From Devosia sp. 66-22 (lineage in GTDB: Bacteria > Pseudomonadota > Alphaproteobacteria > Rhizobiales > Devosiaceae): DNA of 64,000 nt. A model generated the notes under the pieces. It made no database searches and was not told the origin of the DNA. It saw only the letters and a program-made list of their open reading frames with translations. The translations under genes and the position numbers were made by a program. The DNA lies in contig MKUZ01000028.1 in the NCBI GenBank assembly GCA_001899065.1, positions 1-64,000 on the forward strand. Direction: 5' to 3'. Shown here piece by piece: positions 1 through 64,000 of this stretch. How positions within the stretch are numbered: the stretch's first letter is position 1; the number at the start of each line of letters is the position of its first letter.

Positions 1-612
1 CGTGTGGAGGTTTGTGATGACGGTGATGCCTTGCTCGTCGTTGATGGCCCTCAGCGAGTCCATCACGACCTTGGCATTGCGCGGATCCAGCGACGCAATT
101 GGCTCGTCAGCGAGGATCATGCGCGGTTCCTGCATGAGGGCCCGCGCAATGGCGACGCGTTGTTGCTGGCCGCCCGAGAGAGTCTGTGCCCACTGGCTGG
201 CTGTCGAGGCGATGTCGAGCTTCTCGAGGGCCGCAAGGGCCATGAGCTGCTCTTCTTCCGAAAAGATCTGCAGCAGCGAGAGAACCGTGTTGCGGCGATT
301 TAGCCGCCCGAGCATCACGTTGGTGATGACGTCGAGGCGCGGCACGAGGTTGAACTGCTGGAAGATCATCGCGCAGTCACGCTGCCAGGCCCGCAGCGCA
401 CCGCCGCGGAGCGATGAGACCTCGGTGCCGGCGAAGGAAATGCCGCCAGACGACACATCGATCAGCCGGTTGATCATGCGCAACAGGGTGGATTTGCCGG
501 CGCCGGAGCGCCCGATGATGCCGACCATCTGGCCGGCTGGTATCTCGAGTGAGATCTCCGTGCAGGCGAGTTTGTCGCCAAAACGTCGTGACACGTTGGT
601 CAGCTTCAGCAA
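1..612 (-). CDS. phnC: PhnC-type phosphonate/phosphate-oxyanion ABC ATPase (3' end cut by window)
   Basis: ATP-binding subunit of a PhnCDE-type importer; it would power uptake of phosphonate, phosphite or a similar oxyanion at the inner membrane. Visible motifs are Walker [10 protein letters not shown], the signature LSGGQQQR and Walker B ILADEP. The frame runs off the left edge just after the switch histidine (TNLHT), so the C-terminus and any phnE permease lie outside. I chose a TTG start because the protein then begins [11 protein letters not shown] as PhnC proteins do, and GGAGGGA lies 7 nt upstream; no ATG exists in that position. It sits 101 nt downstream of moaE on the same strand, with a Pho-box-like site in the gap. 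AioX, encoded 8 kb away, belongs to the PhnD-type binding-protein superfamily, which makes the presence of phnC in this island suggestive. Family assignment is firm; substrate is not. Confidence 0.86.
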
Positions 613-680
613 CGGCAGTCCCTCCAGGAGCGTCGGGAGGACCGGGTAAAGGGCTAACTTAACGATGGGATGTCGGCGGC

Positions 681-698
681 GTGAACGCCATATGACAA
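681..698 (-). promoter_or_regulatory. Candidate Pho box upstream of phnC
   Basis: On the minus strand the site reads TTGTCAT-ATGG-CGTTCAC. It has two 7-nt half-sites 11 nt apart, matching the PhoB consensus (CTGTCAT, A/T spacer, CTGTCAC) at about 13 of 18 positions. It lies about 70 nt before the chosen TTG start. No convincing -10 was found at the ideal distance, so this is only a candidate. Confidence 0.4.
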
Positions 699-713
699 TC
701 CACAGCGGTGGCG

Positions 714-1166
714 TTATTCCGCCCATCGCTCCCGAGCTGTATCGTCGCCGGTCTTCGCGTCGACCCAGCGGCTGCCGCCCGCGGACTCTTCCTTCTTCCA
801 GAACGGCGCGTCCGTCTTGAGGTAGTCCATAAGATACTCGGTGGCGAGGAAAGCATCGGCGCGATGTGGTGCCGAAGTCATCACCTGCATGATGGGTTCG
901 TCGGGCAGCATCGGGCCATAGCGGTGGATGACCGCGACGTCGAGCAAGCGAAACCGGACGCGTGCGCCTTCGACGATCTCCGCGATCGCTGATTCCGCTA
1001 GCTCGGCATAGTGCTCGATCACGAGCCGCTTGAGGCTGCCGCCTTCATCGACGCGAACGATGCCGGTGAAGGTCACCGCAGCACCAGCGCCTGCGGCGGC
1101 CCGCAGGAACTCGGTCACCAGTGCTCCAGGCTCGAAGAGCTCCGCTTGCAGCGTGACCGACTTCAC
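714..1166 (-). CDS. moaE: Molybdopterin synthase catalytic subunit MoaE
   Basis: Large subunit of molybdopterin synthase, which transfers sulfur from MoaD thiocarboxylate to precursor Z (cPMP) to make molybdopterin in the cytoplasm. The family core is clear: [11 protein letters not shown] near residue 30, the region [12 protein letters not shown], and the C-terminal segment [12 protein letters not shown] with the conserved lysines. The open frame extends upstream to a TTG inside the cytochrome gene. I chose GTG at 1166 because it gives a normal 150-residue MoaE and has GAGG 5 nt upstream, leaving a 10-nt gap to the cytochrome gene. MoaD is not in the window. Its place behind aioA and moeA suggests dedicated cofactor supply for arsenite oxidase. 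Confidence 0.92.
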
Positions 1167-1176
1167 GACGTCCTCG

Positions 1177-1563
1177 CTATTGTGCGGCAATGCTTCCGTC
1201 GGCAGCAAACTGCTTGAGATAGGCGATGAGGTTCGCGATGTCCTCGTCGGTCTTCAGACCGGCGAAGGTCATCTTGGTGCCGGGAACAAGGGCCTTGGGA
1301 GCGCGGAGATACTCTGTCAGAGTCGCCTCGTCCCAGATCAGTCCGCTAGCCTTCATTGCTGCCGAGTAGTTGTAACGTTCGATCGAGCCGGCAGCGCGGT
1401 CGACGACACCATTCAGCTCCGGACCAACCCGGTTGGTCGCTCCGTCTCCAATCGCGTGGCACGCCTTGCACTTGTTAAAAACCGCTTCACCCGCGGCGAT
1501 ATCCTGAGCGAGCGCGCCCGTCGACATAGTCGCGAGTAGGGTCAGGGGAAGAACGAACTTCAT
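1177..1563 (-). CDS. cytC: Periplasmic c-type cytochrome, likely electron acceptor of arsenite oxidase
   Basis: A 128-residue class I cytochrome c. The first 20 residues are a Sec signal peptide ending ALAQ. The heme-binding motif CKACH is near residue 34 and the distal methionine ligand lies in KMTFAG near the C-terminus. The size and pattern fit soluble c550/c552 cytochromes that accept electrons from AioBA in the periplasm and pass them to the oxidase chain. GGAG 7 nt before the ATG supports the start, and the gene follows moeA by 9 nt. In the commonly described order, cytC directly follows aioA; here moeA lies between them. The electron-acceptor role is inferred from context. Confidence 0.87.
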   Translation of the reverse strand: MKFVLPLTLLATMSTGALAQDIAAGEAVFNKCKACHAIGDGATNRVGPELNGVVDRAAGSIERYNYSAAMKASGLIWDEATLTEYLRAPKALVPGTKMTFAGLKTDEDIANLIAYLKQFAADGSIAAQ

Positions 1564-1572
1564 GAGGTCTCC

Positions 1573-2832
1573 TCAGGGCGCGAACGACGCGCTGAATGGG
1601 TGAAACTGGACGGGGTGTCCGGCGGGGATGTCTCCATAGTCACCGGGCACTTCGAGAAAGCCTTCGCTCTCAGCCAGCGGGCGTAGCCTGGCCGAGCCCC
1701 CTCGGCCCATCTTCTCGGCGATTGCACGCCCGTCCTCGGCGTAGCCGACAATGCGTGCGGGGGCGAATTCTGTTCGACCTGCCTTGTGAGGTAGGTCTTG
1801 GGCGAGGATCACGCGATGGCCGCGGGGCCGTGAGAGGATCATTCCGGCCGTCGCGAGGATCGCTGGGCGCGCGAACAACAGGAAGTTTGCCAGCGCGGCA
1901 AGCGGATTGCCGGGAAGCCCGAGGACCAGGCAGGTCTCGACGCGTCCAATGATGATCGGCTTGCCGGGTCGCAACGCGAGCCTCAGATGCGTGCTGGTCC
2001 CGCCCGCGGCCGCGATCGATGCTTCGATGTGATCGGTGTCGCTGCCAGCGGCGCCGCCCGTCGTGATGAGCACGTCTAGCTCGGGTGCTGCGCGCGCGAA
2101 CATCTGCGTGAGTTGGTCGCGGTCGTCGGGAACCTGAGCGAGACGCCGCGCTTCGATAAAGTTGCGGCGTAGCAATGCTTCAAGCATTGGCCCGTTGACG
2201 TCGTAGATCTGACCGGGCTCCAGGTCTTCGGACTGTGGGCGAACCTCGTCGCCCGTCGACACAAGCCCGACACGTATTCTGCGCCGAACCTCGGCGCTCT
2301 CATTGCCGGCGGATGCCAGAATGGCGACGTGGCGATAGTCAGCAAGTGTGTTGCCGGGAACGATAATTGCGTCGGCTTCCACGTCCTCTCCGGCGCGCCG
2401 GATGTTGTGGCCGGGCCGCCCGTCCTCGAGGAGGGTCACTGCGTCACCGGAGCGCTTCGTGCGTTCGTGCATCACAACGCTCGCTACCCCGGGTGGTATC
2501 GGAGTGCCGGTCGCGAGGTAGACACACTGCCTCGCGCCGATCTCCGGCCCCGCAAACGGGGATCCCGCGACTCCTCGTCCGACGATCGTGACACGGCTCC
2601 CCGACTTCATGTCGGCTGCCGAGAGGCCATAGCCGTCTACTGCCGAATGGTCGAAGGGTGGGAGCGGCAATCGCGAGCGCACTGCGGTCGTCACCACGCG
2701 ATCGGCGACATCGCCGAGCCCGACGATCTCCGTGCCATGAACGGTGCGGAGATGCCGGCGTAGCACATCATACGCCGCGTCGAGAGGAAGGGCGTCGTCA
2801 AGCTGTGGCTCTGCGAGGGCAGCGGTGGACAT
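1573..2832 (-). CDS. moeA: Molybdopterin molybdenumtransferase MoeA
   Basis: Inserts molybdate into adenylylated molybdopterin, the last common step of molybdenum-cofactor synthesis. The 419-residue protein has the MoeA N-terminal domain with PPFDHSAVDGYG near residue 60, the nucleotide-like domain with STGDEV and ITTGGAAGSDTDH, the LRPGKPIIIG and LGLPGNPLAA motifs, and the small C-terminal beta domain. ATG at 2832 is used rather than the in-frame TTG just before it. It lies 45 nt after aioA with a hairpin in the gap, and 9 nt before the cytochrome gene, so it is an operon-specific MoeA paralogue serving AioA. Whether a housekeeping copy exists elsewhere cannot be seen. Confidence 0.94.
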   Translation of the reverse strand: MSTAALAEPQLDDALPLDAAYDVLRRHLRTVHGTEIVGLGDVADRVVTTAVRSRLPLPPFDHSAVDGYGLSAADMKSGSRVTIVGRGVAGSPFAGPEIGARQCVYLATGTPIPPGVASVVMHERTKRSGDAVTLLEDGRPGHNIRRAGEDVEADAIIVPGNTLADYRHVAILASAGNESAEVRRRIRVGLVSTGDEVRPQSEDLEPGQIYDVNGPMLEALLRRNFIEARRLAQVPDDRDQLTQMFARAAPELDVLITTGGAAGSDTDHIEASIAAAGGTSTHLRLALRPGKPIIIGRVETCLVLGLPGNPLAALANFLLFARPAILATAGMILSRPRGHRVILAQDLPHKAGRTEFAPARIVGYAEDGRAIAEKMGRGGSARLRPLAESEGFLEVPGDYGDIPAGHPVQFHPFSASFAP

Positions 2833-2841
2833 CAAAGAGGA

Positions 2842-2873
2842 ACGGGACCAGCAACTCGCGCCGCCGGTCCCGC
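2842..2873 (-). other. Hairpin between aioA and moeA
   Basis: On the minus strand CGGGACC pairs with GGTCCCG around a 16-nt loop, extended by a G-T and an A-T pair and followed by a pyrimidine-rich run without a clean U-tract. It starts only 4 nt after the aioA stop. It could reduce read-through into moeA or protect the aioBA transcript 3' end; neither is shown. Confidence 0.45.
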
Positions 2874-2877
2874 TCGC

Positions 2878-5343
2878 TTAAGCCTGAGGATACTCCTGAG
2901 ATTTGAAGCTCAGGTGCTTTGCGTTGCCCGGAATGGAGGAAATCTTCCGGATCGCGCCCCAGGTCTGCTTGTAGTTCGGGATGATAAACTCGTTCACCCC
3001 CGCCGAAACGACGTTACCCTGCACGCCCGTGGGATAGGCGAAGAGCATGAAGGTCTCCTTCGCCCTCGCGCTCGGGGTGGGCCAGGCCATCGCCTGAGTC
3101 GAGCCGTTGTCGTTGTAGATCTCGACGAGGTCGCCTTCGCCGATACCAAGCTCCGACATGTCGGCAGGGTTCATCTCGATATAGGGGTAGGGGAAGCGGT
3201 CGGTGACAAGCTCCTCTTCCTGATCGAGATACGCGCTTTGCCACACATGGTTGGCGCGGCCGTTGTTGATGAGGAACGGCCACTTGTCCTTCTCGGCCTG
3301 CTTGCCCTCGGCCTGCAGTCCGCGCCACGGCGTTTCCATGAACACGGCCTTGCCGTCAGGACCACCGAACTTATTGTCGGTGTAGAGGCGTTTGGTGCCC
3401 ACGATCTTGCCGTCCTCAAAGCCGGTGGCCGGCTCCTGGAAGCCGTTGGTGCCCATCGCTCGCAGACGTTCGTAGGTCACGAACTCACCGCCGCCGGCAT
3501 GGAGGTGGTAGCCGTCCATGAAGGCGTCTTCCTCGGTCTGCCAGTCGAAGCCCTTGAACTGGTCGGCATAGCTGTCGTTGCCGGCCTCACGGAAAACACG
3601 CTCGAGGTTGTTGGCGATCCGCGCTGCGATGATGCAGTCGGGGAGAGCCTGGCCCGGGGCGTCCATATACTTGTCGGTGAGACGCATCCGGCGCTCGCCG
3701 TTCATCGAAGTGAGGTGCATCTCGCCCGAAGTCGCGGCCGGGAGCCAGACGTGCGAGGCTTGCCCGATCTTGGTCGGCACGATGTCGACGTCGACTGAGA
3801 ACAGGCCACCGTCCTTGATGGCAGCGACAATCGCGGCAACCATCGCGTCGCGGTCTCCATAGGGCACACTCGACATGGCATCCTTCACCTTGTCGGTGCG
3901 TTCCTTGTAGACGCGCTTGAACTCCATCGCGTTGAGCGTCGTCTTGTAGTGGTCGCACGCCCAGATGTGGTGCACGCCGCCCTTGCCGCCGATCAGCAGC
4001 TGGTCGACATAGGCCGCAGGACGGCCGACGTGACCATCAGCGGGCCGCACGTAACCTTCCTGGTGACCGCCCATGCGGACGCAACCACCACCCGGCTGGC
4101 CGATATTGCCCGTTGCAAGAGCAAGCGCGGCGAGAGCTGCGTTAGTGCGATAATTGTCGTTGCCCCAGATCAGGCCCTTCTCGTAGGCGAACATCGTCCG
4201 CCGGCGGGCGCCGCCTTCCTTCGGCTGCGCGATCCATTCGGCTGCCTTGATGATATCGGCAGTCGCGAGGCCAGTGAGCGAAGCGGCCTCCTCGAGCGAG
4301 ATACGATTGGCGGCGAGCGCCGCGTCGAACCCCGTGGTGGAGGACTCGATAAGGTCTGTCGACATCCAGCCCTGATCAGCGATGTAGGTGAACAGCGCGT
4401 TGAACAGTGCGAGGTCGGTGCCCGAGTTGATCGCGAGGTGGAGCACGTTGTCCTTGCCGGCTTCGACCTCGCAGGCATTGACAGTGACGGTCCGGCGGGG
4501 GTCGACGATGACGATGCGGCCAGCCGCGTGGGCTTCACCCGGCAGTTGCTCTTCCTTCTTGGTCAGCGAGCTGCCGCGAAGGTTGGGGACCCAGTGGTTC
4601 AGGAAGTAGTTGGTCTGGGTCTCAAGCGAGTTCGTGCCCACCGCGAAGATCGTGTCGGCGAGCTCTGCATCCTCGTAGCAGTTGTTGAGCTCACCGATGC
4701 CCATGTCGCGGGTGGCGTGGACTTCGGAGTTGTAAGCCGGGCGATTGTGGATGCGAATATTCTTGACCTTCATGGCCTCGAAATAGAGCTTGCCCGTGCC
4801 CCAGGTATTCTCGTAGCCGCCGCCAGCGCCGCCGTGGTCGAAAGCGGAAACGAAGAGCCCGTCCTCACCCTGATCGTCGATAACTGCCGCCGTGACGCGC
4901 GCCACGAGATCGAGCGCATCATCCCAGCTCGTGGGCTGCATCTGGCCGTAGCGCCAGACCATCGGGTCGGTGAGGCGCTGCTGCTGGGTATAGCGTGCCT
5001 TGCTGTAGCTGAGCTCGGCCATGCGAGCGCCGCGGATCGAACCGAGACCGGAGTTCACCTCACAGTTCGGATCGGGCTTGATGACGATGTGAACGTCCTT
5101 ACCGTCCTGCTTGACGATGTTATACATCGACGGCGCATACCAGTTGGGCGTCTCAGGATCCTGCTGGACCGCGAGATCGACGCCGAACTTGTTCTCGGAC
5201 GGATCGGTGCCGCCCTGCTTGTTCACCGGCCAGGTGTAGGCGTGGTAGCCGCAGCCCACGATGCAGAAATGGCAGGTAACGATCTGTTCCTTGGCGTCTG
5301 CCGGGATGATCGGGAGGCGGTCGATATTGCGCTTGAATGCCAT
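2878..5343 (-). CDS. aioA: Arsenite oxidase large subunit AioA (molybdopterin, 3Fe-4S)
   Basis: Catalytic subunit of periplasmic arsenite oxidase, which oxidises As(III) to As(V) at a bis-MGD molybdenum centre and passes electrons through its [3Fe-4S] cluster to AioB. At 821 residues it has the usual AioA length. Cys24, Cys27 and Cys31 (CHFCIVGC) form the 3Fe-4S motif, and no fourth cysteine follows as in 4Fe-4S relatives. Candidate active-site residues match the known enzyme: His and Glu in NSEVHATRDMGIGELNN, and Arg/His in RMGGHQEG. It has no signal peptide of its own; AioA is known to be co-exported by the Tat signal of AioB. It starts 11 nt after aioB in an operon driven by a sigma-54 promoter. 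Assignment is secure. Confidence 0.98.
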   Translation of the reverse strand: MAFKRNIDRLPIIPADAKEQIVTCHFCIVGCGYHAYTWPVNKQGGTDPSENKFGVDLAVQQDPETPNWYAPSMYNIVKQDGKDVHIVIKPDPNCEVNSGLGSIRGARMAELSYSKARYTQQQRLTDPMVWRYGQMQPTSWDDALDLVARVTAAVIDDQGEDGLFVSAFDHGGAGGGYENTWGTGKLYFEAMKVKNIRIHNRPAYNSEVHATRDMGIGELNNCYEDAELADTIFAVGTNSLETQTNYFLNHWVPNLRGSSLTKKEEQLPGEAHAAGRIVIVDPRRTVTVNACEVEAGKDNVLHLAINSGTDLALFNALFTYIADQGWMSTDLIESSTTGFDAALAANRISLEEAASLTGLATADIIKAAEWIAQPKEGGARRRTMFAYEKGLIWGNDNYRTNAALAALALATGNIGQPGGGCVRMGGHQEGYVRPADGHVGRPAAYVDQLLIGGKGGVHHIWACDHYKTTLNAMEFKRVYKERTDKVKDAMSSVPYGDRDAMVAAIVAAIKDGGLFSVDVDIVPTKIGQASHVWLPAATSGEMHLTSMNGERRMRLTDKYMDAPGQALPDCIIAARIANNLERVFREAGNDSYADQFKGFDWQTEEDAFMDGYHLHAGGGEFVTYERLRAMGTNGFQEPATGFEDGKIVGTKRLYTDNKFGGPDGKAVFMETPWRGLQAEGKQAEKDKWPFLINNGRANHVWQSAYLDQEEELVTDRFPYPYIEMNPADMSELGIGEGDLVEIYNDNGSTQAMAWPTPSARAKETFMLFAYPTGVQGNVVSAGVNEFIIPNYKQTWGAIRKISSIPGNAKHLSFKSQEYPQA

Positions 5344-5354
5344 GGCTTCCTCCC

Positions 5355-5876
5355 TCAGAGCACGTTCGACAGGCGGCCGTAGAGAAGCTCGTCGAGCCCC
5401 TCCGCGAAGATGTCGCCATTGTCGGCTACGCGCAGGATGTATTGCGGCAGGTTCTGCGTCGCGTGACCCCAGACCTGCTGACCACCCTTCTCGCAGTCGA
5501 AGCGCGAGTAGTGGCCCGGGCAGTTGAGAGTGCGATCGTTCGCGTCGAACGACATAGGGAAGCCCTTGTGCGGGCAGATCGTCGAGAACCCAACGATGTC
5601 GCCGTCCGGACCCACGCCGCCCTCGACAGGTGTGCCGAGCTTCAGCAGCACGCCGGGCGCGCTGTCGTCGGGATAGGACGTATCGAACGCCTCGTTGAGC
5701 GTCAGATCCGAGATGTTCCCAAGACGGTTGGAGGGATAGTTGACGCGCGCCTGTCCAGGAGCGGCGGCGGCCTGCTGCGGAACGATTGCCGCTGCTGCGG
5801 CTCCCGCGACGCCGAAGCCGGCGCCTCGTAGGAATTGACGCCTGCCGGCGTCAACCAGTTTGTCGCAACTTGCCAT
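5355..5876 (-). CDS. aioB: Arsenite oxidase small subunit AioB (Rieske 2Fe-2S, Tat signal)
   Basis: Electron-transfer subunit of arsenite oxidase and carrier of the export signal for the complex. The N-terminus has the Tat motif RRQFLRGAGF followed by an Ala-rich hydrophobic stretch ending near AAAAPG. The Rieske ligands are CPH and CPGH about 17 residues apart. The cysteines that form a disulfide next to the cluster in many Rieske proteins are replaced by Phe (CPHKGF) and Gly (CPGH), the arrangement described for the Alcaligenes faecalis enzyme. ATG at 5876 was chosen because GGGAGGG lies 4 nt before it and the protein (173 residues) then starts normally; a longer frame begins upstream but would overlap the promoter. 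It is the first gene of the aioBA operon. Confidence 0.97.
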   Translation of the reverse strand: MASCDKLVDAGRRQFLRGAGFGVAGAAAAAIVPQQAAAAPGQARVNYPSNRLGNISDLTLNEAFDTSYPDDSAPGVLLKLGTPVEGGVGPDGDIVGFSTICPHKGFPMSFDANDRTLNCPGHYSRFDCEKGGQQVWGHATQNLPQYILRVADNGDIFAEGLDELLYGRLSNVL

Positions 5877-5910
5877 TGATCCCTCCCTGGAGCAGTGCTG
5901 CGGGAGGAGT

Positions 5911-5926
5911 TGCAAGGCCTATGCCA
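5911..5926 (-). promoter_or_regulatory. Sigma-54 promoter of aioBA (-24/-12)
   Basis: The minus strand reads TGGCATAGGCCTTGCA. The invariant GG (-24) and GC (-12) are separated by exactly 10 nt, matching the RpoN consensus TGGCAC-N5-TTGC closely. It lies 34 nt before the aioB ATG. A sigma-54 promoter fits AioR, whose GAFTGA loop is the sigma-54 contact element, and RpoN dependence of aioBA is known in other arsenite oxidisers. Confidence 0.82.
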
Positions 5927-5966
5927 GCGCGAAGCGGCGAGCTTTAGGGGATGGTCAGCGGCACAA

Positions 5967-5984
5967 CGTTCGGATCGGCGAACG
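5967..5984. promoter_or_regulatory. Candidate AioR upstream activating site
   Basis: A perfect inverted repeat CGTTCG-N6-CGAACG lies 40 bp upstream of the -24 element, between aioR and aioB. Enhancer-type regulators bind such dyads as dimers. The position is close for an enhancer site but the whole intergenic region is only 124 bp. Binding is inferred. Confidence 0.6.
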
Positions 5985-6000
5985 CTGATCTGGTCGACGT

Positions 6001-7341
6001 TCAGTTTTCCGAACGCGAAGGCTGTTCAATGTCGGTCGATAGGCCAAGCCGGCGCATTTTTTCCCAAAGCGTCGTGCGGGAGATTCCGAGCAGCTTGGCG
6101 GACTGGGCCATCTCGTTGCCCGTCATGTCGAGGGCGCGGCGAATGTGACGGCGTTCGGCATCGTCGCGGGCCTCGCCGAGCGGAGCGAGCTCCCGTGAGG
6201 GATCGTTCGCCGTCGCTTTCTCGGGGAAGAGGTCGGACGGCATGAGCCACGGGCCGCTGGACATTGCCACGGCGCGCTCCATTCGATTGCGGAGCTCGCG
6301 CACATTGCCCGGCCAGCGGTAGTCGACGGCGGCCTCTTCGGCGAGCGCGCTCACGCCGCGCAAACCCGCATCGAGTTCGTCGTTATAGGCATCGAAGAAA
6401 TGGTCCAGGAGATCCGCAATGTCCTCCCGGCGTTCGCGCAACGCAGGGATCTCGAGGGCGATGACGTTAATCCGATAGAGAAGGTCCTCCCGAAACGTCC
6501 CATCTTTTACGCGCGATGGGAGGTCGGCATTTGTGGCGCACACCACGCGCGCTTCGAAGGGCAATGACTTCTCGCCGCCGACACGGGTGAACTGCCGCTC
6601 TTCCAGCAGTCGAAGTAGTTTCGACTGCATCGTTTGAGGAAGGTCACCGATCTCGTCGAGGAAGAGCGTCCCTTTGCCTGCACGCTCGGCATATCCAGCG
6701 TGACGGGCGTGGGCGCCGGTGAAGGCGCCACGCTCGTGACCGAAGAGCTCAGCCTCAAGCAAATCCGCCGGAATGGCGGCGCAATTGACCGCCACGAAGG
6801 GCAGCTCGCTTCCCAGCGTCTGGTGGAGGAATCTGGCACAAACCTCCTTACCCACGCCGGTCTCTCCGGTGAGCAGGACCGGCGTCTTCATCCTCGCCAC
6901 GCGTGCGAGTGTCTTGGTGATCGCCTGCATCTGCGGCGACCGTCCGAGGACAGCTTCAGCGCCTTCCGCAGGCGCGCGCAGAATGCTCTGAAGGCGGTCG
7001 AGGAACTCGGGCATCTCGAACGGTTTGGTGACGTAGTCGCGGCCGCCCGCGCGGATAAGGCTGACGGCCTGGTCTATGTCGCCGAACCCGGTAATGAACA
7101 GAAATGGCGGCGTCTTGCCGGCGGCGGCCGCTTGGCGAAACACATCCTCGCCGCTCATATCCGGCAGGCGAATATCGCATATGACGGCTTCTGGCTGACC
7201 GCGCTGGAGCTCGCTGAGGGCTTCGCTTCCGGACTTCCACCAGCGCACGATCGTCCCTTCCAGCGCGAGACGCTGGACGAGCGACTCGCCCATGATGGGG
7301 TCGTCCTCCAGAAGTCCCACAACGCGGCCGCTAAGCGACAT
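6001..7341 (-). CDS. aioR: NtrC-type response regulator AioR of arsenite oxidase
   Basis: Sigma-54 activator, 446 residues. The N-terminal receiver carries LLEDDP and the phospho-acceptor Asp56 in ICDIRLPDMSG. The AAA+ domain has Walker A GETGVGKE, the sigma-54-contact loop ERGAFTGA and Walker B GTLFLDEIGDLP. The C-terminus is a Fis-type helix-turn-helix ending LGISRTTLWEKMRRLGL. It overlaps the 3' end of aioS by 11 bp, so the two are translationally coupled, and it ends 124 bp before the aioBA promoter it should activate. Together with AioX and AioS it forms the known three-component As(III) sensing pathway. Confidence 0.96.
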   Translation of the reverse strand: MSLSGRVVGLLEDDPIMGESLVQRLALEGTIVRWWKSGSEALSELQRGQPEAVICDIRLPDMSGEDVFRQAAAAGKTPPFLFITGFGDIDQAVSLIRAGGRDYVTKPFEMPEFLDRLQSILRAPAEGAEAVLGRSPQMQAITKTLARVARMKTPVLLTGETGVGKEVCARFLHQTLGSELPFVAVNCAAIPADLLEAELFGHERGAFTGAHARHAGYAERAGKGTLFLDEIGDLPQTMQSKLLRLLEERQFTRVGGEKSLPFEARVVCATNADLPSRVKDGTFREDLLYRINVIALEIPALRERREDIADLLDHFFDAYNDELDAGLRGVSALAEEAAVDYRWPGNVRELRNRMERAVAMSSGPWLMPSDLFPEKATANDPSRELAPLGEARDDAERRHIRRALDMTGNEMAQSAKLLGISRTTLWEKMRRLGLSTDIEQPSRSEN

Positions 7342-8779
7342 CTGCTACTTCCCTCGACACACTCTCAACCAGCGGCACGATCACGCGGAGCTTGGCACCG
7401 CCGTGTTTCGATTTGCCGACAACCACTGACCCTCCCAGGTCCTTGACGATGCGGCGCGTCACCCACAGCCCCAGTCCCGACGTCGCAACTCCCTGTGCGG
7501 AGACTTCGTCCCCGGTGAGGATTTCGGCCACGTCGGTCGCCAATCCCGGCCCGGCATCGGAGATCTCGAGCTCGAGCGCCCTGCCAACGATACCCGCGCT
7601 GAAACCCAGCTTGCTCCCGCGAGGCGTCGCCTTGCAAGCATTGAGCAAAAGATTGAGAGCCGCTTGCCTGATGCCGAGGGCGCTTACGGTCATCCCTTCG
7701 GGAATATCGATCGTCCATTCCAGCGCGATCTGCTTTCGCCGCACTTCGGGTGTGATGAGCGTCAGGAGGTCGTCGAAATCGGCGTGCGTCAGGCCGCGAG
7801 CGGGGCGATCCTCCTTGTAGGAGTTGAGGATGGACCGGACGATATCGCGCATGCCGCGCAGTCCGCGATCCACAAGTTCCACCGCTCCGGCGCGAACCTT
7901 CGGATTGTCGCCGTGCACCCGGATCGTGTCTACGGCGTTCAGGATGCCGCCCAGCGGATTGTTGATCTCGTGCGCAACGCTGGATGCGAGCTTGCCCAGC
8001 CCCGCCAGCCTTTCCTCTTCGGCCACCCGGCCGAGCAGGAGCTCGCGCTCGGACAGCGCATTGGCCATCCGGTTGTAGCGCTGGAAGAGGCGGCTCCACT
8101 CGGGACTCTGGCTTCGTATCTGGGTCTCGGGAATGGGCTCCACGGAACCATCAGCCGCCGCGCTGACATGGCGGAGCAGGACGTTCATCGGGGCCACCAT
8201 TCGGCGCACGGTGAACCAGCCCAGCGCGGTCAGCGCAATCGTCAGAACCGCGTTGGAGATGACCAGATACCACGTGACCTCGGCCCGCTCCGCGAGCATG
8301 GGGCTGATGTCGATGCGGGTGTTAATTCGCCCGATCTGCCGGCCCTCGACCATCAGCGAGCGATCGGCGATCGCGACACCATCGCGTTCGGAAACGATCA
8401 TCGTGCGTGAAGCGGTCGATGGGGGCAGGGTCGAGCCGATGGGTGCGGATCTCGGCTCGGAGGATGCGAGCACTAGGCCGTTCGCATCCGCTACGGTCGT
8501 CTCGATCGGGCGGACCGCGGCGTAGACGGCGCGAGCTCGATCAAGGATGTCGAAGACTTCCCACGAATCGCGCCGCAGCACGGGGTCGACGAGTGAGGAT
8601 TCCAGCCCGTCGAGATACGCATTTGCTAGGTCGCCGAGCTGGCGCTCTTGGGTCTCCACGAGGCGCCAAAGCACCAGCTGCGATACGCCGATGCTGATCA
8701 CCACCATGAGCAACACGACGACCAGCGGCACCCGAACGGTTAGCGGGATCCCGCTTCGCAATGACAGGGGCGGCTTCAA
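7331..8779 (-). CDS. aioS: Sensor histidine kinase AioS
   Basis: Inner-membrane kinase that receives the As(III)-AioX signal and phosphorylates AioR. The order is: TM1 at residues 15-38, a periplasmic sensor to about 168, TM2 at 169-190, a HAMP linker, the H-box LASSVAHEINNPLGG with His270, the N-box LNLLLNACKATP, and G-boxes ISDAGPGL and SGLGLWV. The frame stays open far upstream into aioX. I chose a TTG start at 8779 because it overlaps the aioX stop (TTGA), has GGGAG 6 nt before it and yields MKPPLSLRSGIP, a sensible N-terminus giving 482 residues. Start choice is inferred; function is well supported by gene order. Confidence 0.94.
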   Translation of the reverse strand: MKPPLSLRSGIPLTVRVPLVVVLLMVVISIGVSQLVLWRLVETQERQLGDLANAYLDGLESSLVDPVLRRDSWEVFDILDRARAVYAAVRPIETTVADANGLVLASSEPRSAPIGSTLPPSTASRTMIVSERDGVAIADRSLMVEGRQIGRINTRIDISPMLAERAEVTWYLVISNAVLTIALTALGWFTVRRMVAPMNVLLRHVSAAADGSVEPIPETQIRSQSPEWSRLFQRYNRMANALSERELLLGRVAEEERLAGLGKLASSVAHEINNPLGGILNAVDTIRVHGDNPKVRAGAVELVDRGLRGMRDIVRSILNSYKEDRPARGLTHADFDDLLTLITPEVRRKQIALEWTIDIPEGMTVSALGIRQAALNLLLNACKATPRGSKLGFSAGIVGRALELEISDAGPGLATDVAEILTGDEVSAQGVATSGLGLWVTRRIVKDLGGSVVVGKSKHGGAKLRVIVPLVESVSREVADVA

Positions 8780-9627
8780 GACAGCTCCCGAACACGATCC
8801 CAATTGTCCTCGATCGAGGCAAACAGGGCGGGCGGCTCGCTTTCGAACTTGTCGAGGCGAAGCATGTCGAGCACGAGCCTGCCGGCGGGGCTCGTGTGCA
8901 TGTCGAGCAGCGCCTGCCGAAGAACGGCCGACTTCTCGCCCGCGAGTGCCGACGTCGGCGCCACGATGGGCGGGAACCCGAACCACTCGGACGGCCTGAC
9001 AATTTCGGTGGCGCCGGTGAGTTCGGGGTTCGTTTCCTTCAACACCTCATAGACGTAGCCATCAACGCTCCCGCTTTGCGCAAGGCCCGAGGCGACGGCG
9101 CGGACCACGTTGAAGTGGCTGTAAGTGAAAAAGCTTTGCTTGAAGAACTGATCCGGACGTTCCTCGCTGCGCGCCAATTCGGCGGCGGTCACTAGGTATC
9201 CCGAGTTGGAGTCGGGATCCGAGAACGCGTGAATATCGCCGCGCAGCTGGTCGAGCGACGTCGCCCCGCGACCAGCGGTGGAGATCAAATATGACTGATA
9301 GAGCGGCTGCCCGCGCCATACAGGCACGGCGAGCAGCTCCAGCTGTGCCCTGTGCTGCACGTATGGAAATCCGCACAGCCACGCGCCGTCCGCCTGGCTG
9401 CCGATCAGCAAGCCTGTAACCTCTTGATATGTCCGGCGTGTGATCAGTTCGACAGGTCTGCCTGTGGCAGAGGACAGGTAAGCTTGCAGAGCTTCAAGCA
9501 AGGCAAGGTCCGATGTCAGAAAGACCGGCGTCAGGGCAAATCGCAGCGTTTCGCCCTGGGCGCCGGCCGGGCTTGCGAGCGCGGCCGCCGAAGCGATTGC
9601 CGCCATCGCGGTCCGTCGTGTGATCAT
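8776..9627 (-). CDS. aioX: Periplasmic arsenite-binding protein AioX
   Basis: Arsenite-responsive binding protein of the PhnD/PtxB-like periplasmic binding-protein superfamily, needed for induction of arsenite oxidase through AioS. It has 283 residues with an N-terminal signal peptide (MITRRTAMAA to SPAGA). The protein holds a single cysteine, Cys85 in GAWLCGFPYV, at the place of the conserved cysteine implicated in As(III) binding in Agrobacterium AioX. It is the first gene of aioX-aioS-aioR, divergent from moaA with a 134-bp gap. The relation to phosphonate-binding proteins echoes the phnC gene at the left edge. Confidence 0.96.
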   Translation of the reverse strand: MITRRTAMAAIASAAALASPAGAQGETLRFALTPVFLTSDLALLEALQAYLSSATGRPVELITRRTYQEVTGLLIGSQADGAWLCGFPYVQHRAQLELLAVPVWRGQPLYQSYLISTAGRGATSLDQLRGDIHAFSDPDSNSGYLVTAAELARSEERPDQFFKQSFFTYSHFNVVRAVASGLAQSGSVDGYVYEVLKETNPELTGATEIVRPSEWFGFPPIVAPTSALAGEKSAVLRQALLDMHTSPAGRLVLDMLRLDKFESEPPALFASIEDNWDRVRELS

Positions 9628-9697
9628 CCCCTGCAGGGCGTCCTCCCGGTCCCAACACTCCCAGCCACGCTAGCACGCGACCTTGCCCAAGGTCATC

Positions 9698-9713
9698 CGG
9701 CCCGGTTCTTGCA
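9698..9713 (+). promoter_or_regulatory. Weak candidate sigma-54 promoter before moaA
   Basis: CGGCCCGGTTCTTGCA has GG and GC 10 nt apart but deviates from consensus at two positions (C for T before GG, C for A in GGCAC). It lies 49 nt before the moaA ATG. If real, cofactor synthesis would be co-induced with aioBA by AioR. Confidence 0.3.
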
Positions 9714-9761
9714 TAAATTTCCTGTGGGGTAGAGGGTCCGGAAGGACCGGGGAGAGAAGCC

Positions 9762-10781
9762 ATGCTCGCAAGCCAGATCGAACGGCCGCCGCTGATCGAC
9801 CCATTCCGCCGGCAGATCACCTATCTGCGTGTCTCGGTCACCGACAGGTGTGATTTCCGCTGCGTCTATTGCATGGCCGAAGACATGAACTTCCTCCCCA
9901 AGAAGGAGCTGCTATCACTCGAGGAGCTTGATCGGCTGTGCGCGGCGTTCATCGAGCGAGGGGTGAAGAAGCTCCGGTTGACCGGCGGCGAACCGCTAGT
10001 GCGCCGCGACCTCATGAGCCTGATCCGGTCACTCTCGCGCCATTTGGCGTCGGGGACGCTCGAGGAGCTAACGCTCACCACCAACGGTTCGCAGCTTCAT
10101 CGCTTTGCCCGCGAACTTGCTGACGCCGGGGTGCGCAGGATCAACGTCTCCGTCGACACCCTCGATCCCGACAAGTTCAAGGCAATCACCCGCCGCGGCG
10201 ATCTCGAGCAGGTCCTGCGGGGGATCAAGGTCGCGCAGGCCGCCGGCATCCGCATCAAGATCAACGCCGTTGCCCTCAAAGACATCAACGAGGACGAAAT
10301 CGATGCGATGATTACGTGGGCTCACGGGGAGGGCATGGACCTCACCCTCATCGAAACCATGCCGTTGGGCGACATCGACATGGACCGCACCGACCAGTTC
10401 CTCCCACTCTCGCTTGTCCGTCGCCGGCTGGCCGAGAGATGGACGCTGAATCCGCTACCGCTGCGGACAGGCGGACCGGCCTCGTATATCGAGGTCGCGG
10501 AGACAGGCGGCCGCCTCGGCTTCATCACGCCACTGACCCACAACTTCTGCGAAAGCTGCAATAGAGTGCGCGTTACCTGCACTGGAACGCTGTTCATGTG
10601 CCTCGGGCAAGAAGACAGCGTCGATCTGCGAACGCCTTTGCGTTCTTCCGAATCGGATGCCTCTCTTCATGAGGCAATTGAGCGAGCCATTGCGCACAAA
10701 CCCAAAGGGCATGACTTCGTCATCGAGCGCCGCGGTGCACGGCCGGCGGTCGGCCGGCATATGAGCGTGACAGGTGGCTGA
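9762..10781 (+). CDS. moaA: GTP 3',8-cyclase MoaA (radical SAM)
   Basis: First enzyme of molybdenum-cofactor synthesis, converting GTP to 3',8-cyclo-GTP. The radical-SAM cluster motif is Cys30, Cys34, Cys37 (CDFRCVYC). The second, substrate-side cluster is Cys263, Cys266 and Cys280, which gives the MoaA spacing CX2CX13[12 protein letters not shown] follows the first cluster, and the protein ends in GG, the conserved MoaA tail required for activity. Length is 339 residues. GGGGAGAG precedes the ATG. It is divergent from aioX and overlaps mogA by 8 nt. MoaC and MoaD are not in the window, so the pathway is completed elsewhere. Confidence 0.96.
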
Positions 10782-11307
10782 TCCGGTCAAGATAGGCATT
10801 CTCACCGTTTCAGACCGAGCAAGCCGCGGCGAGTATGAGGACCGCAGCGGTCCTGCGATCGAGGCCTACCTGCGTCGAGCGATAAGCACGCCCTGGGAGC
10901 CGGTCAAGCTGATCATTCCAGACGGTCGTGCCTCGGTGCGCGAAGCGGCCAAGGAGCTATGTGACGAGCGCAAGGTCGGCCTCCTGCTGATCACGGGCGG
11001 CACAGGACCCGCGCCGAGGGACGAAACACCTGAAGGTGTCGCGGACATTGCGGAGCGAGAGCTGCCCGGGTTCGGCGAATTGATGCGCAGGGTCAGCCTC
11101 GAGACCGTGCCGACCGCGATCCTCTCGCGGCAAGGAGGGTCGCTACGGGGATCGACCCTTATCGTCACCCTGCCGGGGAAGCCGGCCGCCATCGACGTCT
11201 GTTTGCAGGCAGTGTTTCCCGCCGTCCCTTACTGCCTCGACCTGATCGGCGCCGGGCATATTTCTACCGACCCTCAGGTCGTGACATCATTTCGCCCGGG
11301 AACTTGA
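10774..11307 (+). CDS. mogA: Molybdopterin adenylyltransferase MogA
   Basis: Adenylylates molybdopterin before MoeA inserts molybdenum. The 177-residue protein follows MogA from end to end: [15 protein letters not shown] at the N-terminus, the ligand loop [37 protein letters not shown], and a C-terminal region with [12 protein letters not shown]. Those C-terminal features favour MogA over MoaB. The start is GTG at 10774, inside the end of moaA (8-nt overlap), which implies translational coupling. The 3' end overlaps the convergent response-regulator gene by 21 bp. Confidence 0.9.
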
Positions 11308-11976
11308 CGCCATCCGGTAACCGACGCCGCGCACCGCAAGGATCGGGTCGGCCTTGTGGACCTTTGCCAGCGATTCCCTCAGCCGCTTCAGCACGAGGTC
11401 CACGTTACGCAGCTCGACATTGGGATCCTCTCCCCACACTCGCGTGCGGATCTCTTCGCGCGTGAAGACGTGGTCGGGCGCGCTCATTAGGAGTTTCAAG
11501 AGATCGTAGGCGCCGGGAGACAGGTGAACGTCCTTGCCGCGTCGAGTGACACGATGCACCTCGTCGTCGAGCACGAGGTCGCCGCAGGTCAGAATCGTGC
11601 CGAGCGAGGCGGGATTGTGCTTCCGAATGCACTCGCGAACTCGAGTGATCAGCATAGGACCGGAAACGGGCGAGGGCAGGTAATCGGACGCCCCGGCCGC
11701 GATCACGTCATCACGTTCCGCGACGCTGTTGAGTCGTCCGATGGCAAGGATGGGCACGCTCGACGGTAGCGTGTCGCGAAGGAGCCAGCAGGCCTCCATC
11801 GGGTCCGCCGGATCGGCCAGCCGACCGAGCACGACAATATCGGGATGCTGGTTCAGCGCGTAATCGACTTCAGTGCGCTGGCGCGCCGAGAGCACACGGT
11901 AGTCTGCTTCCTTCAGGGCATCGCTCAAAGCGGAGGCGGCGACCTGTTCATACTCAACAACAAGAGCGAGTGTCAT
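11287..11976 (-). CDS. PhoB/OmpR-family regulator with degenerate receiver
   Basis: A 229-residue protein with a receiver-like N-terminal domain and an intact winged-helix DNA-binding domain (HLSPGAYDLLKLL, NVELRNVDLVLKRLRESL, VRGVGYRM). The receiver has lost the residues needed for phosphorylation: the acceptor Asp is Gly51 (IVVLGRLADP), the acidic-pocket Asp is Tyr9 (VVEYE), the switch Thr/Ser region reads LAIGRL, and the conserved Lys is Ser102 (DYLPSPV). It should therefore act without phosphotransfer. The canonical PhoB of the downstream pst operon keeps all these residues. It is divergent from pstS and convergent with mogA. The ATG at 11976 is preferred over an upstream alternative. Its targets are unknown; pstS is the obvious candidate. 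Confidence 0.88.
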   Translation of the reverse strand: MTLALVVEYEQVAASALSDALKEADYRVLSARQRTEVDYALNQHPDIVVLGRLADPADPMEACWLLRDTLPSSVPILAIGRLNSVAERDDVIAAGASDYLPSPVSGPMLITRVRECIRKHNPASLGTILTCGDLVLDDEVHRVTRRGKDVHLSPGAYDLLKLLMSAPDHVFTREEIRTRVWGEDPNVELRNVDLVLKRLRESLAKVHKADPILAVRGVGYRMASSSRAK

Positions 11977-12098
11977 GGCGATCTGGAGCCTGGAAAGTTG
12001 CGCGGCTCTGATGCCTGCGCTCCATGACAATCAGGTGACGAGAATTTCATGTTTCCGACATTGTCGGCGAGATTCGTCATATAAATCATCGACTTGGA

Positions 12099-12130
12099 CC
12101 GTCACAAAAGTGAATCGCAGCAGTTATACT
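12099..12130 (+). promoter_or_regulatory. Candidate Pho-type promoter of pstS
   Basis: CCGTCACAAAAGTGAATC (12099-12116) has one good Pho half-site (CCGTCAC) with an A-rich spacer and a poor second half. A -10-like TATACT follows at 12125-12130, 8 nt away, close to the spacing seen at PhoB-activated promoters. Another half-site, CGTCAT, lies upstream at 12076. It could instead bind the degenerate PhoB-like regulator encoded divergently. Confidence 0.4.
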
Positions 12131-12233
12131 ACTGCAACAGAGCGGCCATAGGTTGCCCGCCGTTGAACAGGGGCCGGGGCGAATTCCGGCGCCAATGCCG
12201 GGCGCGATGCCCACCTCTCCGAAAGGGACAATC

Positions 12234-13271
12234 ATGAAACATGCTCTCATCGTTGGCGCGGTTGCTGTCGCGCTCGCGGGCCTGACGTCTGCCGCAATGG
12301 CGCAGAGCCGCGATCAGATCCGTATCGTCGGCTCCTCGACCGTGTTCCCCTACACCCAGGCCGTGGCCGAGCAGTTCGCCGCCGCGACCGGCAACCCGGC
12401 TCCGGTCGTCGAGTCCACCGGCACCGGCGGCGGTATGCAGGTGTTCTGTGAAGGCGTTGGCCAGGACAAGGCCGACATCACCGGCGCTTCGCGCGCCATG
12501 AAGAAGTCTGAGTTCGAGGCTTGCGTCGCCAACGGCGTCGACAACGTCACCGAAGTTCTGATCGGCTACGACGGCCTGTCGCTCGCCCACACGCAGAGCG
12601 CTCCCGACATGAGCCTCACGAAGGCGCAGATCTTCCAGGCTCTCGCTTCAGAAGTTGAAGTCGACGGCCAGATCGTTGCCAACCCCTACAAGAACTGGAA
12701 CGAGATCGACCCGTCGCTCCCGAACCAGCCGATCACCGTGTTCGGCCCCCCGCCGACCTCGGGCACCCGTGATGCGTTTGTCGAGCTCGTCATGCTCGTC
12801 GGCTGCGCCACCTTCCCGGCGATCGAAGCTCTCGAAGAGGGCCGCAAGGAGGAAGTCTGCGAGCGTATGCGTCAGGACGGCCCGTTCGTCGAAGCCGGCG
12901 AAAACGACAATCTGATCGTGCAGCGCCTCAACGCCGACCCGAACGCCATCGGCATCTTCGGCTACTCCTTCCTATTCGAGAACTCGGACACCCTCAAGGA
13001 CGTCGCCGTCGATGGCGTTGAAGCCAACCAGGAAACCATCGCCGATGGTTCCTACCCCGTCTCGCGTCCGCTCTACATCTACGTCAAGAACGCCCACCGC
13101 GGTGTCATTCCCGGCCTCAACGAATTCCTGACCGAATACGTCTCGGAAGCTTCGTTCGGCGCCGATGGTTACCTGTCCGAGCGTGGCCTGATCGTCCTCC
13201 CCGACGATCAGCGCACCACCGTCCGTGACGCGGTCGCCAACTCGACCCCAATGGCCGCTCCGGCGAAGTAA
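12234..13271 (+). CDS. pstS: Periplasmic phosphate-binding protein PstS
   Basis: High-affinity phosphate-binding protein of the PstSCAB importer, 345 residues with a signal peptide ending SAAMAQ. Phosphate-contact motifs are visible: GSSTVFPYT, ESTGTGGG, GASRAM and PPTSGTRDAF. The frame is open further upstream, but ATG at 12234 is preceded by AAAGGGA and gives a proper signal peptide. PstS proteins in arsenic islands are often duplicates thought to favour phosphate over arsenate; selectivity cannot be judged from sequence. It is the first gene of pstSCAB-phoU-phoB, followed by a hairpin before pstC. Confidence 0.95.
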   Translation: MKHALIVGAVAVALAGLTSAAMAQSRDQIRIVGSSTVFPYTQAVAEQFAAATGNPAPVVESTGTGGGMQVFCEGVGQDKADITGASRAMKKSEFEACVANGVDNVTEVLIGYDGLSLAHTQSAPDMSLTKAQIFQALASEVEVDGQIVANPYKNWNEIDPSLPNQPITVFGPPPTSGTRDAFVELVMLVGCATFPAIEALEEGRKEEVCERMRQDGPFVEAGENDNLIVQRLNADPNAIGIFGYSFLFENSDTLKDVAVDGVEANQETIADGSYPVSRPLYIYVKNAHRGVIPGLNEFLTEYVSEASFGADGYLSERGLIVLPDDQRTTVRDAVANSTPMAAPAK

Positions 13272-13283
13272 GAACGACACTCC

Positions 13284-13308
13284 AGGGGCGGGCATCGTGT
13301 CCGCCCCT
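13284..13308 (+). other. Hairpin between pstS and pstC
   Basis: AGGGGCGG pairs with CCGCCCCT around a 9-nt loop, followed by TTT. It lies 12 nt after the pstS stop. As in many binding-protein operons it may stabilise the pstS message or cause partial termination so that PstS exceeds the permeases. Confidence 0.55.
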
Positions 13309-13330
13309 TTCCAATCGAGAGGGCGCATCA

Positions 13331-14707
13331 GTGTTTGGCTATCTGATACTCACGATCCTGGTGTTTACTCTCGTCGCGTATTTCGTCGGCCAGACTGCCG
13401 GCCGGAGCTTTGCTCTCGCTGATCGGCAGACCCACTCTTTGCCCGGCTATCACGGTGCGTTCGTTGCGGTTTGGGTCGGTATTCCGGCTCTTGTCCTGGC
13501 ACTTCTCTGGGTCGCGCTGCAGCAGCCAGTCATCGACCGGCTTGTCATCGGCTCTCTGCCGGGCGCGCTGACCTCCGGCGCAACCCCCGCCCAGCTCAGT
13601 CTCATTCTCTCCGAAATCAAGAACGTTGCCGCCGGCCAGATCTTCGCCGAGCCGAGCCCTGACGTGAAGGCCGCCGCCGACCTCTATGTCCGTTGGCAGG
13701 ATATCGCACGGTGGGCGATGTTCGCCGCCGCCGTCGCGTTGATGCTGCTGGCGCTGGTCATCGCTCGCTCCAAGCTTGCGCCGCGCTTCCGTGCGCGCAC
13801 CGGTGTTGAGCGGTTCATCACCGGCATGATTATCTTCTGCTCAGTCGTCGCGATCCTCACCACGGTCGGGATCATCGCCTCGCTGGTCTACGAGTCGCTC
13901 GAGTTCTTCCGCCGCGTGCCGCTGCACGAGTTCGTCTTCGGCACCCGCTGGGAACCCCAGATGGCCATTCGCGAGGACCAGGTCGCGGGGGCGGGTGCCT
14001 TTGGCGTGATCCCGGTATTCACCGGCACGCTGCTGATCGCTTCGATCGCGATGCTTGTGGCTGTGCCCATCGGACTCTTCACCGCGATCTACCTCGTCGA
14101 ATACGCGAACGAGAATGTGCGCCGCGTCGTCAAGCCGGTCCTCGAGGTTCTGGCCGGCATCCCCAGCGTCGTCTACGGCTTCTTCGCGGTGCTAACCGTA
14201 GCTCCGGCTGTCCGTGCGGCTGGCGGCGCGATCGGCATCGTCATGTCGCCCAACAGTGCGCTGGTTGCCGGCGGTGTGATGGGCATCATGATCATTCCCT
14301 TCATCTCCTCACTGTCCGATGACGCGCTCAAGGCGGTCCCGCGCACGATGCGCGACGGTTCGCTGGCAATGGGTGCGACCCGTGCCGAGACCATGATCAA
14401 GGTGCTGCTCCCGGCCGCCATTCCCGGCATTATGGGTGGCGTGCTGCTCGGCTTGAGCCGTGCCATCGGCGAGACGATGATCGTCGTCATGGCGGCGGGC
14501 CTCATCGCTACGCTGACCTTCAATCCGCTTGACTCGGTGACGACTGTCACCGTCCAGATCGTCACGATGCTCGTGGGCGATACCGCCTTCGACAGCCCTA
14601 AGACGCTGGCAGCCTTCGCGCTGGGTCTGATGCTCTTCCTCGTAACCTTGACGTTGAACGTGATCGCGCTTCGCATCGTGCAGAAGTTCCGCGAGCAGTA
14701 TGATTGA
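13331..14707 (+). CDS. pstC: Phosphate ABC transporter permease PstC
   Basis: Inner-membrane permease of the Pst system, 458 residues. It is longer than E. coli PstC because of an N-terminal region with two extra membrane segments (residues 1-70) and a third near 115-140, as in other alphaproteobacteria. The core permease domain follows from about residue 230, with the ATPase-contact loop around PRTMRDGSLAMGATRAE. The start is GTG at 13331, preceded by GAGAGGG. The 3' end overlaps pstA by 8 nt. Confidence 0.93.
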   Translation: MFGYLILTILVFTLVAYFVGQTAGRSFALADRQTHSLPGYHGAFVAVWVGIPALVLALLWVALQQPVIDRLVIGSLPGALTSGATPAQLSLILSEIKNVAAGQIFAEPSPDVKAAADLYVRWQDIARWAMFAAAVALMLLALVIARSKLAPRFRARTGVERFITGMIIFCSVVAILTTVGIIASLVYESLEFFRRVPLHEFVFGTRWEPQMAIREDQVAGAGAFGVIPVFTGTLLIASIAMLVAVPIGLFTAIYLVEYANENVRRVVKPVLEVLAGIPSVVYGFFAVLTVAPAVRAAGGAIGIVMSPNSALVAGGVMGIMIIPFISSLSDDALKAVPRTMRDGSLAMGATRAETMIKVLLPAAIPGIMGGVLLGLSRAIGETMIVVMAAGLIATLTFNPLDSVTTVTVQIVTMLVGDTAFDSPKTLAAFALGLMLFLVTLTLNVIALRIVQKFREQYD

Positions 14708-15995
14708 GGCCCAGATGGCGCTTGCAGACACAAATTCGGTAATCACCGACCGCGCGGCGAGCGCCGGCTTGCGTCGCCGACGCTACGCAGCAGACCTACG
14801 ATTGCGCATCTACGGCATCGCGGCGATCACCGTCGCCATCGGTATGCTTGCCGTGCTCCTGGGCACGCTTATCGTGGGTGGCGCGCAAGCCTTTGTGCAG
14901 ACGCACATCCGAGTGACGTTCCCGGTCAGCGCCGAGTGGGTGAAAGCCGACGATCCGGCAGCGGGCAACTGGCGCAACGTCGTTCGCGACGGTCTCGCGC
15001 AAGTGTTCCCCGATCTCAGCGCTGCCGAGCAGCGCGAGGTCGTGAAAGTCCTCACGAACAACGCACAGTTCTTCGTCCGTGACGCGGTTCTCGCCAATCC
15101 GTCGGTGATCGGCAGCACCATCACTCTCGATATCCCGGCAGCGGACCCCTATGACCAGCTCAATAAGGGCGTCATCACTCGCGATACTGCCGAAGAGAAC
15201 CGCCGCCTGAACGACCAGGAGATCCAGTGGTTCGACACCCTGGTCGAGCGCGGCCTGGTGTCAAAGCCGTTCAACTGGGGCCTGATCTTCAACTCGAACA
15301 GCCGCTTCCCCGAACTCGCCGGTCTGAAGGGCGCCATCGTTGGGTCGTTCTATGCCCTGCTGGTCTGCTTCCTCGTGAGCTTCCCAATCGGCATCGGCGC
15401 GGCCGTCTATCTCGAGGAGTTTGCGCCCAAAAACAGGTGGACGGCTCTGATCGAGGTCAACATCAACAACCTCGCGGCCGTGCCTTCGATCATCTTCGGC
15501 CTCCTCGGCCTGGCACTGCTGATCCAAACCTTCGGGCTGCCGCGCTCGGCTCCGATCGTCGGCGGTCTGGTGCTCGCGCTCATGACCCTGCCCACGATCA
15601 TCATCGTGACGAGGAACGCGCTCAAATCGGTGCCGCCTTCGATCCGCGAGGCCGCCTTCGGCATGGGTGCCTCTAAGCATCAGATGATCATGCATCACGT
15701 GCTGCCGCTGGCGCTTCCCGGTATTCTGACCGGCACCATCATTGGTCTGGCGCACGCTCTCGGCGAAACCGCGCCGCTGCTGCTGATCGGCATGAACGCC
15801 TTCATTACCAGCGAGCCGGGTGGCGTCATGGATGCCGCGACGGCGCTGCCGACGCAGATCTACATCTGGGCGGACAGCCCCGAGCGCGGCTTCGTCGCAC
15901 GCACGTCGGCGGGCATTCTTGTGCTGCTTGCTTTCCTGATCATCATGAATGGTGTTGCCATCTTCCTGCGGCAGCGCCTCGAGAGACGGTGGTAG
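14700..15995 (+). CDS. pstA: Phosphate ABC transporter permease PstA
   Basis: Second permease of the Pst complex, 431 residues. After TM1 (about 38-60) comes a large periplasmic insertion of roughly 150 residues, typical of alphaproteobacterial PstA. The permease core then contains the coupling loop [20 protein letters not shown] at 14700 overlaps the pstC end. An alternative ATG lies 15 nt downstream. It pairs with PstC to form the channel energised by PstB. Confidence 0.93.
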
Positions 15996-15997
15996 TC

Positions 15998-16843
15998 ATG
16001 GACCGAACCCTCACGCAAACCAGGGCAAATGAAATGAACGTCATGCAGCAGGCCACTACGTCACCGATCGAAATCCGGACGCCAAAGATGCCGGCCATGG
16101 AAGGAAGGGCGGTTTCCGTTTTTTACGGGCAGAAGCAGGCTCTCTACGATGTCAGTCTCGCCATCGAGAGGAACCAGGTTACGTCGCTGATCGGCCCCTC
16201 GGGCTGCGGCAAGTCGACGTTCCTGCGTTGTCTCAACCGGATGAACGACACGATCGATATCTGCCGCGTTACCGGCGAGATCAGGCTCGACGACGAAGAC
16301 ATCTATAACCGCGATATCGACGTGGTCGAACTTCGTGCCCGGGTCGGAATGGTGTTCCAGAAGCCGAACCCGTTCCCCAAGTCGATCTATGAGAACGTTG
16401 CCTACGGTCCGCGTATCCATGGCCTGACCCGGAGCAAGATCGAGCTGGACGAGATTGTTACGTCGTCGCTACGTCGCGCCGGTTTGTTCGATGAGGTCAA
16501 GGATCGGCTCAACGAACCCGGCACGGGCCTTTCCGGCGGTCAGCAGCAGCGCCTGTGCATTGCACGCGCCATTGCGACCAGGCCGGAAGTTCTGTTGATG
16601 GACGAGCCGTGTTCGGCGCTCGACCCGATCGCGACCGCGGTCATCGAAGAGCTGATCGACGAGCTGCGTGAGAACTTCACCATCGTGATCGTGACGCACT
16701 CGATGCAGCAGGCGGCGCGCGTCAGCCAGAAGACGGCGTTCTTCCATCTTGGCAAGTTGATCGAGGAGGGTCATACCAGCGACCTCTTCACCAACCCCAA
16801 GAACAAGCAGACCCAGGACTATATCACCGGCCGTATCGGCTAA
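15998..16843 (+). CDS. pstB: Phosphate ABC transporter ATPase PstB
   Basis: ATP-binding subunit of the phosphate importer, about 281 residues from the ATG at 15998 (an in-frame GTG lies 9 nt upstream). Walker A is GPSGCGKST, the Q-loop region [15 protein letters not shown] is characteristic of PstB, the signature is [16 protein letters not shown], and Walker B is [13 protein letters not shown], followed by the switch His in [11 protein letters not shown]. It is cotranscribed with phoU. Confidence 0.96.
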
Positions 16844-16861
16844 CCGAAGAGGACCGCGACA

Positions 16862-17560
16862 ATGGCCACGGCGCTCAACGAACATATCGTCACCTCCTAC
16901 GAGGACGAGCTCATCAATCTCAATAAGGCCATCTCCGAGATGGGCGGGATGGTGGAGCAGGCGATCACCGACGCGGCGAACGCGCTGCTCAAGCTCGACC
17001 ATAAGGCAGCGCAGGATGTGCGCCAGTACGACAAGCTCATCGACGGGATGAAGGACCGCATCACCGAGATGGCGGTGTCGATCATCGCGCGGCGGCAGCC
17101 GATCGCGGTGGATTTGCGCATGGTGGTGACGGCGATCCAGGTGGCCAACGACCTCGAGCGCACCGGCGACATGGCCAAGCAGCTCGCGAAGCGGACGTTG
17201 CAGATCGAGAGCCTGGCGCTGGCGCCCAAGTTCTACAACGGCGTCAAGCACATGACGGACCTCGTTGCACGGCAGCTCAAATCGGCGCTCGACGCCTATG
17301 CGAGCCGCGATGCGGCCAAGGCGGTCGATGTGTGCGCGCATGACGACGAAGTGGATCTGATGCACACCTCGCTGTTCCGCGAGTTGCTCACCTACATGAT
17401 GGAAGACCCGCGCAACATTTCGCAGTGCATCCATCTGCTGTTCTGCACCAAGAGCCTCGAGCGCGTGGGCGACCACGCGACCAACATCGCGGAAGCTGCA
17501 TTCTATCTCGAGACCGGCCGCCAGCTCGGCCAGGACGAGACGCAGCGGCAGCAGCTCTAG
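16862..17560 (+). CDS. phoU: Phosphate-signalling protein PhoU
   Basis: Negative modulator that links the state of the Pst transporter to PhoR/PhoB signalling. The 232-residue all-helical protein has two PhoU repeats, with metal-cluster-type E/D-rich motifs such as ERTGDMAKQ and ERVGDHATNIAE. It lies 18 nt after pstB and 11 nt before phoB, the usual order. PhoR is not in the window. Confidence 0.95.
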   Translation: MATALNEHIVTSYEDELINLNKAISEMGGMVEQAITDAANALLKLDHKAAQDVRQYDKLIDGMKDRITEMAVSIIARRQPIAVDLRMVVTAIQVANDLERTGDMAKQLAKRTLQIESLALAPKFYNGVKHMTDLVARQLKSALDAYASRDAAKAVDVCAHDDEVDLMHTSLFRELLTYMMEDPRNISQCIHLLFCTKSLERVGDHATNIAEAAFYLETGRQLGQDETQRQQL

Positions 17561-17571
17561 GGCCAAGGCAA

Positions 17572-18273
17572 ATGACCGCGACCATCCTGATCGTCGAAGA
17601 CGAGGCGGATCTACGCGAACTCGTCCGCTACAATCTCGAAGCCGAAGGCTTTCGCGTCAGCATGGCCGAGAGCGGCGACGAGGCGGTGGAGCGCATCCGC
17701 GACGGCGTGCCGGATCTGATTCTGCTCGACTGGATGCTGCCGGGGCTGAGCGGCATCGAGCTCTGCCGGCGCTGGCGCTCGCGCGAGGAGACGGCGCGCA
17801 CGCCGATCATCATGATCACGGCGCGCGGCGAGGAAGAAGAGCGCGTGCGGGGCCTCGCAACGGGCGCCGACGATTATGTGGTCAAACCGTTCTCGATGCC
17901 GGAGCTCGTGGCGCGCATCCAGGCGCTGCTGCGCCGCTCGAGCCCACAGCTCGTCACCAATGTGCTCAAGGCCGGCGATCTCGAACTCGACCGGCAGAGC
18001 CACCGGGTGCGGCGGTCGGGCCGTGACCTCCATCTGGGGCCGACCGAGTACCGGCTGCTCGAATATTTGATGCGCCACCCGGGCCGGGTCTATTCGCGCG
18101 AGCAGCTGCTGGACGGGGTGTGGGGCAACGACGTCTATGTCGACGAACGCACGGTGGACGTGCATGTCGGGCGGCTGCGCAAGGCCATCAATCGCGGGCG
18201 CGAGGCCGATCCGATCCGCACCGTGCGCGGGGCGGGGTATGCGTTCGACGAGCGCTTTGCCGCTAACGCCTGA
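17572..18273 (+). CDS. phoB: Phosphate regulon response regulator PhoB
   Basis: OmpR-family activator of phosphate-starvation genes, 233 residues. The receiver is canonical: acidic pocket VEDE, phospho-acceptor Asp53 (LLDWMLPG), switch Thr in MITARG and Lys in DDYVVKPFS. The DNA-binding domain reads LGPTEYRLLEYLM to VRGAGYAFD. ATG at 17572 is the natural start; the frame is open into phoU upstream. It closes the pst operon without phoR. The intact receiver contrasts with the degenerate paralogue at 11287-11976. Confidence 0.95.
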   Translation: MTATILIVEDEADLRELVRYNLEAEGFRVSMAESGDEAVERIRDGVPDLILLDWMLPGLSGIELCRRWRSREETARTPIIMITARGEEEERVRGLATGADDYVVKPFSMPELVARIQALLRRSSPQLVTNVLKAGDLELDRQSHRVRRSGRDLHLGPTEYRLLEYLMRHPGRVYSREQLLDGVWGNDVYVDERTVDVHVGRLRKAINRGREADPIRTVRGAGYAFDERFAANA

Positions 18274-18318
18274 CCTCCATGGCCGCGTGCGATCTCTAGT
18301 CACGCGCCCGTCACATCC

Positions 18319-18334
18319 ATCCGCTATTCCGGAT
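18319..18334. promoter_or_regulatory. Candidate ArsR operator upstream of first arsR
   Basis: ATCCG-N6-CGGAT, an inverted repeat, ends 2 nt before the arsR ATG. It is nested in a second dyad ATCCAT...ATGGAT. ArsR repressors bind dyads at such positions. Binding is inferred. Confidence 0.32.
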
Positions 18335-18336
18335 AC

Positions 18337-18699
18337 ATGGATGATACGGACGTCATCGAGGTCCTTGGCGCTCTCTCGCAGGAAACCAGACTCCGCACGT
18401 TCCGGCGTCTCGTCGCGGTAGAGCCCGAAGGTATCGCTGCCGGCGACCTGGCGCGCCAAGCTGGTGTTCCCCAGAACACAATGTCGGCTCACCTTTCGGT
18501 GCTCGCGGCTGCTGGTCTCGTGCACGGTGAACGGCAAAGCCGATCGATCATCTATCGTGCCTCGTTGACCAGGCTGCGTGACGTCACCCGCTACCTTGTC
18601 CAGGACTGCTGCGGCGGTCGGCCGGAAATCTGCGCCCCACTTGTCGACGCCTTCACCCCCTGTTGCACCCCTAAAGAGGAGATCGCCGATCATGGCTGA
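18337..18699 (+). CDS. arsR: ArsR-family arsenic-responsive repressor (first copy)
   Basis: Winged-helix repressor of 120 residues that releases DNA on binding As(III). The recognition helix region is QAGVPQNTMSAHLSVLAAAGLV. There is no classical CVC motif in the helix; the cysteines are C-terminal: Cys91, Cys92 and Cys99 (DCCGGRPEIC), a spacing close to that of the Acidithiobacillus-type ArsR site, plus a second pair Cys109-Cys110. The three-cysteine site is therefore inferred to be the metal sensor. It starts without an obvious ribosome-binding site and overlaps arsC by 8 nt. It heads the arsR-arsC-aqpS-arsC operon. Confidence 0.92.
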   Translation: MDDTDVIEVLGALSQETRLRTFRRLVAVEPEGIAAGDLARQAGVPQNTMSAHLSVLAAAGLVHGERQSRSIIYRASLTRLRDVTRYLVQDCCGGRPEICAPLVDAFTPCCTPKEEIADHG

Positions 18700-19222
18700 A
18701 GATCGTCCCTACAACGTCCTGTTTCTCTGCACAGGCAACTCTGCGCGCTCGGTTCTGGGCGAAGCGTTTCTCAACCACACCGCCGGCGGCCAGTTCCGAG
18801 CGTTCTCTGCCGGCTCGCATCCGAAGGGGCAGGTGAACCCAATGGCCCTGCAGGTTCTCCGCGAGGCCGGTATTCCGACCGAAGGCTTGCGGTCGAAGTC
18901 CTGGGATGAGTTCGCTGGTCTTGACGCCCCGCATATGGACTTCGTTTTCACTGTCTGCGACGACGCGGCTGGTGAGGTGTGCCCGATCTGGCCCGGCCAC
19001 CCGCTCACCGCCCACTGGGGCATCGAGGATCCTGCCGCGGTCGAAGGCACGGACTTCCAGAAGCGGGCGGCGTTCCTCGAAGCTCTCCGTTTCATGAAGA
19101 ACCGCATCTCCGCATTTACAAGTCTGCCGCACCGCAGCATCGATCGCATGGTGCTGCAGACAAAGCTGCACGAGATCGGCAGTCTCGAGGGTCGCACCAC
19201 AAAAGCCGGCAGCGCCGCCTGA
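18692..19222 (+). CDS. arsC: Arsenate reductase ArsC, thioredoxin-coupled (LMW phosphatase fold)
   Basis: Reduces As(V) to As(III) in the cytoplasm. The 176-residue protein has the phosphatase-type loop CTGNSARS with nucleophile Cys13, and the redox cysteines Cys89 and Cys97 (VCDDAAGEVC) that relay the disulfide as in S. aureus ArsC. GAGGAG precedes the ATG at 18692, which overlaps the arsR end. The stop overlaps the aqpS start as TGATG, consistent with the known functional pairing of ArsC with the aquaglyceroporin. Confidence 0.95.
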   Translation: MAEDRPYNVLFLCTGNSARSVLGEAFLNHTAGGQFRAFSAGSHPKGQVNPMALQVLREAGIPTEGLRSKSWDEFAGLDAPHMDFVFTVCDDAAGEVCPIWPGHPLTAHWGIEDPAAVEGTDFQKRAAFLEALRFMKNRISAFTSLPHRSIDRMVLQTKLHEIGSLEGRTTKAGSAA

Positions 19223-19890
19223 TGTCCGACACATTGCGCCGTCTCGCTGCCGAGGCGCTGGGGACGGCGCTCCTGTCCGCGACCGTGATCGGCTCTGGCA
19301 TCATGGCCGAGAGCCTGTCCGCCGACATCGGGATACAGCTCCTGGCCAACTCGCTGGCAACAGGGGCGATCCTCGTTGTGCTGATCTCTCTGTTGGCACC
19401 GGTCTCCGGCGCGCACTTCAACCCACTCGTCAGTGCAGCGATGGCGGCATCGGGCGAACTGTCCCTGGTGGAGACGGCCGCCTTCGTGGCCGCTCAACTC
19501 CTCGCAGCGTTCGCGGGTGCCGTTCTCGCCCACGCGATGTTCGGTCTGCCGCTGATCGAGTTCTCCACGCACGTTCGCACCGGCTGGTCGGCATGGCTGT
19601 CAGAGGGCGTCGCGGCCTTCGGCTTGCTTCTGGTGATCCTTGGGGCAAGGGGTGGCCCCGATAGTATCGCTATTCTAGTGGCCCTCTATATCGTGGCTGC
19701 TTATTGGTTCACTGCCTCGACGTCGTTCGCCAATCCGGCGCTGACAATCGCACGAAGCTTGACGGACACTTTCGCGGGCATCCGGCCCATCGACGCGCCG
19801 GCGTTCATTGTGGCCCAAGCTGCGGGCGCAGCGCTAGCGTTCGCCATCGCTCCCTTGCTCTTCGGTCGAAAGGGAACTGCGCCGCGATGA
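19222..19890 (+). CDS. aqpS: Aquaglyceroporin AqpS for arsenite efflux
   Basis: Membrane channel of the MIP family, 222 residues, six predicted membrane segments. The two half-helix motifs are HFNPLVS (Asn67) and FANPALT near residue 180; the first is NPL rather than NPA. In Sinorhizobium meliloti AqpS lets As(III) formed by ArsC leave down its gradient. Here it is coupled by overlapping stop/start codons to an arsC on each side. Confidence 0.93.
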   Translation: MSDTLRRLAAEALGTALLSATVIGSGIMAESLSADIGIQLLANSLATGAILVVLISLLAPVSGAHFNPLVSAAMAASGELSLVETAAFVAAQLLAAFAGAVLAHAMFGLPLIEFSTHVRTGWSAWLSEGVAAFGLLLVILGARGGPDSIAILVALYIVAAYWFTASTSFANPALTIARSLTDTFAGIRPIDAPAFIVAQAAGAALAFAIAPLLFGRKGTAPR

Positions 19891-20318
19891 CCATCACGAT
19901 CTACCACAATCCCGATTGCGGCACCTCGCGCAACACGCTGGCCATGATCCGCCAAAGCGGCGAGGAGCCGCTCCTCATCGAGTATCTCAAGGCGCCGCCG
20001 GCTCGTGCCGACATTGTTCGGATGATCGCCGATGCAGGCCTCTCGGTGCGAGAGGCGCTGCGCCAGAAGGATACCCCCTACGAGAGTCTCGGCCTGGGTG
20101 CGCCCGAGCTGAGCGACGACGATCTGCTCGACGCGATGGAGGCTCACCCAATCCTCATCAATCGCCCCTTCGTGGTGACGCCGCTCGGCACCCGGCTGTG
20201 CCGGCCTTCTGAGCTTGTCCTCGAGATACTCCCCAATCCGGACATCGGTCCCTTCACCAAGGAAGACGGGGAGGTCGTCATCGACGACCAGGGCCGGAGA
20301 GTGGGGCAGACCGAGTAA
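19887..20318 (+). CDS. arsC: Arsenate reductase ArsC, glutathione/glutaredoxin-coupled
   Basis: Second, unrelated arsenate reductase, 143 residues, of the ArsC/Spx thioredoxin-fold family. The catalytic Cys11 is in HNPDCGTSRNTL, and the substrate arginines are in NRPFVVTPLGTRLCRPSE, matching the E. coli R773 ArsC pattern. It overlaps aqpS by 4 nt (ATGA). Having both reductase types in one operon gives coupling to both thioredoxin and glutaredoxin pools. Confidence 0.95.
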   Translation: MTITIYHNPDCGTSRNTLAMIRQSGEEPLLIEYLKAPPARADIVRMIADAGLSVREALRQKDTPYESLGLGAPELSDDDLLDAMEAHPILINRPFVVTPLGTRLCRPSELVLEILPNPDIGPFTKEDGEVVIDDQGRRVGQTE

Positions 20319-20327
20319 TTCGAAAAG

Positions 20328-20379
20328 ATTGGAAATTCGCTTGACGCCCGGTCAGCGAGGTCGTATTGGCTATTTCCAT
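20328..20379 (+). promoter_or_regulatory. Promoter and operator of second arsR (leaderless)
   Basis: TTGACG (20341-20346), a 17-nt spacer and TATTGG (20364-20369) form a sigma-70-type promoter whose start point would fall within a few bases of the arsR ATG at 20378, implying a leaderless mRNA. CTATTTCCAT (20370-20379) covers the start site, and its near-complement ATTGGAAAT is at 20328-20336. A third copy lies before the flavoprotein gene. These are probably ArsR operator half-sites. Confidence 0.6.
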
Positions 20380-20707
20380 GAAACTCGAAACAGCAGCATC
20401 GCAGCTGGAAGCGCTCGGCAACGCCACGCGGCTCGAACTCTATCGCACTCTCGTGCGGGCAGGTGACCCCGGTATGCCGGTTGGCCGCGTGCAAGAGCGC
20501 CTGCAGCTGCCGGCGTCGACGCTGTCGCATCATCTTCGCCGTCTGGTCGAGACGGGGCTGGTGACGCAGCAGCGGCAGGGCACGACCCTGATCTGCCGCG
20601 CCAACTACCCCAGCATGAATACGCTGATTGGCTACCTATCCGACGAGTGCTGCGCCGATACAGGCACCGCCTCGTGCACAACATCCCCAGAAGAGGTCGC
20701 TGCGTGA
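20378..20707 (+). CDS. arsR: ArsR-family arsenic-responsive repressor (second copy)
   Basis: A 109-residue winged-helix repressor. The DNA-binding core runs LGNATRLELYRTL to LPASTLSHHLRRLVETGLV. The cysteines are again C-terminal (ECCADTGTASC), similar in layout to the upstream ArsR but with a different sequence. Start at ATG 20378; an in-frame TTG upstream falls in the promoter and is rejected. It has its own promoter and probably controls the downstream flavoprotein and exporter genes, so the ars block has two separately sensed units. Confidence 0.9.
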   Translation: MKLETAASQLEALGNATRLELYRTLVRAGDPGMPVGRVQERLQLPASTLSHHLRRLVETGLVTQQRQGTTLICRANYPSMNTLIGYLSDECCADTGTASCTTSPEEVAA

Positions 20708-20727
20708 CCTCTCTTCTTTTTTGCCAA

Positions 20728-20737
20728 CTATTTCCAT
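20728..20737 (+). promoter_or_regulatory. Repeat of the arsR operator motif
   Basis: An exact second copy of CTATTTCCAT, which also overlaps the start of the second arsR. It lies 23 nt before the ATG of the flavoprotein gene and just after the arsR stop. Suggests the same repressor can act at this internal position. Confidence 0.45.
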
Positions 20738-20759
20738 TCTCCTAGAAGGATCAAACATC

Positions 20760-22178
20760 ATGTCGCAAGAAGCGAGATTGCCGGTTGTAGTCATCGGTGC
20801 CGGTCCGGTTGGAATGGCTGCCGCAGCTCAGTTGAGCGAGCGTAGGGTGCCGTTTGTGCTCTTCGAGCGAGGAGCTCAGGTCGGCGAGGCGATGCGCGCC
20901 TGGTCGCACGTGCAGGTCTTCTCGCCTTGGGAATACAACATCGACAAGGCCGCCCGTCGCCTGCTCGAAGCCAGCGGGTGGGAAGCTCCCGATGAAGAGG
21001 CCCTCCCGACTGGTGGCGAGCTCGTCTCGCGCTATTTGCAGCCTTTGGCCGAGCTCCCGCAGATCGCGCCCCACCTTCAGCTCGGGGCGACCGTCCGCTC
21101 GATTACGCGCGAGGGGCTCGACAAGATGACGTCGACCAATCGCGACAACGTGCCCTTTGCGATCCGCTGGGTCGACCTCGACGGCCGGTCACGCTTCACG
21201 CGCGCGTCCGCCATCATCGATGCCTCGGGAACGTGGGAGAAGCCCAACCCGATCGGTGTCGATGGCCTCACGGTTCCTGGCGAAGCCGACAATTCGGATC
21301 TCATCGCCTACGGCATTCCCGACGTCGCTGGCCGCGATCGCGAGCTCTATGAGGGCAAGCGGGTGCTCGTAGTCGGCAGCGGCCACTCAGCCATCCAGTC
21401 GGCACTGGCGCTGCTCAGCCTCAAGGACGCTGAGACTAGCACCAAGGTCACCTGGGCGCTCCGCCGCAATCGGATCGAGCGTCTGCTCGGCGGAGGTCTA
21501 AACGACCAGCTGCCGGCTCGTGGCGCCCTCGGGCTCGCCGCACGCCGCGCCATAGACGATGGCCGCCTCGACGTCCTCGCGCCGTTCTCCGCCTACTCGA
21601 TCCGCCGCGCAGGCGCCGCGCTCGAAGTCGAGGGGGCGCTGTCGGGCCACGCCCTGACTGTGAGCGTCGACCGCATCATTGTCGCGACTGGCTTCCGCCC
21701 GAACCTCGACATGGCGAGCGAGTTGCGCGTGCAGCTCGATCCCGCCGTTGAAGCCCCGCCGGCTCTCGCCCCGCTGATCGATCCCAACTTCCACTCCTGC
21801 GGCAGCGTGCCGCCGCACGGCGTCGACGAGCTGACCCATCCGGAGAAGAACTTCTTCATCGTGGGGTCGAAGTCTTACGGCCGCGCGCCGACCTTCCTCA
21901 TGGCTACCGGCTATGAGCAGGTCCGCTCGATCGCCGACGAGCTTGCTGGCAACCCGGTAGCCGCTCGTCAGGTGCAGCTCGTTCTCCCCGAGACCGGCGT
22001 ATGCAGCTCGTCGCGCGTCACCGGCGAGGCGTCCGAGGCCTGCTGTGGTGGTCCGGCCGCGACAGCCGACTCGTGCTGCGTCGCCGACGAGGTCGCCAAG
22101 TCAGAGGGGCAGGCCGGATGCGGCTGCGGCACCTCGACCACGGTGACGAAGCCGGCCTTGGTCGTCGAGCGCGCCTGA
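20760..22178 (+). CDS. arsO: ArsO-like FAD/NAD(P)H flavoprotein with Cys-rich tail
   Basis: A 472-residue flavoprotein of the type found next to arsenic exporters and often named ArsO. The N-terminal FAD-binding motif is GAGPVGMAAAAQL; an NAD(P)H-binding motif GSGHSAIQSALAL is near residue 205; ATGFRPN marks the family. The last 65 residues are unusual: separate Cys, CC, CC and CGCG groups (SEACCGGP, DSCCVAD, GCGCG) look like a soft-metal-binding tail. The start is ATG 20760, with AGAAGGA upstream. It is followed by the exporter gene after 9 nt. The substrate of the family is not established; oxidation of an arsenical, or electron transfer to one, is an inference. Confidence 0.75.
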   Translation: MSQEARLPVVVIGAGPVGMAAAAQLSERRVPFVLFERGAQVGEAMRAWSHVQVFSPWEYNIDKAARRLLEASGWEAPDEEALPTGGELVSRYLQPLAELPQIAPHLQLGATVRSITREGLDKMTSTNRDNVPFAIRWVDLDGRSRFTRASAIIDASGTWEKPNPIGVDGLTVPGEADNSDLIAYGIPDVAGRDRELYEGKRVLVVGSGHSAIQSALALLSLKDAETSTKVTWALRRNRIERLLGGGLNDQLPARGALGLAARRAIDDGRLDVLAPFSAYSIRRAGAALEVEGALSGHALTVSVDRIIVATGFRPNLDMASELRVQLDPAVEAPPALAPLIDPNFHSCGSVPPHGVDELTHPEKNFFIVGSKSYGRAPTFLMATGYEQVRSIADELAGNPVAARQVQLVLPETGVCSSSRVTGEASEACCGGPAATADSCCVADEVAKSEGQAGCGCGTSTTVTKPALVVERA

Positions 22179-22187
22179 GGACTTAAC

Positions 22188-23399
22188 ATGTCTCGACCGG
22201 TTCCGGCCGCGGCGATCTGGGCGCTTGGTGCGACCCAGATCGTCGGCTACGGCACGCTCTACTATTCGTTCAGCGTGCTTGCCCCGAGCTTTGGCGAAAC
22301 CTTCGGCTGGAGTCAGGAGTGGGTCTATGCCGCCCTCTCTCTGTCGCTTCTCGCCGGGGGCATCGCAGCGCCCATCGCGGGCGGCCTCGTCGACCGGTTC
22401 GGCGCGGGCAGGGTGATGACCATCGGCTCGGTCCTCGCCGCCCTAGGCTTCGTCGTCGCGGCCTTCGCTCAGAACGGCGTGTGGTTCGCCGCCGCTCTGA
22501 TCGCGATGGAAGTGATCTCGAGCCTCGTCCTCTACGCCACCGCGTTTGCCGCGCTCGTCAGGATTGGTGGCAAGGAAGCGCAGCGCAGCATTACGCACCT
22601 CACGCTGATCGCCGGCTTCGCCTCGACGTTGTTCTGGCCGCTGACGGCCGGGCTCATCCAGGTAATGGACTGGCGGGGCGTCTACCTCGTCTTCGCCGCG
22701 CTGAACCTGTTCCTCTGTGCGCCGCTCCATTGGTGGGTTGGCACGCTCGAGGGGCCGGACGAAGTCACACCGGCCGCGACGGTTGAAGCGGAACCAGCAA
22801 AATCCAGAAGCGGGATCTCGCTGATCTTCCTGCTGATGATGGCGGGCTTCGCGATCGAGGGATTCATCCTCTCCGCCGTGCTCAACCACATCGCGCCGCT
22901 GCTGACGATGCTTGGCCTCGCGGGGCCGAGCATCCTCATCACGACGCTCTTCGGCCCCGCCCAGGTCCTCTCGCGCTTCGTCAACATGCTCTTCGGTAAG
23001 GGACTGCGTCAGACCCACCTCACCATCATCGCCGCAGCTCTGCCGGGTCTAGGTGTGCTCGCGCTCGCCCTCGGCGGTCCTTCGGCTCTCGCCGGCATGG
23101 TGTTCGCCTTGCTGTTCGGCCTGGGCTCCGGGCTCACGAGCATCGTCTCGGGCTCGCTGCCCCTCGAGCTCTTCGGCCGCCATCGCTACGGCTCGAGGCT
23201 GGGTTGGCTCTCTTCCGCCCGCCAGATAGCCTCCGCCGTGGCACCATTTGGTCTTGCCGTGGCGATTGGGAAAATGGGCATTGTGCCGGCATTGTTTATG
23301 GTTGTTGCTATGGCGACCGCAGCGACCTGTGTTTTTGCGCTGATTGCTGGTCGAGAAGCCGACACGCGAGATGCAGGAAACAATGTCGCAATTGGCTGA
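22188..23399 (+). CDS. arsK: ArsK-like MFS arsenite exporter
   Basis: A 403-residue major-facilitator protein with 12 predicted membrane segments and the loop 2-3 motif GGLVDRFGAGRVM. Its position directly after an ArsO-like flavoprotein under a second ArsR fits ArsK, the MFS efflux protein for As(III) and related trivalent compounds described in Agrobacterium. ArsJ (organoarsenical phosphate export) is less likely because no GAPDH gene is adjacent. TGAGGA precedes the ATG. No ArsB or ACR3 pump is present, so this and AqpS are the only export routes seen. Confidence 0.7.
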   Translation: MSRPVPAAAIWALGATQIVGYGTLYYSFSVLAPSFGETFGWSQEWVYAALSLSLLAGGIAAPIAGGLVDRFGAGRVMTIGSVLAALGFVVAAFAQNGVWFAAALIAMEVISSLVLYATAFAALVRIGGKEAQRSITHLTLIAGFASTLFWPLTAGLIQVMDWRGVYLVFAALNLFLCAPLHWWVGTLEGPDEVTPAATVEAEPAKSRSGISLIFLLMMAGFAIEGFILSAVLNHIAPLLTMLGLAGPSILITTLFGPAQVLSRFVNMLFGKGLRQTHLTIIAAALPGLGVLALALGGPSALAGMVFALLFGLGSGLTSIVSGSLPLELFGRHRYGSRLGWLSSARQIASAVAPFGLAVAIGKMGIVPALFMVVAMATAATCVFALIAGREADTRDAGNNVAIG

Positions 23400-23423
23400 T
23401 GAGCTTCAGTTGTCCGTCGCAAT

Positions 23424-23449
23424 CGTCTGTCCGGGCGTCTGTCCGCGGG
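23424..23449 (+). repeat. Direct repeat block, copy 1
   Basis: CGTCTGTCCG, two bases, then CGTCTGTCCGCGGG. The same 26-nt arrangement recurs at 23667-23692 with only the two middle bases changed. Each block is thus a tandem of the same decamer. Candidate integrase/excisionase arm sites or attachment-site remnants. Confidence 0.6.
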
Positions 23450-23539
23450 GAACTCTCGGCTGTGAGCTGCAGGAACAGCCACTACAGTCCTGTCTCCCTC
23501 TCCGCCACTTTCCGCCATCGCAGACGTGCCGAAAATGCT

Positions 23540-23569
23540 GCTAACCCCGCGTAGCAGCGCGGCTTTAGC
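23540..23569 (+). terminator. Stem-loop after arsK, possible terminator
   Basis: GCTAA-CC-CCGCG, loop TAGCAG, CGCGG-CT-TTAGC form a 10-bp stem with a 2x2 internal loop. There is no strong U-run, and it lies 140 nt after arsK, so termination is uncertain. Confidence 0.3.
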
Positions 23570-23666
23570 TTAGGGCTTGCAGGCGCTTGGCGGATGATCG
23601 TGGGCGCACTTTCCGCCGGTAGCAGCACAAGTGCCGGAAGTCCGGGGGACACACGCTTCAACGTAC

Positions 23667-23692
23667 CGTCTGTCCGATCGTCTGTCCGCGGG
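23667..23692 (+). repeat. Direct repeat block, copy 2
   Basis: Second copy of the block at 23424-23449, 243 nt downstream, with AT in place of GG between the two decamers. Confidence 0.6.
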
Positions 23693-23813
23693 CCGGCTCT
23701 GTTGAGCGGGATTCTTGCAGGCCCGTCAGCCCATTAAGGATAACCTCAGGGCTTCTTTACGACAGCTCTGGATAATCCGTCCTTAGTACGCATGTCTGTG
23801 GCGACCACAGTAC

Positions 23814-24584
23814 TTGGGGCCCATCGAATTGGCTCAGGCTCGCGCGCTCACCGCTACGCAGGTGAACGCCCTCACCAAAGAGGGTGTGCACTGGGTTGCG
23901 CCCAGCCTCTACATGCAGGTGAGAGACCACGGCACCCGGAGCTGGCTCTTCCGCTACAGCCGCAACGGCACCAACCAGTGGATGGGTCTGGGTTCCACCG
24001 AAGAGAAACCGTTGAGCGATGCCCGTGACGAAGCGGCGATGCTGCGGGTGAAAGTCAAGCGCGGCGAGGATCCGATTGCCAGCAAGCGCGAGGTCCAGGC
24101 GCAGCGCAAGATCGAAATGAAGCCGAAGGTCCCGACCTTCGCTGAGTGTGCCGAGAAGTACATCGCCTCGCACAAGTCTGGCTGGAAGAACGAAAAGCAC
24201 GCCCAGCAGTGGCCGAGCACCATCGAGATGTACGTGAACCCGTTCATCGGAAAGCTGCCGGTCGATCAGGTCACGGTCGAGGACGTGCTCAAGGTTCTGA
24301 AGCCCGTCTGGACGAGCAAGCCCGAGACGGCGAGTCGGGTGCGCGGTCGCATCGAGCAGGTCCTCGGCTGGGCTGCCGCGATGGGCTACCGCGCCGGTGA
24401 CAATCCGGCGCAATGGAAGGGCGGGGCACTTCCACATCTGCTCCCCGCCATTGGCAAGATCGCCAAGGTAGAGCATCGCAAGGCTGTGCCCTACCAAGAC
24501 GTTCCCAAGCTCATGTCCGAGCTGCGCAAGAACGGCAGCGTGAGTGCGAAGTCCCTGATGTTCACGATCCTATGGGCGACTTAG
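23814..24584 (+). pseudogene. Truncated tyrosine recombinase (island integrase) remnant
   Basis: N-terminal part of a P4/prophage-type integrase. The DUF4102 arm-binding domain (LTKEGVHWVAPSLYMQVRDH, SWLFRYSRNG, WMGLGS) is followed by the core-binding domain (TFAECAEKYIASHKSGWKN). The frame stops after SLMFTILWAT, just where the catalytic domain should continue with an ARTGE-like Arg motif. The catalytic Arg, HxxR and Tyr are all absent, leaving about 256 of a usual 400 residues, so it cannot be active. The start is uncertain (TTG at 23814 or 23829). The sequence after the stop does not resume the family in another frame, which suggests deletion or a recombination junction. It marks mobile-element history beside the arsenic island. 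Confidence 0.8.
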
Positions 24585-24749
24585 GCGACCGCGCTGACAG
24601 CTGCTGCAGATAGATCAAGCCTTGGCGTCGCGGGCGCGATTCGCAACCGGCACCGAGCCTCAAGGGATGAAAGCCCGTCACTCATTTTCGCCTCTGGACA
24701 GGATCGTAGTCATGCGGCCAGCTAGACGCAAACCTGGCTCCGGACACAA

Positions 24750-25405
24750 ATGGTTAGCGAAGTTCCACCCCTCCAGGGTGCATTCCCGAAGGACTGGCCC
24801 ACGCTGAAGGCGGCCGCAGCCGCCGACCCCTCGCCGGATACTTGGAAGGTTGTCGCAGACGTGGTGCTGCGAGGACGTCTGAATCGTTTCTACTTTGATC
24901 CTATTCATCGGCTTACCCGAGAGCGGGGCGAGCGCGGGCAAGGGGAGGGCTTTGCCATACTCACCATCCAATGCTCCGTGCCTGAATTTCTCGCTGCACT
25001 CCGCAAGGGGTGGAGCTTCAAACACGGGCACAGGCAGCATGGTGGCGACAACTAACCATGGCAACAGCTCTCTACACGACGTTCTTGATGGAGGAGGAGC
25101 CGTTCTCAGCATCGTTCACCACACACCAGCGCGCGAACGACTTCTACACGGACATCAGGTGCGGCCTCGTCCACGAAGGGCAGACCAAGAATGCGTGGCG
25201 GATTGGGCGGGGGCAGGCGACGGACCCGCTGATCGACTTTGAAAGGAAGGCCATCTATCGCGACGTAATGCAGCAGCAGATCGAAGCCTATCTCGACCGC
25301 TATTGTCACCAGCTCGCCTCGACTGTTGCACTGCAGGAGGCCTTCGTCCGGAAGTTCGACTATCTCTATCAGAACAACGCGACGCAAGTGTCATCGCGGT
25401 CGTGA
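24750..25405 (+). pseudogene. Frameshifted conserved hypothetical gene
   Basis: Two adjacent open frames look like halves of one protein. The first (from ATG 24750) reads VVADVVLRGRLNRFYFDP and GEGFAILTIQCSVPEFLAALRKG and ends at 25055. The second, in the next frame, covers MATALYTTFLMEEEPFS, DFYTDIRCGLVHEGQTKN, IDFERKAIYRDVMQQQIEAY and VALQEAFVRKFDYLY and ends at 25405. I recall a similar uninterrupted conserved family, but cannot name a function. A shift between about 25020 and 25060 would join them. Either a true pseudogene next to the integrase remnant or a sequencing error. Confidence 0.62.
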
Positions 25406-25971
25406 TTGGACCGTAGTGCGAGGTCAGCGGCCACGCTATAGTCTCGTTCTAACCGAGGGAAGTTCACTTAGCCAGACTGCCGTGTCCTCGTTTGATCGCA
25501 CTGTCAACACGTTGGGTCCTCCGCCGGTGGGAGATAACGAGGGTCGGCTCCAGCCCGCGATCAGGCAGCAGCTACGGGAAAAATCGAGACCATACGACGA
25601 TGAACCCCTCGGCAGTCAGTGCATAGTCCGGCAGTGCCGATCTTATTTGTCCTCGGCACTAGGAGGTCCAGCGTCCAGTGGCCGAAAAGCCTCACTAAAT
25701 TACCTCGACGTGTCCGCGAGTTACGAGGCTACTGACGTCCAGTGACACTTCCCTCCCATCGGAGGCCAACTGCGCCGCCGATTGGCCTATGTGCCGGTGG
25801 TGTCGACCTGTTCGACGGGCGGCAGCGATTTTCCGGGCCTTTGCGGAGGTGGGGAAATGCTCACAGCAGCGCTGGACCTCGACGCTCGATAGGGTTGCCC
25901 ATCGTTGCAGCAAACCGCCAATCTGCCCTTTTCGGTGCAGGCCCAAAAAGAGCCAAGCCAGGCCATCAACG
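25406..25971. other. Gene-free stretch
   Basis: About 570 bp in which open frames on both strands lack coding character or recognisable domains. No RNA gene or convincing repeat was seen. Confidence 0.45.
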
Positions 25972-26178
25972 ATGGCGAACAACCCGTCGCAAGTGGCGCA
26001 GACCAAGGAGGGCTTCGACTTCGTGAGTACGGCGGTGCGCCGGGTCGACCGATGGTGGGATGTTCCGGTCGATGACGAAGTCGCCCTGAGGATTGCCATG
26101 GAGCGACTGCCCGCAGAAACGGATGACGACGTGGTATCGCGACTGGTGCGGACGGCGGTCGGAAAACGACCCGAGTGA
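25972..26178 (+). CDS. Small hypothetical protein
   Basis: A 68-residue frame, MANNPSQVAQTKEGFDFV at the start, rich in Asp, Glu, Val and Arg with a balanced composition that looks more protein-like than the surroundings. No recognised domain, no membrane segment and no good ribosome-binding site. It may be the tail of a decayed gene, since the frame is open upstream to 25789. Confidence 0.3.
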   Translation: MANNPSQVAQTKEGFDFVSTAVRRVDRWWDVPVDDEVALRIAMERLPAETDDDVVSRLVRTAVGKRPE

Positions 26179-26296
26179 CCTAGCTCCCGCCCCAGAGGTC
26201 AGTGCGATATGAACAATGAGTGGCCGAGGCGAAAGCCCCTGCCTTTCCGCCAATCACACCCCTGAACTAGCTGACGCTCGGCCAGTCGGTCCAACA

Positions 26297-27304
26297 CTAG
26301 CGACTTTGATTGTTCACCGCCCGGGCAGGATACGGCTGTGGGCAAGCAGATGCCGCGGTTAGCGTGTTCGCTTCGTCAACGTGCAACGTGACCGACACTG
26401 AGCCCAGATTGTCTGTAAGTTGGTCCGGTGTTCGTGCTCCGACTACCACTGACGATACAGCGGGTCGTGTGAGCAGCCAGGCGAGCGAGATTTGAGATGG
26501 CGTCGCTCCCCTCGCCGCCGCGAGTGCCTCAACGGCCGCCAAAGTCTCCCAGTTCGCATCTGTCGCTCGACGCGCCCACGATTCCTCCCACTCGTCTGGG
26601 GTACCGCCAATTCGACCCTGTGAGACACCGGGACGCTGCCCGGCGCGATATTTCCCGGACAGGAAGCCGCCGCCCAGCGGTCCCCAGGGAACCATTCCCA
26701 CGCCTTCCGACTCGCAGAGCGGCAGGATCTCGGTTTCCACATCTCGTAGCACCAGCGAGTATTGGTATTGCGCCGCAACAAATTGCGCCCAGCCATTAGA
26801 GCTGGAAAGGCCAAGTGCTTTCATTGACTGCCAGGCAGCGAAGTTGGAGACGCCAATATAGCGGGCCTTGCCGGAACGGACGAGATCGTCAAATGCGCGG
26901 AGCGACTCTTCGAGCGGCGTCCATGCGTCCCAGCCGTGCATGTAAAGGACGTCGATGTGCTGCGCATTGAGCCGCCTCAGGCTCTCTTCAACCGCTTCTA
27001 CGATGTGGTGGCGGGACAGCCCGACCTGGTTGGGGTCCTGCCCCATCGGCCACCGAACCTTGGTGGCCACGATAGCGCGATTGCGCCGGGCGCCCAGCGC
27101 CTTGCCCACGATCTCTTCCGCGCGGCCGCCGGCGTAGACGTCGGCAACGTCAAAGTGATTGCCGCCGGCGTCGAGGAACATGTCGACCATTCGCAGTGCG
27201 TCGGCCTCTGATGTCCCGCGAGCGCTATTTTCGCCGAAGACCATCGTACCTAGTGCTAGTTCTGAGACGAGGAGACCGGAATTGCCGAGACGACGATACT
27301 TCAT
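26297..27304 (-). CDS. Aldo/keto reductase
   Basis: NAD(P)H-dependent oxidoreductase of the AKR family (YajO/Tas-like), 335 residues, a TIM barrel. The catalytic tetrad is visible: Asp and Tyr in DVADVYAGG, Lys in VATKVRW, His in LYMHGWD. It is the last gene of the binding protein-permease-permease-AKR operon, 9 nt after the permease, so it probably acts on the imported sugar or an oxidised derivative. Start ATG 27304 is in good context with the upstream gene. Confidence 0.9.
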   Translation of the reverse strand: MKYRRLGNSGLLVSELALGTMVFGENSARGTSEADALRMVDMFLDAGGNHFDVADVYAGGRAEEIVGKALGARRNRAIVATKVRWPMGQDPNQVGLSRHHIVEAVEESLRRLNAQHIDVLYMHGWDAWTPLEESLRAFDDLVRSGKARYIGVSNFAAWQSMKALGLSSSNGWAQFVAAQYQYSLVLRDVETEILPLCESEGVGMVPWGPLGGGFLSGKYRAGQRPGVSQGRIGGTPDEWEESWARRATDANWETLAAVEALAAARGATPSQISLAWLLTRPAVSSVVVGARTPDQLTDNLGSVSVTLHVDEANTLTAASACPQPYPARAVNNQSR

Positions 27305-27313
27305 GATGCGTTC

Positions 27314-28417
27314 CTAGGATTTGACAGAGCCGGCCGTCAGGCCGCGCACGAAATGTCTTTGCAGAGCGAAGAAGATGGCGAAGGGAAGAATCATGGAAAC
27401 GAACGCACCGGCCGTAAGCAGATGCCAATCGTTTCCGCGCGAGCCGACGATCTCGGCGAGCCGCATTGTCAACACCTGCACATTGGGCTGGCTGCCGATA
27501 AAGATCAGCGCCACTAGATAGTCGTTCCAGACCCACAGGAATTGGAAGATCGCATAGGAGGCGAGTATTGGACCCGACAGGGGGACAACGATTCGCCAGA
27601 AGATGGTCAAATGGCTGGCGCCATCTACCATTGCCGCCTCGAGAAGTTCGCGCGGCAACGAGGCGATGTAGTTGTAGAGCAGGTAAATCGCGAGAGGTAA
27701 GCCGAAGCCAGCGTGAGCAAGCCAAACCGCCAAGTATGTGCCATTGAGATCTATCCTCACATAGTCGGAGAGGACTGGCACAAGAGAGATCTGCAACGGC
27801 ACTACAAGAAGCGTGACCACGAGCGCAAACAGGGCCGTGCGTCCGGGGAAACGTACCCAGGCAAACCCGTAGGCGGCGAAGGCACCCACCACCAACGGCA
27901 GAAGAACGGAGGGTAGGGTGACCGCGAGGCTGTTGAGAAAGGCATTTGAAAGGTCATCGCCACGGAGAGTTTCCGTGACGCCTCGCTCGTTGGTGATCTC
28001 GTATTGCTTGCCGGTCAGAACGTTTTCGTAGTTCGATACGGTCAGGGAGAGATTACTCTTCCACTGCAACTCCTGAACCTGCACGGTGCCAAGCCGGCGG
28101 TTCCCTAGCCAGATCACACGACGGCCGTCGGCAGCGACGAGACCGGCACGAAGTTCCTCGAAGGTGCCGCTTACGCCCGCGAATTCCATTATCCCATTGC
28201 GGTCGATGTCCTTCCCGGGCTCAATCGTAGCAACAGTCCGCCAGTCGCGATGCGGAAGGACGGTCCACCAGCCCGTGCTGCGAACATCGTCAGCTGTGCG
28301 GAAGGAGGACACCAGCAGGCCAACCGTAGGCAGGAGCCAAAGCAAGCACAGAAGCGCGAGTGCGATTCCTGACAAGGCAGCGCGAGGGGATGGCCGTCGC
28401 TTTGTGGTGACAGTCAC
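27314..28417 (-). CDS. Sugar ABC permease, AglG/MalG type with extra periplasmic domain
   Basis: Inner-membrane permease of 367 residues. TM1 is at about 15-36, then an insertion of roughly 110 residues (about 45-155) faces the periplasm, and the remaining membrane segments form the transport core with the EAA coupling loop EAAMVDGASHLTIFWRIVVP. The length and insertion match AglG of alpha-glucoside transporters better than MalG (about 280-290 residues). The start overlaps the upstream permease stop by 4 nt. No ATPase gene is adjacent. Confidence 0.9.
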   Translation of the reverse strand: MTVTTKRRPSPRAALSGIALALLCLLWLLPTVGLLVSSFRTADDVRSTGWWTVLPHRDWRTVATIEPGKDIDRNGIMEFAGVSGTFEELRAGLVAADGRRVIWLGNRRLGTVQVQELQWKSNLSLTVSNYENVLTGKQYEITNERGVTETLRGDDLSNAFLNSLAVTLPSVLLPLVVGAFAAYGFAWVRFPGRTALFALVVTLLVVPLQISLVPVLSDYVRIDLNGTYLAVWLAHAGFGLPLAIYLLYNYIASLPRELLEAAMVDGASHLTIFWRIVVPLSGPILASYAIFQFLWVWNDYLVALIFIGSQPNVQVLTMRLAEIVGSRGNDWHLLTAGAFVSMILPFAIFFALQRHFVRGLTAGSVKS

Positions 28418-29499
28418 AACGGCTCGCTCCGGCTAAAGTGCCTCAAGTTATAGACGATAACCGGGACAACAGCGGCCAAGAGCACGATGGCAATGGCGGA
28501 GCCCAGTCCAGCATTACGATTGACGAAGTACTGATTGTAGAACTGCGTTGCGATAACGTCCGTGCCAAACTGCCCACCGGTCATGACTAGGACAATGTCG
28601 AAGATCTTGAGCGTAAAGATCACCACAGTGGCGGTGACAGCGATGAGTGTCGGCCGTATATGTGGAACGACGATGGAAAAGAAAATCCGCGCCTCGCTCG
28701 CGCCGTCGATCCGAGCCGCTTCGAGCAGATCGGAAGGCACAGACTTGATGGCCGCGGAAAATAGTACCATCGCGTAGCCAGTCTGAAGCCAGACAACGAT
28801 GACAATCAGAAAGAGATTGTTCCAGGGCTGGATCAGTTGGATCCAGGCCTCCGGCTCGCCTCCGAAGGCAACCACGATCGCATTCAGCAGCCCGATCTGC
28901 GGCTCGCTGGTGTCCTTCACTGCGTAGATGAATTTCCAGATGATGCCGGCGCCAACCAATGAGATCGCCATCGGCATGAAAATGACACTCTTGACCAGCT
29001 TTTCGTGTCGGCTGCGATCCGCCAGCGCCGCGATAAGAAGACCAAAGGCGACGGTCAGTCCGGCGCCGAAGATTAGCCACAGCAGGTTGTTGCGAAAGGT
29101 CACGAGCATGAAGGGCTCGGTGAACAACGTCACGTAGTTGGCCAGCCCCACAAAGACGCTGCCATCGCGACTGAACAAGCTCGCGATGAACGTGCGGACC
29201 ATCGGAAGGGCAACGAAATAGCCCACCATGACCATGCCAGGCAGCACGAAGGGGAGTGGTTGAAGGCGCCGCGTCCAGGCCGGCGGTAGAGCGTGCAGCA
29301 CGGCGTCAGTTGCCACGTAGACCAGCGTCATCAAGACGCCGGAGCCGCCAATCGCAAGAAGCGCCACCAGGAGGCGCGGCAGATCGGTATCGCGAAGAAA
29401 GATAAAGCCCTGCCAGATCAGAAGCGCGGCTAGGCCAAGGGCCAAGAGGGATCCGAGCGCTTTGGCATTGCCTGATCGGCCGCGGGCTTGTGCTGGCAC
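28414..29499 (-). CDS. Sugar ABC permease, AglF/MalF type
   Basis: Permease of about 361 residues. Three N-terminal hydrophobic segments are followed by the permease core with FVGLANYVTLF and the coupling loop EAARIDGASEARIFFSIVVP. The open frame reaches back into the binding-protein gene; a GTG at 29499 is chosen because it lies after the binding-protein stop and the intergenic hairpin, but no clear ribosome-binding site precedes it. The VYVATDAVLHALPP to FVLPGMVM region resembles AglF. Substrate is not known; an oligosaccharide such as an alpha-glucoside is plausible. Confidence 0.88.
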   Translation of the reverse strand: MPAQARGRSGNAKALGSLLALGLAALLIWQGFIFLRDTDLPRLLVALLAIGGSGVLMTLVYVATDAVLHALPPAWTRRLQPLPFVLPGMVMVGYFVALPMVRTFIASLFSRDGSVFVGLANYVTLFTEPFMLVTFRNNLLWLIFGAGLTVAFGLLIAALADRSRHEKLVKSVIFMPMAISLVGAGIIWKFIYAVKDTSEPQIGLLNAIVVAFGGEPEAWIQLIQPWNNLFLIVIVVWLQTGYAMVLFSAAIKSVPSDLLEAARIDGASEARIFFSIVVPHIRPTLIAVTATVVIFTLKIFDIVLVMTGGQFGTDVIATQFYNQYFVNRNAGLGSAIAIVLLAAVVPVIVYNLRHFSRSEPL

Positions 29500-29533
29500 G
29501 TGCGTGTACTTCGCGTAAGGGTAAGGGCGGGTT

Positions 29534-29564
29534 GCCGCTTCTCGCGAGGACTGCGAGAAGCGGC
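29534..29564 (-). other. Perfect 12-bp hairpin between binding-protein and permease genes
   Basis: GCCGCTTCTCGC and its exact complement flank a 7-nt loop, 14 nt after the binding-protein stop. No U-tract follows. Likely an mRNA-stabilising or partial-termination structure that sets the ratio of binding protein to permease. Confidence 0.65.
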
Positions 29565-29578
29565 CCCCTCTCCGGGAG

Positions 29579-30916
29579 TTACTTCGACGGCCAGGAGGCG
29601 TCGATGTTTGTGAGCGCCGTATCGAGATCTTCCGATCCACTGATCCAGGCGGTCATTTCCTTCCAGAAAGATCCTGCACCGACTTCACCCGGCATCAGAT
29701 CGGAGCCGTCGAAGCGCACGCTGGTTGCACCGGCGAGGATCTCCGCGACGCCGCGGTCAATGTCGTTGCCGTACCAATCGAGCTGGGTGTCCTTATGCGG
29801 CGAGATGGTGCCACCAGAGGCCAGCCAAGTCTTCAGATGCTCCCCCTTCGTAAACCAGGCCATCACAGCACGGACTTCGGGACGATCCGAGAAAGCCGAC
29901 CAGATATCGCCGCCGACCAGCGCTGGCTTGCCATAGGCAGGATCGATGCCGGGTAGATAGAAGAAGTCGTAGTCGACACCCGGAACCAACTCGCGATCTT
30001 TGGGGAAGAAGCTGGTGATGAAGTTGCCCTGCTTGTGCAGCCAGCACTTGGGCGGTTCGGCGAACATGGGAGCGGGGGCATCGCCGAACGAAGTCGAAAC
30101 GATCGCCTTGGTACCACCGAACACGAGGTTGTCGTCGAGCCAGATCGAACCAACGCTCTCCGCAGCCTTCTTGACTTGCGGTGACTTGAACTTCAGTTCA
30201 CCGCTGGTCCACTTGTCGTAGTCCTCGAGTGAGTTGGTGCGTAGCATCATCTCCTCGATCCAGTCCGTGGCGGCCCAGCCTGTTGCCGCGCCGGACTCAA
30301 TGCCGATGCACCATGGCGTATCGCCATCGGCGACGATCTGGTTCTGGAGCGCGATCATCTCGTCCCAAGTGGTGGGCACCGCGTATCCGGCCGCGTCGAA
30401 GGCCTTCTTGGGGTACCACACAAGCGACTTTACGTTCACACGCTCCCAGATACCCGACAGCATGGGATCGCCGCTAGCACCGGGCTTGGTACCCATGTCG
30501 AGCCAGCTCTGTAGATACTGCGTCTGCATATAGTCCGCAGACAGGTATGTGCCCAAGTCGATCAGCTTGCCGGCTTTAGCGAAGTTGGCCATGAGACCCG
30601 GCTGCGGAAAGTCGACGATATCAGGTGTGTTGCCGGCATCGACACGCGTCGCGATTATCGCCTCAAACTGCTTGGAGCTCTCGTACTGGATGTCGATTCC
30701 AGTAAGCTCCTCAAACGCTTTGACGTTCTCGTTGAACTTCACCTCATCGGCGTCCGCAAAGGCGCCGAAGGCGGTCACGACAGTGCCCTTGAACTTGCCA
30801 GCGAGCGCATCGGTCAGTTCCTGAGGAGCCGCCTGTGCGAACACTGCGGTGGAATACAGCAGGCCCAGCGAGGCAATGGCCGCCAACTTGGCCGAGCTAT
30901 TGATAGAAAAAGTCAT
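29579..30916 (-). CDS. Extracellular sugar-binding protein, AglE-like (family 1)
   Basis: A 445-residue solute-binding protein with signal peptide ending TAVFAQA. The mature part has the AglE-like pattern FEELTGIDIQYESSKQFEA and NTPDIVDFPQPGLMANFA. GGGAGG 5 nt before the ATG at 30916 fixes the start; the frame is open further upstream. It is the first gene of an operon divergent from a LacI repressor, with two operator-like sites in the shared 262-bp region. No lipobox, so periplasmic. Confidence 0.92.
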   Translation of the reverse strand: MTFSINSSAKLAAIASLGLLYSTAVFAQAAPQELTDALAGKFKGTVVTAFGAFADADEVKFNENVKAFEELTGIDIQYESSKQFEAIIATRVDAGNTPDIVDFPQPGLMANFAKAGKLIDLGTYLSADYMQTQYLQSWLDMGTKPGASGDPMLSGIWERVNVKSLVWYPKKAFDAAGYAVPTTWDEMIALQNQIVADGDTPWCIGIESGAATGWAATDWIEEMMLRTNSLEDYDKWTSGELKFKSPQVKKAAESVGSIWLDDNLVFGGTKAIVSTSFGDAPAPMFAEPPKCWLHKQGNFITSFFPKDRELVPGVDYDFFYLPGIDPAYGKPALVGGDIWSAFSDRPEVRAVMAWFTKGEHLKTWLASGGTISPHKDTQLDWYGNDIDRGVAEILAGATSVRFDGSDLMPGEVGAGSFWKEMTAWISGSEDLDTALTNIDASWPSK

Positions 30917-31111
30917 GTCTCCCTCCCATTGTGTCGCGGCCGGTCCGCGTCCCTGAAGCAGGCGGCACAAGGCTTCACGGCTGCCACGAGTCCATGGCTG
31001 GCCGGTCCCAAGCAGATGCTTGGGGTGGCGGTCGTGCTTGTTGAAATCCTCCCGCGACGCGTTGCGTCGCAAAGCAACCTGTATCTGTTTCAACGAGTAG
31101 GCTAGATAGCT

Positions 31112-31151
31112 GTCTATCGATCGTCAAGGAAAATGTGGCTATCGATGGACA
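31112..31151. promoter_or_regulatory. LacI operator pair between repressor and transporter operon
   Basis: TGTCTATCGATCGTCA (31112-31127) and TGGCTATCGATGGACA (31136-31151), centres 24 bp apart. Both carry the ATCGAT core with TGTC/GACA flanks shared by the pairs at 32226-32264 and 33476-33515. They lie in the divergent region and could control both directions. Confidence 0.75.
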
Positions 31152-31178
31152 ACGCAAGATTCTAAGGTGCAAGAAGCA

Positions 31179-32183
31179 ATGTCGACGATCAAAACCGTAG
31201 CGGAGCGAGCAGGTGTCTCACTGAAGACGGTATCACGCGTCTTCAGTTCTCCTGAGGCTGTCGCCGACAAGACTCGTGCCCTGGTTATGGCCGCCGCCGA
31301 AGATTTGCAGTTCGTGCCCGATCAGCGGGCACGAGCCATCCGATCGGGAAAATCAGGGGTCGTCGGGCTGCTGACGGACGTTGTGGCGACGACGCCGTGC
31401 TCAATTGAGATCGTGCGGGGAGTCGAGGCCGCGCTGGAAGAGCGACGAATGTCCTTGCTGATCGGCAACCTCGAAAACCCCTTGAGCACATCGAAGTCGA
31501 TCATCAGAAGCTTCCGCGCGGGACGCGTGGACGGCGTCATCTATGCGGCCAACTACCATCGCGAAGTGGCAGATTTCGAGCCTCTCTCACTCTCCGGTGT
31601 CATGGTGAACTGCTTCACGCGTGCCGGCGAACTGCCCGCCGTCATTCCTGACGAGGAGCGGGGGGGATACAACGTGGGCGTTCACCTGCTGTCACTCGGT
31701 CATCGTCGAATCGCTTATTTGACGCTGGCGCCGGACATCCCGGCCACGCAGTTGCGGCAGGCCGGACTCGTTCGGGCGCTGAAGGAGGCCGGCGTCAGCG
31801 TACCGGATCCGCTCGCGTGGCAGGGGCAGCCGGCTGCTGGAGCCTTCGACCATGATGCGGCCTTCCGTGCGGCGCATGCGCTGCTGAAGCGCAAGGGGCG
31901 ACCCACTGCCATCTTTTGCGGAAATGACGAGATGGCGATGCAGGTCTTCAACGCTGCCAGCCAATTGGGACTATCGATTCCAGGAGACCTGTCGGTCGTA
32001 GGCTTCGATGACCATCGCCTATTTTCTGAGGGCCTGCGCCCAGGACTGACAACGGTGGCCTTACCATATACCGAGATGGGACGTCAGGCGGTCGCTATCC
32101 TGCTCGACCGGCGCAAAGAGCCCCCGGCCACATACCGAGTCGATGCGCCATTGATCGTCCGCCAATCCACTTCGGCTCTATAA
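31179..32183 (+). CDS. LacI-family transcriptional repressor (first)
   Basis: A 334-residue repressor: helix-turn-helix TIKTVAERAGVSLKTVSRVF at the N-terminus, the hinge helix region PDQRARAIRSGKSG, and a sugar-binding-protein-like effector domain with FCGNDEMAMQV and VVGFDDHRLF near the C-terminus. ATG 31179 follows AAGG at 10 nt. It is divergent from the AglE-like operon and followed by the dehydrogenase gene. Six copies of a shared 16-bp site before three units suggest it controls all of them. Confidence 0.93.
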   Translation: MSTIKTVAERAGVSLKTVSRVFSSPEAVADKTRALVMAAAEDLQFVPDQRARAIRSGKSGVVGLLTDVVATTPCSIEIVRGVEAALEERRMSLLIGNLENPLSTSKSIIRSFRAGRVDGVIYAANYHREVADFEPLSLSGVMVNCFTRAGELPAVIPDEERGGYNVGVHLLSLGHRRIAYLTLAPDIPATQLRQAGLVRALKEAGVSVPDPLAWQGQPAAGAFDHDAAFRAAHALLKRKGRPTAIFCGNDEMAMQVFNAASQLGLSIPGDLSVVGFDDHRLFSEGLRPGLTTVALPYTEMGRQAVAILLDRRKEPPATYRVDAPLIVRQSTSAL

Positions 32184-32225
32184 GGTCCAGCTACGGCTAT
32201 CGCGAATGAGCCATCGGCTCCTGGG

Positions 32226-32264
32226 ATGACATCGATAGACAAGGCCCGCTGACATCGATAGACA
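32226..32264. promoter_or_regulatory. LacI operator pair before the Gfo/Idh/MocA gene
   Basis: ATGACATCGATAGACA (32226-32241) and CTGACATCGATAGACA (32249-32264), nearly identical, centres 23 bp apart, ending 30 nt before the dehydrogenase ATG. Strongest copies of the motif. Confidence 0.8.
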
Positions 32265-32294
32265 TTCTCGTCGTCATCGCTACGGAATGGTGTC

Positions 32295-33359
32295 ATGACA
32301 ACGCAAGTACAGCCCCTCAAGCTTGCCATAGCAGGGCTATCGCACGACCACGTGTCGATCCTCGCAGATATGTCACCTGACGATTTCGATGTCGTCGGCG
32401 TCTATGAAAGAGAGCGCTCAACTCGTGAGGCCTTCAAGTATCCCCGATCTCGAGCGCCCGAGGCGCGCTTCTCGGATTTGGAAACGATGCTCAACGTCAC
32501 ACGACCCGATGCCGTGGCCGCCTTCGGTTCGATATACGAGCATCTGGAAGTGGTGGAAAAATGCGCACCGCTCGGCATCCACGTCATGGTCGAGAAGCCG
32601 CTGGCCATAAGTGTGGAGCACGGTGACAGGATTGCCAGCCTCGCGCGCGAGCACGGCATCCACGTCCTCACCAACTATGAGACGAGCTGGTATCCCACAA
32701 CCGCCCACGCCTTCGCGGTCCTGGAGAGCGGGGCGATTGGGTCGGCACGCAAGGTTCTCGTCAGAGACGGTCACGGTGGCCCGATCGAAACGGGCTGCAG
32801 GCCTGAATTCTTGTCATGGCTGACAGATCCAGCTTTCAGTGGCGGCGGCGCCTTGTCCGACTTCGGCTGCTACGGAGCAAATCTTCTTACGCGCCTAATG
32901 CAGGGGGAGCTTCCCGTTTCGATTACGGCTTTGAGCCGCTCCTTCAAGCCAGCCTTGTATCCCTTGGTCGAAGACGATGCGCTAATCGTCCTCAACTACG
33001 AGATGGTCGAAGGGGTGATTCAAGCGTCTTGGAACTGGCCTGCGGCCCGAAAGGACATGGAGATCAACGGGACGACCGGCTTCGTGCGGACGCTCGATGC
33101 GGTCACCGGCCTTGAGCTGACTCCGAAGGGAGATGGACCGGTGTCGGTGATGCCGGCTCCGCTTCCTTCGAACGTTGCGGGGCCCTTTGCGCATCTGGCG
33201 GCCGTCATTCGTGGAGATCTGGCATTGAGACCTTTCGACCTGTCGGCGCTCGAAAACAACGTCAGCGTGGTCAGAATCCTCGATGCGGCGCGGCGCTCGG
33301 CTGCACTGGGGCAAACTGTATCGCTGGCGAACCGCGCAGCAGCGGAGTCATCACGCTAG
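32295..33359 (+). CDS. Gfo/Idh/MocA-family oxidoreductase
   Basis: NAD(P)-dependent sugar or sugar-derivative dehydrogenase, 354 residues. The Rossmann domain begins KLAIAGLSHDHVSIL, a variant of the usual GxGxxG loop. The EKP motif (VMVEKPLAIS) that holds the catalytic lysine is present, and GGGALSDFGCYGANLL matches the substrate-domain GGG-D-G-H region with Tyr in place of the usual His. It lies between two sugar transporters under its own operator pair, so it probably oxidises or interconverts the imported sugar. Confidence 0.88.
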   Translation: MTTQVQPLKLAIAGLSHDHVSILADMSPDDFDVVGVYERERSTREAFKYPRSRAPEARFSDLETMLNVTRPDAVAAFGSIYEHLEVVEKCAPLGIHVMVEKPLAISVEHGDRIASLAREHGIHVLTNYETSWYPTTAHAFAVLESGAIGSARKVLVRDGHGGPIETGCRPEFLSWLTDPAFSGGGALSDFGCYGANLLTRLMQGELPVSITALSRSFKPALYPLVEDDALIVLNYEMVEGVIQASWNWPAARKDMEINGTTGFVRTLDAVTGLELTPKGDGPVSVMPAPLPSNVAGPFAHLAAVIRGDLALRPFDLSALENNVSVVRILDAARRSAALGQTVSLANRAAAESSR

Positions 33360-33475
33360 TCGACTAGAACAATGTCCCATAAAATTGGTGTTGTGACGCT
33401 CGGGCATAATCTGGGCGGCGGAAGACCGCCTCGAGCGATCCGCCCGACCTTCCAAAAGGGTCTTCGAACAGAAAA

Positions 33476-33515
33476 TGTCCTTCGATGTCATTTTCCATTT
33501 GTCCTTCGTTGTCAT
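33476..33515. promoter_or_regulatory. LacI-type operator pair before the second sugar transporter
   Basis: TGTCCTTCGATGTCAT (33476-33491) and TGTCCTTCGTTGTCAT (33500-33515), 24 bp apart. Reverse-complemented they match ATGACATCGATAGACA at 14 and 13 of 16 positions. They place this operon in the same putative regulon. Confidence 0.65.
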
Positions 33516-33630
33516 CGCTGCTAATACGGCGCATGAGTTCGATTGATCTCCTTAGCTAAATCGATCAAACGACCTCGGAGCAGACAGGGCGGTGATGGAC
33601 GACAGTCTCACCGCCCGCAGGGAGGAAAGA

Positions 33631-34905
33631 ATGAAGAGACTACTTTTGGCGACCGCCATCGTGGCGGCCGCACTGATGAACTCGTCGTCATTCGCGGCGA
33701 CCGAGTTGACCATGTGGTACCACGGGGCGGGTGGCGATGCCGGCCTGAACCCCGAAGAGAGAAACGGCGTTCTGAGCGTGATCGACGAGTTCAATTCGTC
33801 CCAATCTGATTGGGTCGTGAAGTTGGAATCGTTCCCGCGGGCTGTTTACAACGACTCCGTTACGGCAGCAGCACTCGCCGGCAATCTGCCCGACATTCTC
33901 GACGTCGATGGCCCGAATATGCCCAATTGGGCATGGTCGGGCTACATGCAGCCGTTGCCGCTGACGGACGAGGACATCGCGAACTTCCTTCCGGGGCCAA
34001 TCGGCAAGTGGCAGGGCAAACTCTATTCGATCGGCCTCTGGGACTCTGCGGTCGCCATCTTTGCGCGCAAGTCGATCCTGGATGAGTTTGGCATCCGCAT
34101 TCCGACCCTGGACCAGCCTTGGACGGGCGACGAGTTCAACGCGGCGCTCGAGTCGCTGAAGGCAAGCGGCAAGTTCGAGTACCCTATCGATATGGGCACC
34201 GCGTGGACCGGAGAGTGGTATCCCTACGCATTCAGCCCGTTCTTGCAGAGCTTTGGCGGCGACATCGTTGACCGCACCACCTACAAGACCGCCCAGAACG
34301 TGCTCAATGGCCCTGAGGCAATTGCCTTTGGCGAGTGGTGGCAGAACCTGTTCACCAGCAAGCTCGCGCCCGGCACCTCGCAGGATCCCGGCGATCGCGC
34401 CACCGGCTTCATCGAGGGCAAGTATGCTCTTAGCTGGAACGGCAACTGGCAGGCACTGCCTGCGGTCGAGAAGTTCGGTGACGATCTTCTGTTCTTGCCG
34501 GCGCCTGACTTCGGGCACGGCTCAAAGATCGGTGCTGCTTCGTGGCAGTTCGGGATTTCGTCCACGAGCAAACATCCGGATGGAGCGGCGGCGTTTATCA
34601 AGTTCGCGATCCAGGACAAGTTCCTCGTGAGGTTCTCCGACCTCGGCGGATTCATCCCGGCGCGCAAGACAGCCGCCGAACAGAGCGTCAATTACAAGCC
34701 GGGCGCGCCCCTCGAAGTTTTCTTCGGGCTCTCGGAGAAGCAGGGCTTTGTGCGGCCGGTCACGCCGGGCTATGTGGTGGATGCACGGGTCTTTGAGAAG
34801 GCCGTGGCGGACATCGCAAACGGCGCCGACGTAGTCGACACGCTTGATGCCGCCGCCGACGAAATCGACGCCGATATCGAGCGGAACAACGGCTACGGCT
34901 TCTAG
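33631..34905 (+). CDS. Extracellular sugar-binding protein (family 1)
   Basis: A 424-residue solute-binding protein with a signal peptide MKRLLLATAIVAAALMNSSS ending near SFAA. The mature N-terminus TELTMWYHGAGG and the region LAGNLPDILDVDGPNMPNWA are typical of oligosaccharide-binding proteins. GGGAGGAAAGA immediately precedes ATG 33631. It heads an operon with two permeases and a glycosidase, so the ligand may be a fructan- or arabinan-like oligosaccharide; that is inference. Confidence 0.92.
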   Translation: MKRLLLATAIVAAALMNSSSFAATELTMWYHGAGGDAGLNPEERNGVLSVIDEFNSSQSDWVVKLESFPRAVYNDSVTAAALAGNLPDILDVDGPNMPNWAWSGYMQPLPLTDEDIANFLPGPIGKWQGKLYSIGLWDSAVAIFARKSILDEFGIRIPTLDQPWTGDEFNAALESLKASGKFEYPIDMGTAWTGEWYPYAFSPFLQSFGGDIVDRTTYKTAQNVLNGPEAIAFGEWWQNLFTSKLAPGTSQDPGDRATGFIEGKYALSWNGNWQALPAVEKFGDDLLFLPAPDFGHGSKIGAASWQFGISSTSKHPDGAAAFIKFAIQDKFLVRFSDLGGFIPARKTAAEQSVNYKPGAPLEVFFGLSEKQGFVRPVTPGYVVDARVFEKAVADIANGADVVDTLDAAADEIDADIERNNGYGF

Positions 34906-34912
34906 CGAAGAG

Positions 34913-34941
34913 GTCAGCCCCGTCCTCCCGGCGGGGCTGAC
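34913..34941 (+). other. Perfect 10-bp hairpin after the binding-protein gene
   Basis: GTCAGCCCCG and CGGGGCTGAC flank a 9-nt loop, 7 nt after the stop codon and before the first permease. Same position as hairpins in the other transporter operons of the window. Confidence 0.65.
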
Positions 34942-34977
34942 TGCTGCTTCTCGTGCTCCAACGGATACGATTGCCTG

Positions 34978-36057
34978 ATGAACGATCTAAAACGACATTC
35001 GGCACAATTCCGTGCCAATGGCGCGGGCTGGTTGATGGCTTCTCCGGCTATCTTGCTGATCCTCATCTTCTTAATCGTGCCGTTTGTCCTCGCTTTCGGG
35101 CTGTCGTTCACGAACCAGCGGCTGCTGTCGCCCAACCCCACTGAATTCGTCGGAATGCGGAACTTCGAGCAGCTCCTTGGAATGGGGGTGCTCAAGCTCG
35201 AGCCGCTGCCGGCACCAGACGAGCAGGTCGAGGGTTCAGACCCGGAGTACCCACCGCTTCGCAACTTCACCCGGAATAATCCGGACTATCCCCACCTCAA
35301 CGGGATGCGGGAGTGGTTCTCGATACCGTGGGGCCAAGACAGAGTCTTCGTTCTGGCGCAGGACGTGCTGTTCATTAAGGCTCTGGTTAACACAGTGCTC
35401 TTTGTCGCGATCGTCGCTCCACTCCAGGGAGGGCTCGCACTGCTGCTGGCACTGATGATCAATCAGAAGCTGCCGGGCATCAACATATTTAGAACGATAT
35501 ATTTCCTCCCTGTTGTCATCTCTATCGTCGTCGTGTCGCTGCTCTTCCGCTTTATCTATGATGGCAACAACGGCCTCCTTAACACGCTGCTAGGTTACGC
35601 TTCGTTCGGTGCGTTCAAGCCGGTCGACTGGCTCGGTAGGACCGATACCGCGCTGGCCGCCATCATCGGCGCCTCGATCTGGCAGGCTGTGGGCTTCCAC
35701 ATGGTCATCTGGCTGTCCGGTCTCCAGACCATACCGGTGTCGCTATACGAGGCAGCCGACATCGATGGCGCGACTCACCTTCAGAAGTTCCGCTACGTAA
35801 CCTGGCCCGGGCTGAGAAATACCGCCGTCCTGATTCTGATTGTCATCACGATCCAGGCGTTCTCGGTGTTTGCGCAGATCAACCTGATGACCCGCGGCGG
35901 GCCGCTGGACTCGACCCAGACGCTTGTTTTCCAAGTCGTCGCGCGTGGATACGAGAAGCAAGATATCGCGGGCGGATCCGCGATCTCGGTGCTCATGTTC
36001 GTGTTTGTGCTGTGCATCTCGCTGGCGCAGCGATACCTCACCCGGAGCAAGGACTGA
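34978..36057 (+). CDS. Sugar ABC permease, MalF type
   Basis: A 359-residue permease. TM1 is at about 20-42; an inserted periplasmic segment (about 65-130, rich in Pro, Asn and Glu) precedes the remaining membrane segments; the coupling loop is EAADIDGATHLQKFRYVTWP. The start at ATG 34978 lacks a strong ribosome-binding site. It overlaps the next permease by one base (TGATG). Confidence 0.92.
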   Translation: MNDLKRHSAQFRANGAGWLMASPAILLILIFLIVPFVLAFGLSFTNQRLLSPNPTEFVGMRNFEQLLGMGVLKLEPLPAPDEQVEGSDPEYPPLRNFTRNNPDYPHLNGMREWFSIPWGQDRVFVLAQDVLFIKALVNTVLFVAIVAPLQGGLALLLALMINQKLPGINIFRTIYFLPVVISIVVVSLLFRFIYDGNNGLLNTLLGYASFGAFKPVDWLGRTDTALAAIIGASIWQAVGFHMVIWLSGLQTIPVSLYEAADIDGATHLQKFRYVTWPGLRNTAVLILIVITIQAFSVFAQINLMTRGGPLDSTQTLVFQVVARGYEKQDIAGGSAISVLMFVFVLCISLAQRYLTRSKD

Positions 36058-36935
36058 TGGCCGGAAGCGTCTTTATCGCACGACGAGCGGGCACAGCATG
36101 GAGCTACGCCCTGCTCATATTGGTCGCCCTGATCTTCCTTATACCCATCGTGTTCATGGTGATGTCGTCCTTCAAGCCCGACCAGCAGTTGTTGAGCGAT
36201 TCAGGATCGATCCGGGCATTCCTGCCGGTCGGGGACCTATCGCTTCAGAATTATGTGGGCGCTTTCGAACGTGTGCCGGTTGCTCTTTTCGTATTCAACT
36301 CGGTGTTTGTGACAGCGGTCACGGTGGTGCTCTCGCTCCTCGTGTGCTCGCTGGCAGGGTTTTCGCTGGCGTTTCTCAATTGGTTCGGCAGGGACACCGT
36401 CCTCGCAGTCATCATCGCCACCTTGATCGTGCCGTTCGAGACAATCGCGATACCCTTGCTGCTCATGGTCGCAAAGCTGCCCTGGATCAGCACTCACGGG
36501 TTCGAGGTCGGCTGGCTGAACACCTATCACGTGCAGATCATTCCATGGGTTGCCGACGGGCTGACGGTCTTCCTGTTCGTTCAGTACTTTCGAGACCTAC
36601 CGCGCGACCTCCTTGAGGCGGCACGAATAGATGGTGCGAGTTGGTGGCAGGTTTACCGGATGGTGATCATGCCCCTCTCTGGTCCCGTGCTTGCGACTGC
36701 GGCGATCCTGAAGTGCCTCGCCATGTACAACCAGTACCTGTGGCCGCTGATGGTCACGCAGGCTGAAGCGTACCGCCCGCTGATGGTAGGGCTGCAGTAC
36801 TTCTTTCAACTCAACATCGCCTGGGGACAGGTCATGGCCTATCTGTGCATCGTGTCGGTTCCAATCATCGTCCTCTACTTGGTTCTCCAGCGTGCCTTCA
36901 TCACGAGCATCGCCTCGACCGGTATCAAGGGTTAG
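36057..36935 (+). CDS. Sugar ABC permease, MalG type
   Basis: A 292-residue permease with six predicted membrane segments and the coupling loop EAARIDGASWWQVYRMVIMP. It starts within the stop of the MalF-type gene and ends 13 nt before the glycosidase gene. The ATPase partner is not encoded nearby. Confidence 0.93.
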   Translation: MAGSVFIARRAGTAWSYALLILVALIFLIPIVFMVMSSFKPDQQLLSDSGSIRAFLPVGDLSLQNYVGAFERVPVALFVFNSVFVTAVTVVLSLLVCSLAGFSLAFLNWFGRDTVLAVIIATLIVPFETIAIPLLLMVAKLPWISTHGFEVGWLNTYHVQIIPWVADGLTVFLFVQYFRDLPRDLLEAARIDGASWWQVYRMVIMPLSGPVLATAAILKCLAMYNQYLWPLMVTQAEAYRPLMVGLQYFFQLNIAWGQVMAYLCIVSVPIIVLYLVLQRAFITSIASTGIKG

Positions 36936-36948
36936 GAACACTGGGACC

Positions 36949-37947
36949 ATGCCACTGCAACTTCGCGACAAATGGATCTGGGATTTCTGGTTGGTCCAGG
37001 ACCAAGACCTCTGGCACATCTTCTTCCTGCAGGCTGACAAGAGCTTGGGCGACCCCGAGTTGCGGCATCGCAATGTATCGATCGGTCATGCGACGAGCCG
37101 GGATCTGCATAGTTGGTCGCACTTGGGAACATGCTTTGCGCCCTCTCAGGAAAGGTCATTCGACGATTGGACAACATGGACGGGCTCCGTCGTCAGAGGG
37201 ACAGACGGCACCTGGCACCTCTTCTATACTGGAACCGCTCACGAGGGCGGTGGTCTCCATCAGCGCATAGGTCATGCGACCTCCGATGACCTACACTCCT
37301 GGAGGAGGGTAGGTAACGGTTTGGCTCTCGACCTCAGCGGAGCCGACTACGAAGAATACACGCCCGGTGGTTGGCGAGATCGGTCGATGCGCGATCCGTG
37401 GGTGATGCGCGATCCGGCCGGTGACGGCTGGGTGATGTACTTTACGGCGCGCGTGCCGGGACATGTTGAACTCAATGCCGGCGCAGCGATCGGATACGCG
37501 ACTTCTCCCGACCTGCTAACCTGGACACTGCAACCCCCGGTGTATGCCGGCGGAACGTTTAGTCAGATGGAAGTTCCCCAGGTGTTCGAGCACGGCGGTC
37601 GCTGGTACTGCCTGTTTACTACATGGGCCGTTGATTGGTCCGAGGCTTATCGGAGAGGCAGCCCGCAGTCGCCGGTGTCAGGTACGCACTACCTGATCGC
37701 GGCCGATCCTAAGGGGCCGTGGCGTATTGCACCTGGGGCATTTCTTGACGGAGCGGAACCTGCGCGTCGTTATGCAAGCAAAGTCGTGAAGGACGCAGAC
37801 GGCAAACTCTTCATCATGGGGTTCATTCATACTACCGCCACTAACCCATTCGTGGGAGAGGTGAGTGACCCCATACCAGTGACCGTGGACCAGCAAGGCT
37901 ACTTGTCCGTGCGTCTCGATCTGCTGCCATCCGGTGCCATCGTCTAG
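36949..37947 (+). CDS. GH32/GH43-like five-bladed beta-propeller glycosidase
   Basis: A 332-residue protein with the conserved features of the GH32/43/68 propeller: candidate nucleophile Asp12 in WIWDFWL, the transition-state motif RDP (Arg148-Pro150) and candidate acid/base Glu208 in FSQMEVPQVF. Repeated blade signatures IGHATSRDLHSW, IGHATSDDLHSW and IGYATSPDLLTW are clear. The C-terminal beta-sandwich of typical GH32 enzymes is missing. No signal peptide, so it should act in the cytoplasm on imported oligosaccharide. GGGA precedes ATG 36949. It is the last gene of the transporter operon. A fructosidase role is the best guess; GH43 pentosidase is an alternative. Confidence 0.8.
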   Translation: MPLQLRDKWIWDFWLVQDQDLWHIFFLQADKSLGDPELRHRNVSIGHATSRDLHSWSHLGTCFAPSQERSFDDWTTWTGSVVRGTDGTWHLFYTGTAHEGGGLHQRIGHATSDDLHSWRRVGNGLALDLSGADYEEYTPGGWRDRSMRDPWVMRDPAGDGWVMYFTARVPGHVELNAGAAIGYATSPDLLTWTLQPPVYAGGTFSQMEVPQVFEHGGRWYCLFTTWAVDWSEAYRRGSPQSPVSGTHYLIAADPKGPWRIAPGAFLDGAEPARRYASKVVKDADGKLFIMGFIHTTATNPFVGEVSDPIPVTVDQQGYLSVRLDLLPSGAIV

Positions 37948-38125
37948 CTCGGTTTGCAGTCGGGCCATGAGCCTACCTGGATGGCGGAGCGTGGCAACGT
38001 TGAGGCGCTCGGCTGTAGCGCCCCTGGGCGTGCGAGGGCCGCGAGGCGACAAGGGCGGCGTTCGGCCACCGGCCCGGCCCTCGAGGGCAGACAGTGCCCA
38101 AAATACCAATGTATGGTGCCAGTGC

Positions 38126-38215
38126 GCGGGGTGGTGCCGGTCCTCATGGCTCGAATAGCCGGGAGGACCCTACAGCCCACAGCGCCCGCACCTGCTCGGA
38201 TGCGCCCGCTCCTGC
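38126..38215 (+). repeat. Left arm of 90-bp inverted repeat
   Basis: Begins GCGGGGTGGTGCCGG and ends GCCCGCTCCTGC. It is the reverse complement of 38446-38535 with one mismatch seen near the outer end (T against G). The arms flank 230 bp with no transposase frame. Reads as a small non-autonomous transposable element or an inverted duplication. Confidence 0.85.
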
Positions 38216-38445
38216 ACCAGGTGGCTCAGAGTTGAGCTGCGTGGCTCGCCCGTTGGTCGAACGATCGACGACAAGTGCCTCAAGGAACTTCCCAGCGAAG
38301 CGACGGCCACCTCATGGCTTTCACTGCGACTCGCCTCGCGTTTCGAATGGCTGTCCTGAAATTGAGCGCGACACGAACGGCGTTCTTCCAATTCAGGGCG
38401 TCTGGCTCGCCTTCGTTTTTGCAGCTAGACACTGCGTCTCCTAGA

Positions 38446-38535
38446 GCAGGAGCGGGCGCATCCGAGCAGGTGCGGGCGCTGTGGGCTGTAGGGTCCTCCC
38501 GGCTATTCGAGCCATGAGGACCGGCCCCACCCCGC
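38446..38535 (-). repeat. Right arm of 90-bp inverted repeat
   Basis: Reverse complement of 38126-38215. Outer end CACCCCGC. I could not see a clear target-site duplication outside the arms. Confidence 0.85.
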
Positions 38536-38952
38536 AGACTCTGACCGATTATTGGTAGTTTTCCCAATTCGACGATGCCATTGCCACCGCCACTGCGCAC
38601 AAGGGCCCGAACGTGCGGCACTAGCTCCGCATGCCACTCGGGGTGCCGGCGTCAATCTGGCCAAAAGAGCCCCCCTCAAAGCCCCGGAACTCCGGCATAT
38701 GCAGAGTCACCCCTTTTTGACTCACACGGACGCCAAACTCGTCGCCGATCGCTGCAAGCCTCGGGGAACTCGCGATGAAAGTGCGCCGCCACGACTTTTC
38801 CCGGGGCTTTCAGCAAAAGTGGCTCACTTATGGGCTGGTTGGTACCGTGCCCATAACTTCAGTTTGCGCAATGAGCGGCCCTAGATGCTCCGATAGAATC
38901 AGGAGGTGGCGCCCCCTAGGGCGACACAATGGGAGGCAGGACGTTGGGCGGC

Positions 38953-39252
38953 TCATGATTTGAGCGCCGCAACATGGTAGCGGCGAATGCCGTCTTCGCC
39001 CTTCTCGCTGATCACGTCGATCCCGAGTCTCTTCTTGACGGCACCGGAGAGAAAGCCGCGAGCGCTGTGCGGCTGCCAGTCGGTGGCCGCGACGATCTCG
39101 TCGATCGAGGCGCCGTCCTGGCGGCGGAGTAGGGCGAGCACCTGATCCTGCTTGGTGGTCTTGCTCTGCAGTGCTGGCACCTTCTTGGCGGCCCTGGGGG
39201 CGCTGCGGCGGACGATACGGGGTTTGGTGGGTTTGGTCGGCTTCTTGCCCAT
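38953..39252 (-). CDS. DUF3489-family protein
   Basis: A 99-residue protein: a basic, Lys/Pro/Arg-rich N-terminus (about 1-30) followed by a small winged-helix-like domain (QVLALLRRQDGASIDEIVAATDWQPHSARGFLSG) and the ending GEDGIRRYHV, the DUF3489 pattern. A strong AAGGAGG lies 5 nt before ATG 39252. Function is not established; DNA binding is plausible from the fold and charge. Confidence 0.85.
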   Translation of the reverse strand: MGKKPTKPTKPRIVRRSAPRAAKKVPALQSKTTKQDQVLALLRRQDGASIDEIVAATDWQPHSARGFLSGAVKKRLGIDVISEKGEDGIRRYHVAALKS

Positions 39253-39429
39253 GTCGGCCTCCTTGTGGCTCAGCCGCGGCGGGATTGCCCGGTCTTACCG
39301 ACAAGGGCCCGGAGGCGGCCGGGCGGTGACCGCAACACATGCTTGCTGCCGGAGGACAGTCCAGCGGGGTCATCCGCGAAGTGCGAAGGTTCACAACCAT
39401 CGTTAATCGTTGCTGTCGGATGCCGATGA

Positions 39430-39786
39430 TCAGCGATCGATACGCGACGACTTATGCAGTACGGTTGGCCTCGCCACGCGAAGTCGCTCGAGATCGCGAC
39501 CAAATCGCCTGAGGTGCCGAAAGTCCTCGACATCGACGATGCTGATGTTGAACTCGATGGCTCTGAGGATGGCTGCGAACTTCGTGGCAAGGTCATCGAG
39601 TGTGAGGGCAGGGGTGGAGGCGATGACCGCGACGATTGCCATGGCTTCGTCCATCGTCAAGGACCAGCGCTGCCACGCCTCAAAACTCTCGTCGACGCGC
39701 CGCTTCTGCCGAACCGCCCGTCGTCGCAGCCGCTCGAAGTCGTCCGCCAGCTCGACGATTGATCGCTGGTGTTTGTGCTCTGCCAT
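39430..39786 (-). CDS. Hypothetical protein, 118 residues
   Basis: A helical, charged protein beginning MAEHKHQRSIVELADDFERL with a middle segment AIVAVIASTPALTLDDLATKFAAIL. No recognised domain, no signal peptide. It lies between the DUF3489 and GIY-YIG genes on the same strand. Composition looks coding, and the ATG is preceded by a weak GGGAC. Confidence 0.55.
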   Translation of the reverse strand: MAEHKHQRSIVELADDFERLRRRAVRQKRRVDESFEAWQRWSLTMDEAMAIVAVIASTPALTLDDLATKFAAILRAIEFNISIVDVEDFRHLRRFGRDLERLRVARPTVLHKSSRIDR

Positions 39787-39837
39787 CGCCGTTGTCCCGA
39801 TCCCATCGGGACAAAGCGGCTGAGTTGCACCGGAAGT

Positions 39838-40815
39838 CTAGCTGGAAGCGGGCTCGAGCCGGGAGGCGCGCCAATCGCGGTAGGATGTTCCCATCGGCTG
39901 GATCTTCCATTCGATTGGACCGCTGGCACTGCGCGCCGAAACGATCGAAGCCGCGGCACTCGGACTGCTGAACATCACATCCACAGCGAACAGCAAGAGG
40001 TCAGGCGACCGTCCCTCAATGAGCTGCCCATTAGCAATCAGCTTGTCGCGGAGGGCGGCATATCCGGCCGGAAAGGTCCCGCTCGGCGCACGTCGAGCCG
40101 TTGAACCGGCGCGCACGACAAAGCCGTCAACGGTCTCCTGACCCGCTGCACTCGCGCCGGCCGTCGAGAACGTGAAGATCGGGCCGTCCGCGGGACCGAT
40201 GGATGTCTCTGCCGTTCCGGCCAGCGGTGCCGCAGTCGGCGCCCCGCGTCGCCGGAACAGGTCGCACCCGACGATGGGCAGGATCACCGTGGCCGTATCA
40301 ACGAAGGCATCCATGTCGGCTCGATCGGCCTCGGGCAAGCGCTGGAAGTCTGGATGGGTGTCATTGGTGAGAGCGACGGAGCCGGCATCCTGGGTCAGCT
40401 TGATCAGCCGGCTCTCGAGATACCTTACGTGGCCTTTGGTCAGGATCTCATCGGAGGAGACCAGGAATACGACCCGGTCGAAGAAGTCCTTGTTCTCCGT
40501 GCGCAGATGCGTGCGCATCCTGGCCGCGATGTCGTCGGCCTCTCCGATGTAGGCCAGTATTCCATCGGCCGCTTCGGGATTGGGTCCCAGCAGGATGTAG
40601 ACACCGGTCCTCGACGCCTCCGGTCGTCGCAGCAGCTCGGACAGCCTTCCTCGCGGCGCCGCCAAAGCTTTGCCGTTCCAGTTGCCGACGTCGGCGACAA
40701 CGATGCCGTGCGCAGAACCCTCGGTGAGGTACAGCCGCACGGTCCGGCCACCCGATCGCCCAAAACTCGTCCCAGCCGCCGCGCTATCCATCGGATCGTT
40801 CTCCAGCCGTCCCAT
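39838..40815 (-). CDS. GIY-YIG nuclease-like protein with C-terminal DUF4357
   Basis: A protein of about 325 residues. A divergent GIY-YIG domain spans residues 65-140: GVYILLG, LAYIGEADDIAARMRTHLR, DRVVFLVSS and YLESRLIKL. The C-terminal part, with GTFPAGYAALRDKLIANG and a Ser/Ala-rich tail, fits DUF4357, a common partner. The catalytic Tyr (GVY, AYIGE), Arg and Glu (YLESRL) positions appear kept. Start may be ATG 40815 or ATG 40791, which has GGAG 9 nt upstream. It is divergent from the XRE gene. A defence or DNA-processing role is possible but not shown. Confidence 0.85.
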   Translation of the reverse strand: MGRLENDPMDSAAAGTSFGRSGGRTVRLYLTEGSAHGIVVADVGNWNGKALAAPRGRLSELLRRPEASRTGVYILLGPNPEAADGILAYIGEADDIAARMRTHLRTENKDFFDRVVFLVSSDEILTKGHVRYLESRLIKLTQDAGSVALTNDTHPDFQRLPEADRADMDAFVDTATVILPIVGCDLFRRRGAPTAAPLAGTAETSIGPADGPIFTFSTAGASAAGQETVDGFVVRAGSTARRAPSGTFPAGYAALRDKLIANGQLIEGRSPDLLLFAVDVMFSSPSAAASIVSARSASGPIEWKIQPMGTSYRDWRASRLEPASS

Positions 40816-40905
40816 CAAACCTGAGCCGGGTGAACAAATCCCTATTTGGGATAATCCGGAAACAGGATCAGCTTCTCGCGCTCATGGTCCCGTTCAGCGG
40901 CCGGC

Positions 40906-41145
40906 ATGGGCAAGTCGATCCACTCTCCCGAACATCAGAAGCTACGCGAGCTGCTCACCGCGGCCCGCAAGAAGGCTGGACTCACGCAAGCGGAGGTTGC
41001 TGAACGGCTCGGTCGGCCGCAGTCCTTCGTCGCCAAATACGAGGGTGGCGAGCGACGGCTCGACGTGGTGGAGTTTGTCCACGTGTCTCGGGCGCTCGGA
41101 GTTGAACCTGGGAAGTTAATCCGGCTGGTCGAGAAGGTCGCCTAG
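40906..41145 (+). CDS. XRE-family helix-turn-helix regulator
   Basis: A 79-residue single-domain Cro/C1-type DNA-binding protein: LRELLTAARKKAGLTQAEVA, RLGRPQSFVAKYEGGERRLD, then VEFVHVSRALGVEPGKLI. Divergent from the GIY-YIG gene with a 90-bp gap, so it may regulate it. Confidence 0.9.
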   Translation: MGKSIHSPEHQKLRELLTAARKKAGLTQAEVAERLGRPQSFVAKYEGGERRLDVVEFVHVSRALGVEPGKLIRLVEKVA

Positions 41146-41212
41146 TCAACCAGCTCTGTTCTCGCCTACACGTTTCAGCGCGATCAGATCATTTCAACCG
41201 CCAACCGCGTCC

Positions 41213-42256
41213 TCAGGGCCCATCAGCTCTTGAGGCAGTCGACGAACGGACCACCAATTCGGGTTCGAAACGGTCTTGCAAGAGCTCTGGAGATTCGCCA
41301 GCCACTGCCTCATCGAGCAACTCTACGAGGCGACTGCCCATCGGTCTGCACGGGGCAAAGATGGTGGTGATCGGCACGCCGTAGAACGCACCAGGCAGCT
41401 GATCGTCATAGGCGATGAGGGAGAAGTCGCGACCGATCGTAATGCCGAGGTCGCTCAGTGCCTGCACGGCACCTTTCGCTGAAAGAACGTTTGAGTAGAT
41501 GGCAGCGGTGGGAGACGGTTCGCTTTGAAGTAGTTGCCGTGTCGCGTGATAGCCGAATTCCTCTGTCTTGGGACCCTGCAGCATCCAGTTCGCGCGAACT
41601 GACAAACCCGCAGTAGCCATCGCTTCACGGTATCCAGCTTCCCATTCTGCGGCGGCGAGAGTCCCCGGCAACGAGTTGAGTAACGCGATGGCTTGATGCC
41701 CCAACTCGATCAAATGAGTTGTGGCCAAGCGATGTCCTCGTCGGAAGCCAACATCCAGGCAGGGGAAAATTGTGTTCTCGCTGCCGCGACCGTGCATGAC
41801 GAACGGTATGCCGCGCGACTGGAGATAGTCGATCCGCCAGTCCGAAGTTGGCCGCGCGTTGAGCAGCACGAAACCGTCGAGGTAATCGAGATCGAGGACG
41901 GTGTCATAGCATCGTTCCTCCTGCGATACCTCAGTGGGGATCAGGTGAAACAACCTACCGAAATCAAGCGTACGGCTAGCCATGCCGCCGACGAAGTCGA
42001 GCAGGAGCGGGTCCTCAAAGGCAAAGCTGTTGAGAGGTTGGATCAGGCCGAATCCCTTTCGGAGAGTGCTGCCGGATTGTGAAAGCGCTCGGCTCGCTCG
42101 CCGCGGCGAGTAGCCCAGCTCGCCGGCAAGCGTGTTCACGCGAGTTCTGGTCTCCTCGTTGACGACCTCGTCGCCACGTAGCGCGCGGCTCACGGTGGCC
42201 GTCGACAGATTCAGCTGGGCGGCAAGGTCCGCGAGGGTGATGCGACTTGCCGCCAA
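41213..42256 (-). CDS. LacI-family transcriptional repressor (second)
   Basis: A 347-residue repressor with helix-turn-helix ITLADLAAQLNLSTATVSRAL and an effector domain ending in IAYDDQLPGAFYGVPITTI. The preferred start is TTG 42256, because GAGGAG lies 8 nt before it and the protein then begins immediately before the DNA-binding helix; a TTG two codons earlier has its ribosome site too close. It is divergent from the bicupin gene, with TTGCAGCAA-type sites in the 170-bp gap. It likely regulates the bicupin-transporter operon. Confidence 0.92.
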   Translation of the reverse strand: MAASRITLADLAAQLNLSTATVSRALRGDEVVNEETRTRVNTLAGELGYSPRRASRALSQSGSTLRKGFGLIQPLNSFAFEDPLLLDFVGGMASRTLDFGRLFHLIPTEVSQEERCYDTVLDLDYLDGFVLLNARPTSDWRIDYLQSRGIPFVMHGRGSENTIFPCLDVGFRRGHRLATTHLIELGHQAIALLNSLPGTLAAAEWEAGYREAMATAGLSVRANWMLQGPKTEEFGYHATRQLLQSEPSPTAAIYSNVLSAKGAVQALSDLGITIGRDFSLIAYDDQLPGAFYGVPITTIFAPCRPMGSRLVELLDEAVAGESPELLQDRFEPELVVRSSTASRADGP

Positions 42257-42294
42257 ATGCAAACTCCTCTCTTAAATCATTCCGAACCTTGCAA

Positions 42295-42424
42295 TTTTTG
42301 CAGCAAGCTCTGCAAGCAACAAAGCCCAATTTTTAACAGGCTCAGGTGCGTCTCAACAGCGGCATTGACGCCTAGGAGAGCAAGTTGTAGGAAATTGCTG
42401 CAATTTTGTGATACCTTGCAGCGA
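42295..42424. promoter_or_regulatory. Operator-like sites of the second LacI regulator
   Basis: A perfect odd palindrome AAATTGCTGCAATTT lies at 42392-42406. The same core occurs as TTGCAGCAA at 42298-42306 near the repressor start and as TTGCAGCGA at 42416-42424 just before the bicupin gene. TTGACG at 42365 may be the -35 element of the rightward promoter, with TAGGAA 17 nt later. Confidence 0.62.
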
Positions 42425-42428
42425 GGCG

Positions 42429-43715
42429 ATGGTGAACTTCTTTCTGGGCGAAACGGGCCTACCGGGCAAAGAGGCAAATCCCACGATCCCGGGCGCGCGC
42501 ATCTTGCCGGGCGCCCAGACGCTGCTTTCCCGGCCTCTTGGCGCGGGCGGCCGACACCTGTTGTACCCGCTAAGCGAGATCAACGACCTGGGGTTCTTCG
42601 CTCGCGTGTCGATGACCATGGCCCAAGACGCGGAGTGGACGCTTCGCGCTCATCCCAACACCCATCTCTATCTCCTCTGCCTGGAGGGGAGCGGTGTCCT
42701 CAATCTGGGTGGTGCGGCGGGCTATGCCGCCGAGCAGTATGGGTTTTCTTACGGGGACCTGCTGATCATTCCTCGCGATGTCCCGTACCGGCTGGCAGGT
42801 ACGTGGGAGGCGATCGTCTTCCACGCGCGCACCAATGCGTTTGCCGATGGCGTGGGGGGCAGCCGCTTCACGCATCCAGTGCTCGATTACTCAGGGGCGG
42901 GACCGCAGGGTGGTCCGCACGCGGCCTATCTGTTCGATCCGCTCTGCAGCCGCCGGATGGAGGTGCCCGTCCCGCTCACGCGTGTGGTGCGCGAGGAGAA
43001 TGCCGCGGCCGCCGATGACCTCTATCGCCGGATCACGCCGCGCGATCCGCAGACCAACGACGCGCAGGCGCGTGCCGAGGAACTCAAGAACCCCAACGTC
43101 GTGGGTGCCCGCGTGCTGAGGCGCGCCGTGGATGCTCCGGACGTCTACAATGCCAATGCCGGCAACAAACAGTGGGCCTATCCGCTCACCTGGACCGACG
43201 ACCTCGCCATCTGTATCGGGGCCACGCACAATTCGAGTTCGGACAAGGATCGTCCCTTCGACTCGCACTCGCATCCGGACGTCGAAGAGTACAAGTACAT
43301 CATCAGCGGCTCGGGCACCGTGACACTGGGGGAAGGCGACCCGACCGTCGCCCGCGAGGTGTACGATTTTACGGCGGGAGACCTCGTCATCCTGCCGCGC
43401 GGCATGCCTCACGTCGACGCCGGCGACTACACCGCGCTCTATTTCCACACCCGGGCCAGCGCCTTCGGCAAGATTCCCGGCAGCAGCCGGTTCCCGCACG
43501 GCGCCTATGTCTATACTAAGCCGCCCCGGCCTACCGAGGAGGAGCGCGCGGCTCTCAACGATCCGGGCACCTATGTCTTCATGGACTCGCGCGAGACCTT
43601 GAATGTCTTCGTGCCCAACCCAATTGTCCGGATAGAACACAATCCTACCGGACTTCAGCATCTGCGGCCGGACCTGTTTCCGGGCCGTGGACCCGACTCG
43701 TCCGATACGGCCTGA
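42429..43715 (+). CDS. Bicupin protein of unknown function
   Basis: A 428-residue protein with two cupin domains. The N-terminal one (about 40-150) carries HPNTHLYLLCLEGSGVLNLG; the C-terminal one (about 255-360) carries the fuller metal-binding pattern HSHPDVEEYKYIISGSGTVT and DLVILPRGMPH. The second domain has the His/Glu/His set expected for a metal site; the first has fewer. The start could be ATG 42429 or GTG 42432, which has GAGG 5 nt away. It begins the operon with a sugar transporter (34-nt gap to the binding-protein gene). A sugar isomerase, epimerase or dioxygenase role is possible; nothing more specific can be supported. Confidence 0.8.
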   Translation: MVNFFLGETGLPGKEANPTIPGARILPGAQTLLSRPLGAGGRHLLYPLSEINDLGFFARVSMTMAQDAEWTLRAHPNTHLYLLCLEGSGVLNLGGAAGYAAEQYGFSYGDLLIIPRDVPYRLAGTWEAIVFHARTNAFADGVGGSRFTHPVLDYSGAGPQGGPHAAYLFDPLCSRRMEVPVPLTRVVREENAAAADDLYRRITPRDPQTNDAQARAEELKNPNVVGARVLRRAVDAPDVYNANAGNKQWAYPLTWTDDLAICIGATHNSSSDKDRPFDSHSHPDVEEYKYIISGSGTVTLGEGDPTVAREVYDFTAGDLVILPRGMPHVDAGDYTALYFHTRASAFGKIPGSSRFPHGAYVYTKPPRPTEEERAALNDPGTYVFMDSRETLNVFVPNPIVRIEHNPTGLQHLRPDLFPGRGPDSSDTA

Positions 43716-43749
43716 CGGACGCGTCAAAGCAAAGGGCTAGGAGGAAGAA

Positions 43750-45132
43750 ATGATCACCAAATGGAGCCGCCGCCTCTTCACGATGGCAATGGCGTCGGCA
43801 TGCTTGACGGGCCTCGCGCCCGCAACCGCCCAGGATGTGGCCGGCCCCGAGGCCGCCAACATAGACTGGCGGCAGTTTGAGGGCACGACGCTGCGCTTTC
43901 TAGGCGGGCAGCACCCGGCATCGGCGGCCCTGCAGTCGGTGGTCGGCGATTTCGAAGCGCTTACCGGCATCAAGGTCGAGGTCGAGCAGATCTCGTGGGA
44001 CGCCTACTTCCAGAAGGTGCAGCTGGACCTCAGCAGTCCGGACCCGCAATACGACCTGTTCCTGGCCAATGGCGGGGACTTCGATTGGCTCTACGGGCCG
44101 ACCGGCAGCGTCGCCAAGATCGACGAGTTCCTCAACGATCCCAAGCTGACGGACAAGGCCTGGTACGACCTTGCCGACGTCGACCCGAAGGTGCTGGCCG
44201 CGGCGAGCTGGGACGGCGTCGCCGGTCACCAGGCGGGCACCGGCTCGGCCCATGTGGTTCCGTTCATGTCGGAATCGTACATGGTAACCGCCCAGCAGGA
44301 GATGCTCGACAAGTACAAGCTCAAGCTTCCGACGACGCTCGAGGAAGTGCGGGACGCCGCCAAGACCATCTACGAGGGAGAGGGCGGCAAGGTCGCCGGC
44401 TTTGCCGCGCGCGGCGGTGTCGGCGTCGTCAATGCGGCGCTGATCAACTTCCTGCTCAACTATGGCGGCGGCGACCTCGACGCGGACATGAACTCTCGCC
44501 TCGCCAGCACCGAAAGCGCCTATGTGCACGACCTGTTGCTCAACCAGATTTTGCGGCCCTATGGGCCCCAGGGCTGGCTGGCGATGGAGTGGACCGATCT
44601 GCGGGCGCGCGCTGCGCAGGGCGAGTTCGGCATCTGGTACGATGCGGACTGGTTCGCCGTCGGCTATGAGGACGCCGCCCAGTCGAAGGTCGCGGGCAAG
44701 CTGGTCTACGGCAACCTGGGCAGTGCTGACAGCAAGTTCGCGGACTATTACTATTTTGGTCTGGCCATCAACGACAAGTCACCCCGCAAAGACGCCGCGT
44801 GGCTGCTCGCCCAGTACTTCAGCAGCAAGCCGGTCATGCTGAGGCTGGCGGTTGAAAATCAACTGCTGATGCCGACCCGCGCCTCGGTGTACAATGCCCC
44901 GGCCTTTGCCGAGAAGTACGGCAAATGGGGCAATGGGACGTGGCTCGAAGCGGCCAAGGCCAATCTCAGCCAGTGGTCGAAGCCGGCCTTCACGCCGACC
45001 GACCAGCAGGGCTCGATCAAGAACATCTGGGCGGCGGGAGCTCACCAGATCTACGAAGGTGCCGACGTCAACCAGACGCTGGGGCAGGTTGCGGCCGACA
45101 TCGACTCGCTCATGGAGAGAGCGGGTTACTGA
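43750..45132 (+). CDS. Extracellular sugar-binding protein (family 1)
   Basis: A 460-residue solute-binding protein with a signal peptide ending PATAQD. Regions such as FEALTGIKVEVEQISWDAYFQKVQ (shortened pattern: GIKVEVEQISWD) and PQYDLFLANGGDFDWLY are typical of oligosaccharide-binding proteins. AGGAGGAAGAA precedes ATG 43750. It follows the bicupin gene and heads the permeases, with a hairpin before the first. Confidence 0.92.
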   Translation: MITKWSRRLFTMAMASACLTGLAPATAQDVAGPEAANIDWRQFEGTTLRFLGGQHPASAALQSVVGDFEALTGIKVEVEQISWDAYFQKVQLDLSSPDPQYDLFLANGGDFDWLYGPTGSVAKIDEFLNDPKLTDKAWYDLADVDPKVLAAASWDGVAGHQAGTGSAHVVPFMSESYMVTAQQEMLDKYKLKLPTTLEEVRDAAKTIYEGEGGKVAGFAARGGVGVVNAALINFLLNYGGGDLDADMNSRLASTESAYVHDLLLNQILRPYGPQGWLAMEWTDLRARAAQGEFGIWYDADWFAVGYEDAAQSKVAGKLVYGNLGSADSKFADYYYFGLAINDKSPRKDAAWLLAQYFSSKPVMLRLAVENQLLMPTRASVYNAPAFAEKYGKWGNGTWLEAAKANLSQWSKPAFTPTDQQGSIKNIWAAGAHQIYEGADVNQTLGQVAADIDSLMERAGY

Positions 45133-45154
45133 TCGTCCATACTGGGCCATCACT

Positions 45155-45177
45155 AGGGGAGGCCGCGCGCCTCCCCT
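45155..45177 (+). other. 9-bp hairpin after the binding-protein gene
   Basis: AGGGGAGGC and GCCTCCCCT flank the loop CGCGC, 22 nt after the stop codon, with no U-tract. Matches the hairpins at the same place in the other transporter operons. Confidence 0.6.
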
Positions 45178-45196
45178 TCACCAGGGGGGCAAGGAC

Positions 45197-46096
45197 ATGG
45201 CTGCCATCTCGCGAGCAGGAAATCGGCAGGTTTGGCTGGCCTATCTGATGGTCGCACCTATCGTGCTGCTGTTTGCCGGCCTCTTGATCTGGCCGTGGCT
45301 CGTCGGCGCCTGGACGTCGCTCACCGACATGCGGATAGGGCGGTGGGGCAGCGAACAGTTCGTCGGCCTCCAGAACTACATCGCAGTCCTCAAGTCCGGC
45401 GCATTCTGGTCGTCGCTCCGCATCACGGCATTCTTCGGCTTCCTCTGCGTGACCGCGGAGATGAGTCTGGGCCTCGGTCTGGCCTTGTTGCTGAACCGAT
45501 CGCTGCCCGGACGCTCGCTTTTCCGCGCGTTGTTCATTGTTCCCTTCATGGTGCCCACGGTGGTATGCGGGCTCATCTGGCGGCAGCTGCTCGAAGCCAA
45601 GGGGGTTGTGAACTACCTGCTCTCCTTCATCGAGCTGGGGCCGTTCCCGTGGCTCTCGAGTTCGGGCACCGCGCTTGGCAGCCTCGTGCTGATCGACCTG
45701 TGGCAGACCACGCCGCAGGTTCTCATACTGGCGCTCGCGGCGCTGCAGACAGTCCCCAAGGATACCTATGAAGCCGCGCGCGTGGACGGCGCCAGTGCGT
45801 GGCAGACGTTCTGGCGCGTGACGCTGCCGATGATCGCGCCCTATTTGGTGATCGCCTTTCTCATCCGCGCGATCGAGCTTCTGCAGGTGCTCGATATCGT
45901 TATGGTGGCCAGCCAGGGTGGCCCTGCGAATTCCACGATGGTGCTGCACCTGCTCGCTTACCGCGAAACCTTCATCGGCGGATTCCTCGGCTACGGCACG
46001 TCGATCGCTTACTTGCTGGGCTTTGTGGTCGTGCTTGCGGCGATTGCGGTGATCCGGCTGCTTGGACTAACGCAACCCAAGGACGAGCGGCCATGA
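45197..46096 (+). CDS. Sugar ABC permease, MalF type
   Basis: A 299-residue permease of six membrane segments. FVGLQNYIAVL follows the first segment, and the coupling loop is EAARVDGASAWQTFWRVTLP. AAGGA precedes ATG 45197; the frame is open upstream into the binding-protein gene. It overlaps the next permease by 4 nt. Confidence 0.93.
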   Translation: MAAISRAGNRQVWLAYLMVAPIVLLFAGLLIWPWLVGAWTSLTDMRIGRWGSEQFVGLQNYIAVLKSGAFWSSLRITAFFGFLCVTAEMSLGLGLALLLNRSLPGRSLFRALFIVPFMVPTVVCGLIWRQLLEAKGVVNYLLSFIELGPFPWLSSSGTALGSLVLIDLWQTTPQVLILALAALQTVPKDTYEAARVDGASAWQTFWRVTLPMIAPYLVIAFLIRAIELLQVLDIVMVASQGGPANSTMVLHLLAYRETFIGGFLGYGTSIAYLLGFVVVLAAIAVIRLLGLTQPKDERP

Positions 46097-46950
46097 GCGG
46101 GCGCGAGATCCCGAAACTGCGTCCGGGCGACGCGCTCGCCTATCTGGCCCTCGGGTTATGGAGCCTGTTCGTCGTCTTTCCACTGTTCTGGATTGGGGCG
46201 ATGTCGTTCAAGCAGGAGATCGATATCTTCGCCTATCCGCCGAAGTTCCTCGATTTCTCGCCCACGCTCGACAACTACCTCGACGTGTTCGGCCTGCTGG
46301 GCGGGGAGGCCGCGACGGGGTTCGGAAAATACTTCGTGAACAGCCTGCTTATCGTCGGCGTTGCCCTCGCGGCTACTGTCGTATTGGGAACCATGGCCGC
46401 CTACGCCTTGGCCCGGCTGCGTTTCCCGGGCCGCGGCACGATCGCATTCCTGCTGATCCTGGTGCGCATGGTCCCGATCCTGACGGTGCTGCTGCCACTC
46501 TATGTGCTCTATCGAAATGCCGGCCTATACAATACGTATCTCGGCCTCATCATGGCCTATCTGTTTGTTGGAGTTCCGTTCTATACTTGGCTGGTGCGCG
46601 GCCATGTCGATGCCGTGCCGATCGAGATCGAAGAGGCGGCGCGCATCGACGGCTGCAATACGTTCCAGATGCTTTTTGTCGTCGTCGTTCCGGTCATGCT
46701 ACCCGGTATTGTCTCGGCTGCGCTTCTCTCGTCGATCTATATGTGGAACAACTTCCTCTTTGCGCTGATCCTGGCAGGGCCGGATCTGTTGCCGGTGTCG
46801 ACGGCGCTGCTCAACTACCTCGGATACTCATCGGACTACGGCAACCTCGCCGCAGCGTGCGTGATCACGTCTGCACCGGTCGTCATGGTCGGCTTCCTAA
46901 TTCAAAGGTATATCGTGGCGGGTCTGAGCAGCGGCGCAGTGAAGGGGTAG
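46093..46950 (+). CDS. Sugar ABC permease, MalG type
   Basis: A 285-residue permease with coupling loop EEAARIDGCNTFQMLFVVVVP. It ends the bicupin-transporter operon. Like the two other sugar systems here it has no ATPase gene nearby. Confidence 0.93.
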   Translation: MSGREIPKLRPGDALAYLALGLWSLFVVFPLFWIGAMSFKQEIDIFAYPPKFLDFSPTLDNYLDVFGLLGGEAATGFGKYFVNSLLIVGVALAATVVLGTMAAYALARLRFPGRGTIAFLLILVRMVPILTVLLPLYVLYRNAGLYNTYLGLIMAYLFVGVPFYTWLVRGHVDAVPIEIEEAARIDGCNTFQMLFVVVVPVMLPGIVSAALLSSIYMWNNFLFALILAGPDLLPVSTALLNYLGYSSDYGNLAAACVITSAPVVMVGFLIQRYIVAGLSSGAVKG

Positions 46951-47170
46951 GCCTGTCGGCTTCTGTTCGGTGACTGTCTGCGAAATGGCTCCTTCTACGG
47001 TTCAGACCGGCAACCCGCACTAACTCAGGGTGTTGAAGTATCGCGCGCGATCGCCGTGATCCCCGCTGTGCGTACGGACTGGACCCACCTAATGGAAACT
47101 CTATTGCACTTTAAATGGAAAACGAGTTACTGTTTTGTCGTATAGGGTTTTCGTCACAGGGAGTACCTTC

Positions 47171-48064
47171 ATGAACATCGCCAAACTGACGTTGTCGGGC
47201 CTCGTCGGCGCCGCAACGATCGCCCTTCTTACGTCGAGCGTCTCGGCGCAGACGGTCGAGATCACGGCCAACATGCCGGCTACGGCGGACATGGTCAGCC
47301 ACCTGCCCGCGGCCATCAAGGAGCGTGGCACGCTCAACGTCGCCACCACCGACGGAAATGCGCCCTGGGTGTTCGTCGACGCCGCGACCGGTGAGGTCAA
47401 AGGCGTCGATGCCGACCTCGTCAACGAGGCGGCAAAGCGCCTGGGCCTCACTGTCAACTGGGAAGTGATCCAGTTCACTGCCGGAATCCCGGGCGTCGAG
47501 AGCGGTCGTTACGACTTCTATCTGTCGGCGATGGCCGACACCAAGAAGCGTGAGGAAGTGGTCAATTTCATCGCCTATTCGCAGGAAGGCTCGGGCGTCA
47601 TCGTGCCCAAGGGCAACCCCCTGAACATCAAGACGATGGAAGACCTATGCGGCAAGCGCGTGGCGATCGTGACCGGCTCGCTGTTCCCCGCCATCATCGA
47701 TGAGCTCAACAAGTCCTGCGCCACGCCGGTGCAGGTGTCCGAGACCGCCGATCAGACCGGTCCCTACCTCGCGGTCGCGAGCGGCCAGGCCGACGCCACG
47801 ATGAACACCTATGGCGTGTCGAACTACACGCTGCGCACCGCGACCGAGGGTATCCAGACCCAGCTCGAACTGTCGCCCGTGGCCCGCTTTGCGCCCGCCA
47901 ACCAGGGTATCGCCTTCAACAAGGGGCAGAGCGACCTGATGGCGGCTGTCGGCGGCGCCATGCAGTCCATGAAGGAAGATGGTAGTTATCTGGCCCTGAT
48001 GGACAAGTGGGAAGTCGGCGACGGCGCGGTCGAGAACTTCACGTTCAACGCTCCGCTGTTCTGA
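47171..48064 (+). CDS. Amino-acid-type ABC substrate-binding protein (family 3)
   Basis: A 297-residue periplasmic binding protein with signal peptide MNIAKLTLSGLVGAATIALL ending VSAQ. The mature protein has the family-3 layout: AIKERGTLNVATTDGNAPWV, GVDADLVNEAAKRLG, DFYLSAMADTKKREEVVNF and LCGKRVAIVTGS. Ligands of this family are polar amino acids, opines and related small molecules. GGGAG lies 9 nt before ATG 47171; the frame extends upstream. First gene of the operon that includes the PvcA-like protein. Confidence 0.92.
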   Translation: MNIAKLTLSGLVGAATIALLTSSVSAQTVEITANMPATADMVSHLPAAIKERGTLNVATTDGNAPWVFVDAATGEVKGVDADLVNEAAKRLGLTVNWEVIQFTAGIPGVESGRYDFYLSAMADTKKREEVVNFIAYSQEGSGVIVPKGNPLNIKTMEDLCGKRVAIVTGSLFPAIIDELNKSCATPVQVSETADQTGPYLAVASGQADATMNTYGVSNYTLRTATEGIQTQLELSPVARFAPANQGIAFNKGQSDLMAAVGGAMQSMKEDGSYLALMDKWEVGDGAVENFTFNAPLF

Positions 48065-48083
48065 CGCAACAAGGCGGGCGAGA

Positions 48084-48944
48084 ATGACGGCACACGGCCA
48101 CGAGCGGAAAGGGCTCCGGATTCACCGGCGCCCCGGCGGCAGGATTGCCAATGCCGCGCTGGCGGTTCTGGCGATCCTGGTGGTTGCCCTGATGGCGCAG
48201 ATCGTCATCGGAAGCGGCCGCATCCGCTGGTTCGTCATCGTCGAGGATTTCTTCTCGCCCGCCGTATTGAACGGGGTCGGCACGACGCTGCTGCTGACCG
48301 TCGTGTCGCTGGCCGGCTCGGCCGTGCTCGGCACGATCCTTGCCGCGATGCGCATCTCGCACAATCGCGTGCTGCAGGCCATTGCCTCGGCCTATGTGTG
48401 GTTCTTCCGCGGCACCCCGGTGCTCGTACAGGTCGTGTTCTGGTTCAATCTCGGCCTGTTCCTGCCCCAGCTCAACATCTTCGGGATGTCGATCTCGACC
48501 AATTCGCTGATCTCGCCGCTCACTGCCGCCCTGCTGGGTCTGCTGCTCAACGTCAGCGCCTTCATGTGCGAGGTGATCCGCGGCGGCCTGATCGCGGTCG
48601 ATCATGGGCAGACCGAGGCGGCGCTGTCGATCGGCATGACACCGGGCGGCGCGCTGCTGCGCATCGTGCTGCCGCAGGCGGTCCGCGTCATCATCCCGGC
48701 TGCCGGCAATCTGGCCATCGACCTGCTGAAGGCGACGTCGCTAGTCTATGTCATCGGCACGCGCGAAATCTTGGGCGCCACGCAGAGCATTGCGGCGCAG
48801 ACCTTCTACGTCATCGAGATGCTGATCATCGCCTCGATCTGGTACCTCATTCTCGTCACCATCGCCTCGTTCGGCCAGGCGCGGCTCGAGGCCTGGCTGG
48901 CGCGCTCCGTCGCCACCGCGGCGCGCCCGACCAATCAGGGATGA
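48084..48944 (+). CDS. Amino-acid-type ABC permease (HisMQ family)
   Basis: A 286-residue permease with five to six membrane segments and the coupling loop GQTEAALSIGMTPGGALLRIVLP. YVWFFRGTPVLVQVVFWF is the characteristic entry segment of HisMQ permeases. It is the only permease of this system, so it probably works as a homodimer. It overlaps the ATPase gene by 4 nt. Confidence 0.93.
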   Translation: MTAHGHERKGLRIHRRPGGRIANAALAVLAILVVALMAQIVIGSGRIRWFVIVEDFFSPAVLNGVGTTLLLTVVSLAGSAVLGTILAAMRISHNRVLQAIASAYVWFFRGTPVLVQVVFWFNLGLFLPQLNIFGMSISTNSLISPLTAALLGLLLNVSAFMCEVIRGGLIAVDHGQTEAALSIGMTPGGALLRIVLPQAVRVIIPAAGNLAIDLLKATSLVYVIGTREILGATQSIAAQTFYVIEMLIIASIWYLILVTIASFGQARLEAWLARSVATAARPTNQG

Positions 48945-49720
48945 GCGCCATGTCCAGCGACGACATCATCCACATGCTTGGCATGGCCAAGTCCTTCGGC
49001 GCCGTCGAGGTGCTGACCGGCATCGACATGAAGGTGCGCCGCGGTGAAGCTGCCTTCATCATCGGTCCCTCCGGCTCGGGTAAGAGCACCTTGCTGCGCT
49101 GCGTCAACGGCCTCGAGACCTATAGCGGCGGCGAGCTGTGGGTCGAAGACTATCTGGTCGGCGCCGAGAACAGCAACGGCAAGTGGTACGAGGCACGCAG
49201 CAAGGTGACCGCCGCGCGCCGGGCCGGCATCGGGATGGTGTTCCAGCGCTTCAATCTGTTCCCGAACATGACGGCGCTCGAAAACGTAACGGCCGGCCTA
49301 CGGCTGGTTCTCGGCCAGCCGCGCAGGCAGGCCGACGCGCGTGGCCGCGAGCTGCTCGATCGCGTCGGGCTGCTGCATCGCGCCGACGCCTATCCGGCCC
49401 AGCTTTCGGGCGGCCAGCAGCAGCGCATTGCCATCGCCCGCGCCATCGCCGCCAAACCCTCGATCATTCTGTTCGACGAGCCGACTTCGGCGCTCGACCC
49501 CGAGCTGGTTGGCGAGGTGCTTGAGGTGATGCGTGACCTCGCGCGCGACGGCATGACGATGCTCGTCGTCACCCACGAGATCGCCTTCGCCGAGGAGGTC
49601 GGCGACACCGTCCATTTCATCGACCGCGGGCGCGTGGCTGAATCGGGCAAGCCCGCTGACGTCATCCGCCATTCCTCCAACCCACGAACCGCCGAGTTTC
49701 TCGCGCGTATTCGCCAGTAG
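48941..49720 (+). CDS. Amino-acid-type ABC ATPase (GlnQ/HisP family)
   Basis: A 259-residue ATPase: Walker A GPSGSGKST, Q-loop FQRFNLFPNMTALENV, signature [16 protein letters not shown], Walker B IILFDEPTSALDP, switch His in VVTHEIAFAEEV. It completes the family-3 importer and ends 14 nt before the PvcA-like gene, which argues that the imported compound is linked to that protein's job. An insertion (AENSNGKWYEARSK) after the first beta region is slightly longer than usual. Confidence 0.94.
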   Translation: MSAMSSDDIIHMLGMAKSFGAVEVLTGIDMKVRRGEAAFIIGPSGSGKSTLLRCVNGLETYSGGELWVEDYLVGAENSNGKWYEARSKVTAARRAGIGMVFQRFNLFPNMTALENVTAGLRLVLGQPRRQADARGRELLDRVGLLHRADAYPAQLSGGQQQRIAIARAIAAKPSIILFDEPTSALDPELVGEVLEVMRDLARDGMTMLVVTHEIAFAEEVGDTVHFIDRGRVAESGKPADVIRHSSNPRTAEFLARIRQ

Positions 49721-49734
49721 CCCCCATTTGAGCC

Positions 49735-50841
49735 ATGTCTAGTCCGTACATTTATGTGAATGCCCCCCTGCCGCGGCGCTATGAGCCGGCCGTCGTCGAA
49801 AGACGCGCGCATCTGTCTCTTTCGGAAATGCGGAAGCTGGCGCGCCGCAACGATGTTGCGGTCGAGGCCGCGAGCGCGGGCAGCGCCGAAGAGCGCATCC
49901 TGTCGATCTTCGAGCATCCCGAGGTGATTTTCGGCAATCCCGGTTTCATCCCCGCCAATCGGGCGGCCTGGCTTGAGCGGATCGGTCACTTCACCAAAGC
50001 GGGCAAACCGATCCCCTTTGTGAGCATGGCTTTCCCCTACAAGGTGCCCAACCCGCTCAAGACCGAGCGGCTGGCGCCCGACATGGGCGAGGCGCTGATG
50101 CTGCGGCGCTTCGCGGCGGTGCTCGATGCTGTCGGCAGGGTATACGCGCCGGGCGGCGTTCTGACCATCCTCGAGGAGGGTATCCTCGGCCGCTGCCAGG
50201 GCGTGCCATCGGATCGGATCGCCGCCTATCGCGCCGGCATCGATACTGTCATGGCTGTAGCCGATGTCGACCCTGAGCGCGTGACGTTCCATTCGCTCGA
50301 CGACATGGTTTCGCGCATCCCCAGTTTCGAGGCGCGCTGGATCCACGAGCAAGAGCGGCTGCGCGAGCTCTGGCAGCAGGGCGATGCGGCGGTGCGCGAA
50401 GCCTATGCCACCACGACCGCAGCATCGCGCACCTCGGTGCCCACCATCGACTACGAACCGGACGTGCTGGCAGCCGCCTACGACCCCGAGCAGACGGATT
50501 CGGCGCTGCGCTATCCGCGCGACTTCATCGACAAGGTCTCGCACCGGCAGTTCTTCGCCTATCGCGCGCTGCTCTCGTTACGCGACAGCACCGGCTATCT
50601 GCACGATCTGCGTCCGCATGCCCTCAAGCTCACTGTTTCGCCCAAGCCGGAGAATCTGGCGGTGCTGCCGGTGAACAGATGGGCGCAGGTGCTGCCCTAT
50701 CATGGCGTGCCGGTGGTTCTTGCCGATGGCCGGTGGGATATCGTCTATAGCGGTGCGCTGGGCACGCTGGGGCCGCTCGAGGCGCTGGTACTTGAGGCGG
50801 ACGGCGATCCGGCTCCCATTGCCTATCGGGTGCTCGGATGA
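49735..50841 (+). CDS. PvcA/Dit1 (isonitrile synthase) family protein
   Basis: A 368-residue protein that I assign to the Dit1/PvcA family, whose characterised members use the amine of Tyr or Trp and ribulose-5-phosphate to make an isonitrile. The family core is visible: IPFVSMAFPYKVPNPLKT (residues 93-110), then DMGEALMLRRFAAVLDAVGRV and GVLTILEEGIL, and a C-terminal RPHALKLTVSPKP and LPYHGVPVVLADG. It is slightly longer than PvcA. No PvcB-type Fe/2-oxoglutarate oxygenase is present; instead the gene is coupled to an amino-acid-type importer and overlaps a ROK kinase gene by 4 nt. Family membership is by recalled pattern only; whether it makes an isonitrile or acts on another amine/ketose-phosphate adduct is open. 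Confidence 0.72.
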   Translation: MSSPYIYVNAPLPRRYEPAVVERRAHLSLSEMRKLARRNDVAVEAASAGSAEERILSIFEHPEVIFGNPGFIPANRAAWLERIGHFTKAGKPIPFVSMAFPYKVPNPLKTERLAPDMGEALMLRRFAAVLDAVGRVYAPGGVLTILEEGILGRCQGVPSDRIAAYRAGIDTVMAVADVDPERVTFHSLDDMVSRIPSFEARWIHEQERLRELWQQGDAAVREAYATTTAASRTSVPTIDYEPDVLAAAYDPEQTDSALRYPRDFIDKVSHRQFFAYRALLSLRDSTGYLHDLRPHALKLTVSPKPENLAVLPVNRWAQVLPYHGVPVVLADGRWDIVYSGALGTLGPLEALVLEADGDPAPIAYRVLG

Positions 50842-51710
50842 CGACCAGCCTCGGCGTCGATGTCGGCGGGACCAAGATCCAGTTCTGTACCGTTGACGCG
50901 GATTTCGTCGCCCGGCCGCTGAGTCGCACGCCGACGGCGCTGATGCGCCGCGGCACCAGAAAGTTCGCCGACGACTTGGCGGAGCTGATCCGCGCGACTT
51001 GTCCTCCCGGGGTCGCGCGGATCGGCGTCACGCTCAACGGCGTGCTCGATGGCGGCAACGTGGTCTACAGCTCGCTGATGGGCGGCAATGTCGATTTTCC
51101 GCTCGACAGCTTCCTGCGCGACCGGCTCGGCCTCGACGTGACCGTCGACGACGACCTCCACGCCATGGGCATTGCCGAGGCGCATCTGGGCATGGGGCGG
51201 GGGCTGCGCAGCTTCGCGCTGCTCAATCTGGGCACGGGTATCGGCGTCGGTGTCTATGACGACGGCCGGATCGTCCGCGGCACCTATGCGGCCGGGCTGA
51301 TTTCCGAGCAACTGGTCTATGTCGAAGAACTGGGCGAATATCGCTCGCTGGACCGTACCGTGTGCGGGCGGGGGCTGCGCGAGCTCTATCTGCAATTGGG
51401 CGGCGAGGCCGTCGACGGGATCACGATCTTCGCGCGGGCGCGGGCCGGCGAGGCCGTCGCGACGCGGGTGGTCGAACTCTTCAGCCGCTATCTGGGCGAG
51501 GCCATGCAAATGATCTCGCGCTTCTATCACCCTGGCCGCATCGTCATCAACGGCTCGATCAAGCGGGCCGCAGCCGACTATCTGGCACGCGCCGAGGCGG
51601 TCTATCGCGCCGGCCTGCAACGGGCGTTTCAAACAGAAATCGTTGTTTCCCAACTGGAGCACGCCGCCGAACTTGGTACCGTTGTGGCGAGCCGCGGGGG
51701 ACAAGCATGA
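50838..51710 (+). CDS. ROK-family sugar kinase
   Basis: A 290-residue kinase without a DNA-binding domain. ATP-binding begins LGVDVGGTKIQ; the catalytic base region is VDDDLHAMGIAEAHLG; LLNLGTGIGVGV follows. The usual ROK zinc motif (CXCGXXGC) is absent, only one Cys (RTVCGRG) being near that place, so this is a zinc-free ROK protein. It overlaps the PvcA-like gene and the GntR gene by 4 nt each. The substrate is probably a sugar or amino sugar delivered by this operon's importer. Confidence 0.88.
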   Translation: MTTSLGVDVGGTKIQFCTVDADFVARPLSRTPTALMRRGTRKFADDLAELIRATCPPGVARIGVTLNGVLDGGNVVYSSLMGGNVDFPLDSFLRDRLGLDVTVDDDLHAMGIAEAHLGMGRGLRSFALLNLGTGIGVGVYDDGRIVRGTYAAGLISEQLVYVEELGEYRSLDRTVCGRGLRELYLQLGGEAVDGITIFARARAGEAVATRVVELFSRYLGEAMQMISRFYHPGRIVINGSIKRAAADYLARAEAVYRAGLQRAFQTEIVVSQLEHAAELGTVVASRGGQA

Positions 51711-52531
51711 GCACACAGGCAGGACGGCGACGCGCGACCACCGTCGAGAAGAACGCGCGCATCTTCGCGCCGATCAAGGCACATCGCACTTTCGAGACGG
51801 TGATCGAGCGGATCATCGAGGCCATCGACTCGCAGGGTCTGAGCGAAGGCGACCGCCTGCCCAATGAATCGGAGATGGCGCGCCTGCTTGAAGTATCGCG
51901 CCCGACCCTGCGCCAGGCGTTGCGGGTTCTTGAGACTTCGGGGGTCCTCAAGATTAGGGCAGGACAGGCCGGCGGAGTGTTCGTGGCCAGCGAAATGGTG
52001 CCCGTAGAAGTGCTGGGCCAGAACATCGCGCTCGAGGTCCATCATGTGGGCGAACTCATCGCGACGCGTCGCATCATCGAGCCGATCGTCTACCACCTCG
52101 CGGCGGAGAATGCCTCGGAGGAAGAGCTCGATCGCATCGCGGACGCCATCGAGCTGATGCGCCGTCATTTGGGCGAGCCCAACATGATCTCGCGAGCGGA
52201 CGGGCTATATCACCGGCGCATCGCCCATGCGGCAGGCAACCAGATCCTGCTGCGGACAATGACCGGAATCTATCGCGATCTCAATCCGCTGCGGGGTGCA
52301 CTCAGCAACGATCGCGAGCACGGCCTGCACATGATCGACGTGCACAGCCGCCAGCTCGAAGCGATCCGCGCCCGCGACCATGAGGGGCTCGAAAGGATGC
52401 TTCAGGAGACGTTCGTGGATCTAGAAGAGGAGTTCAAAGTGACCTCCCGGTTCTCGGTGCGGTGGGCACCGCGCGAGGACAACGTATCTGCCAAGGCACC
52501 GCCCGAGCGCAAGAGAAGGGCGCGCGCCTAG
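51707..52531 (+). CDS. GntR-family regulator (FadR/FCD type)
   Basis: A 274-residue repressor: winged helix FETVIERIIEAIDSQGLSEG, RLPNESEMARLLEVSRPTLR and LETSGVLKIRAGQAGGVFV, then an all-helical FCD effector domain with the metal-binding type His positions (LYHRRIAHAAGN, DVHSRQLEAI). The tail is basic. It overlaps the kinase gene by 4 nt and is probably the local regulator of the operon; its operator was not recognised. Confidence 0.92.
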   Translation: MSTQAGRRRATTVEKNARIFAPIKAHRTFETVIERIIEAIDSQGLSEGDRLPNESEMARLLEVSRPTLRQALRVLETSGVLKIRAGQAGGVFVASEMVPVEVLGQNIALEVHHVGELIATRRIIEPIVYHLAAENASEEELDRIADAIELMRRHLGEPNMISRADGLYHRRIAHAAGNQILLRTMTGIYRDLNPLRGALSNDREHGLHMIDVHSRQLEAIRARDHEGLERMLQETFVDLEEEFKVTSRFSVRWAPREDNVSAKAPPERKRRARA

Positions 52532-52584
52532 TTCAACCAGCCACCGGCATGGGCCCGACGAGCCCGCGCCACCGGGGGTCGCGA

Positions 52585-52608
52585 TGCCGCAGGAAGTCTC
52601 CTGCGGCA
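52585..52608 (+). terminator. 10-bp hairpin after the GntR gene
   Basis: TGCCGCAGGA and TCCTGCGGCA flank the loop AGTC, 53 nt after the GntR stop and 59 nt before the next start. No U-tract follows, so it may be a partial terminator or a processing signal. Confidence 0.45.
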
Positions 52609-52667
52609 CGGGACTGCTCGCGACAATTTCCCGCCTGCCTGTGCAGCTTGATAGAAGGATGTTCGAA

Positions 52668-53432
52668 ATGGAACGCAGAGTCTACGACCAGCTCGAAGTG
52701 CTGATCGCCCCCACCGACAAGGAGCTCGGCGAAAAGGCCGCCGAGGATCTGGCCAGCCTCGTCAAGGCGGAGCTCGCCAAGAAGGATGAGATCTGCATCA
52801 TCATGGCGCTCGGCGCCGCGCAGGACGCCTTCTACGCCGCCCTGCGCGCCCGCACCGACATCGAGTGGTCGAAGATCACCGTCCTTCACGTCGACACCTA
52901 TATGGGCGTCGCCAATGACCGGGTCGAAAGCGGCGCCTCGCGCATGCGGCGGCACCTGCTCGACCACGTCAAGCCGAAGGCGTTCTTCCCCATGCAGGGC
53001 GATTTCGAGCCGGTAGAGGAAGAGCTGGCGCGCTACACCAAGCTCTATAACGAACTGCAGCCGGTGCTTTGCGTCGTCGGCATCGGAAATAGCGGCCATC
53101 TCGCCTTCAACGATCCGCCGGCCGATTTCGACACCAGGGATATCATCCGCGTCGTCTTCCTCGACGAGGTCACGCGCGATCAGGTCAAGCGCGCCGGCAT
53201 CTTCAAGAATCTCGAAGACGTGCCGCATTATGGCCTGTCTTTGACCATGCACGCCCTGCTCAAGCCGGGCCGTGTGCTGGCGCTGGTTCACGATCTCGAC
53301 AAGGCGGGAACGATCAAAAAGGTTCTCGAGGGCCCGGTAAGCTTCATGTGCCCGGCTTCCCTGCTGCAGAAGACGCCGCAGGCAACCCTCTATCTCAATA
53401 AGGACGCGGCCTCTCAACTGGCGTCGATCTAG
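52668..53432 (+). CDS. NagB-like sugar-phosphate deaminase/isomerase
   Basis: A 254-residue protein of the glucosamine-6-phosphate deaminase/6-phosphogluconolactonase fold. Compared with E. coli NagB, Asp72 is kept (Asp76, HVDTYMG) and His143 is kept (His144), but Asp141 is replaced by Ser142 (GIGNSGHLAFNDP) and Glu148 by Asp149. The general acid/base set is thus altered, pointing to a different substrate or to an isomerase/deglycase role. ATG 52668 has AAGGA 8 nt upstream; another ATG lies 9 nt earlier. It follows the ROK-GntR operon with a hairpin between, suggesting it processes the kinase product. Confidence 0.82.
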   Translation: MERRVYDQLEVLIAPTDKELGEKAAEDLASLVKAELAKKDEICIIMALGAAQDAFYAALRARTDIEWSKITVLHVDTYMGVANDRVESGASRMRRHLLDHVKPKAFFPMQGDFEPVEEELARYTKLYNELQPVLCVVGIGNSGHLAFNDPPADFDTRDIIRVVFLDEVTRDQVKRAGIFKNLEDVPHYGLSLTMHALLKPGRVLALVHDLDKAGTIKKVLEGPVSFMCPASLLQKTPQATLYLNKDAASQLASI

Positions 53433-53655
53433 ACGACCCCGCGCCTCGGCCGGACACCATTCCTGCCGGGGCCATCCCTGCCGTGCCGAATTCCCGAGCC
53501 GGCGCGCGGGCGTCGCCCGCGCCAAGTCGCCGCTACGCAGCACGGCCCAGGAATCCCGCCGATTGGGGCCAGTCTTCTCCTTCTTGATCACCTCGCGGAA
53601 CCGCGAGTTTCGGCGCAGCCGCAGCGTCGCGGCTTACGAGGAACGCAGTCGCACA

Positions 53656-53684
53656 CCAATTAGTCGCTTAGCCAAATTAATTGG
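53656..53684. promoter_or_regulatory. AT-rich dyad, candidate ROK-repressor operator
   Basis: CCAATTA-N15-TAATTGG. The right arm lies in GCCAAATTAATTGGC, itself a small dyad that shares GCCAAAT-AATT with the site before the ROK repressor and TIM-barrel genes at 62589-62615. Confidence 0.45.
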
Positions 53685-53735
53685 CAAAGACCAAGGAGGC
53701 CGGCCAGATGGAAGCCGCATTCCTGCCGATTGCGC

Positions 53736-53784
53736 TTGACGTCATTGCTCTTCCGTATTTAATTGGATGGGACCAGAAATTAAT
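53736..53784 (+). promoter_or_regulatory. Sigma-70-type promoter with overlapping operator
   Basis: TTGACG (53736-53741), 16 nt, TTTAAT (53758-53763). The -10 element lies in an inverted repeat TTAATT-N13-AATTAA (53759-53783) whose spacer contains ATGGGAC, as does the site at 62589-62615. Start of the transporter operon at 53822 lies about 50 nt downstream, so this also rules out a longer reading of that gene. Confidence 0.55.
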
Positions 53785-53821
53785 CGCAACGATATTTCGG
53801 TCAAAGGGAAGGGAGAATCGC

Positions 53822-55576
53822 ATGCTCAAGGGACGGTCGTCTTTTCTGAAGTGCTCGTTACTCGCTGCGGCGTCGCTGTTCGTGATCGGCTCGGCCGTCG
53901 CGCAGGACATTGCCGATGTGCCGCGAAACGAGACACTCAAGGTGGAGAACATCTTCGGGCGCGTCGCGCTGCCCGAGAACTTCAACCCGTTCATCCCAGG
54001 CAACAACCTGGTGAACGGCTACTGGCAGGTCGCCGCGGAATCGCTGTTCTATCTCAACTATGAGAGCGGCGAGCTCATCCCCTGGCTGGCCGAGAGCTAT
54101 TCATTCAACGACGACAACACCGAGCTGACGCTCAAGATACGCCCTGGGGTCAAATGGTCGGACGGCGTCGATTTCACGGCCGATGACGTGACCTTCACGC
54201 TCCAGATGCTGATGGCCAATCCCGAGCTGCGGTATCATTCGGAGCTTCAGGCCTCGGTGGACTCGGTCGCCACCAGCGATCCGCAGACCGTAACCATCAA
54301 GCTCAAGGCGCCCAATCCGCGGTTCGTGATGGACGTCTTCTCGGTGCGCGTCTGGGAAACGCTGATCATTGCGCCCAAGCACATCTTCGAGGGCCAGGAC
54401 CCGGTCAAGTTCTCGAACTACGATCCAGCCAAGGGTTGGCCTGTGACCACCGGCGCCTACAAGCTCGTGCGCTCGACCCAGACCGAGACCGTCTGGGATC
54501 GTCGCGACGATTGGTGGGGCGCAACGACCGGCTTCCGTCCGCTGCCGGCGCCCAAGCGGGCGATCTGGACCGGCGCGGGCACCGAGGAAACGCGCGCGGT
54601 GATGGGCGTCAACAACGACCTCGACGCCATCTACACCGTCGGCAAGAGCAACTTCGAGGTCATGCGGGCGCGCAATCCCAACATCATCGCCTGGACCAAC
54701 GATCTGCCCTATGGCTACGCTGATCCGTGTCCGCGCGATCTGCAGCTCAATACCCAGCTCGCGCCCTTCGACAACAAGGACGTGCGCTGGGCAATCGATC
54801 ACGCCATCAATCGCGATGTGCTGGTACAGATCGCCTATGAAGGGGCGACGATCCCGCAGGCGTTCGACATGCCGGCCTATTCCGGCCTGCAGCCCTTCTT
54901 CGATCGCAACAAGGCGCTTTCCGACCGCATCCTCGATTTCGATCTGGGCAAGACCGACGAACTGATGGCCAAGGCGGGCTACAGCAAGGATGGCGAGGGC
55001 ATGTGGGTCGACAGCGCCGGCAAGCGCATCGAGCTGGGCATCATCACCGCCGCCGGCGAAGTCGACAAGGAAAAGATGATGCCCATCATCGTCGACCAGC
55101 TTCGCACGGCCGGCTTCGATGCCACCAGCCAGACGCTCGAATGGTCGGTGTTCTCGGATGCGCTGGCCCGCGGCACCTCGGCGGCCTATATCCACAACCT
55201 GTGTGCCAGCGTTGTGGACCCCGTCGGGGCGCTCTCGGCCTTCCACAGCCGCTTCTCGGCTGCGCCCGGTGAAGCCGCAACGGGCGGCAAGCAGGGCTCC
55301 CGCTTCGCCAACGCCGAATATGATGCGCTTGTGGACAAGCTGAGCGTGTTGCCCACCAGCGACCCGCAATTCGCCGACCTCGCCGACCAGGCCCTGGCCC
55401 TGTGGGCGGACGAGCTGCCCGTCGTGCCGCTGGTGCAGGCGATGTTCATCGTGCCCTACAATACGACGTACTGGACCAATTGGCCGACGGCCGACAACAA
55501 CTACTTCTTCCCGCTGGCACACTGGTGGGTAAGCGGAAGCATTCTGGCGCAGAACATTCAGCCTGCGCAGCAGTAA
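53822..55576 (+). CDS. Peptide/oligosaccharide-type ABC substrate-binding protein (family 5)
   Basis: A 584-residue DppA/OppA-fold binding protein with signal peptide ending GSAVAQD. Family features: [20 protein letters not shown], then the second lobe with [12 protein letters not shown] and [23 protein letters not shown] 53822 has GGGAG 6 nt upstream and follows a promoter. The neighbours are sugar-phosphate-isomerase-like proteins, so the ligand may be an oligosaccharide or glycoside rather than a peptide; this family includes both kinds. Confidence 0.92.
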
Positions 55577-55583
55577 TCTTCCA

Positions 55584-55624
55584 CCGGCACGCATTGGCGA
55601 TCCTCCCGGTCCGGTGCGTGCCGG
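55584..55624 (+). other. 10-bp hairpin after the binding-protein gene
   Basis: CCGGCACGCA and TGCGTGCCGG flank a 21-nt loop, 7 nt after the stop and 27 nt before the first permease. Same arrangement as in the other importer operons. Confidence 0.6.
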
Positions 55625-55651
55625 ACTTGTGTCCAACCGAGGTGTAGAGTC

Positions 55652-56662
55652 ATGGATTTGAGGTATCTGCTCAAGCGACTCGTGTCCTTCGTCGTGACCA
55701 TCCTCGTCAGTGCGACGTTGATGTTCATCCTGACCCGGCTCACTCCCAACGATCCGATCCAGGCGCTGCTCGGGCGCATGGCTGCGACCGGCAGCAACAT
55801 CGAGGGCGGTGCGGAGCTGGTCGCGATGTATCGCGAACGCTTCGGCCTCGATCAGCCGATACTGGTTCAGTATCTCAGCTATATGTCGAACCTCATTCTA
55901 CGTGGTGACTTCGGCTACTCGCTCGCCTACTTCCCGGCGCCCGTATTGCCCGTTATCGCGGGAGCGATCCCCTGGACGCTGGGTCTGTTCCTGGTTTCGA
56001 CGATCTTCGCTTTCGTCGCCGGCAATCTGCTGGGCGCGCTGGCGACGTGGCCATCCACACCAAGGCCGCTGCGCTATGTGATCTACGCCCTGGCGCCTGT
56101 CTCGGCCATTCCCTACTACATCCTCGCGCTTCTGCTGCTCTACCTGCTGGCCGTGATCTTTCCTGTGTTTCCGATCGGCGGTGCGCGCACGGCCGGCGGC
56201 GACCAGTCGCTTGGTCTCGCCAATATCCTCGACATCGTGCACCACGCCGTGTTGCCCGGTCTCTCCATTGTCCTGGCCCTGCTCGGCTTCTGGGTGCTCT
56301 CAATGCGCGGCGCCATGGCCCTGGTGAAGGGCGAGAGCTATCTCATGTATGCTCGGGCAAGGGGCCTGCGCGACCGCCGCATCTTCATGCGTTATGCCGT
56401 CCGAAACGCCAGCCTGCCGCAGGTGACCGCTCTCGCGCTCGACCTGGGCAAGGTCGTTTCAGGCCAGGTGCTCGTCGAAATCATCTTCAGCTATCCGGGC
56501 GTCGGCTACGTGCTCTACAACGCGCTTCGTACGGCGGACTATTTCGTCATCCAGGGCGTCGTGATGTTCGTCATCATCTCGGTGGCGCTCGCAACGCTCA
56601 TTCTCGATCTCGTCTATCCGTTGTTGGATCCGCGGATCAGCTACCGGGATGGACAGGCATGA
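55652..56662 (+). CDS. ABC permease, DppB type
   Basis: A 336-residue permease. The N-terminus RYLLKRLVSFVVTILVSATL, the periplasmic region RERFGLDQPILVQYLSYM, and the coupling segment YLMYARARGLRDRRIFMRYA followed by EIIFSYPGVGYVLYNAL are typical of DppB. It overlaps the DppC-type gene by 4 nt. Confidence 0.94.
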   Translation: MDLRYLLKRLVSFVVTILVSATLMFILTRLTPNDPIQALLGRMAATGSNIEGGAELVAMYRERFGLDQPILVQYLSYMSNLILRGDFGYSLAYFPAPVLPVIAGAIPWTLGLFLVSTIFAFVAGNLLGALATWPSTPRPLRYVIYALAPVSAIPYYILALLLLYLLAVIFPVFPIGGARTAGGDQSLGLANILDIVHHAVLPGLSIVLALLGFWVLSMRGAMALVKGESYLMYARARGLRDRRIFMRYAVRNASLPQVTALALDLGKVVSGQVLVEIIFSYPGVGYVLYNALRTADYFVIQGVVMFVIISVALATLILDLVYPLLDPRISYRDGQA

Positions 56663-57519
56663 TCGGCAATCTCGCATTCCGTGTCTGGCGCGCCCTGACC
56701 TATTCCGTGCCGCTGACCATTGGCTGCCTGCTGCTGGCGGCGGTGGTGATCCCCAGCGTGCTGAGCCCGCTGTTCTACGATCTCGGCCTCGCCAGGATCG
56801 CCTCGAGCGGCCTCAACCTGCCGCCCTCGTGGGAGCATCCGCTGGGCACGCAGTCCGAGGGGAGGGACGTTCTGGCGCTGATCCTCGCCGGAACGCCGGC
56901 GACCCTGATTATCGGCCTCATCGGCGGCGGGATCGGCGTGCTGGTCGGCACGTTCCTCGGCATGGTCTCCGGCTATTTCGGCGGCCGTCTCGACACCGCG
57001 ATCCGCAATACCGTCGATGTCGGGATGACCATCCCACCTTTCGCTATCCTCATCATGATTGCCGCCTCTTTCAAGGTCGTGACGTTGCCCCTGATGGGCG
57101 CGGCGGTCGCCATCTCGGCCTGGATGTATCCGACGCGCGTCATCCGCTCGCAGGTTCTTTCCATCCGGACGAGAGGCTATGTCCGCATGGCGAAGCTGTC
57201 GGGCATCGGCGACCTGCGGATCATTTTCGGCGAGCTGCTGCCCAATCTCATCCCGCTGATAACGGCTGGCGCCGTCAACGCCATCGCGGTGTCGATCCTC
57301 GCGTCCATCGGCCTCGAGGTGCTCGGCCTGGGCGGGCAGAACCTCACGCTCGGCACGACCATCTACTTCGCGATCTACTATGCCTCGATGTGGCGCGGCC
57401 TGTGGTGGTGGTGGCTGCCGCCGGTGCTGGTGCTGGTTGCGATCTTTCTCGGCCTGTTCCTTGTCAGCACGGCTCTCGACGAAGTGGCAAATCCCAAATT
57501 GCGGAGGGCATCCTCGTGA
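56659..57519 (+). CDS. ABC permease, DppC type
   Basis: A 286-residue permease with HPLGTQSEGRDVLALILAGT, the DppC signature, then FLGMVSGYFGGRLDTAIRN and the coupling segment YVRMAKLSGIGDLRIIFGEL. It overlaps both neighbours by 4 nt (ATGA at its start, GTGA at its end). Confidence 0.94.
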   Translation: MIGNLAFRVWRALTYSVPLTIGCLLLAAVVIPSVLSPLFYDLGLARIASSGLNLPPSWEHPLGTQSEGRDVLALILAGTPATLIIGLIGGGIGVLVGTFLGMVSGYFGGRLDTAIRNTVDVGMTIPPFAILIMIAASFKVVTLPLMGAAVAISAWMYPTRVIRSQVLSIRTRGYVRMAKLSGIGDLRIIFGELLPNLIPLITAGAVNAIAVSILASIGLEVLGLGGQNLTLGTTIYFAIYYASMWRGLWWWWLPPVLVLVAIFLGLFLVSTALDEVANPKLRRASS

Positions 57520-58472
57520 GCGCCGCCCAATTGCATGCCGCTACCGCAGTCGCGCCGCAGGCGGGTGATGTGCTGAGCATCGAGAATCTGCGCGTGAGCT
57601 ATGGCAGTCGATTCAATGCGGTGCCGGCCGTACGCAACGCGACCTTCTCGGTGGCGCGCGACGAGGTCTTTGGCCTCGTCGGCGAATCCGGCTCGGGCAA
57701 GAGCACGCTGTCGATGGCGATCCTGCGCCTCCTGCCTGCTCAGGCGCATTGCGAAGCAGATCGCATGCGGCTGGGGGACACCGACCTGATGGCGGCAGGC
57801 CCTGCCGCTCTGCGGCAGTTGCGCTGGACCCGCCTGTCCTACATTCCGCAGGGTTCGATGGGCGTGCTCAATCCGGTGATGCGGGTGCGCGAGCAGTTTC
57901 TGGACACTATCGCCGACCATACGCAAGGCGCCCAGCGTCGCGAGATCGAGGGGCGGATCGAGACCGTCCTGGCGGGCGTCAATCTGCGGCCGGCGGTACT
58001 CGACCAGTTTCCGCACGAGCTCAGCGGCGGCATGAAGCAGCGCGTCTGCATTGCGCTCGCCATCCTGCTCGAGCCCGAGCTGATCATCGCCGACGAGCCC
58101 ACCAGCGCCCTCGATGTCGTGTCGCAGCGGCAGGTGCTGGAGACGCTGTCCTCGGCACGTCGGCGTATAGGCGCTTCGATGATCATGATCGGCCACGACA
58201 TGGCGTTACAGGCGCAACTGGCCGACCGGATCGGCATCATGTTCGCGGGCCGCTTCGTCGAGATCGGACCGACTCGGGCCATTTTCGAAGCACCGCGGCA
58301 TCCCTACACGCAGCGGCTGATCGGCGCCATTCCGTCGATCCGCAGGCGGCAGGACATCGGGGAGCTGGCGCGCCGCGGCCTCGAACACGCCGACGGCGCC
58401 ACAGCCAGCGCGCATCCCGACCTGCCGCTGCGCGAAGTCTCTGCCGGCCACTTCGCGGCAATCGAGCTCTGA
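57516..58472 (+). CDS. ABC ATPase, DppD type
   Basis: A 318-residue ATPase: Walker A GESGSGKST, signature LSGGMKQRVCIALAI, Walker B LIIADEPTSALDV, switch His in IGHDMALQ. The start is GTG 57516 overlapping the permease stop, with GGAGGG before it. The C-terminal extension holds the HPYTQRLIGAIPSI motif of oligopeptide-type ATPases, but the cysteine cluster seen in many DppD proteins is missing. Confidence 0.94.
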   Translation: MSAAQLHAATAVAPQAGDVLSIENLRVSYGSRFNAVPAVRNATFSVARDEVFGLVGESGSGKSTLSMAILRLLPAQAHCEADRMRLGDTDLMAAGPAALRQLRWTRLSYIPQGSMGVLNPVMRVREQFLDTIADHTQGAQRREIEGRIETVLAGVNLRPAVLDQFPHELSGGMKQRVCIALAILLEPELIIADEPTSALDVVSQRQVLETLSSARRRIGASMIMIGHDMALQAQLADRIGIMFAGRFVEIGPTRAIFEAPRHPYTQRLIGAIPSIRRRQDIGELARRGLEHADGATASAHPDLPLREVSAGHFAAIEL

Positions 58473-58473
58473 C

Positions 58474-59460
58474 ATGACCAACGATCAAGAACGTAAGCTG
58501 CTCGACGCCCGGAACTTGACGCGCCGCTTCGCCCAGAAGGGCCGGCGTGAGACCGTGGCGGCCGTCGACGACGTGTCCTTCAGCCTGCCGGGCGAGCGCG
58601 CGATCATCCTTGCTGTCGCGGGCGAAAGCGGCAGCGGCAAGTCGACGCTGGCATCGATGCTGCTCGGCTTTCTGCCGCCGAGCGAGGGTACCATAGCTTT
58701 CTCGGGAATGGACGTCAGCCATCTGACGCGGACACAGAGAGCCCAATACCGTCACATGGTCCAGGGCATCTTCCAGGACCCGTTCGACGCCTTCAACCCA
58801 TTCTATCCGGTCGAACACGCGCTGCATCTTGCGATCGAGAAATTCTCGCTCGCCAAGAACCGGCAGGAAGCGGCGTCGCTCATCGACAAGAACTTGCGCG
58901 CGGTCCGGCTCAAACCCGAGGCGACGCTCGGCCGTTATCCGCACCAGCTCAGCGGCGGCCAGTTGCAGCGCGTCATGATTGCGCGTGCGCTGATGATCCA
59001 TCCGCGCCTGATCATCGCCGACGAGCCGGTGTCGATGATCGACGCGTCCCTTCGCGCCATCGTTCTTGAGATCATGGCGTCGTTACGCGATGAGCACGGC
59101 ATCTCGCAGGTCTACATCACGCACGACCTTTCATCGGCGCTGCAGATCAGCGACCAGATCCTGGTGCTCTACCGCGGTACCGTGGTCGAGAGCGGCAACG
59201 CCGCAGCAGTGATCGAGACGCCCAAGCATCCCTACACGCAGCTCCTCATCAGCTCCATTCCCGTACCCGACCCGGACGAGAAATGGGGAGCCGAGCTCGA
59301 GGAGACCCAGCCGGCGGCGCTCGAGCCGACCCAAACCGAGTTCTGCAAATTCATCGATCGTTGCCCGCATCGCATGCCGATGTGCGCGCAGCGTCGTCCC
59401 GCCGCAATTCCGGTTGGTCCGGATCAGCTCGCCGCCTGCTTCCTCTACGAGAAATCGTAG
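58474..59460 (+). CDS. ABC ATPase, DppF type
   Basis: A 328-residue ATPase with Walker A GESGSGKST, FQDPFDAFNPF, signature LSGGQLQRVMIARAL, Walker B LIIADEPVSMID (Met in place of the usual Leu) and switch His in ITHDLSSALQ. The C-terminus keeps the iron-sulfur-type cysteines of this family (CKFIDRCPHRMPMC and a later Cys). It starts 1 nt after the DppD-type gene stop. Confidence 0.94.
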   Translation: MTNDQERKLLDARNLTRRFAQKGRRETVAAVDDVSFSLPGERAIILAVAGESGSGKSTLASMLLGFLPPSEGTIAFSGMDVSHLTRTQRAQYRHMVQGIFQDPFDAFNPFYPVEHALHLAIEKFSLAKNRQEAASLIDKNLRAVRLKPEATLGRYPHQLSGGQLQRVMIARALMIHPRLIIADEPVSMIDASLRAIVLEIMASLRDEHGISQVYITHDLSSALQISDQILVLYRGTVVESGNAAAVIETPKHPYTQLLISSIPVPDPDEKWGAELEETQPAALEPTQTEFCKFIDRCPHRMPMCAQRRPAAIPVGPDQLAACFLYEKS

Positions 59461-59499
59461 GGCGCAGCGTCGACCCAATAAGAGTCAATGGAGACTAGG

Positions 59500-60327
59500 A
59501 TGGAAATTGGCGTAACCGCGTGGTCACTGCAGATACCGGAGGGCGAGTTCGAGCGGATCCTGCAAACGATCCGCGAGAAACTCAATCTCGATATCGTGCA
59601 GATCGGCGCATGGGGCTTCATCAAGCTCGACGCAGCCGAGCGCGCCCGCCGCATCGAAGCGATCCGCAAGTGGAAGATCCGCGTGCCTTCGACCACCGTG
59701 GCTTTCGCCGGCGAGAGCTATGCGACGCATGAGACGGCGATCAAGACCGTCGGTTTCTACGATCCCGCCTTCGTCGAAGAGCGCTTCACCCATATCACCG
59801 ACATGGCGGAGATGACCGTCGATCTCGATGTGCATCTGCTCACCACCCATATCGGCCACATCCCGGCCAGCAGCAAGGATCCGATGTATGCCCATATGCG
59901 CGACGTCACGCGGCGCGTCTGCGATATGCTGGGCGAGCGCAATATCGATCTCGGTGCCGAGGTCGGCGGGCTCGAGAGCGCGCGGACGCTGTTCGATTTC
60001 ATTGGCGATGTCGGCCGCAGCAACCTGAAGGTGAATTTCGATCCGGCCAACGCGCTGCGCGCCGGCGGATGGGATCCGATTGCCGAGCTCGATGTGCTCA
60101 AATCGCTGGTGGTGGGCGTCCACCTCAAGGACGCCCTGCCATTGCAGAAGTCCGGCGTCTGGGGCGACGAGGTGGCGCTGGGCCAGGGGCAGATCGGCGT
60201 CGAGCGCTTTGTCGCCAAGCTCAAGCAGATTGGCTTTGCCGGCCCCCTCATCATCGAGCGTGAAGGTGGTCCCGATCCGATCGGCGACATCAATCGCGGC
60301 GCGGAAATCCTGCGTCGCCTCATCTAG
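59500..60327 (+). CDS. Sugar-phosphate isomerase/epimerase family TIM barrel (first)
   Basis: A 275-residue xylose-isomerase-like AP-endonuclease-2-fold protein. LLTTHIGHIPASS, DLGAEVGG, KVNFDPANALRAGGWDP and GVHLKDA, LIIEREGG carry the expected metal-binding His, Glu and Asp ligands at the C-terminal ends of strands. ATG 59500 (GGAG 6 nt upstream) is preferred to the ATG 12 nt earlier. It follows the importer by 39 nt and probably acts on the imported sugar or a keto-derivative. Exact reaction unknown. Confidence 0.88.
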   Translation: MEIGVTAWSLQIPEGEFERILQTIREKLNLDIVQIGAWGFIKLDAAERARRIEAIRKWKIRVPSTTVAFAGESYATHETAIKTVGFYDPAFVEERFTHITDMAEMTVDLDVHLLTTHIGHIPASSKDPMYAHMRDVTRRVCDMLGERNIDLGAEVGGLESARTLFDFIGDVGRSNLKVNFDPANALRAGGWDPIAELDVLKSLVVGVHLKDALPLQKSGVWGDEVALGQGQIGVERFVAKLKQIGFAGPLIIEREGGPDPIGDINRGAEILRRLI

Positions 60328-60369
60328 CTCGCGGGCGGCCTTCGGCTACCGCATTCAAAGGGTCATCCC

Positions 60370-61221
60370 ATGAAAATATCGATGTCGCAAATCACGACGA
60401 TGCCGCTGCCGCTGGTGGAGGATCTGCCGGCCTTCTCGCGTGCCGGCTTCGCGGCCACGGAGCTCCAGATCGACAAGGTCAACCGCTTCGTCGCCACCTC
60501 ATCGGTCGAGGCGCTGATCGACATGCTGGCGACGCTCAAGCTCAAGCCCACTGGAGCAATCGGTCTCGCGCCCTCGGGCCCGGCGCTCCTGCTTGCCCGC
60601 GGCAGTGTGTTCGACGAGTACCTGGTCTCGCTGCGCCAGCAACTCGAGCTATGTCGCAGGATCGGCATCGATCAGATCGGCATCGGCGCCGATGCAAGCA
60701 AGTGGAAGCAGGAGGACAACTGGCGCACCGGGGCGGTCTCCAACATCCTCAGGGCCGCCAGAATCGCCGACGACACGGGCGTTCGCATCGGGCTCGAGTT
60801 CATGAGCCTGGGCGCACCGATCGGTCCGTTCATCCTCGATACGCTGGCCGAGACCCGCGAGATCGTCGCCGAGGTGGATCGTGACTCTGTGGGCTACAAT
60901 ATCGACCTGTTCCACCATTATCGGAGTAATGGCACGGTCGATGAGCTCAAGACCGTGCGTGCGGTCGATGTCGTGGGCGTGCATGTCACCGATGTGGGAC
61001 CGGGCGACAAGCCGACCCTCGGCGATGGCGATCGCGTGCTGCCCGGCAAGGGAGTGGCCCCGGTGATCGGCTATCGCGATGCGCTGATCGGCGCCGGCTA
61101 TGATGGCTACTGGACGCTCGAGCTCCTCAACGAGTCGCTGTGGAAGCTGGATCCGGAAGAAACGGCCCGACTCGGGCTGGCCTCGATGCGAGCATTCGCG
61201 GCCGCGTCAGCGCAGAACTAA
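60370..61221 (+). CDS. Sugar-phosphate isomerase/epimerase family TIM barrel (second)
   Basis: A 283-residue protein of the same fold but a different subgroup. IGIGADASKW, IGLEFMSLGAP, YNIDLFHHYRSNG, VHVTDVGPG and YWTLELLNESL hold the metal-ligand positions; the YNIDLFHHYRSNG segment resembles inosose dehydratase/hydroxypyruvate isomerase-like proteins. AAGGG precedes ATG 60370. Convergent with the ROK repressor gene with a 28-bp gap. Confidence 0.87.
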   Translation: MKISMSQITTMPLPLVEDLPAFSRAGFAATELQIDKVNRFVATSSVEALIDMLATLKLKPTGAIGLAPSGPALLLARGSVFDEYLVSLRQQLELCRRIGIDQIGIGADASKWKQEDNWRTGAVSNILRAARIADDTGVRIGLEFMSLGAPIGPFILDTLAETREIVAEVDRDSVGYNIDLFHHYRSNGTVDELKTVRAVDVVGVHVTDVGPGDKPTLGDGDRVLPGKGVAPVIGYRDALIGAGYDGYWTLELLNESLWKLDPEETARLGLASMRAFAAASAQN

Positions 61222-61249
61222 GAGCGGAGGCGGCGGCCTGCCGTCGCCT

Positions 61250-62488
61250 CTATGCTTCCGCGCCCTCCTGGCCCGCCCGCTCGAGGATTGCATCGAGCGA
61301 CCATGCGGCGGCCCCACGAACGGCCGCTTCTCGGCCCATTCCCGAGAAGCGCAACGAAAGCTCGGCCCAGTGCTCGGCATTTACCCGCGCATTGAGCTCT
61401 CTCTCTATGGGGCCCTTCAGCCATTCGGCGACATGCGTGAAATAACCACCTAGGACGACGGCCTCCATGTCGAGAAGATTGTAGAGATTGGAGATGCCGA
61501 CGCCGAGCGCCGCGCCGACGGTATCGAGCGCCGCAAGTGCACGCGCATCGCCGGCGCTTGCCCGCCGGGCCACTTCCCTGCCCGTCCAGTCCGGATCGCT
61601 GCGGGCCAGGCGGCCATCGGTGGGCAGTCCGGCCAGCTCCAGCAATGCGAGTTCGCCCGCCAGCGTTTGCAGCGACCCTTGGGCGCCCCAACTGCGCGGT
61701 GGTACGGAACGATCGATGATGGTATGCCCAAGTTCGCCGGCAAATCCATGCGAGCCCCGGTAGATCTTGCGATCCAGAACCAGGCCGCTGCCGATACCGA
61801 TGCCGCCCGAGACGTAGGCGAAGCTGCCGATATTCCGCGCGATGCCCATTGTCATCTCGGCATAGGAGGCGAGGCGCGCCTCATTGTCGATGCGCAACGG
61901 CACATCGGGGAGGCGCTCGCGCCATATCGACAGCACAGGAACGTTGTTCCATCCGATGTTCGGCGCCTGCAACAGCACGTCGCCGCGCGCGACGAGGCCA
62001 GGCACGGCGATAGTGCAGACCTTCGCTATCTTGGCATTGCGAAACGCCTTCAGCGCCTCTGCCGTGAGGTCCGCGGCCTGTGCCACGACCTCGGCAGGAA
62101 CCTTCTCGCGATTGTCCTGGCTGATGAACGCGCGATAGCGCACCGTACCGACCAGATCCAGCGCCAGGACGCCGACGCCGTCGTCGGCAATCTCGACGCC
62201 CAGCGCCGCGCCGCCGTCCGGATTGAGCTCGAGGCTGCGCCCGGGCCGGCCGATGGAACCATCCTGCTCGACGCCCACCTCAACGATGAGGCCCCACTCG
62301 ATAAGGTCTCCCACCAGGCTCGAAACGGTCGAGGGGTTGAGGCCGGTCTCGGTCGAAACCCGGGCGCGCGATCGGCGTCCCCCCTTGGCGATATTGCCCA
62401 GCACAAGCCCCAGATTGTGACGGCGGACCGTCCGTTGATCGGCGGGCGCGACCATCGGGCTTTGGCGGGATTTGTCCGTACGAACCAT
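61250..62488 (-). CDS. ROK-family transcriptional repressor
   Basis: About 412 residues: N-terminal winged helix (NLGLVLGNIAKGGRRSRARV, TETGLNPSTVSSLVGDLIEW) fused to a ROK sugar-binding domain with GVEIADDGVGVLALDLVG and SGGIGIGSGLVL. GELGHTIID is kept, but the following zinc cysteines are replaced (RSVPPRSWGAQGS), so it lacks the usual zinc site. The start could also be one of the ATGs up to 62533; ATG 62488 gives a natural N-terminus but no clear ribosome site. Divergent from the third TIM-barrel gene with an AT-rich dyad between, and that dyad resembles sites before the family-5 importer, so it probably represses both units. Confidence 0.88.
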   Translation of the reverse strand: MVRTDKSRQSPMVAPADQRTVRRHNLGLVLGNIAKGGRRSRARVSTETGLNPSTVSSLVGDLIEWGLIVEVGVEQDGSIGRPGRSLELNPDGGAALGVEIADDGVGVLALDLVGTVRYRAFISQDNREKVPAEVVAQAADLTAEALKAFRNAKIAKVCTIAVPGLVARGDVLLQAPNIGWNNVPVLSIWRERLPDVPLRIDNEARLASYAEMTMGIARNIGSFAYVSGGIGIGSGLVLDRKIYRGSHGFAGELGHTIIDRSVPPRSWGAQGSLQTLAGELALLELAGLPTDGRLARSDPDWTGREVARRASAGDARALAALDTVGAALGVGISNLYNLLDMEAVVLGGYFTHVAEWLKGPIERELNARVNAEHWAELSLRFSGMGREAAVRGAAAWSLDAILERAGQEGAEA

Positions 62489-62588
62489 AATATCGCGTTT
62501 CATCATTGATTTTGCGAAACAGGCAAAAACCATAACGTTTGATAGGCCATCCCGCCAGACCCGATTGACAAATATCCTCCGCGCGACT

Positions 62589-62615
62589 TAATTTAATGGG
62601 ACGCCAAATAAATTA
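62589..62615. promoter_or_regulatory. AT-rich dyad, candidate ROK-repressor operator
   Basis: TAATTTA-N13-TAAATTA, perfect 7-bp arms, with ATGGGAC and GCCAAAT inside and next to the arms. It lies in the divergent region between the ROK repressor and the third TIM-barrel gene and resembles 53759-53783. Confidence 0.55.
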
Positions 62616-62685
62616 CGACCGCGACTTGGCGCCGTGTCGGGCGGGCCGGACACGCGCGCGGTCAGAGCACATAAAGGGAACTCCC

Positions 62686-63621
62686 ATGAGGCTTGGCTTC
62701 TATACGAACTACAGCAAATCGGTCGCTGAGTTTGCCCACCGTACCGGCTTCCGATCGATGCAGTTGTCGGCCTGGCCGACATCTTCGCTGAACGCGGACA
62801 CCATCACCGACAAGCAGATCAGCGCCATTCGCAGTGATTTGGCATCCAAGGACATCGAGATCTCGGCGCTTGGCTATTATCCCAACCCGCTGAGCGACGA
62901 CGCGGATGCGGCCCTCGAGGCCCAGCGCTACATCAAGAAGGTGATCGAACTGGCGGCGCGCATGGAGGTCAAGGTGATCTCCACCTTTGCCGGCCGCCGC
63001 AAGTCGCGTCCGGTGCACGAAAGTTTCGCGCCCTTCAAGGAGGCGTTCTCCCCCATCGTCGAGCTGGCCGAGAAGAAAGGCATCAAGGTCGCGATCGAGA
63101 ACTGCCCGATGCATGATTTCATGGCCGGCGCGGGCGAAAATATCGCCTACAGTCCCGAGCTGTGGGACGAGATTTTCTCTCTCATTCCGTCGGACAATCT
63201 GGGCCTCGAATTCGATCCGTCGCACTGCGTGTGGCTGCATATCGACTATGTCGCGGCGGTGCGACAGTACGGCAAGAAGATCTTCCACGTGCACGCCAAG
63301 GATCTCGAGGTCCGTCGTGACATCATGAATCGCGTCAGCATCCTGGGCTCGGCCAAGGAATTCCAGGGCCACGTCATGGCGCATGGCTGGCCGCGCGCCC
63401 GTACTCCCGGTTGGGGTGATGTCGACTGGCCGAAGTTCATCACCGCGCTGCGTGACGTCGGATATCACGGCAACCTCGATATCGAGCACGAAGATGACGT
63501 GTTCGCCAACACGGCGGCGTTCACCGAGCATCAGAACGAAGCGGACGTCGTGGGCAACTATGGCAGCGACGAACTGGGCCTGACGCTCGGCTACAAGACG
63601 CTGTCGCGCTACATCGCCTGA
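62686..63621 (+). CDS. Sugar-phosphate isomerase/epimerase family TIM barrel (third)
   Basis: A 311-residue xylose-isomerase-like protein. KVAIENCPMHDFM, LGLEFDPSHCVWLHIDY, KIFHVHAKDLEV and GNLDIEHEDDVF carry Glu, Asp, His and Glu metal ligands. This pattern (EFDPSH, HAKD, EHED) is common in the IolE/YcjR-like group. AAAGGGA precedes ATG 62686. It is divergent from the repressor and 52 nt before an aldo/keto reductase gene. Confidence 0.9.
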   Translation: MRLGFYTNYSKSVAEFAHRTGFRSMQLSAWPTSSLNADTITDKQISAIRSDLASKDIEISALGYYPNPLSDDADAALEAQRYIKKVIELAARMEVKVISTFAGRRKSRPVHESFAPFKEAFSPIVELAEKKGIKVAIENCPMHDFMAGAGENIAYSPELWDEIFSLIPSDNLGLEFDPSHCVWLHIDYVAAVRQYGKKIFHVHAKDLEVRRDIMNRVSILGSAKEFQGHVMAHGWPRARTPGWGDVDWPKFITALRDVGYHGNLDIEHEDDVFANTAAFTEHQNEADVVGNYGSDELGLTLGYKTLSRYIA

Positions 63622-63673
63622 TCGGCGCCCAGGGCAGCCGCAGCTACTGCGGCTGCCCCTCAGGAAGGTTGCG

Positions 63674-64000
63674 ATGGAATATCGCTCTCTCGGCCGATCC
63701 GGCCTCAAGGTATCGACAATCACCATCGGTACGATGACCTTCGGTGGCGGCAGCAAGATCGGCGGCACGTCCGAAGCGGAGGCCGCAAGACAGGTCGACC
63801 TTTGCATTGACAGCGGCGTCAACCTGCTGGACACGGCCGACATCTACAGCGGCGGCGCCAGCGAGGAGATCGTGGGCCGGCTGCTGGCGGAAGGAGACCG
63901 GCGTCGCAAGCTCCTGGTCTCGACCAAGCTCGGCTTGCGCGACGGCGACGGTCCGAACGACATCGGGACCTCACGCCTGCGCATCGTGACGCAGGCCGAA
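63674..64000 (+). CDS. Aldo/keto reductase (3' end cut by window)
   Basis: The first 109 residues of an AKR-family oxidoreductase. MEYRSLGRSGLKVSTITIG, LLDTADIYSGGASEEIVG (catalytic Asp and Tyr) and VSTKLGLRDG (Lys) are present; the catalytic His would follow beyond or at the edge. GGAAGG precedes ATG 63674. Its location after the third TIM-barrel gene suggests paired redox and isomerisation steps, as in the first sugar system of the window. Confidence 0.9.
   Translation, partial: MEYRSLGRSGLKVSTITIGTMTFGGGSKIGGTSEAEAARQVDLCIDSGVNLLDTADIYSGGASEEIVGRLLAEGDRRRKLLVSTKLGLRDGDGPNDIGTSRLRIVTQAE

Follow-up and report, generated by a model that had tools for sequence, protein, structure and literature searches.

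A PvcA/Dit1-fold protein paired with a ROK kinase in an importer operon of Devosia: a candidate cassette for amine-sugar breakdown

What is a relative of the isonitrile synthases doing in an operon for solute uptake and sugar phosphorylation? The characterised isonitrile synthases are biosynthetic enzymes. In the 64,000-nucleotide stretch of Devosia sp. 66-22 DNA analysed here (contig MKUZ01000028.1, hereafter the window), a gene for such a protein lies on the forward strand between those of an ABC importer and those of a kinase, a regulator and a NagB-like protein.

A PvcA-like protein in an importer operon

The operon opens with a family-3 solute-binding protein (SBP; 47171–48064; PF00497, SBP_bac_3, 103.3 bits), whose ATG at 47171 is preceded by a better-placed purine-rich stretch than the TTG at 47135 of the ORF list, followed by a polar amino acid-type ABC permease (48084–48944; PF00528, 61.2 bits; TIGR01726, 74.7 bits, above cut-off) and a GlnQ/EhuA-like importer ATPase (48941–49720; PF00005, 114.3 bits; GlnQ model, 296.4 bits, below its cut-off of 379). 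Downstream lie the genes for the PvcA-like protein (49735–50841), a ROK sugar kinase (50838–51710; PF00480, 95.8 bits), an FCD-type GntR-family regulator (51707–52531; PF00392, 51.8 bits; PF07729, 72 bits) and a NagB-like phosphosugar isomerase/deaminase (52668–53432; PF01182, Glucosamine_iso, 62.2 bits). The Pfam matches of the SBP, the ROK kinase, the GntR/FCD regulator and the NagB-like protein exceed their cut-offs; defence models gave no match for the PvcA-like, ROK or NagB-like protein. A preliminary description had claimed tight coupling of importer, PvcA-like, kinase and regulator genes, and on re-reading the junctions are indeed 14 nt (ATPase to PvcA-like), −4 (PvcA-like/ROK) and −4 (ROK/GntR). 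Its start for the NagB-like gene, the ATG at 52584 of the ORF list, is probably wrong: four aligned relatives indicate the ATG at 52668, so that the GntR-to-NagB gap is 136 nt and contains an inverted repeat with 10-bp arms (52585–52608, forward strand), which is only suggestive. The corresponding gap in other loci holds unrelated inverted repeats with 5- to 11-bp arms, and the hairpin was set aside as an element, its sequence not being conserved between loci.

The family assignment of the PvcA-like protein held up in both profile and structure comparisons. It matches PF05141 with 60.6 bits (cut-off 26.4), the best stretch aligning residues 83–200 with positions 1–119 of the 273-position profile; the NCBIfam equivalog NF045653 gave 33 bits and did not reach its cut-off of 600. 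In a Foldseek search with the predicted structure (pLDDT 92.6), ranks 1–8 were all PvcA/PIsnA entries (3e59, 9dh4 and 9dhm; E = 1.7e-14 to 3.3e-13; TMq 0.54–0.61), and these were the sole matches with E < 1e-3, the next having E = 1.6e-3. A separate PDB search gave 3e59 with E = 1.3e-13.

When 22 PvcA-like proteins were compared with four isonitrile-synthase-type proteins, ten positions were invariant in all of both sets (F100, K103, K109, D116, E119, G140, G149, Y165, P321 and H323). Other positions separate the two: in the PvcA-like proteins R112 replaces Gly, E148 Asp, S302 His, K/R304 Gln and Y322 Trp. E148 and S302, which take the place of the Asp of the SDG motif and the His of SIHPQ, are present in 22/22, and Asp and His in 4/4 of the comparison proteins; SDG and SIHPQ also occur in three actinobacterial relatives. 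Judged by conservation, on which all our statements about the active site rest, the isonitrile-synthase motifs are altered in this clade. At least one of its members, encoded on an Agrobacterium plasmid, is annotated as an 'L-tyrosine/L-tryptophan isonitrile synthase family protein'.

Conservation of the locus and of the kinase pairing

The gene association is more than chance: all seven genes, in the same order, are found in 10/10 close relatives (60–75% identity), and the pairing recurs across phyla, so that the arrangement is not peculiar to this genome. Seven remote loci (about 30% identity) retain the PvcA-like and ROK genes. Five of these have a TRAP importer (DctP in 5/5) with an AraC regulator (5/5) and, in four, an SIS protein of GlmS/NagB-II-like type; it is absent from locus L032, and that of L034 scores under the Pfam cut-off. 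For four SIS proteins, drawn from three of these loci, the top models were GlmS or NagB-II, all below cut-off. An SIS search of seven of the 11 ABC-type loci, the window not being among the seven, gave no match. Of the 16 ABC- and TRAP-type loci, 15 have a NagB or SIS gene; importer and isomerase are exchanged around a constant pair, and one TRAP locus is followed by zwf-pgl-edd-eda. Among neighbouring genes beyond the seven, picked by a simple length and GC3 rule that also admits antisense frames, those of ABC transporters are the sole ones shared by three or more of the ABC-type loci compared; other families recur in just two, mostly the related L018 and L019.

In 18/19 clade loci the ROK gene immediately follows the PvcA-like gene; a ROK gene was detected at none of 14 other PF05141 loci, of which some are short contigs, one is a fragment and two have matches that are weak or under the cut-off. 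In clade member G963 an in-frame TGA interrupts the PvcA-like gene, and no ROK gene is nearby. The PvcA-like proteins form one clade (support 96/91; L036 and two candidate-phylum paralogues with very long branches omitted), as do the 18 linked ROK proteins (100/100; L087, too short, omitted); in another tree that included L036 and the paralogues, the latter joined the PvcA-like clade (85/91). In both trees the proteins fall into an ABC, a TRAP and a candidate-phylum group, and the pair is co-inherited, but the branching of the groups differs, candidate phyla joining TRAP in the PvcA-like tree (88/84) versus TRAP joining ABC in the ROK tree (90/70). In the literature searched, the PvcA-like/ROK pair is not reported, and isonitrile or isocyanide synthases are not joined with 'ROK family'. 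The papers considered that name PF05141 or isonitrile synthases mostly concern fungi.

The two candidate-phylum loci carry neither importer nor NagB/SIS gene beside the pair (L031 being a short contig); they have Cof-type phosphatases, with an M20 deacylase in L028, and could equally mean synthesis. This bears on the decidedly unlikely alternative that the cassette makes an isonitrile or N-formyl compound, secreted or intracellular, from an imported amino acid, the ROK kinase supplying a ketose phosphate and phosphatases removing the phosphate. The fold match to PvcA/PIsnA and the combination of PvcA-like, ROK and Cof genes in candidate phyla would suit it. Yeast Dit1, of the same Pfam family as the PvcA-like protein, works with the P450 Dit2 in building the spore wall, and we know of no kinase partner for it. 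PMC7345447 reports that Dit1 forms formyl-tyrosine and no isonitrile, which would fit the N-formyl variant. Synthesis, however, fits an importer with NagB or SIS poorly, the SIHPQ His is Ser in all 22 PvcA-like proteins, and no P450 or exporter is among the seven cassette genes. Nor is PvcB: two PvcB queries (E ≤ 1e-3) found no such sequence in the 64-kb window, in agreement with the preliminary description, or in 17 related loci, and detected the PvcB-bearing loci L091 and L119 as positive controls. PvcB is itself not universal, occurring at three of the six loci closest to PvcA (L090, L091 and L119; not L092, L118 or L120). Compared with the PvcA/IsnA isonitrile synthases, then, the protein shares fold, family and ten positions and differs in its five changed positions, its ROK partner, its importer operon and the lack of a detectable PvcB.

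Partner proteins and the likely substrate class

The DxGGTK, D106 and NxGxGxG positions of the ROK kinase are invariant across five aligned sequences. The zinc motif CxCGxxGC is found in 0/18 linked ROK proteins versus 15/27 background ones, which bears out the description of the kinase as zinc-free. The motif is not universal in the ROK family, as the background count illustrates.

For the NagB-like protein (TIGR00502, 109.7 bits, under the cut-off of 236.9), the claim of changed catalytic residues stands in part. E148 is Asp, D141 is Ser and the GGTP loop reads GAAQ or GASQ, but D72 and H143 are unchanged (E. coli numbering), and B. subtilis NagB (2bkv) likewise has no Asp at the D141 position. 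The residue pattern is common to 12/12 sequences from 11 loci. Given the loss of the GGTP loop and of E148, the protein may not be a deaminase.

ROK kinase, NagB-type enzyme, GntR regulator and ABC or TRAP importer are also the components of nag and nan operons. Here the seven proteins include no NagA, NanA or NanE, and the PvcA-fold enzyme stands in their place; the ROK, GntR and NagB equivalog scores all fall below cut-off. A Pfam scan found no NagA-like protein in the cassette. Elsewhere in the genome there is a NagA match above cut-off (the NagA matches listed lie on other contigs), which makes an ordinary GlcNAc route unlikely for the cassette. That the operon is a known GlcNAc-type pathway, with the PvcA-like protein a minor, accessory or non-catalytic addition, would accord with the families of its kinase, isomerase and regulator, and is very improbable: the PvcA-ROK pair persists while importer, regulator and isomerase are exchanged, and the ten positions common with isonitrile-synthase-type proteins stay invariant in all 22 sequences.

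Quite improbable, too, is a lyase pathway for a keto-acid amino sugar, sialic-acid-like or otherwise, in which the PvcA-fold enzyme would replace NanA by cleaving a C–C bond, with the kinase and regulator as counterparts of NanK and NanR. The regulator's top NCBIfam model is NanR (96.4 bits, cut-off 260), and the kinase weakly matches NanK (55.9 bits, cut-off 450), in third place behind models for glucokinase and BglK; none of these scores reaches its cut-off. Sialic acid operons can have TRAP importers and NagB, and isonitrile synthases presumably use retro-aldol steps. Yet the conserved seven include no further enzyme gene able to be NanE or NagA, and sialic acid binding is, to our knowledge, not a property of family-3 SBPs.

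In the SBP, the carboxylate-clamp Arg127 is kept in 11/11 sequences and the alpha-amine (ammonium) Asp is replaced by Thr213 in 11/11. The PDB relatives of the SBP include a deoxyfructosyl-amino acid SBP (5l9o/5lom), well down the list at an E-value of about 2e-11. This relative recalls Amadori-type (C1–N) catabolism, in which the PvcA-fold enzyme would be the deglycase in place of FrlB, the ROK kinase would stand in for FrlD, and NagB/SIS would merely isomerise the released sugar phosphate. An frl-type operon combines an SIS-fold deglycase, FrlB, with a dedicated fructosamine kinase, FrlD, both of other families than the cassette enzymes; the window cassette has a NagB fold and a ROK kinase instead. 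As FrlB is itself an SIS protein, an extra SIS/NagB step would be redundant. According to PMC12632257, the frl operons of B. subtilis and E. coli comprise an importer, a C6 kinase and a deglycase that yields glucose 6-phosphate and the free amine, under the repressor FrlR. The logic of importer, kinase, deglycating enzyme and repressor would be the same in the cassette, and a PvcA-fold enzyme is the part that frl operons lack. We consider Amadori catabolism unlikely. The substrates of NagB and of SIS proteins of the GlmS/NagB-II type are 2-amino sugar phosphates; on this analogy a C2–N-linked conjugate, either a Heyns product (an amino acid on glucose C2) or another N-substituted glucosamine, is preferred to a C1–N one and is the most likely substrate class.

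A proposed pathway and its control

Importer genes, a ROK kinase in nearly every clade locus, NagB or SIS in nearly all ABC- and TRAP-type loci, zwf-pgl-edd-eda beside one locus, the absence of any PvcB match and the altered motifs together make the better-supported reading one in which the PvcA fold serves catabolism and is coupled to a kinase. The preliminary description had proposed such a use, with Amadori loci as its parallel; the general reading is strengthened, and the C1–N parallel seems to match less well than a C2–N-linked conjugate. More specifically, and with somewhat less than even confidence, we regard the locus as a cassette for uptake and breakdown of a C2–N-linked amine-sugar conjugate with the PvcA-fold enzyme and ROK kinase at its core. 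We infer the order of steps, the substrate, the reaction and the regulation by the GntR protein as follows. The family-3 ABC importer, or TRAP in the sister type, would import a carboxylate-bearing amine-sugar conjugate, and the ROK kinase would phosphorylate its sugar. The PvcA-fold enzyme would then act on the phosphorylated conjugate at the nitrogen-bearing carbon, with the imine chemistry between amine and ketose phosphate that isonitrile synthases employ put to a new use. This step would leave a 2-amino sugar phosphate or its imine, from which the NagB-like (or SIS) protein would form a ketose 6-phosphate able to enter glycolysis or the Entner–Doudoroff route.

The GntR/FCD protein may switch the cassette through one operator. 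A conserved element, the probable operator/promoter of the operon, emerged from comparison of upstream regions (47094–47129, forward strand): CTATTGCnnTTTAAA matches at 12 or 13 of its 13 fixed bases upstream of the SBP gene in 8/11 ABC-type loci, the window included. Eight of nine genomes searched have exactly one site with at most one mismatch, at the cassette locus; two further sites with three mismatches appeared in the genome search. FCD-type operator motifs (TnGTn1-5ACnA, TGGT/ACCA, TTGT/ACAA, GGTATA and others) were tried and set aside, no site being common to the loci, and a sigma-70 promoter scan gave 1 site versus 1.2 expected. The whole would be a self-contained cassette, probably substrate-induced, built round an old pair of a PvcA-fold enzyme and its own kinase.

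The kinase-paired clade may, tentatively and with more doubt than confidence, represent a new phosphosugar-dependent C–N (or C–C) cleaving activity on the isonitrile-synthase fold, defining an undescribed C2–N conjugate catabolism shared by Pseudomonadota, Actinomycetota and candidate phyla; in the literature searched, a Heyns catabolic enzyme was not found. The presence of a PvcA-like enzyme in an uptake operon, paired with a ROK kinase in distant bacteria, suggests that the PvcA fold also serves a pathway breaking down amine-sugar compounds. If the clade is separate, automatic annotation as isonitrile synthase would mislead, and the fold would have a second biochemical role. The His-to-Ser, Asp-to-Glu and Gly-to-Arg changes would offer a natural comparison for how isonitrile synthases divide binding from cleavage, and a sugar-amine degradation route would have been overlooked in bacteria associated with soil and plants, as well as in the reduced genomes of candidate phyla.

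The PvcA-like protein and its gene cassette

The protein encoded at 49735–50841 of the window (+ strand) matches the isonitrile synthase family PF05141 with 60.6 bits over residues 83–200 in a profile search (cut-off, 26.4 bits), confirming the PvcA/Dit1 family membership proposed in the preliminary description, and is the sole PF05141 match found in the 4.36-Mb window genome. Residues 79–333 align with PvcA (3e59; E = 1.3e-13) in a sequence comparison with the PDB. An AlphaFold2 model built from 19 family members (mean pLDDT 92.6, pTM 0.90) has eight PDB matches at E < 1e-3, each to a PvcA or PIsnA chain (TMq 0.54–0.61), and the expected PvcA fold is thus borne out by structure prediction; a ninth match lies at E = 1.6e-3. 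The frames, junctions and families first given for the cassette also stand, except for the NagB-like gene, which probably starts at 52668 rather than at 52584.

Two peptide patterns were run against one genome per species (84,980 species in all), an approach that detects only pattern-fitting relatives, and returned 15 loci. Ten of these encode close relatives (60–75% identity to the window PvcA-like protein), from Mesorhizobium, Kaistia, two Martelella, a Mesorhizobium MAG, an Enterobacterales MAG, Devosia elaeis, Nakamurella, Rhizobium smilacinae and a Microbacteriaceae MAG, and all ten keep the order SBP, permease, ATPase, PvcA-like, ROK, GntR and NagB-like. In the D. elaeis cassette, the NagB-like gene is duplicated in tandem (L023, 12844–14385). 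The other five loci are remote (~30% identity), and are joined by two of nine plasmid matches (Agrobacterium sp. and Microvirga lotononidis); a ROK is encoded directly 3′ of the PvcA-like gene in all seven remote loci. The pair is therefore found at 18 loci, including the window, and this neighborhood survey shows that the association is not confined to the window genome.

A nineteenth clade-like member (L055, 7534–8664, − strand), the only new one among 239 candidate-phylum genomes searched, is interrupted by an in-frame TGA, and the 16 kb read at this locus contain no ROK; the interrupted gene may be a decayed copy, a sequencing error or an instance of recoding. No ROK was detected at 14 other PF05141 loci, which include short contigs and weak matches, using 14 ROK queries that recover the ROKs of three control loci. 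A separate PF05141-like lineage (L015, L016 and L017) occurs in the taxonomic order of the window genome, 21–22% identical to the window PvcA-like protein; within 16 kb, no ROK and no PvcB were detected.

Descent and distribution of the PvcA–ROK pair

In a phylogenetic tree, 22 PvcA-like proteins fall on one side of a branch from seven other PF05141 proteins (support 96/91); with three very long rows added, the two candidate-phylum paralogues fall inside this clade (85/91). The 18 linked ROKs likewise form a single clade against 27 ROKs of three genomes (100/100). Because both trees contain single clades with the same three groups, namely ABC type (the window and its ten close relatives), TRAP type and candidate phyla, the pair looks old and inherited together. 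The deepest branching order is unsettled, with candidate phyla joining TRAP (88/84) in the PvcA tree and TRAP joining ABC (90/70) in the ROK tree. A second ROK-family protein in the window (L072; 61250–62533, − strand; 136.6 bits), ~8 kb downstream of the cassette, lies outside the linked clade, and the genes at 53681–60327, 3′ of the cassette (encoding a family-5 SBP, permeases and ATPases of Dpp type and, beyond these, a TIM barrel protein resembling xylose isomerase), fall outside the conserved cassette.

Within the window's family, 3 of 136 genomes, the window genome included, have a PvcA-like match (E ≤ 1e-5), the other two being D. elaeis (G017, L023), which carries this cassette, and D. 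crocina (G016, L032), of TRAP type; none was found in 18 other genomes of the window genome's genus at this threshold. A sample of the order gave matches in 7 of 397 genomes, four of them ABC type, and the matches in 386 Actinomycetota genomes were limited to the copy in Nakamurella plus three proteins of isonitrile-synthase type. This rare and patchy distribution fits horizontal spread of the cassette.

Exchange of importers and isomerases around the pair

Both the importer and the isomerase-type gene are exchanged between loci. In five remote loci a TRAP importer (DctP, 5/5) precedes the PvcA-like gene, accompanied by a divergent AraC regulator (5/5), a sugar isomerase-type (SIS) protein (4/5) and a second PvcA-like gene 3′ of the ROK (4/5). 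A search of seven ABC-type loci gave no SIS gene; the NagB-like gene is present in all 11, window counted. The glucosamine-6-phosphate deaminase reaction is carried out by two unrelated folds, NagB and NagB-II. Scans of four SIS proteins from three loci ranked GlmS or NagB-II models first, none reaching cut-off, and one of the four also scored against GlmD, again below cut-off; that of M. lotononidis (L034) scores under the Pfam SIS cut-off. At this locus, PvcA–ROK–PvcA is followed by zwf-pgl-edd-eda-type genes (13331–18031; encoding G6PDH, phosphogluconolactonase-family, phosphogluconate dehydratase-family and KDPG aldolase proteins), an Entner–Doudoroff entry. On the Agrobacterium plasmid p_JBx_073812 (L033, 1–18000), two SIS genes, an asparaginase, a BadF-type ATPase and an amino acid ABC importer lie beside TRAP–PvcA–ROK, surroundings that resemble a second amine-sugar catabolic locus.

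In two candidate-phylum bacteria (L028, 7110–11918; L031, 20–3970, on only 8 kb of sequence), no importer or isomerase was seen adjoining the pair. Cof-type phosphatases are encoded at both loci, as is another PvcA-like protein that has diverged strongly; of these extra copies, only that of L031 matches PF05141, below cut-off. An M20 deacylase lies directly 3′ in L028, and the pair's ROK is the sole ROK match in that 1.1-Mb genome (G892).

Residue changes and the proposed substrate

The 22 clade proteins share F100, K103, K109, D116, E119, G140, G149, Y165, P321 and H323 with four isonitrile-synthase-type proteins (two with an adjoining PvcB), but invariably carry R112 (Gly in the latter), E148 (Asp), S302 (His), K/R304 (Gln) and Y322 (Trp). 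The SDG and SIHPQ motifs have their usual form in three further actinobacterial PF05141 proteins. Judged from sequence, the added basic residues (Arg, and Lys/Arg) would be in keeping with a phosphorylated ligand of larger size. In amino acid SBPs, an Arg binds the ligand carboxylate and an Asp the ammonium group; all 11 ABC-type SBPs keep this Arg and have Thr for the Asp, and a ligand with a free carboxylate and a substituted amine would fit.

The zinc motif is absent from all 18 linked ROKs, in agreement with the kinase having been called zinc-free. The changed catalytic residues reported for the NagB-like protein hold in part: E148D and an altered phosphate loop occur in 12/12, but D72 and H143 are kept. 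Eight of the 11 ABC-type loci share a conserved 36-bp element, 41 nt 5′ of the SBP start, which has one copy per genome, at the cassette, in eight of nine genomes (≤1 mismatch); allowing three mismatches adds two further sites, and a reversed control pattern gives two matches. With this conserved, single-site element, the operon appears to be controlled by a switch of its own.

PvcA/IsnA enzymes use C2 of ribulose 5-phosphate. They join the α-nitrogen of Tyr or Trp to a carbon of this sugar phosphate (PMC7949033). A phosphorylated Heyns product would be an amino acid N-bound at C2 of a sugar phosphate. Because the kinase, the PvcA-fold enzyme and a NagB/GlmS-type isomerase would then share one C2–N sugar phosphate as their target, we infer a C2–N conjugate as the best single guess for the cassette substrate, ahead of Amadori compounds (C1–N), whose known systems comprise an importer, a C6 kinase, a deglycase and a regulator (PMC12632257). 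The sequences show the pairing, its joint inheritance and the exchanged parts; the reaction steps and the substrate are proposals. A literature search of titles and abstract openings, with subscription papers mostly outside its scope, found neither a pairing of PvcA-like proteins with ROK kinases nor a Heyns catabolic pathway. Although the PvcA fold itself is already known, its pairing with a ROK kinase and its apparent catabolic role seem to be new.
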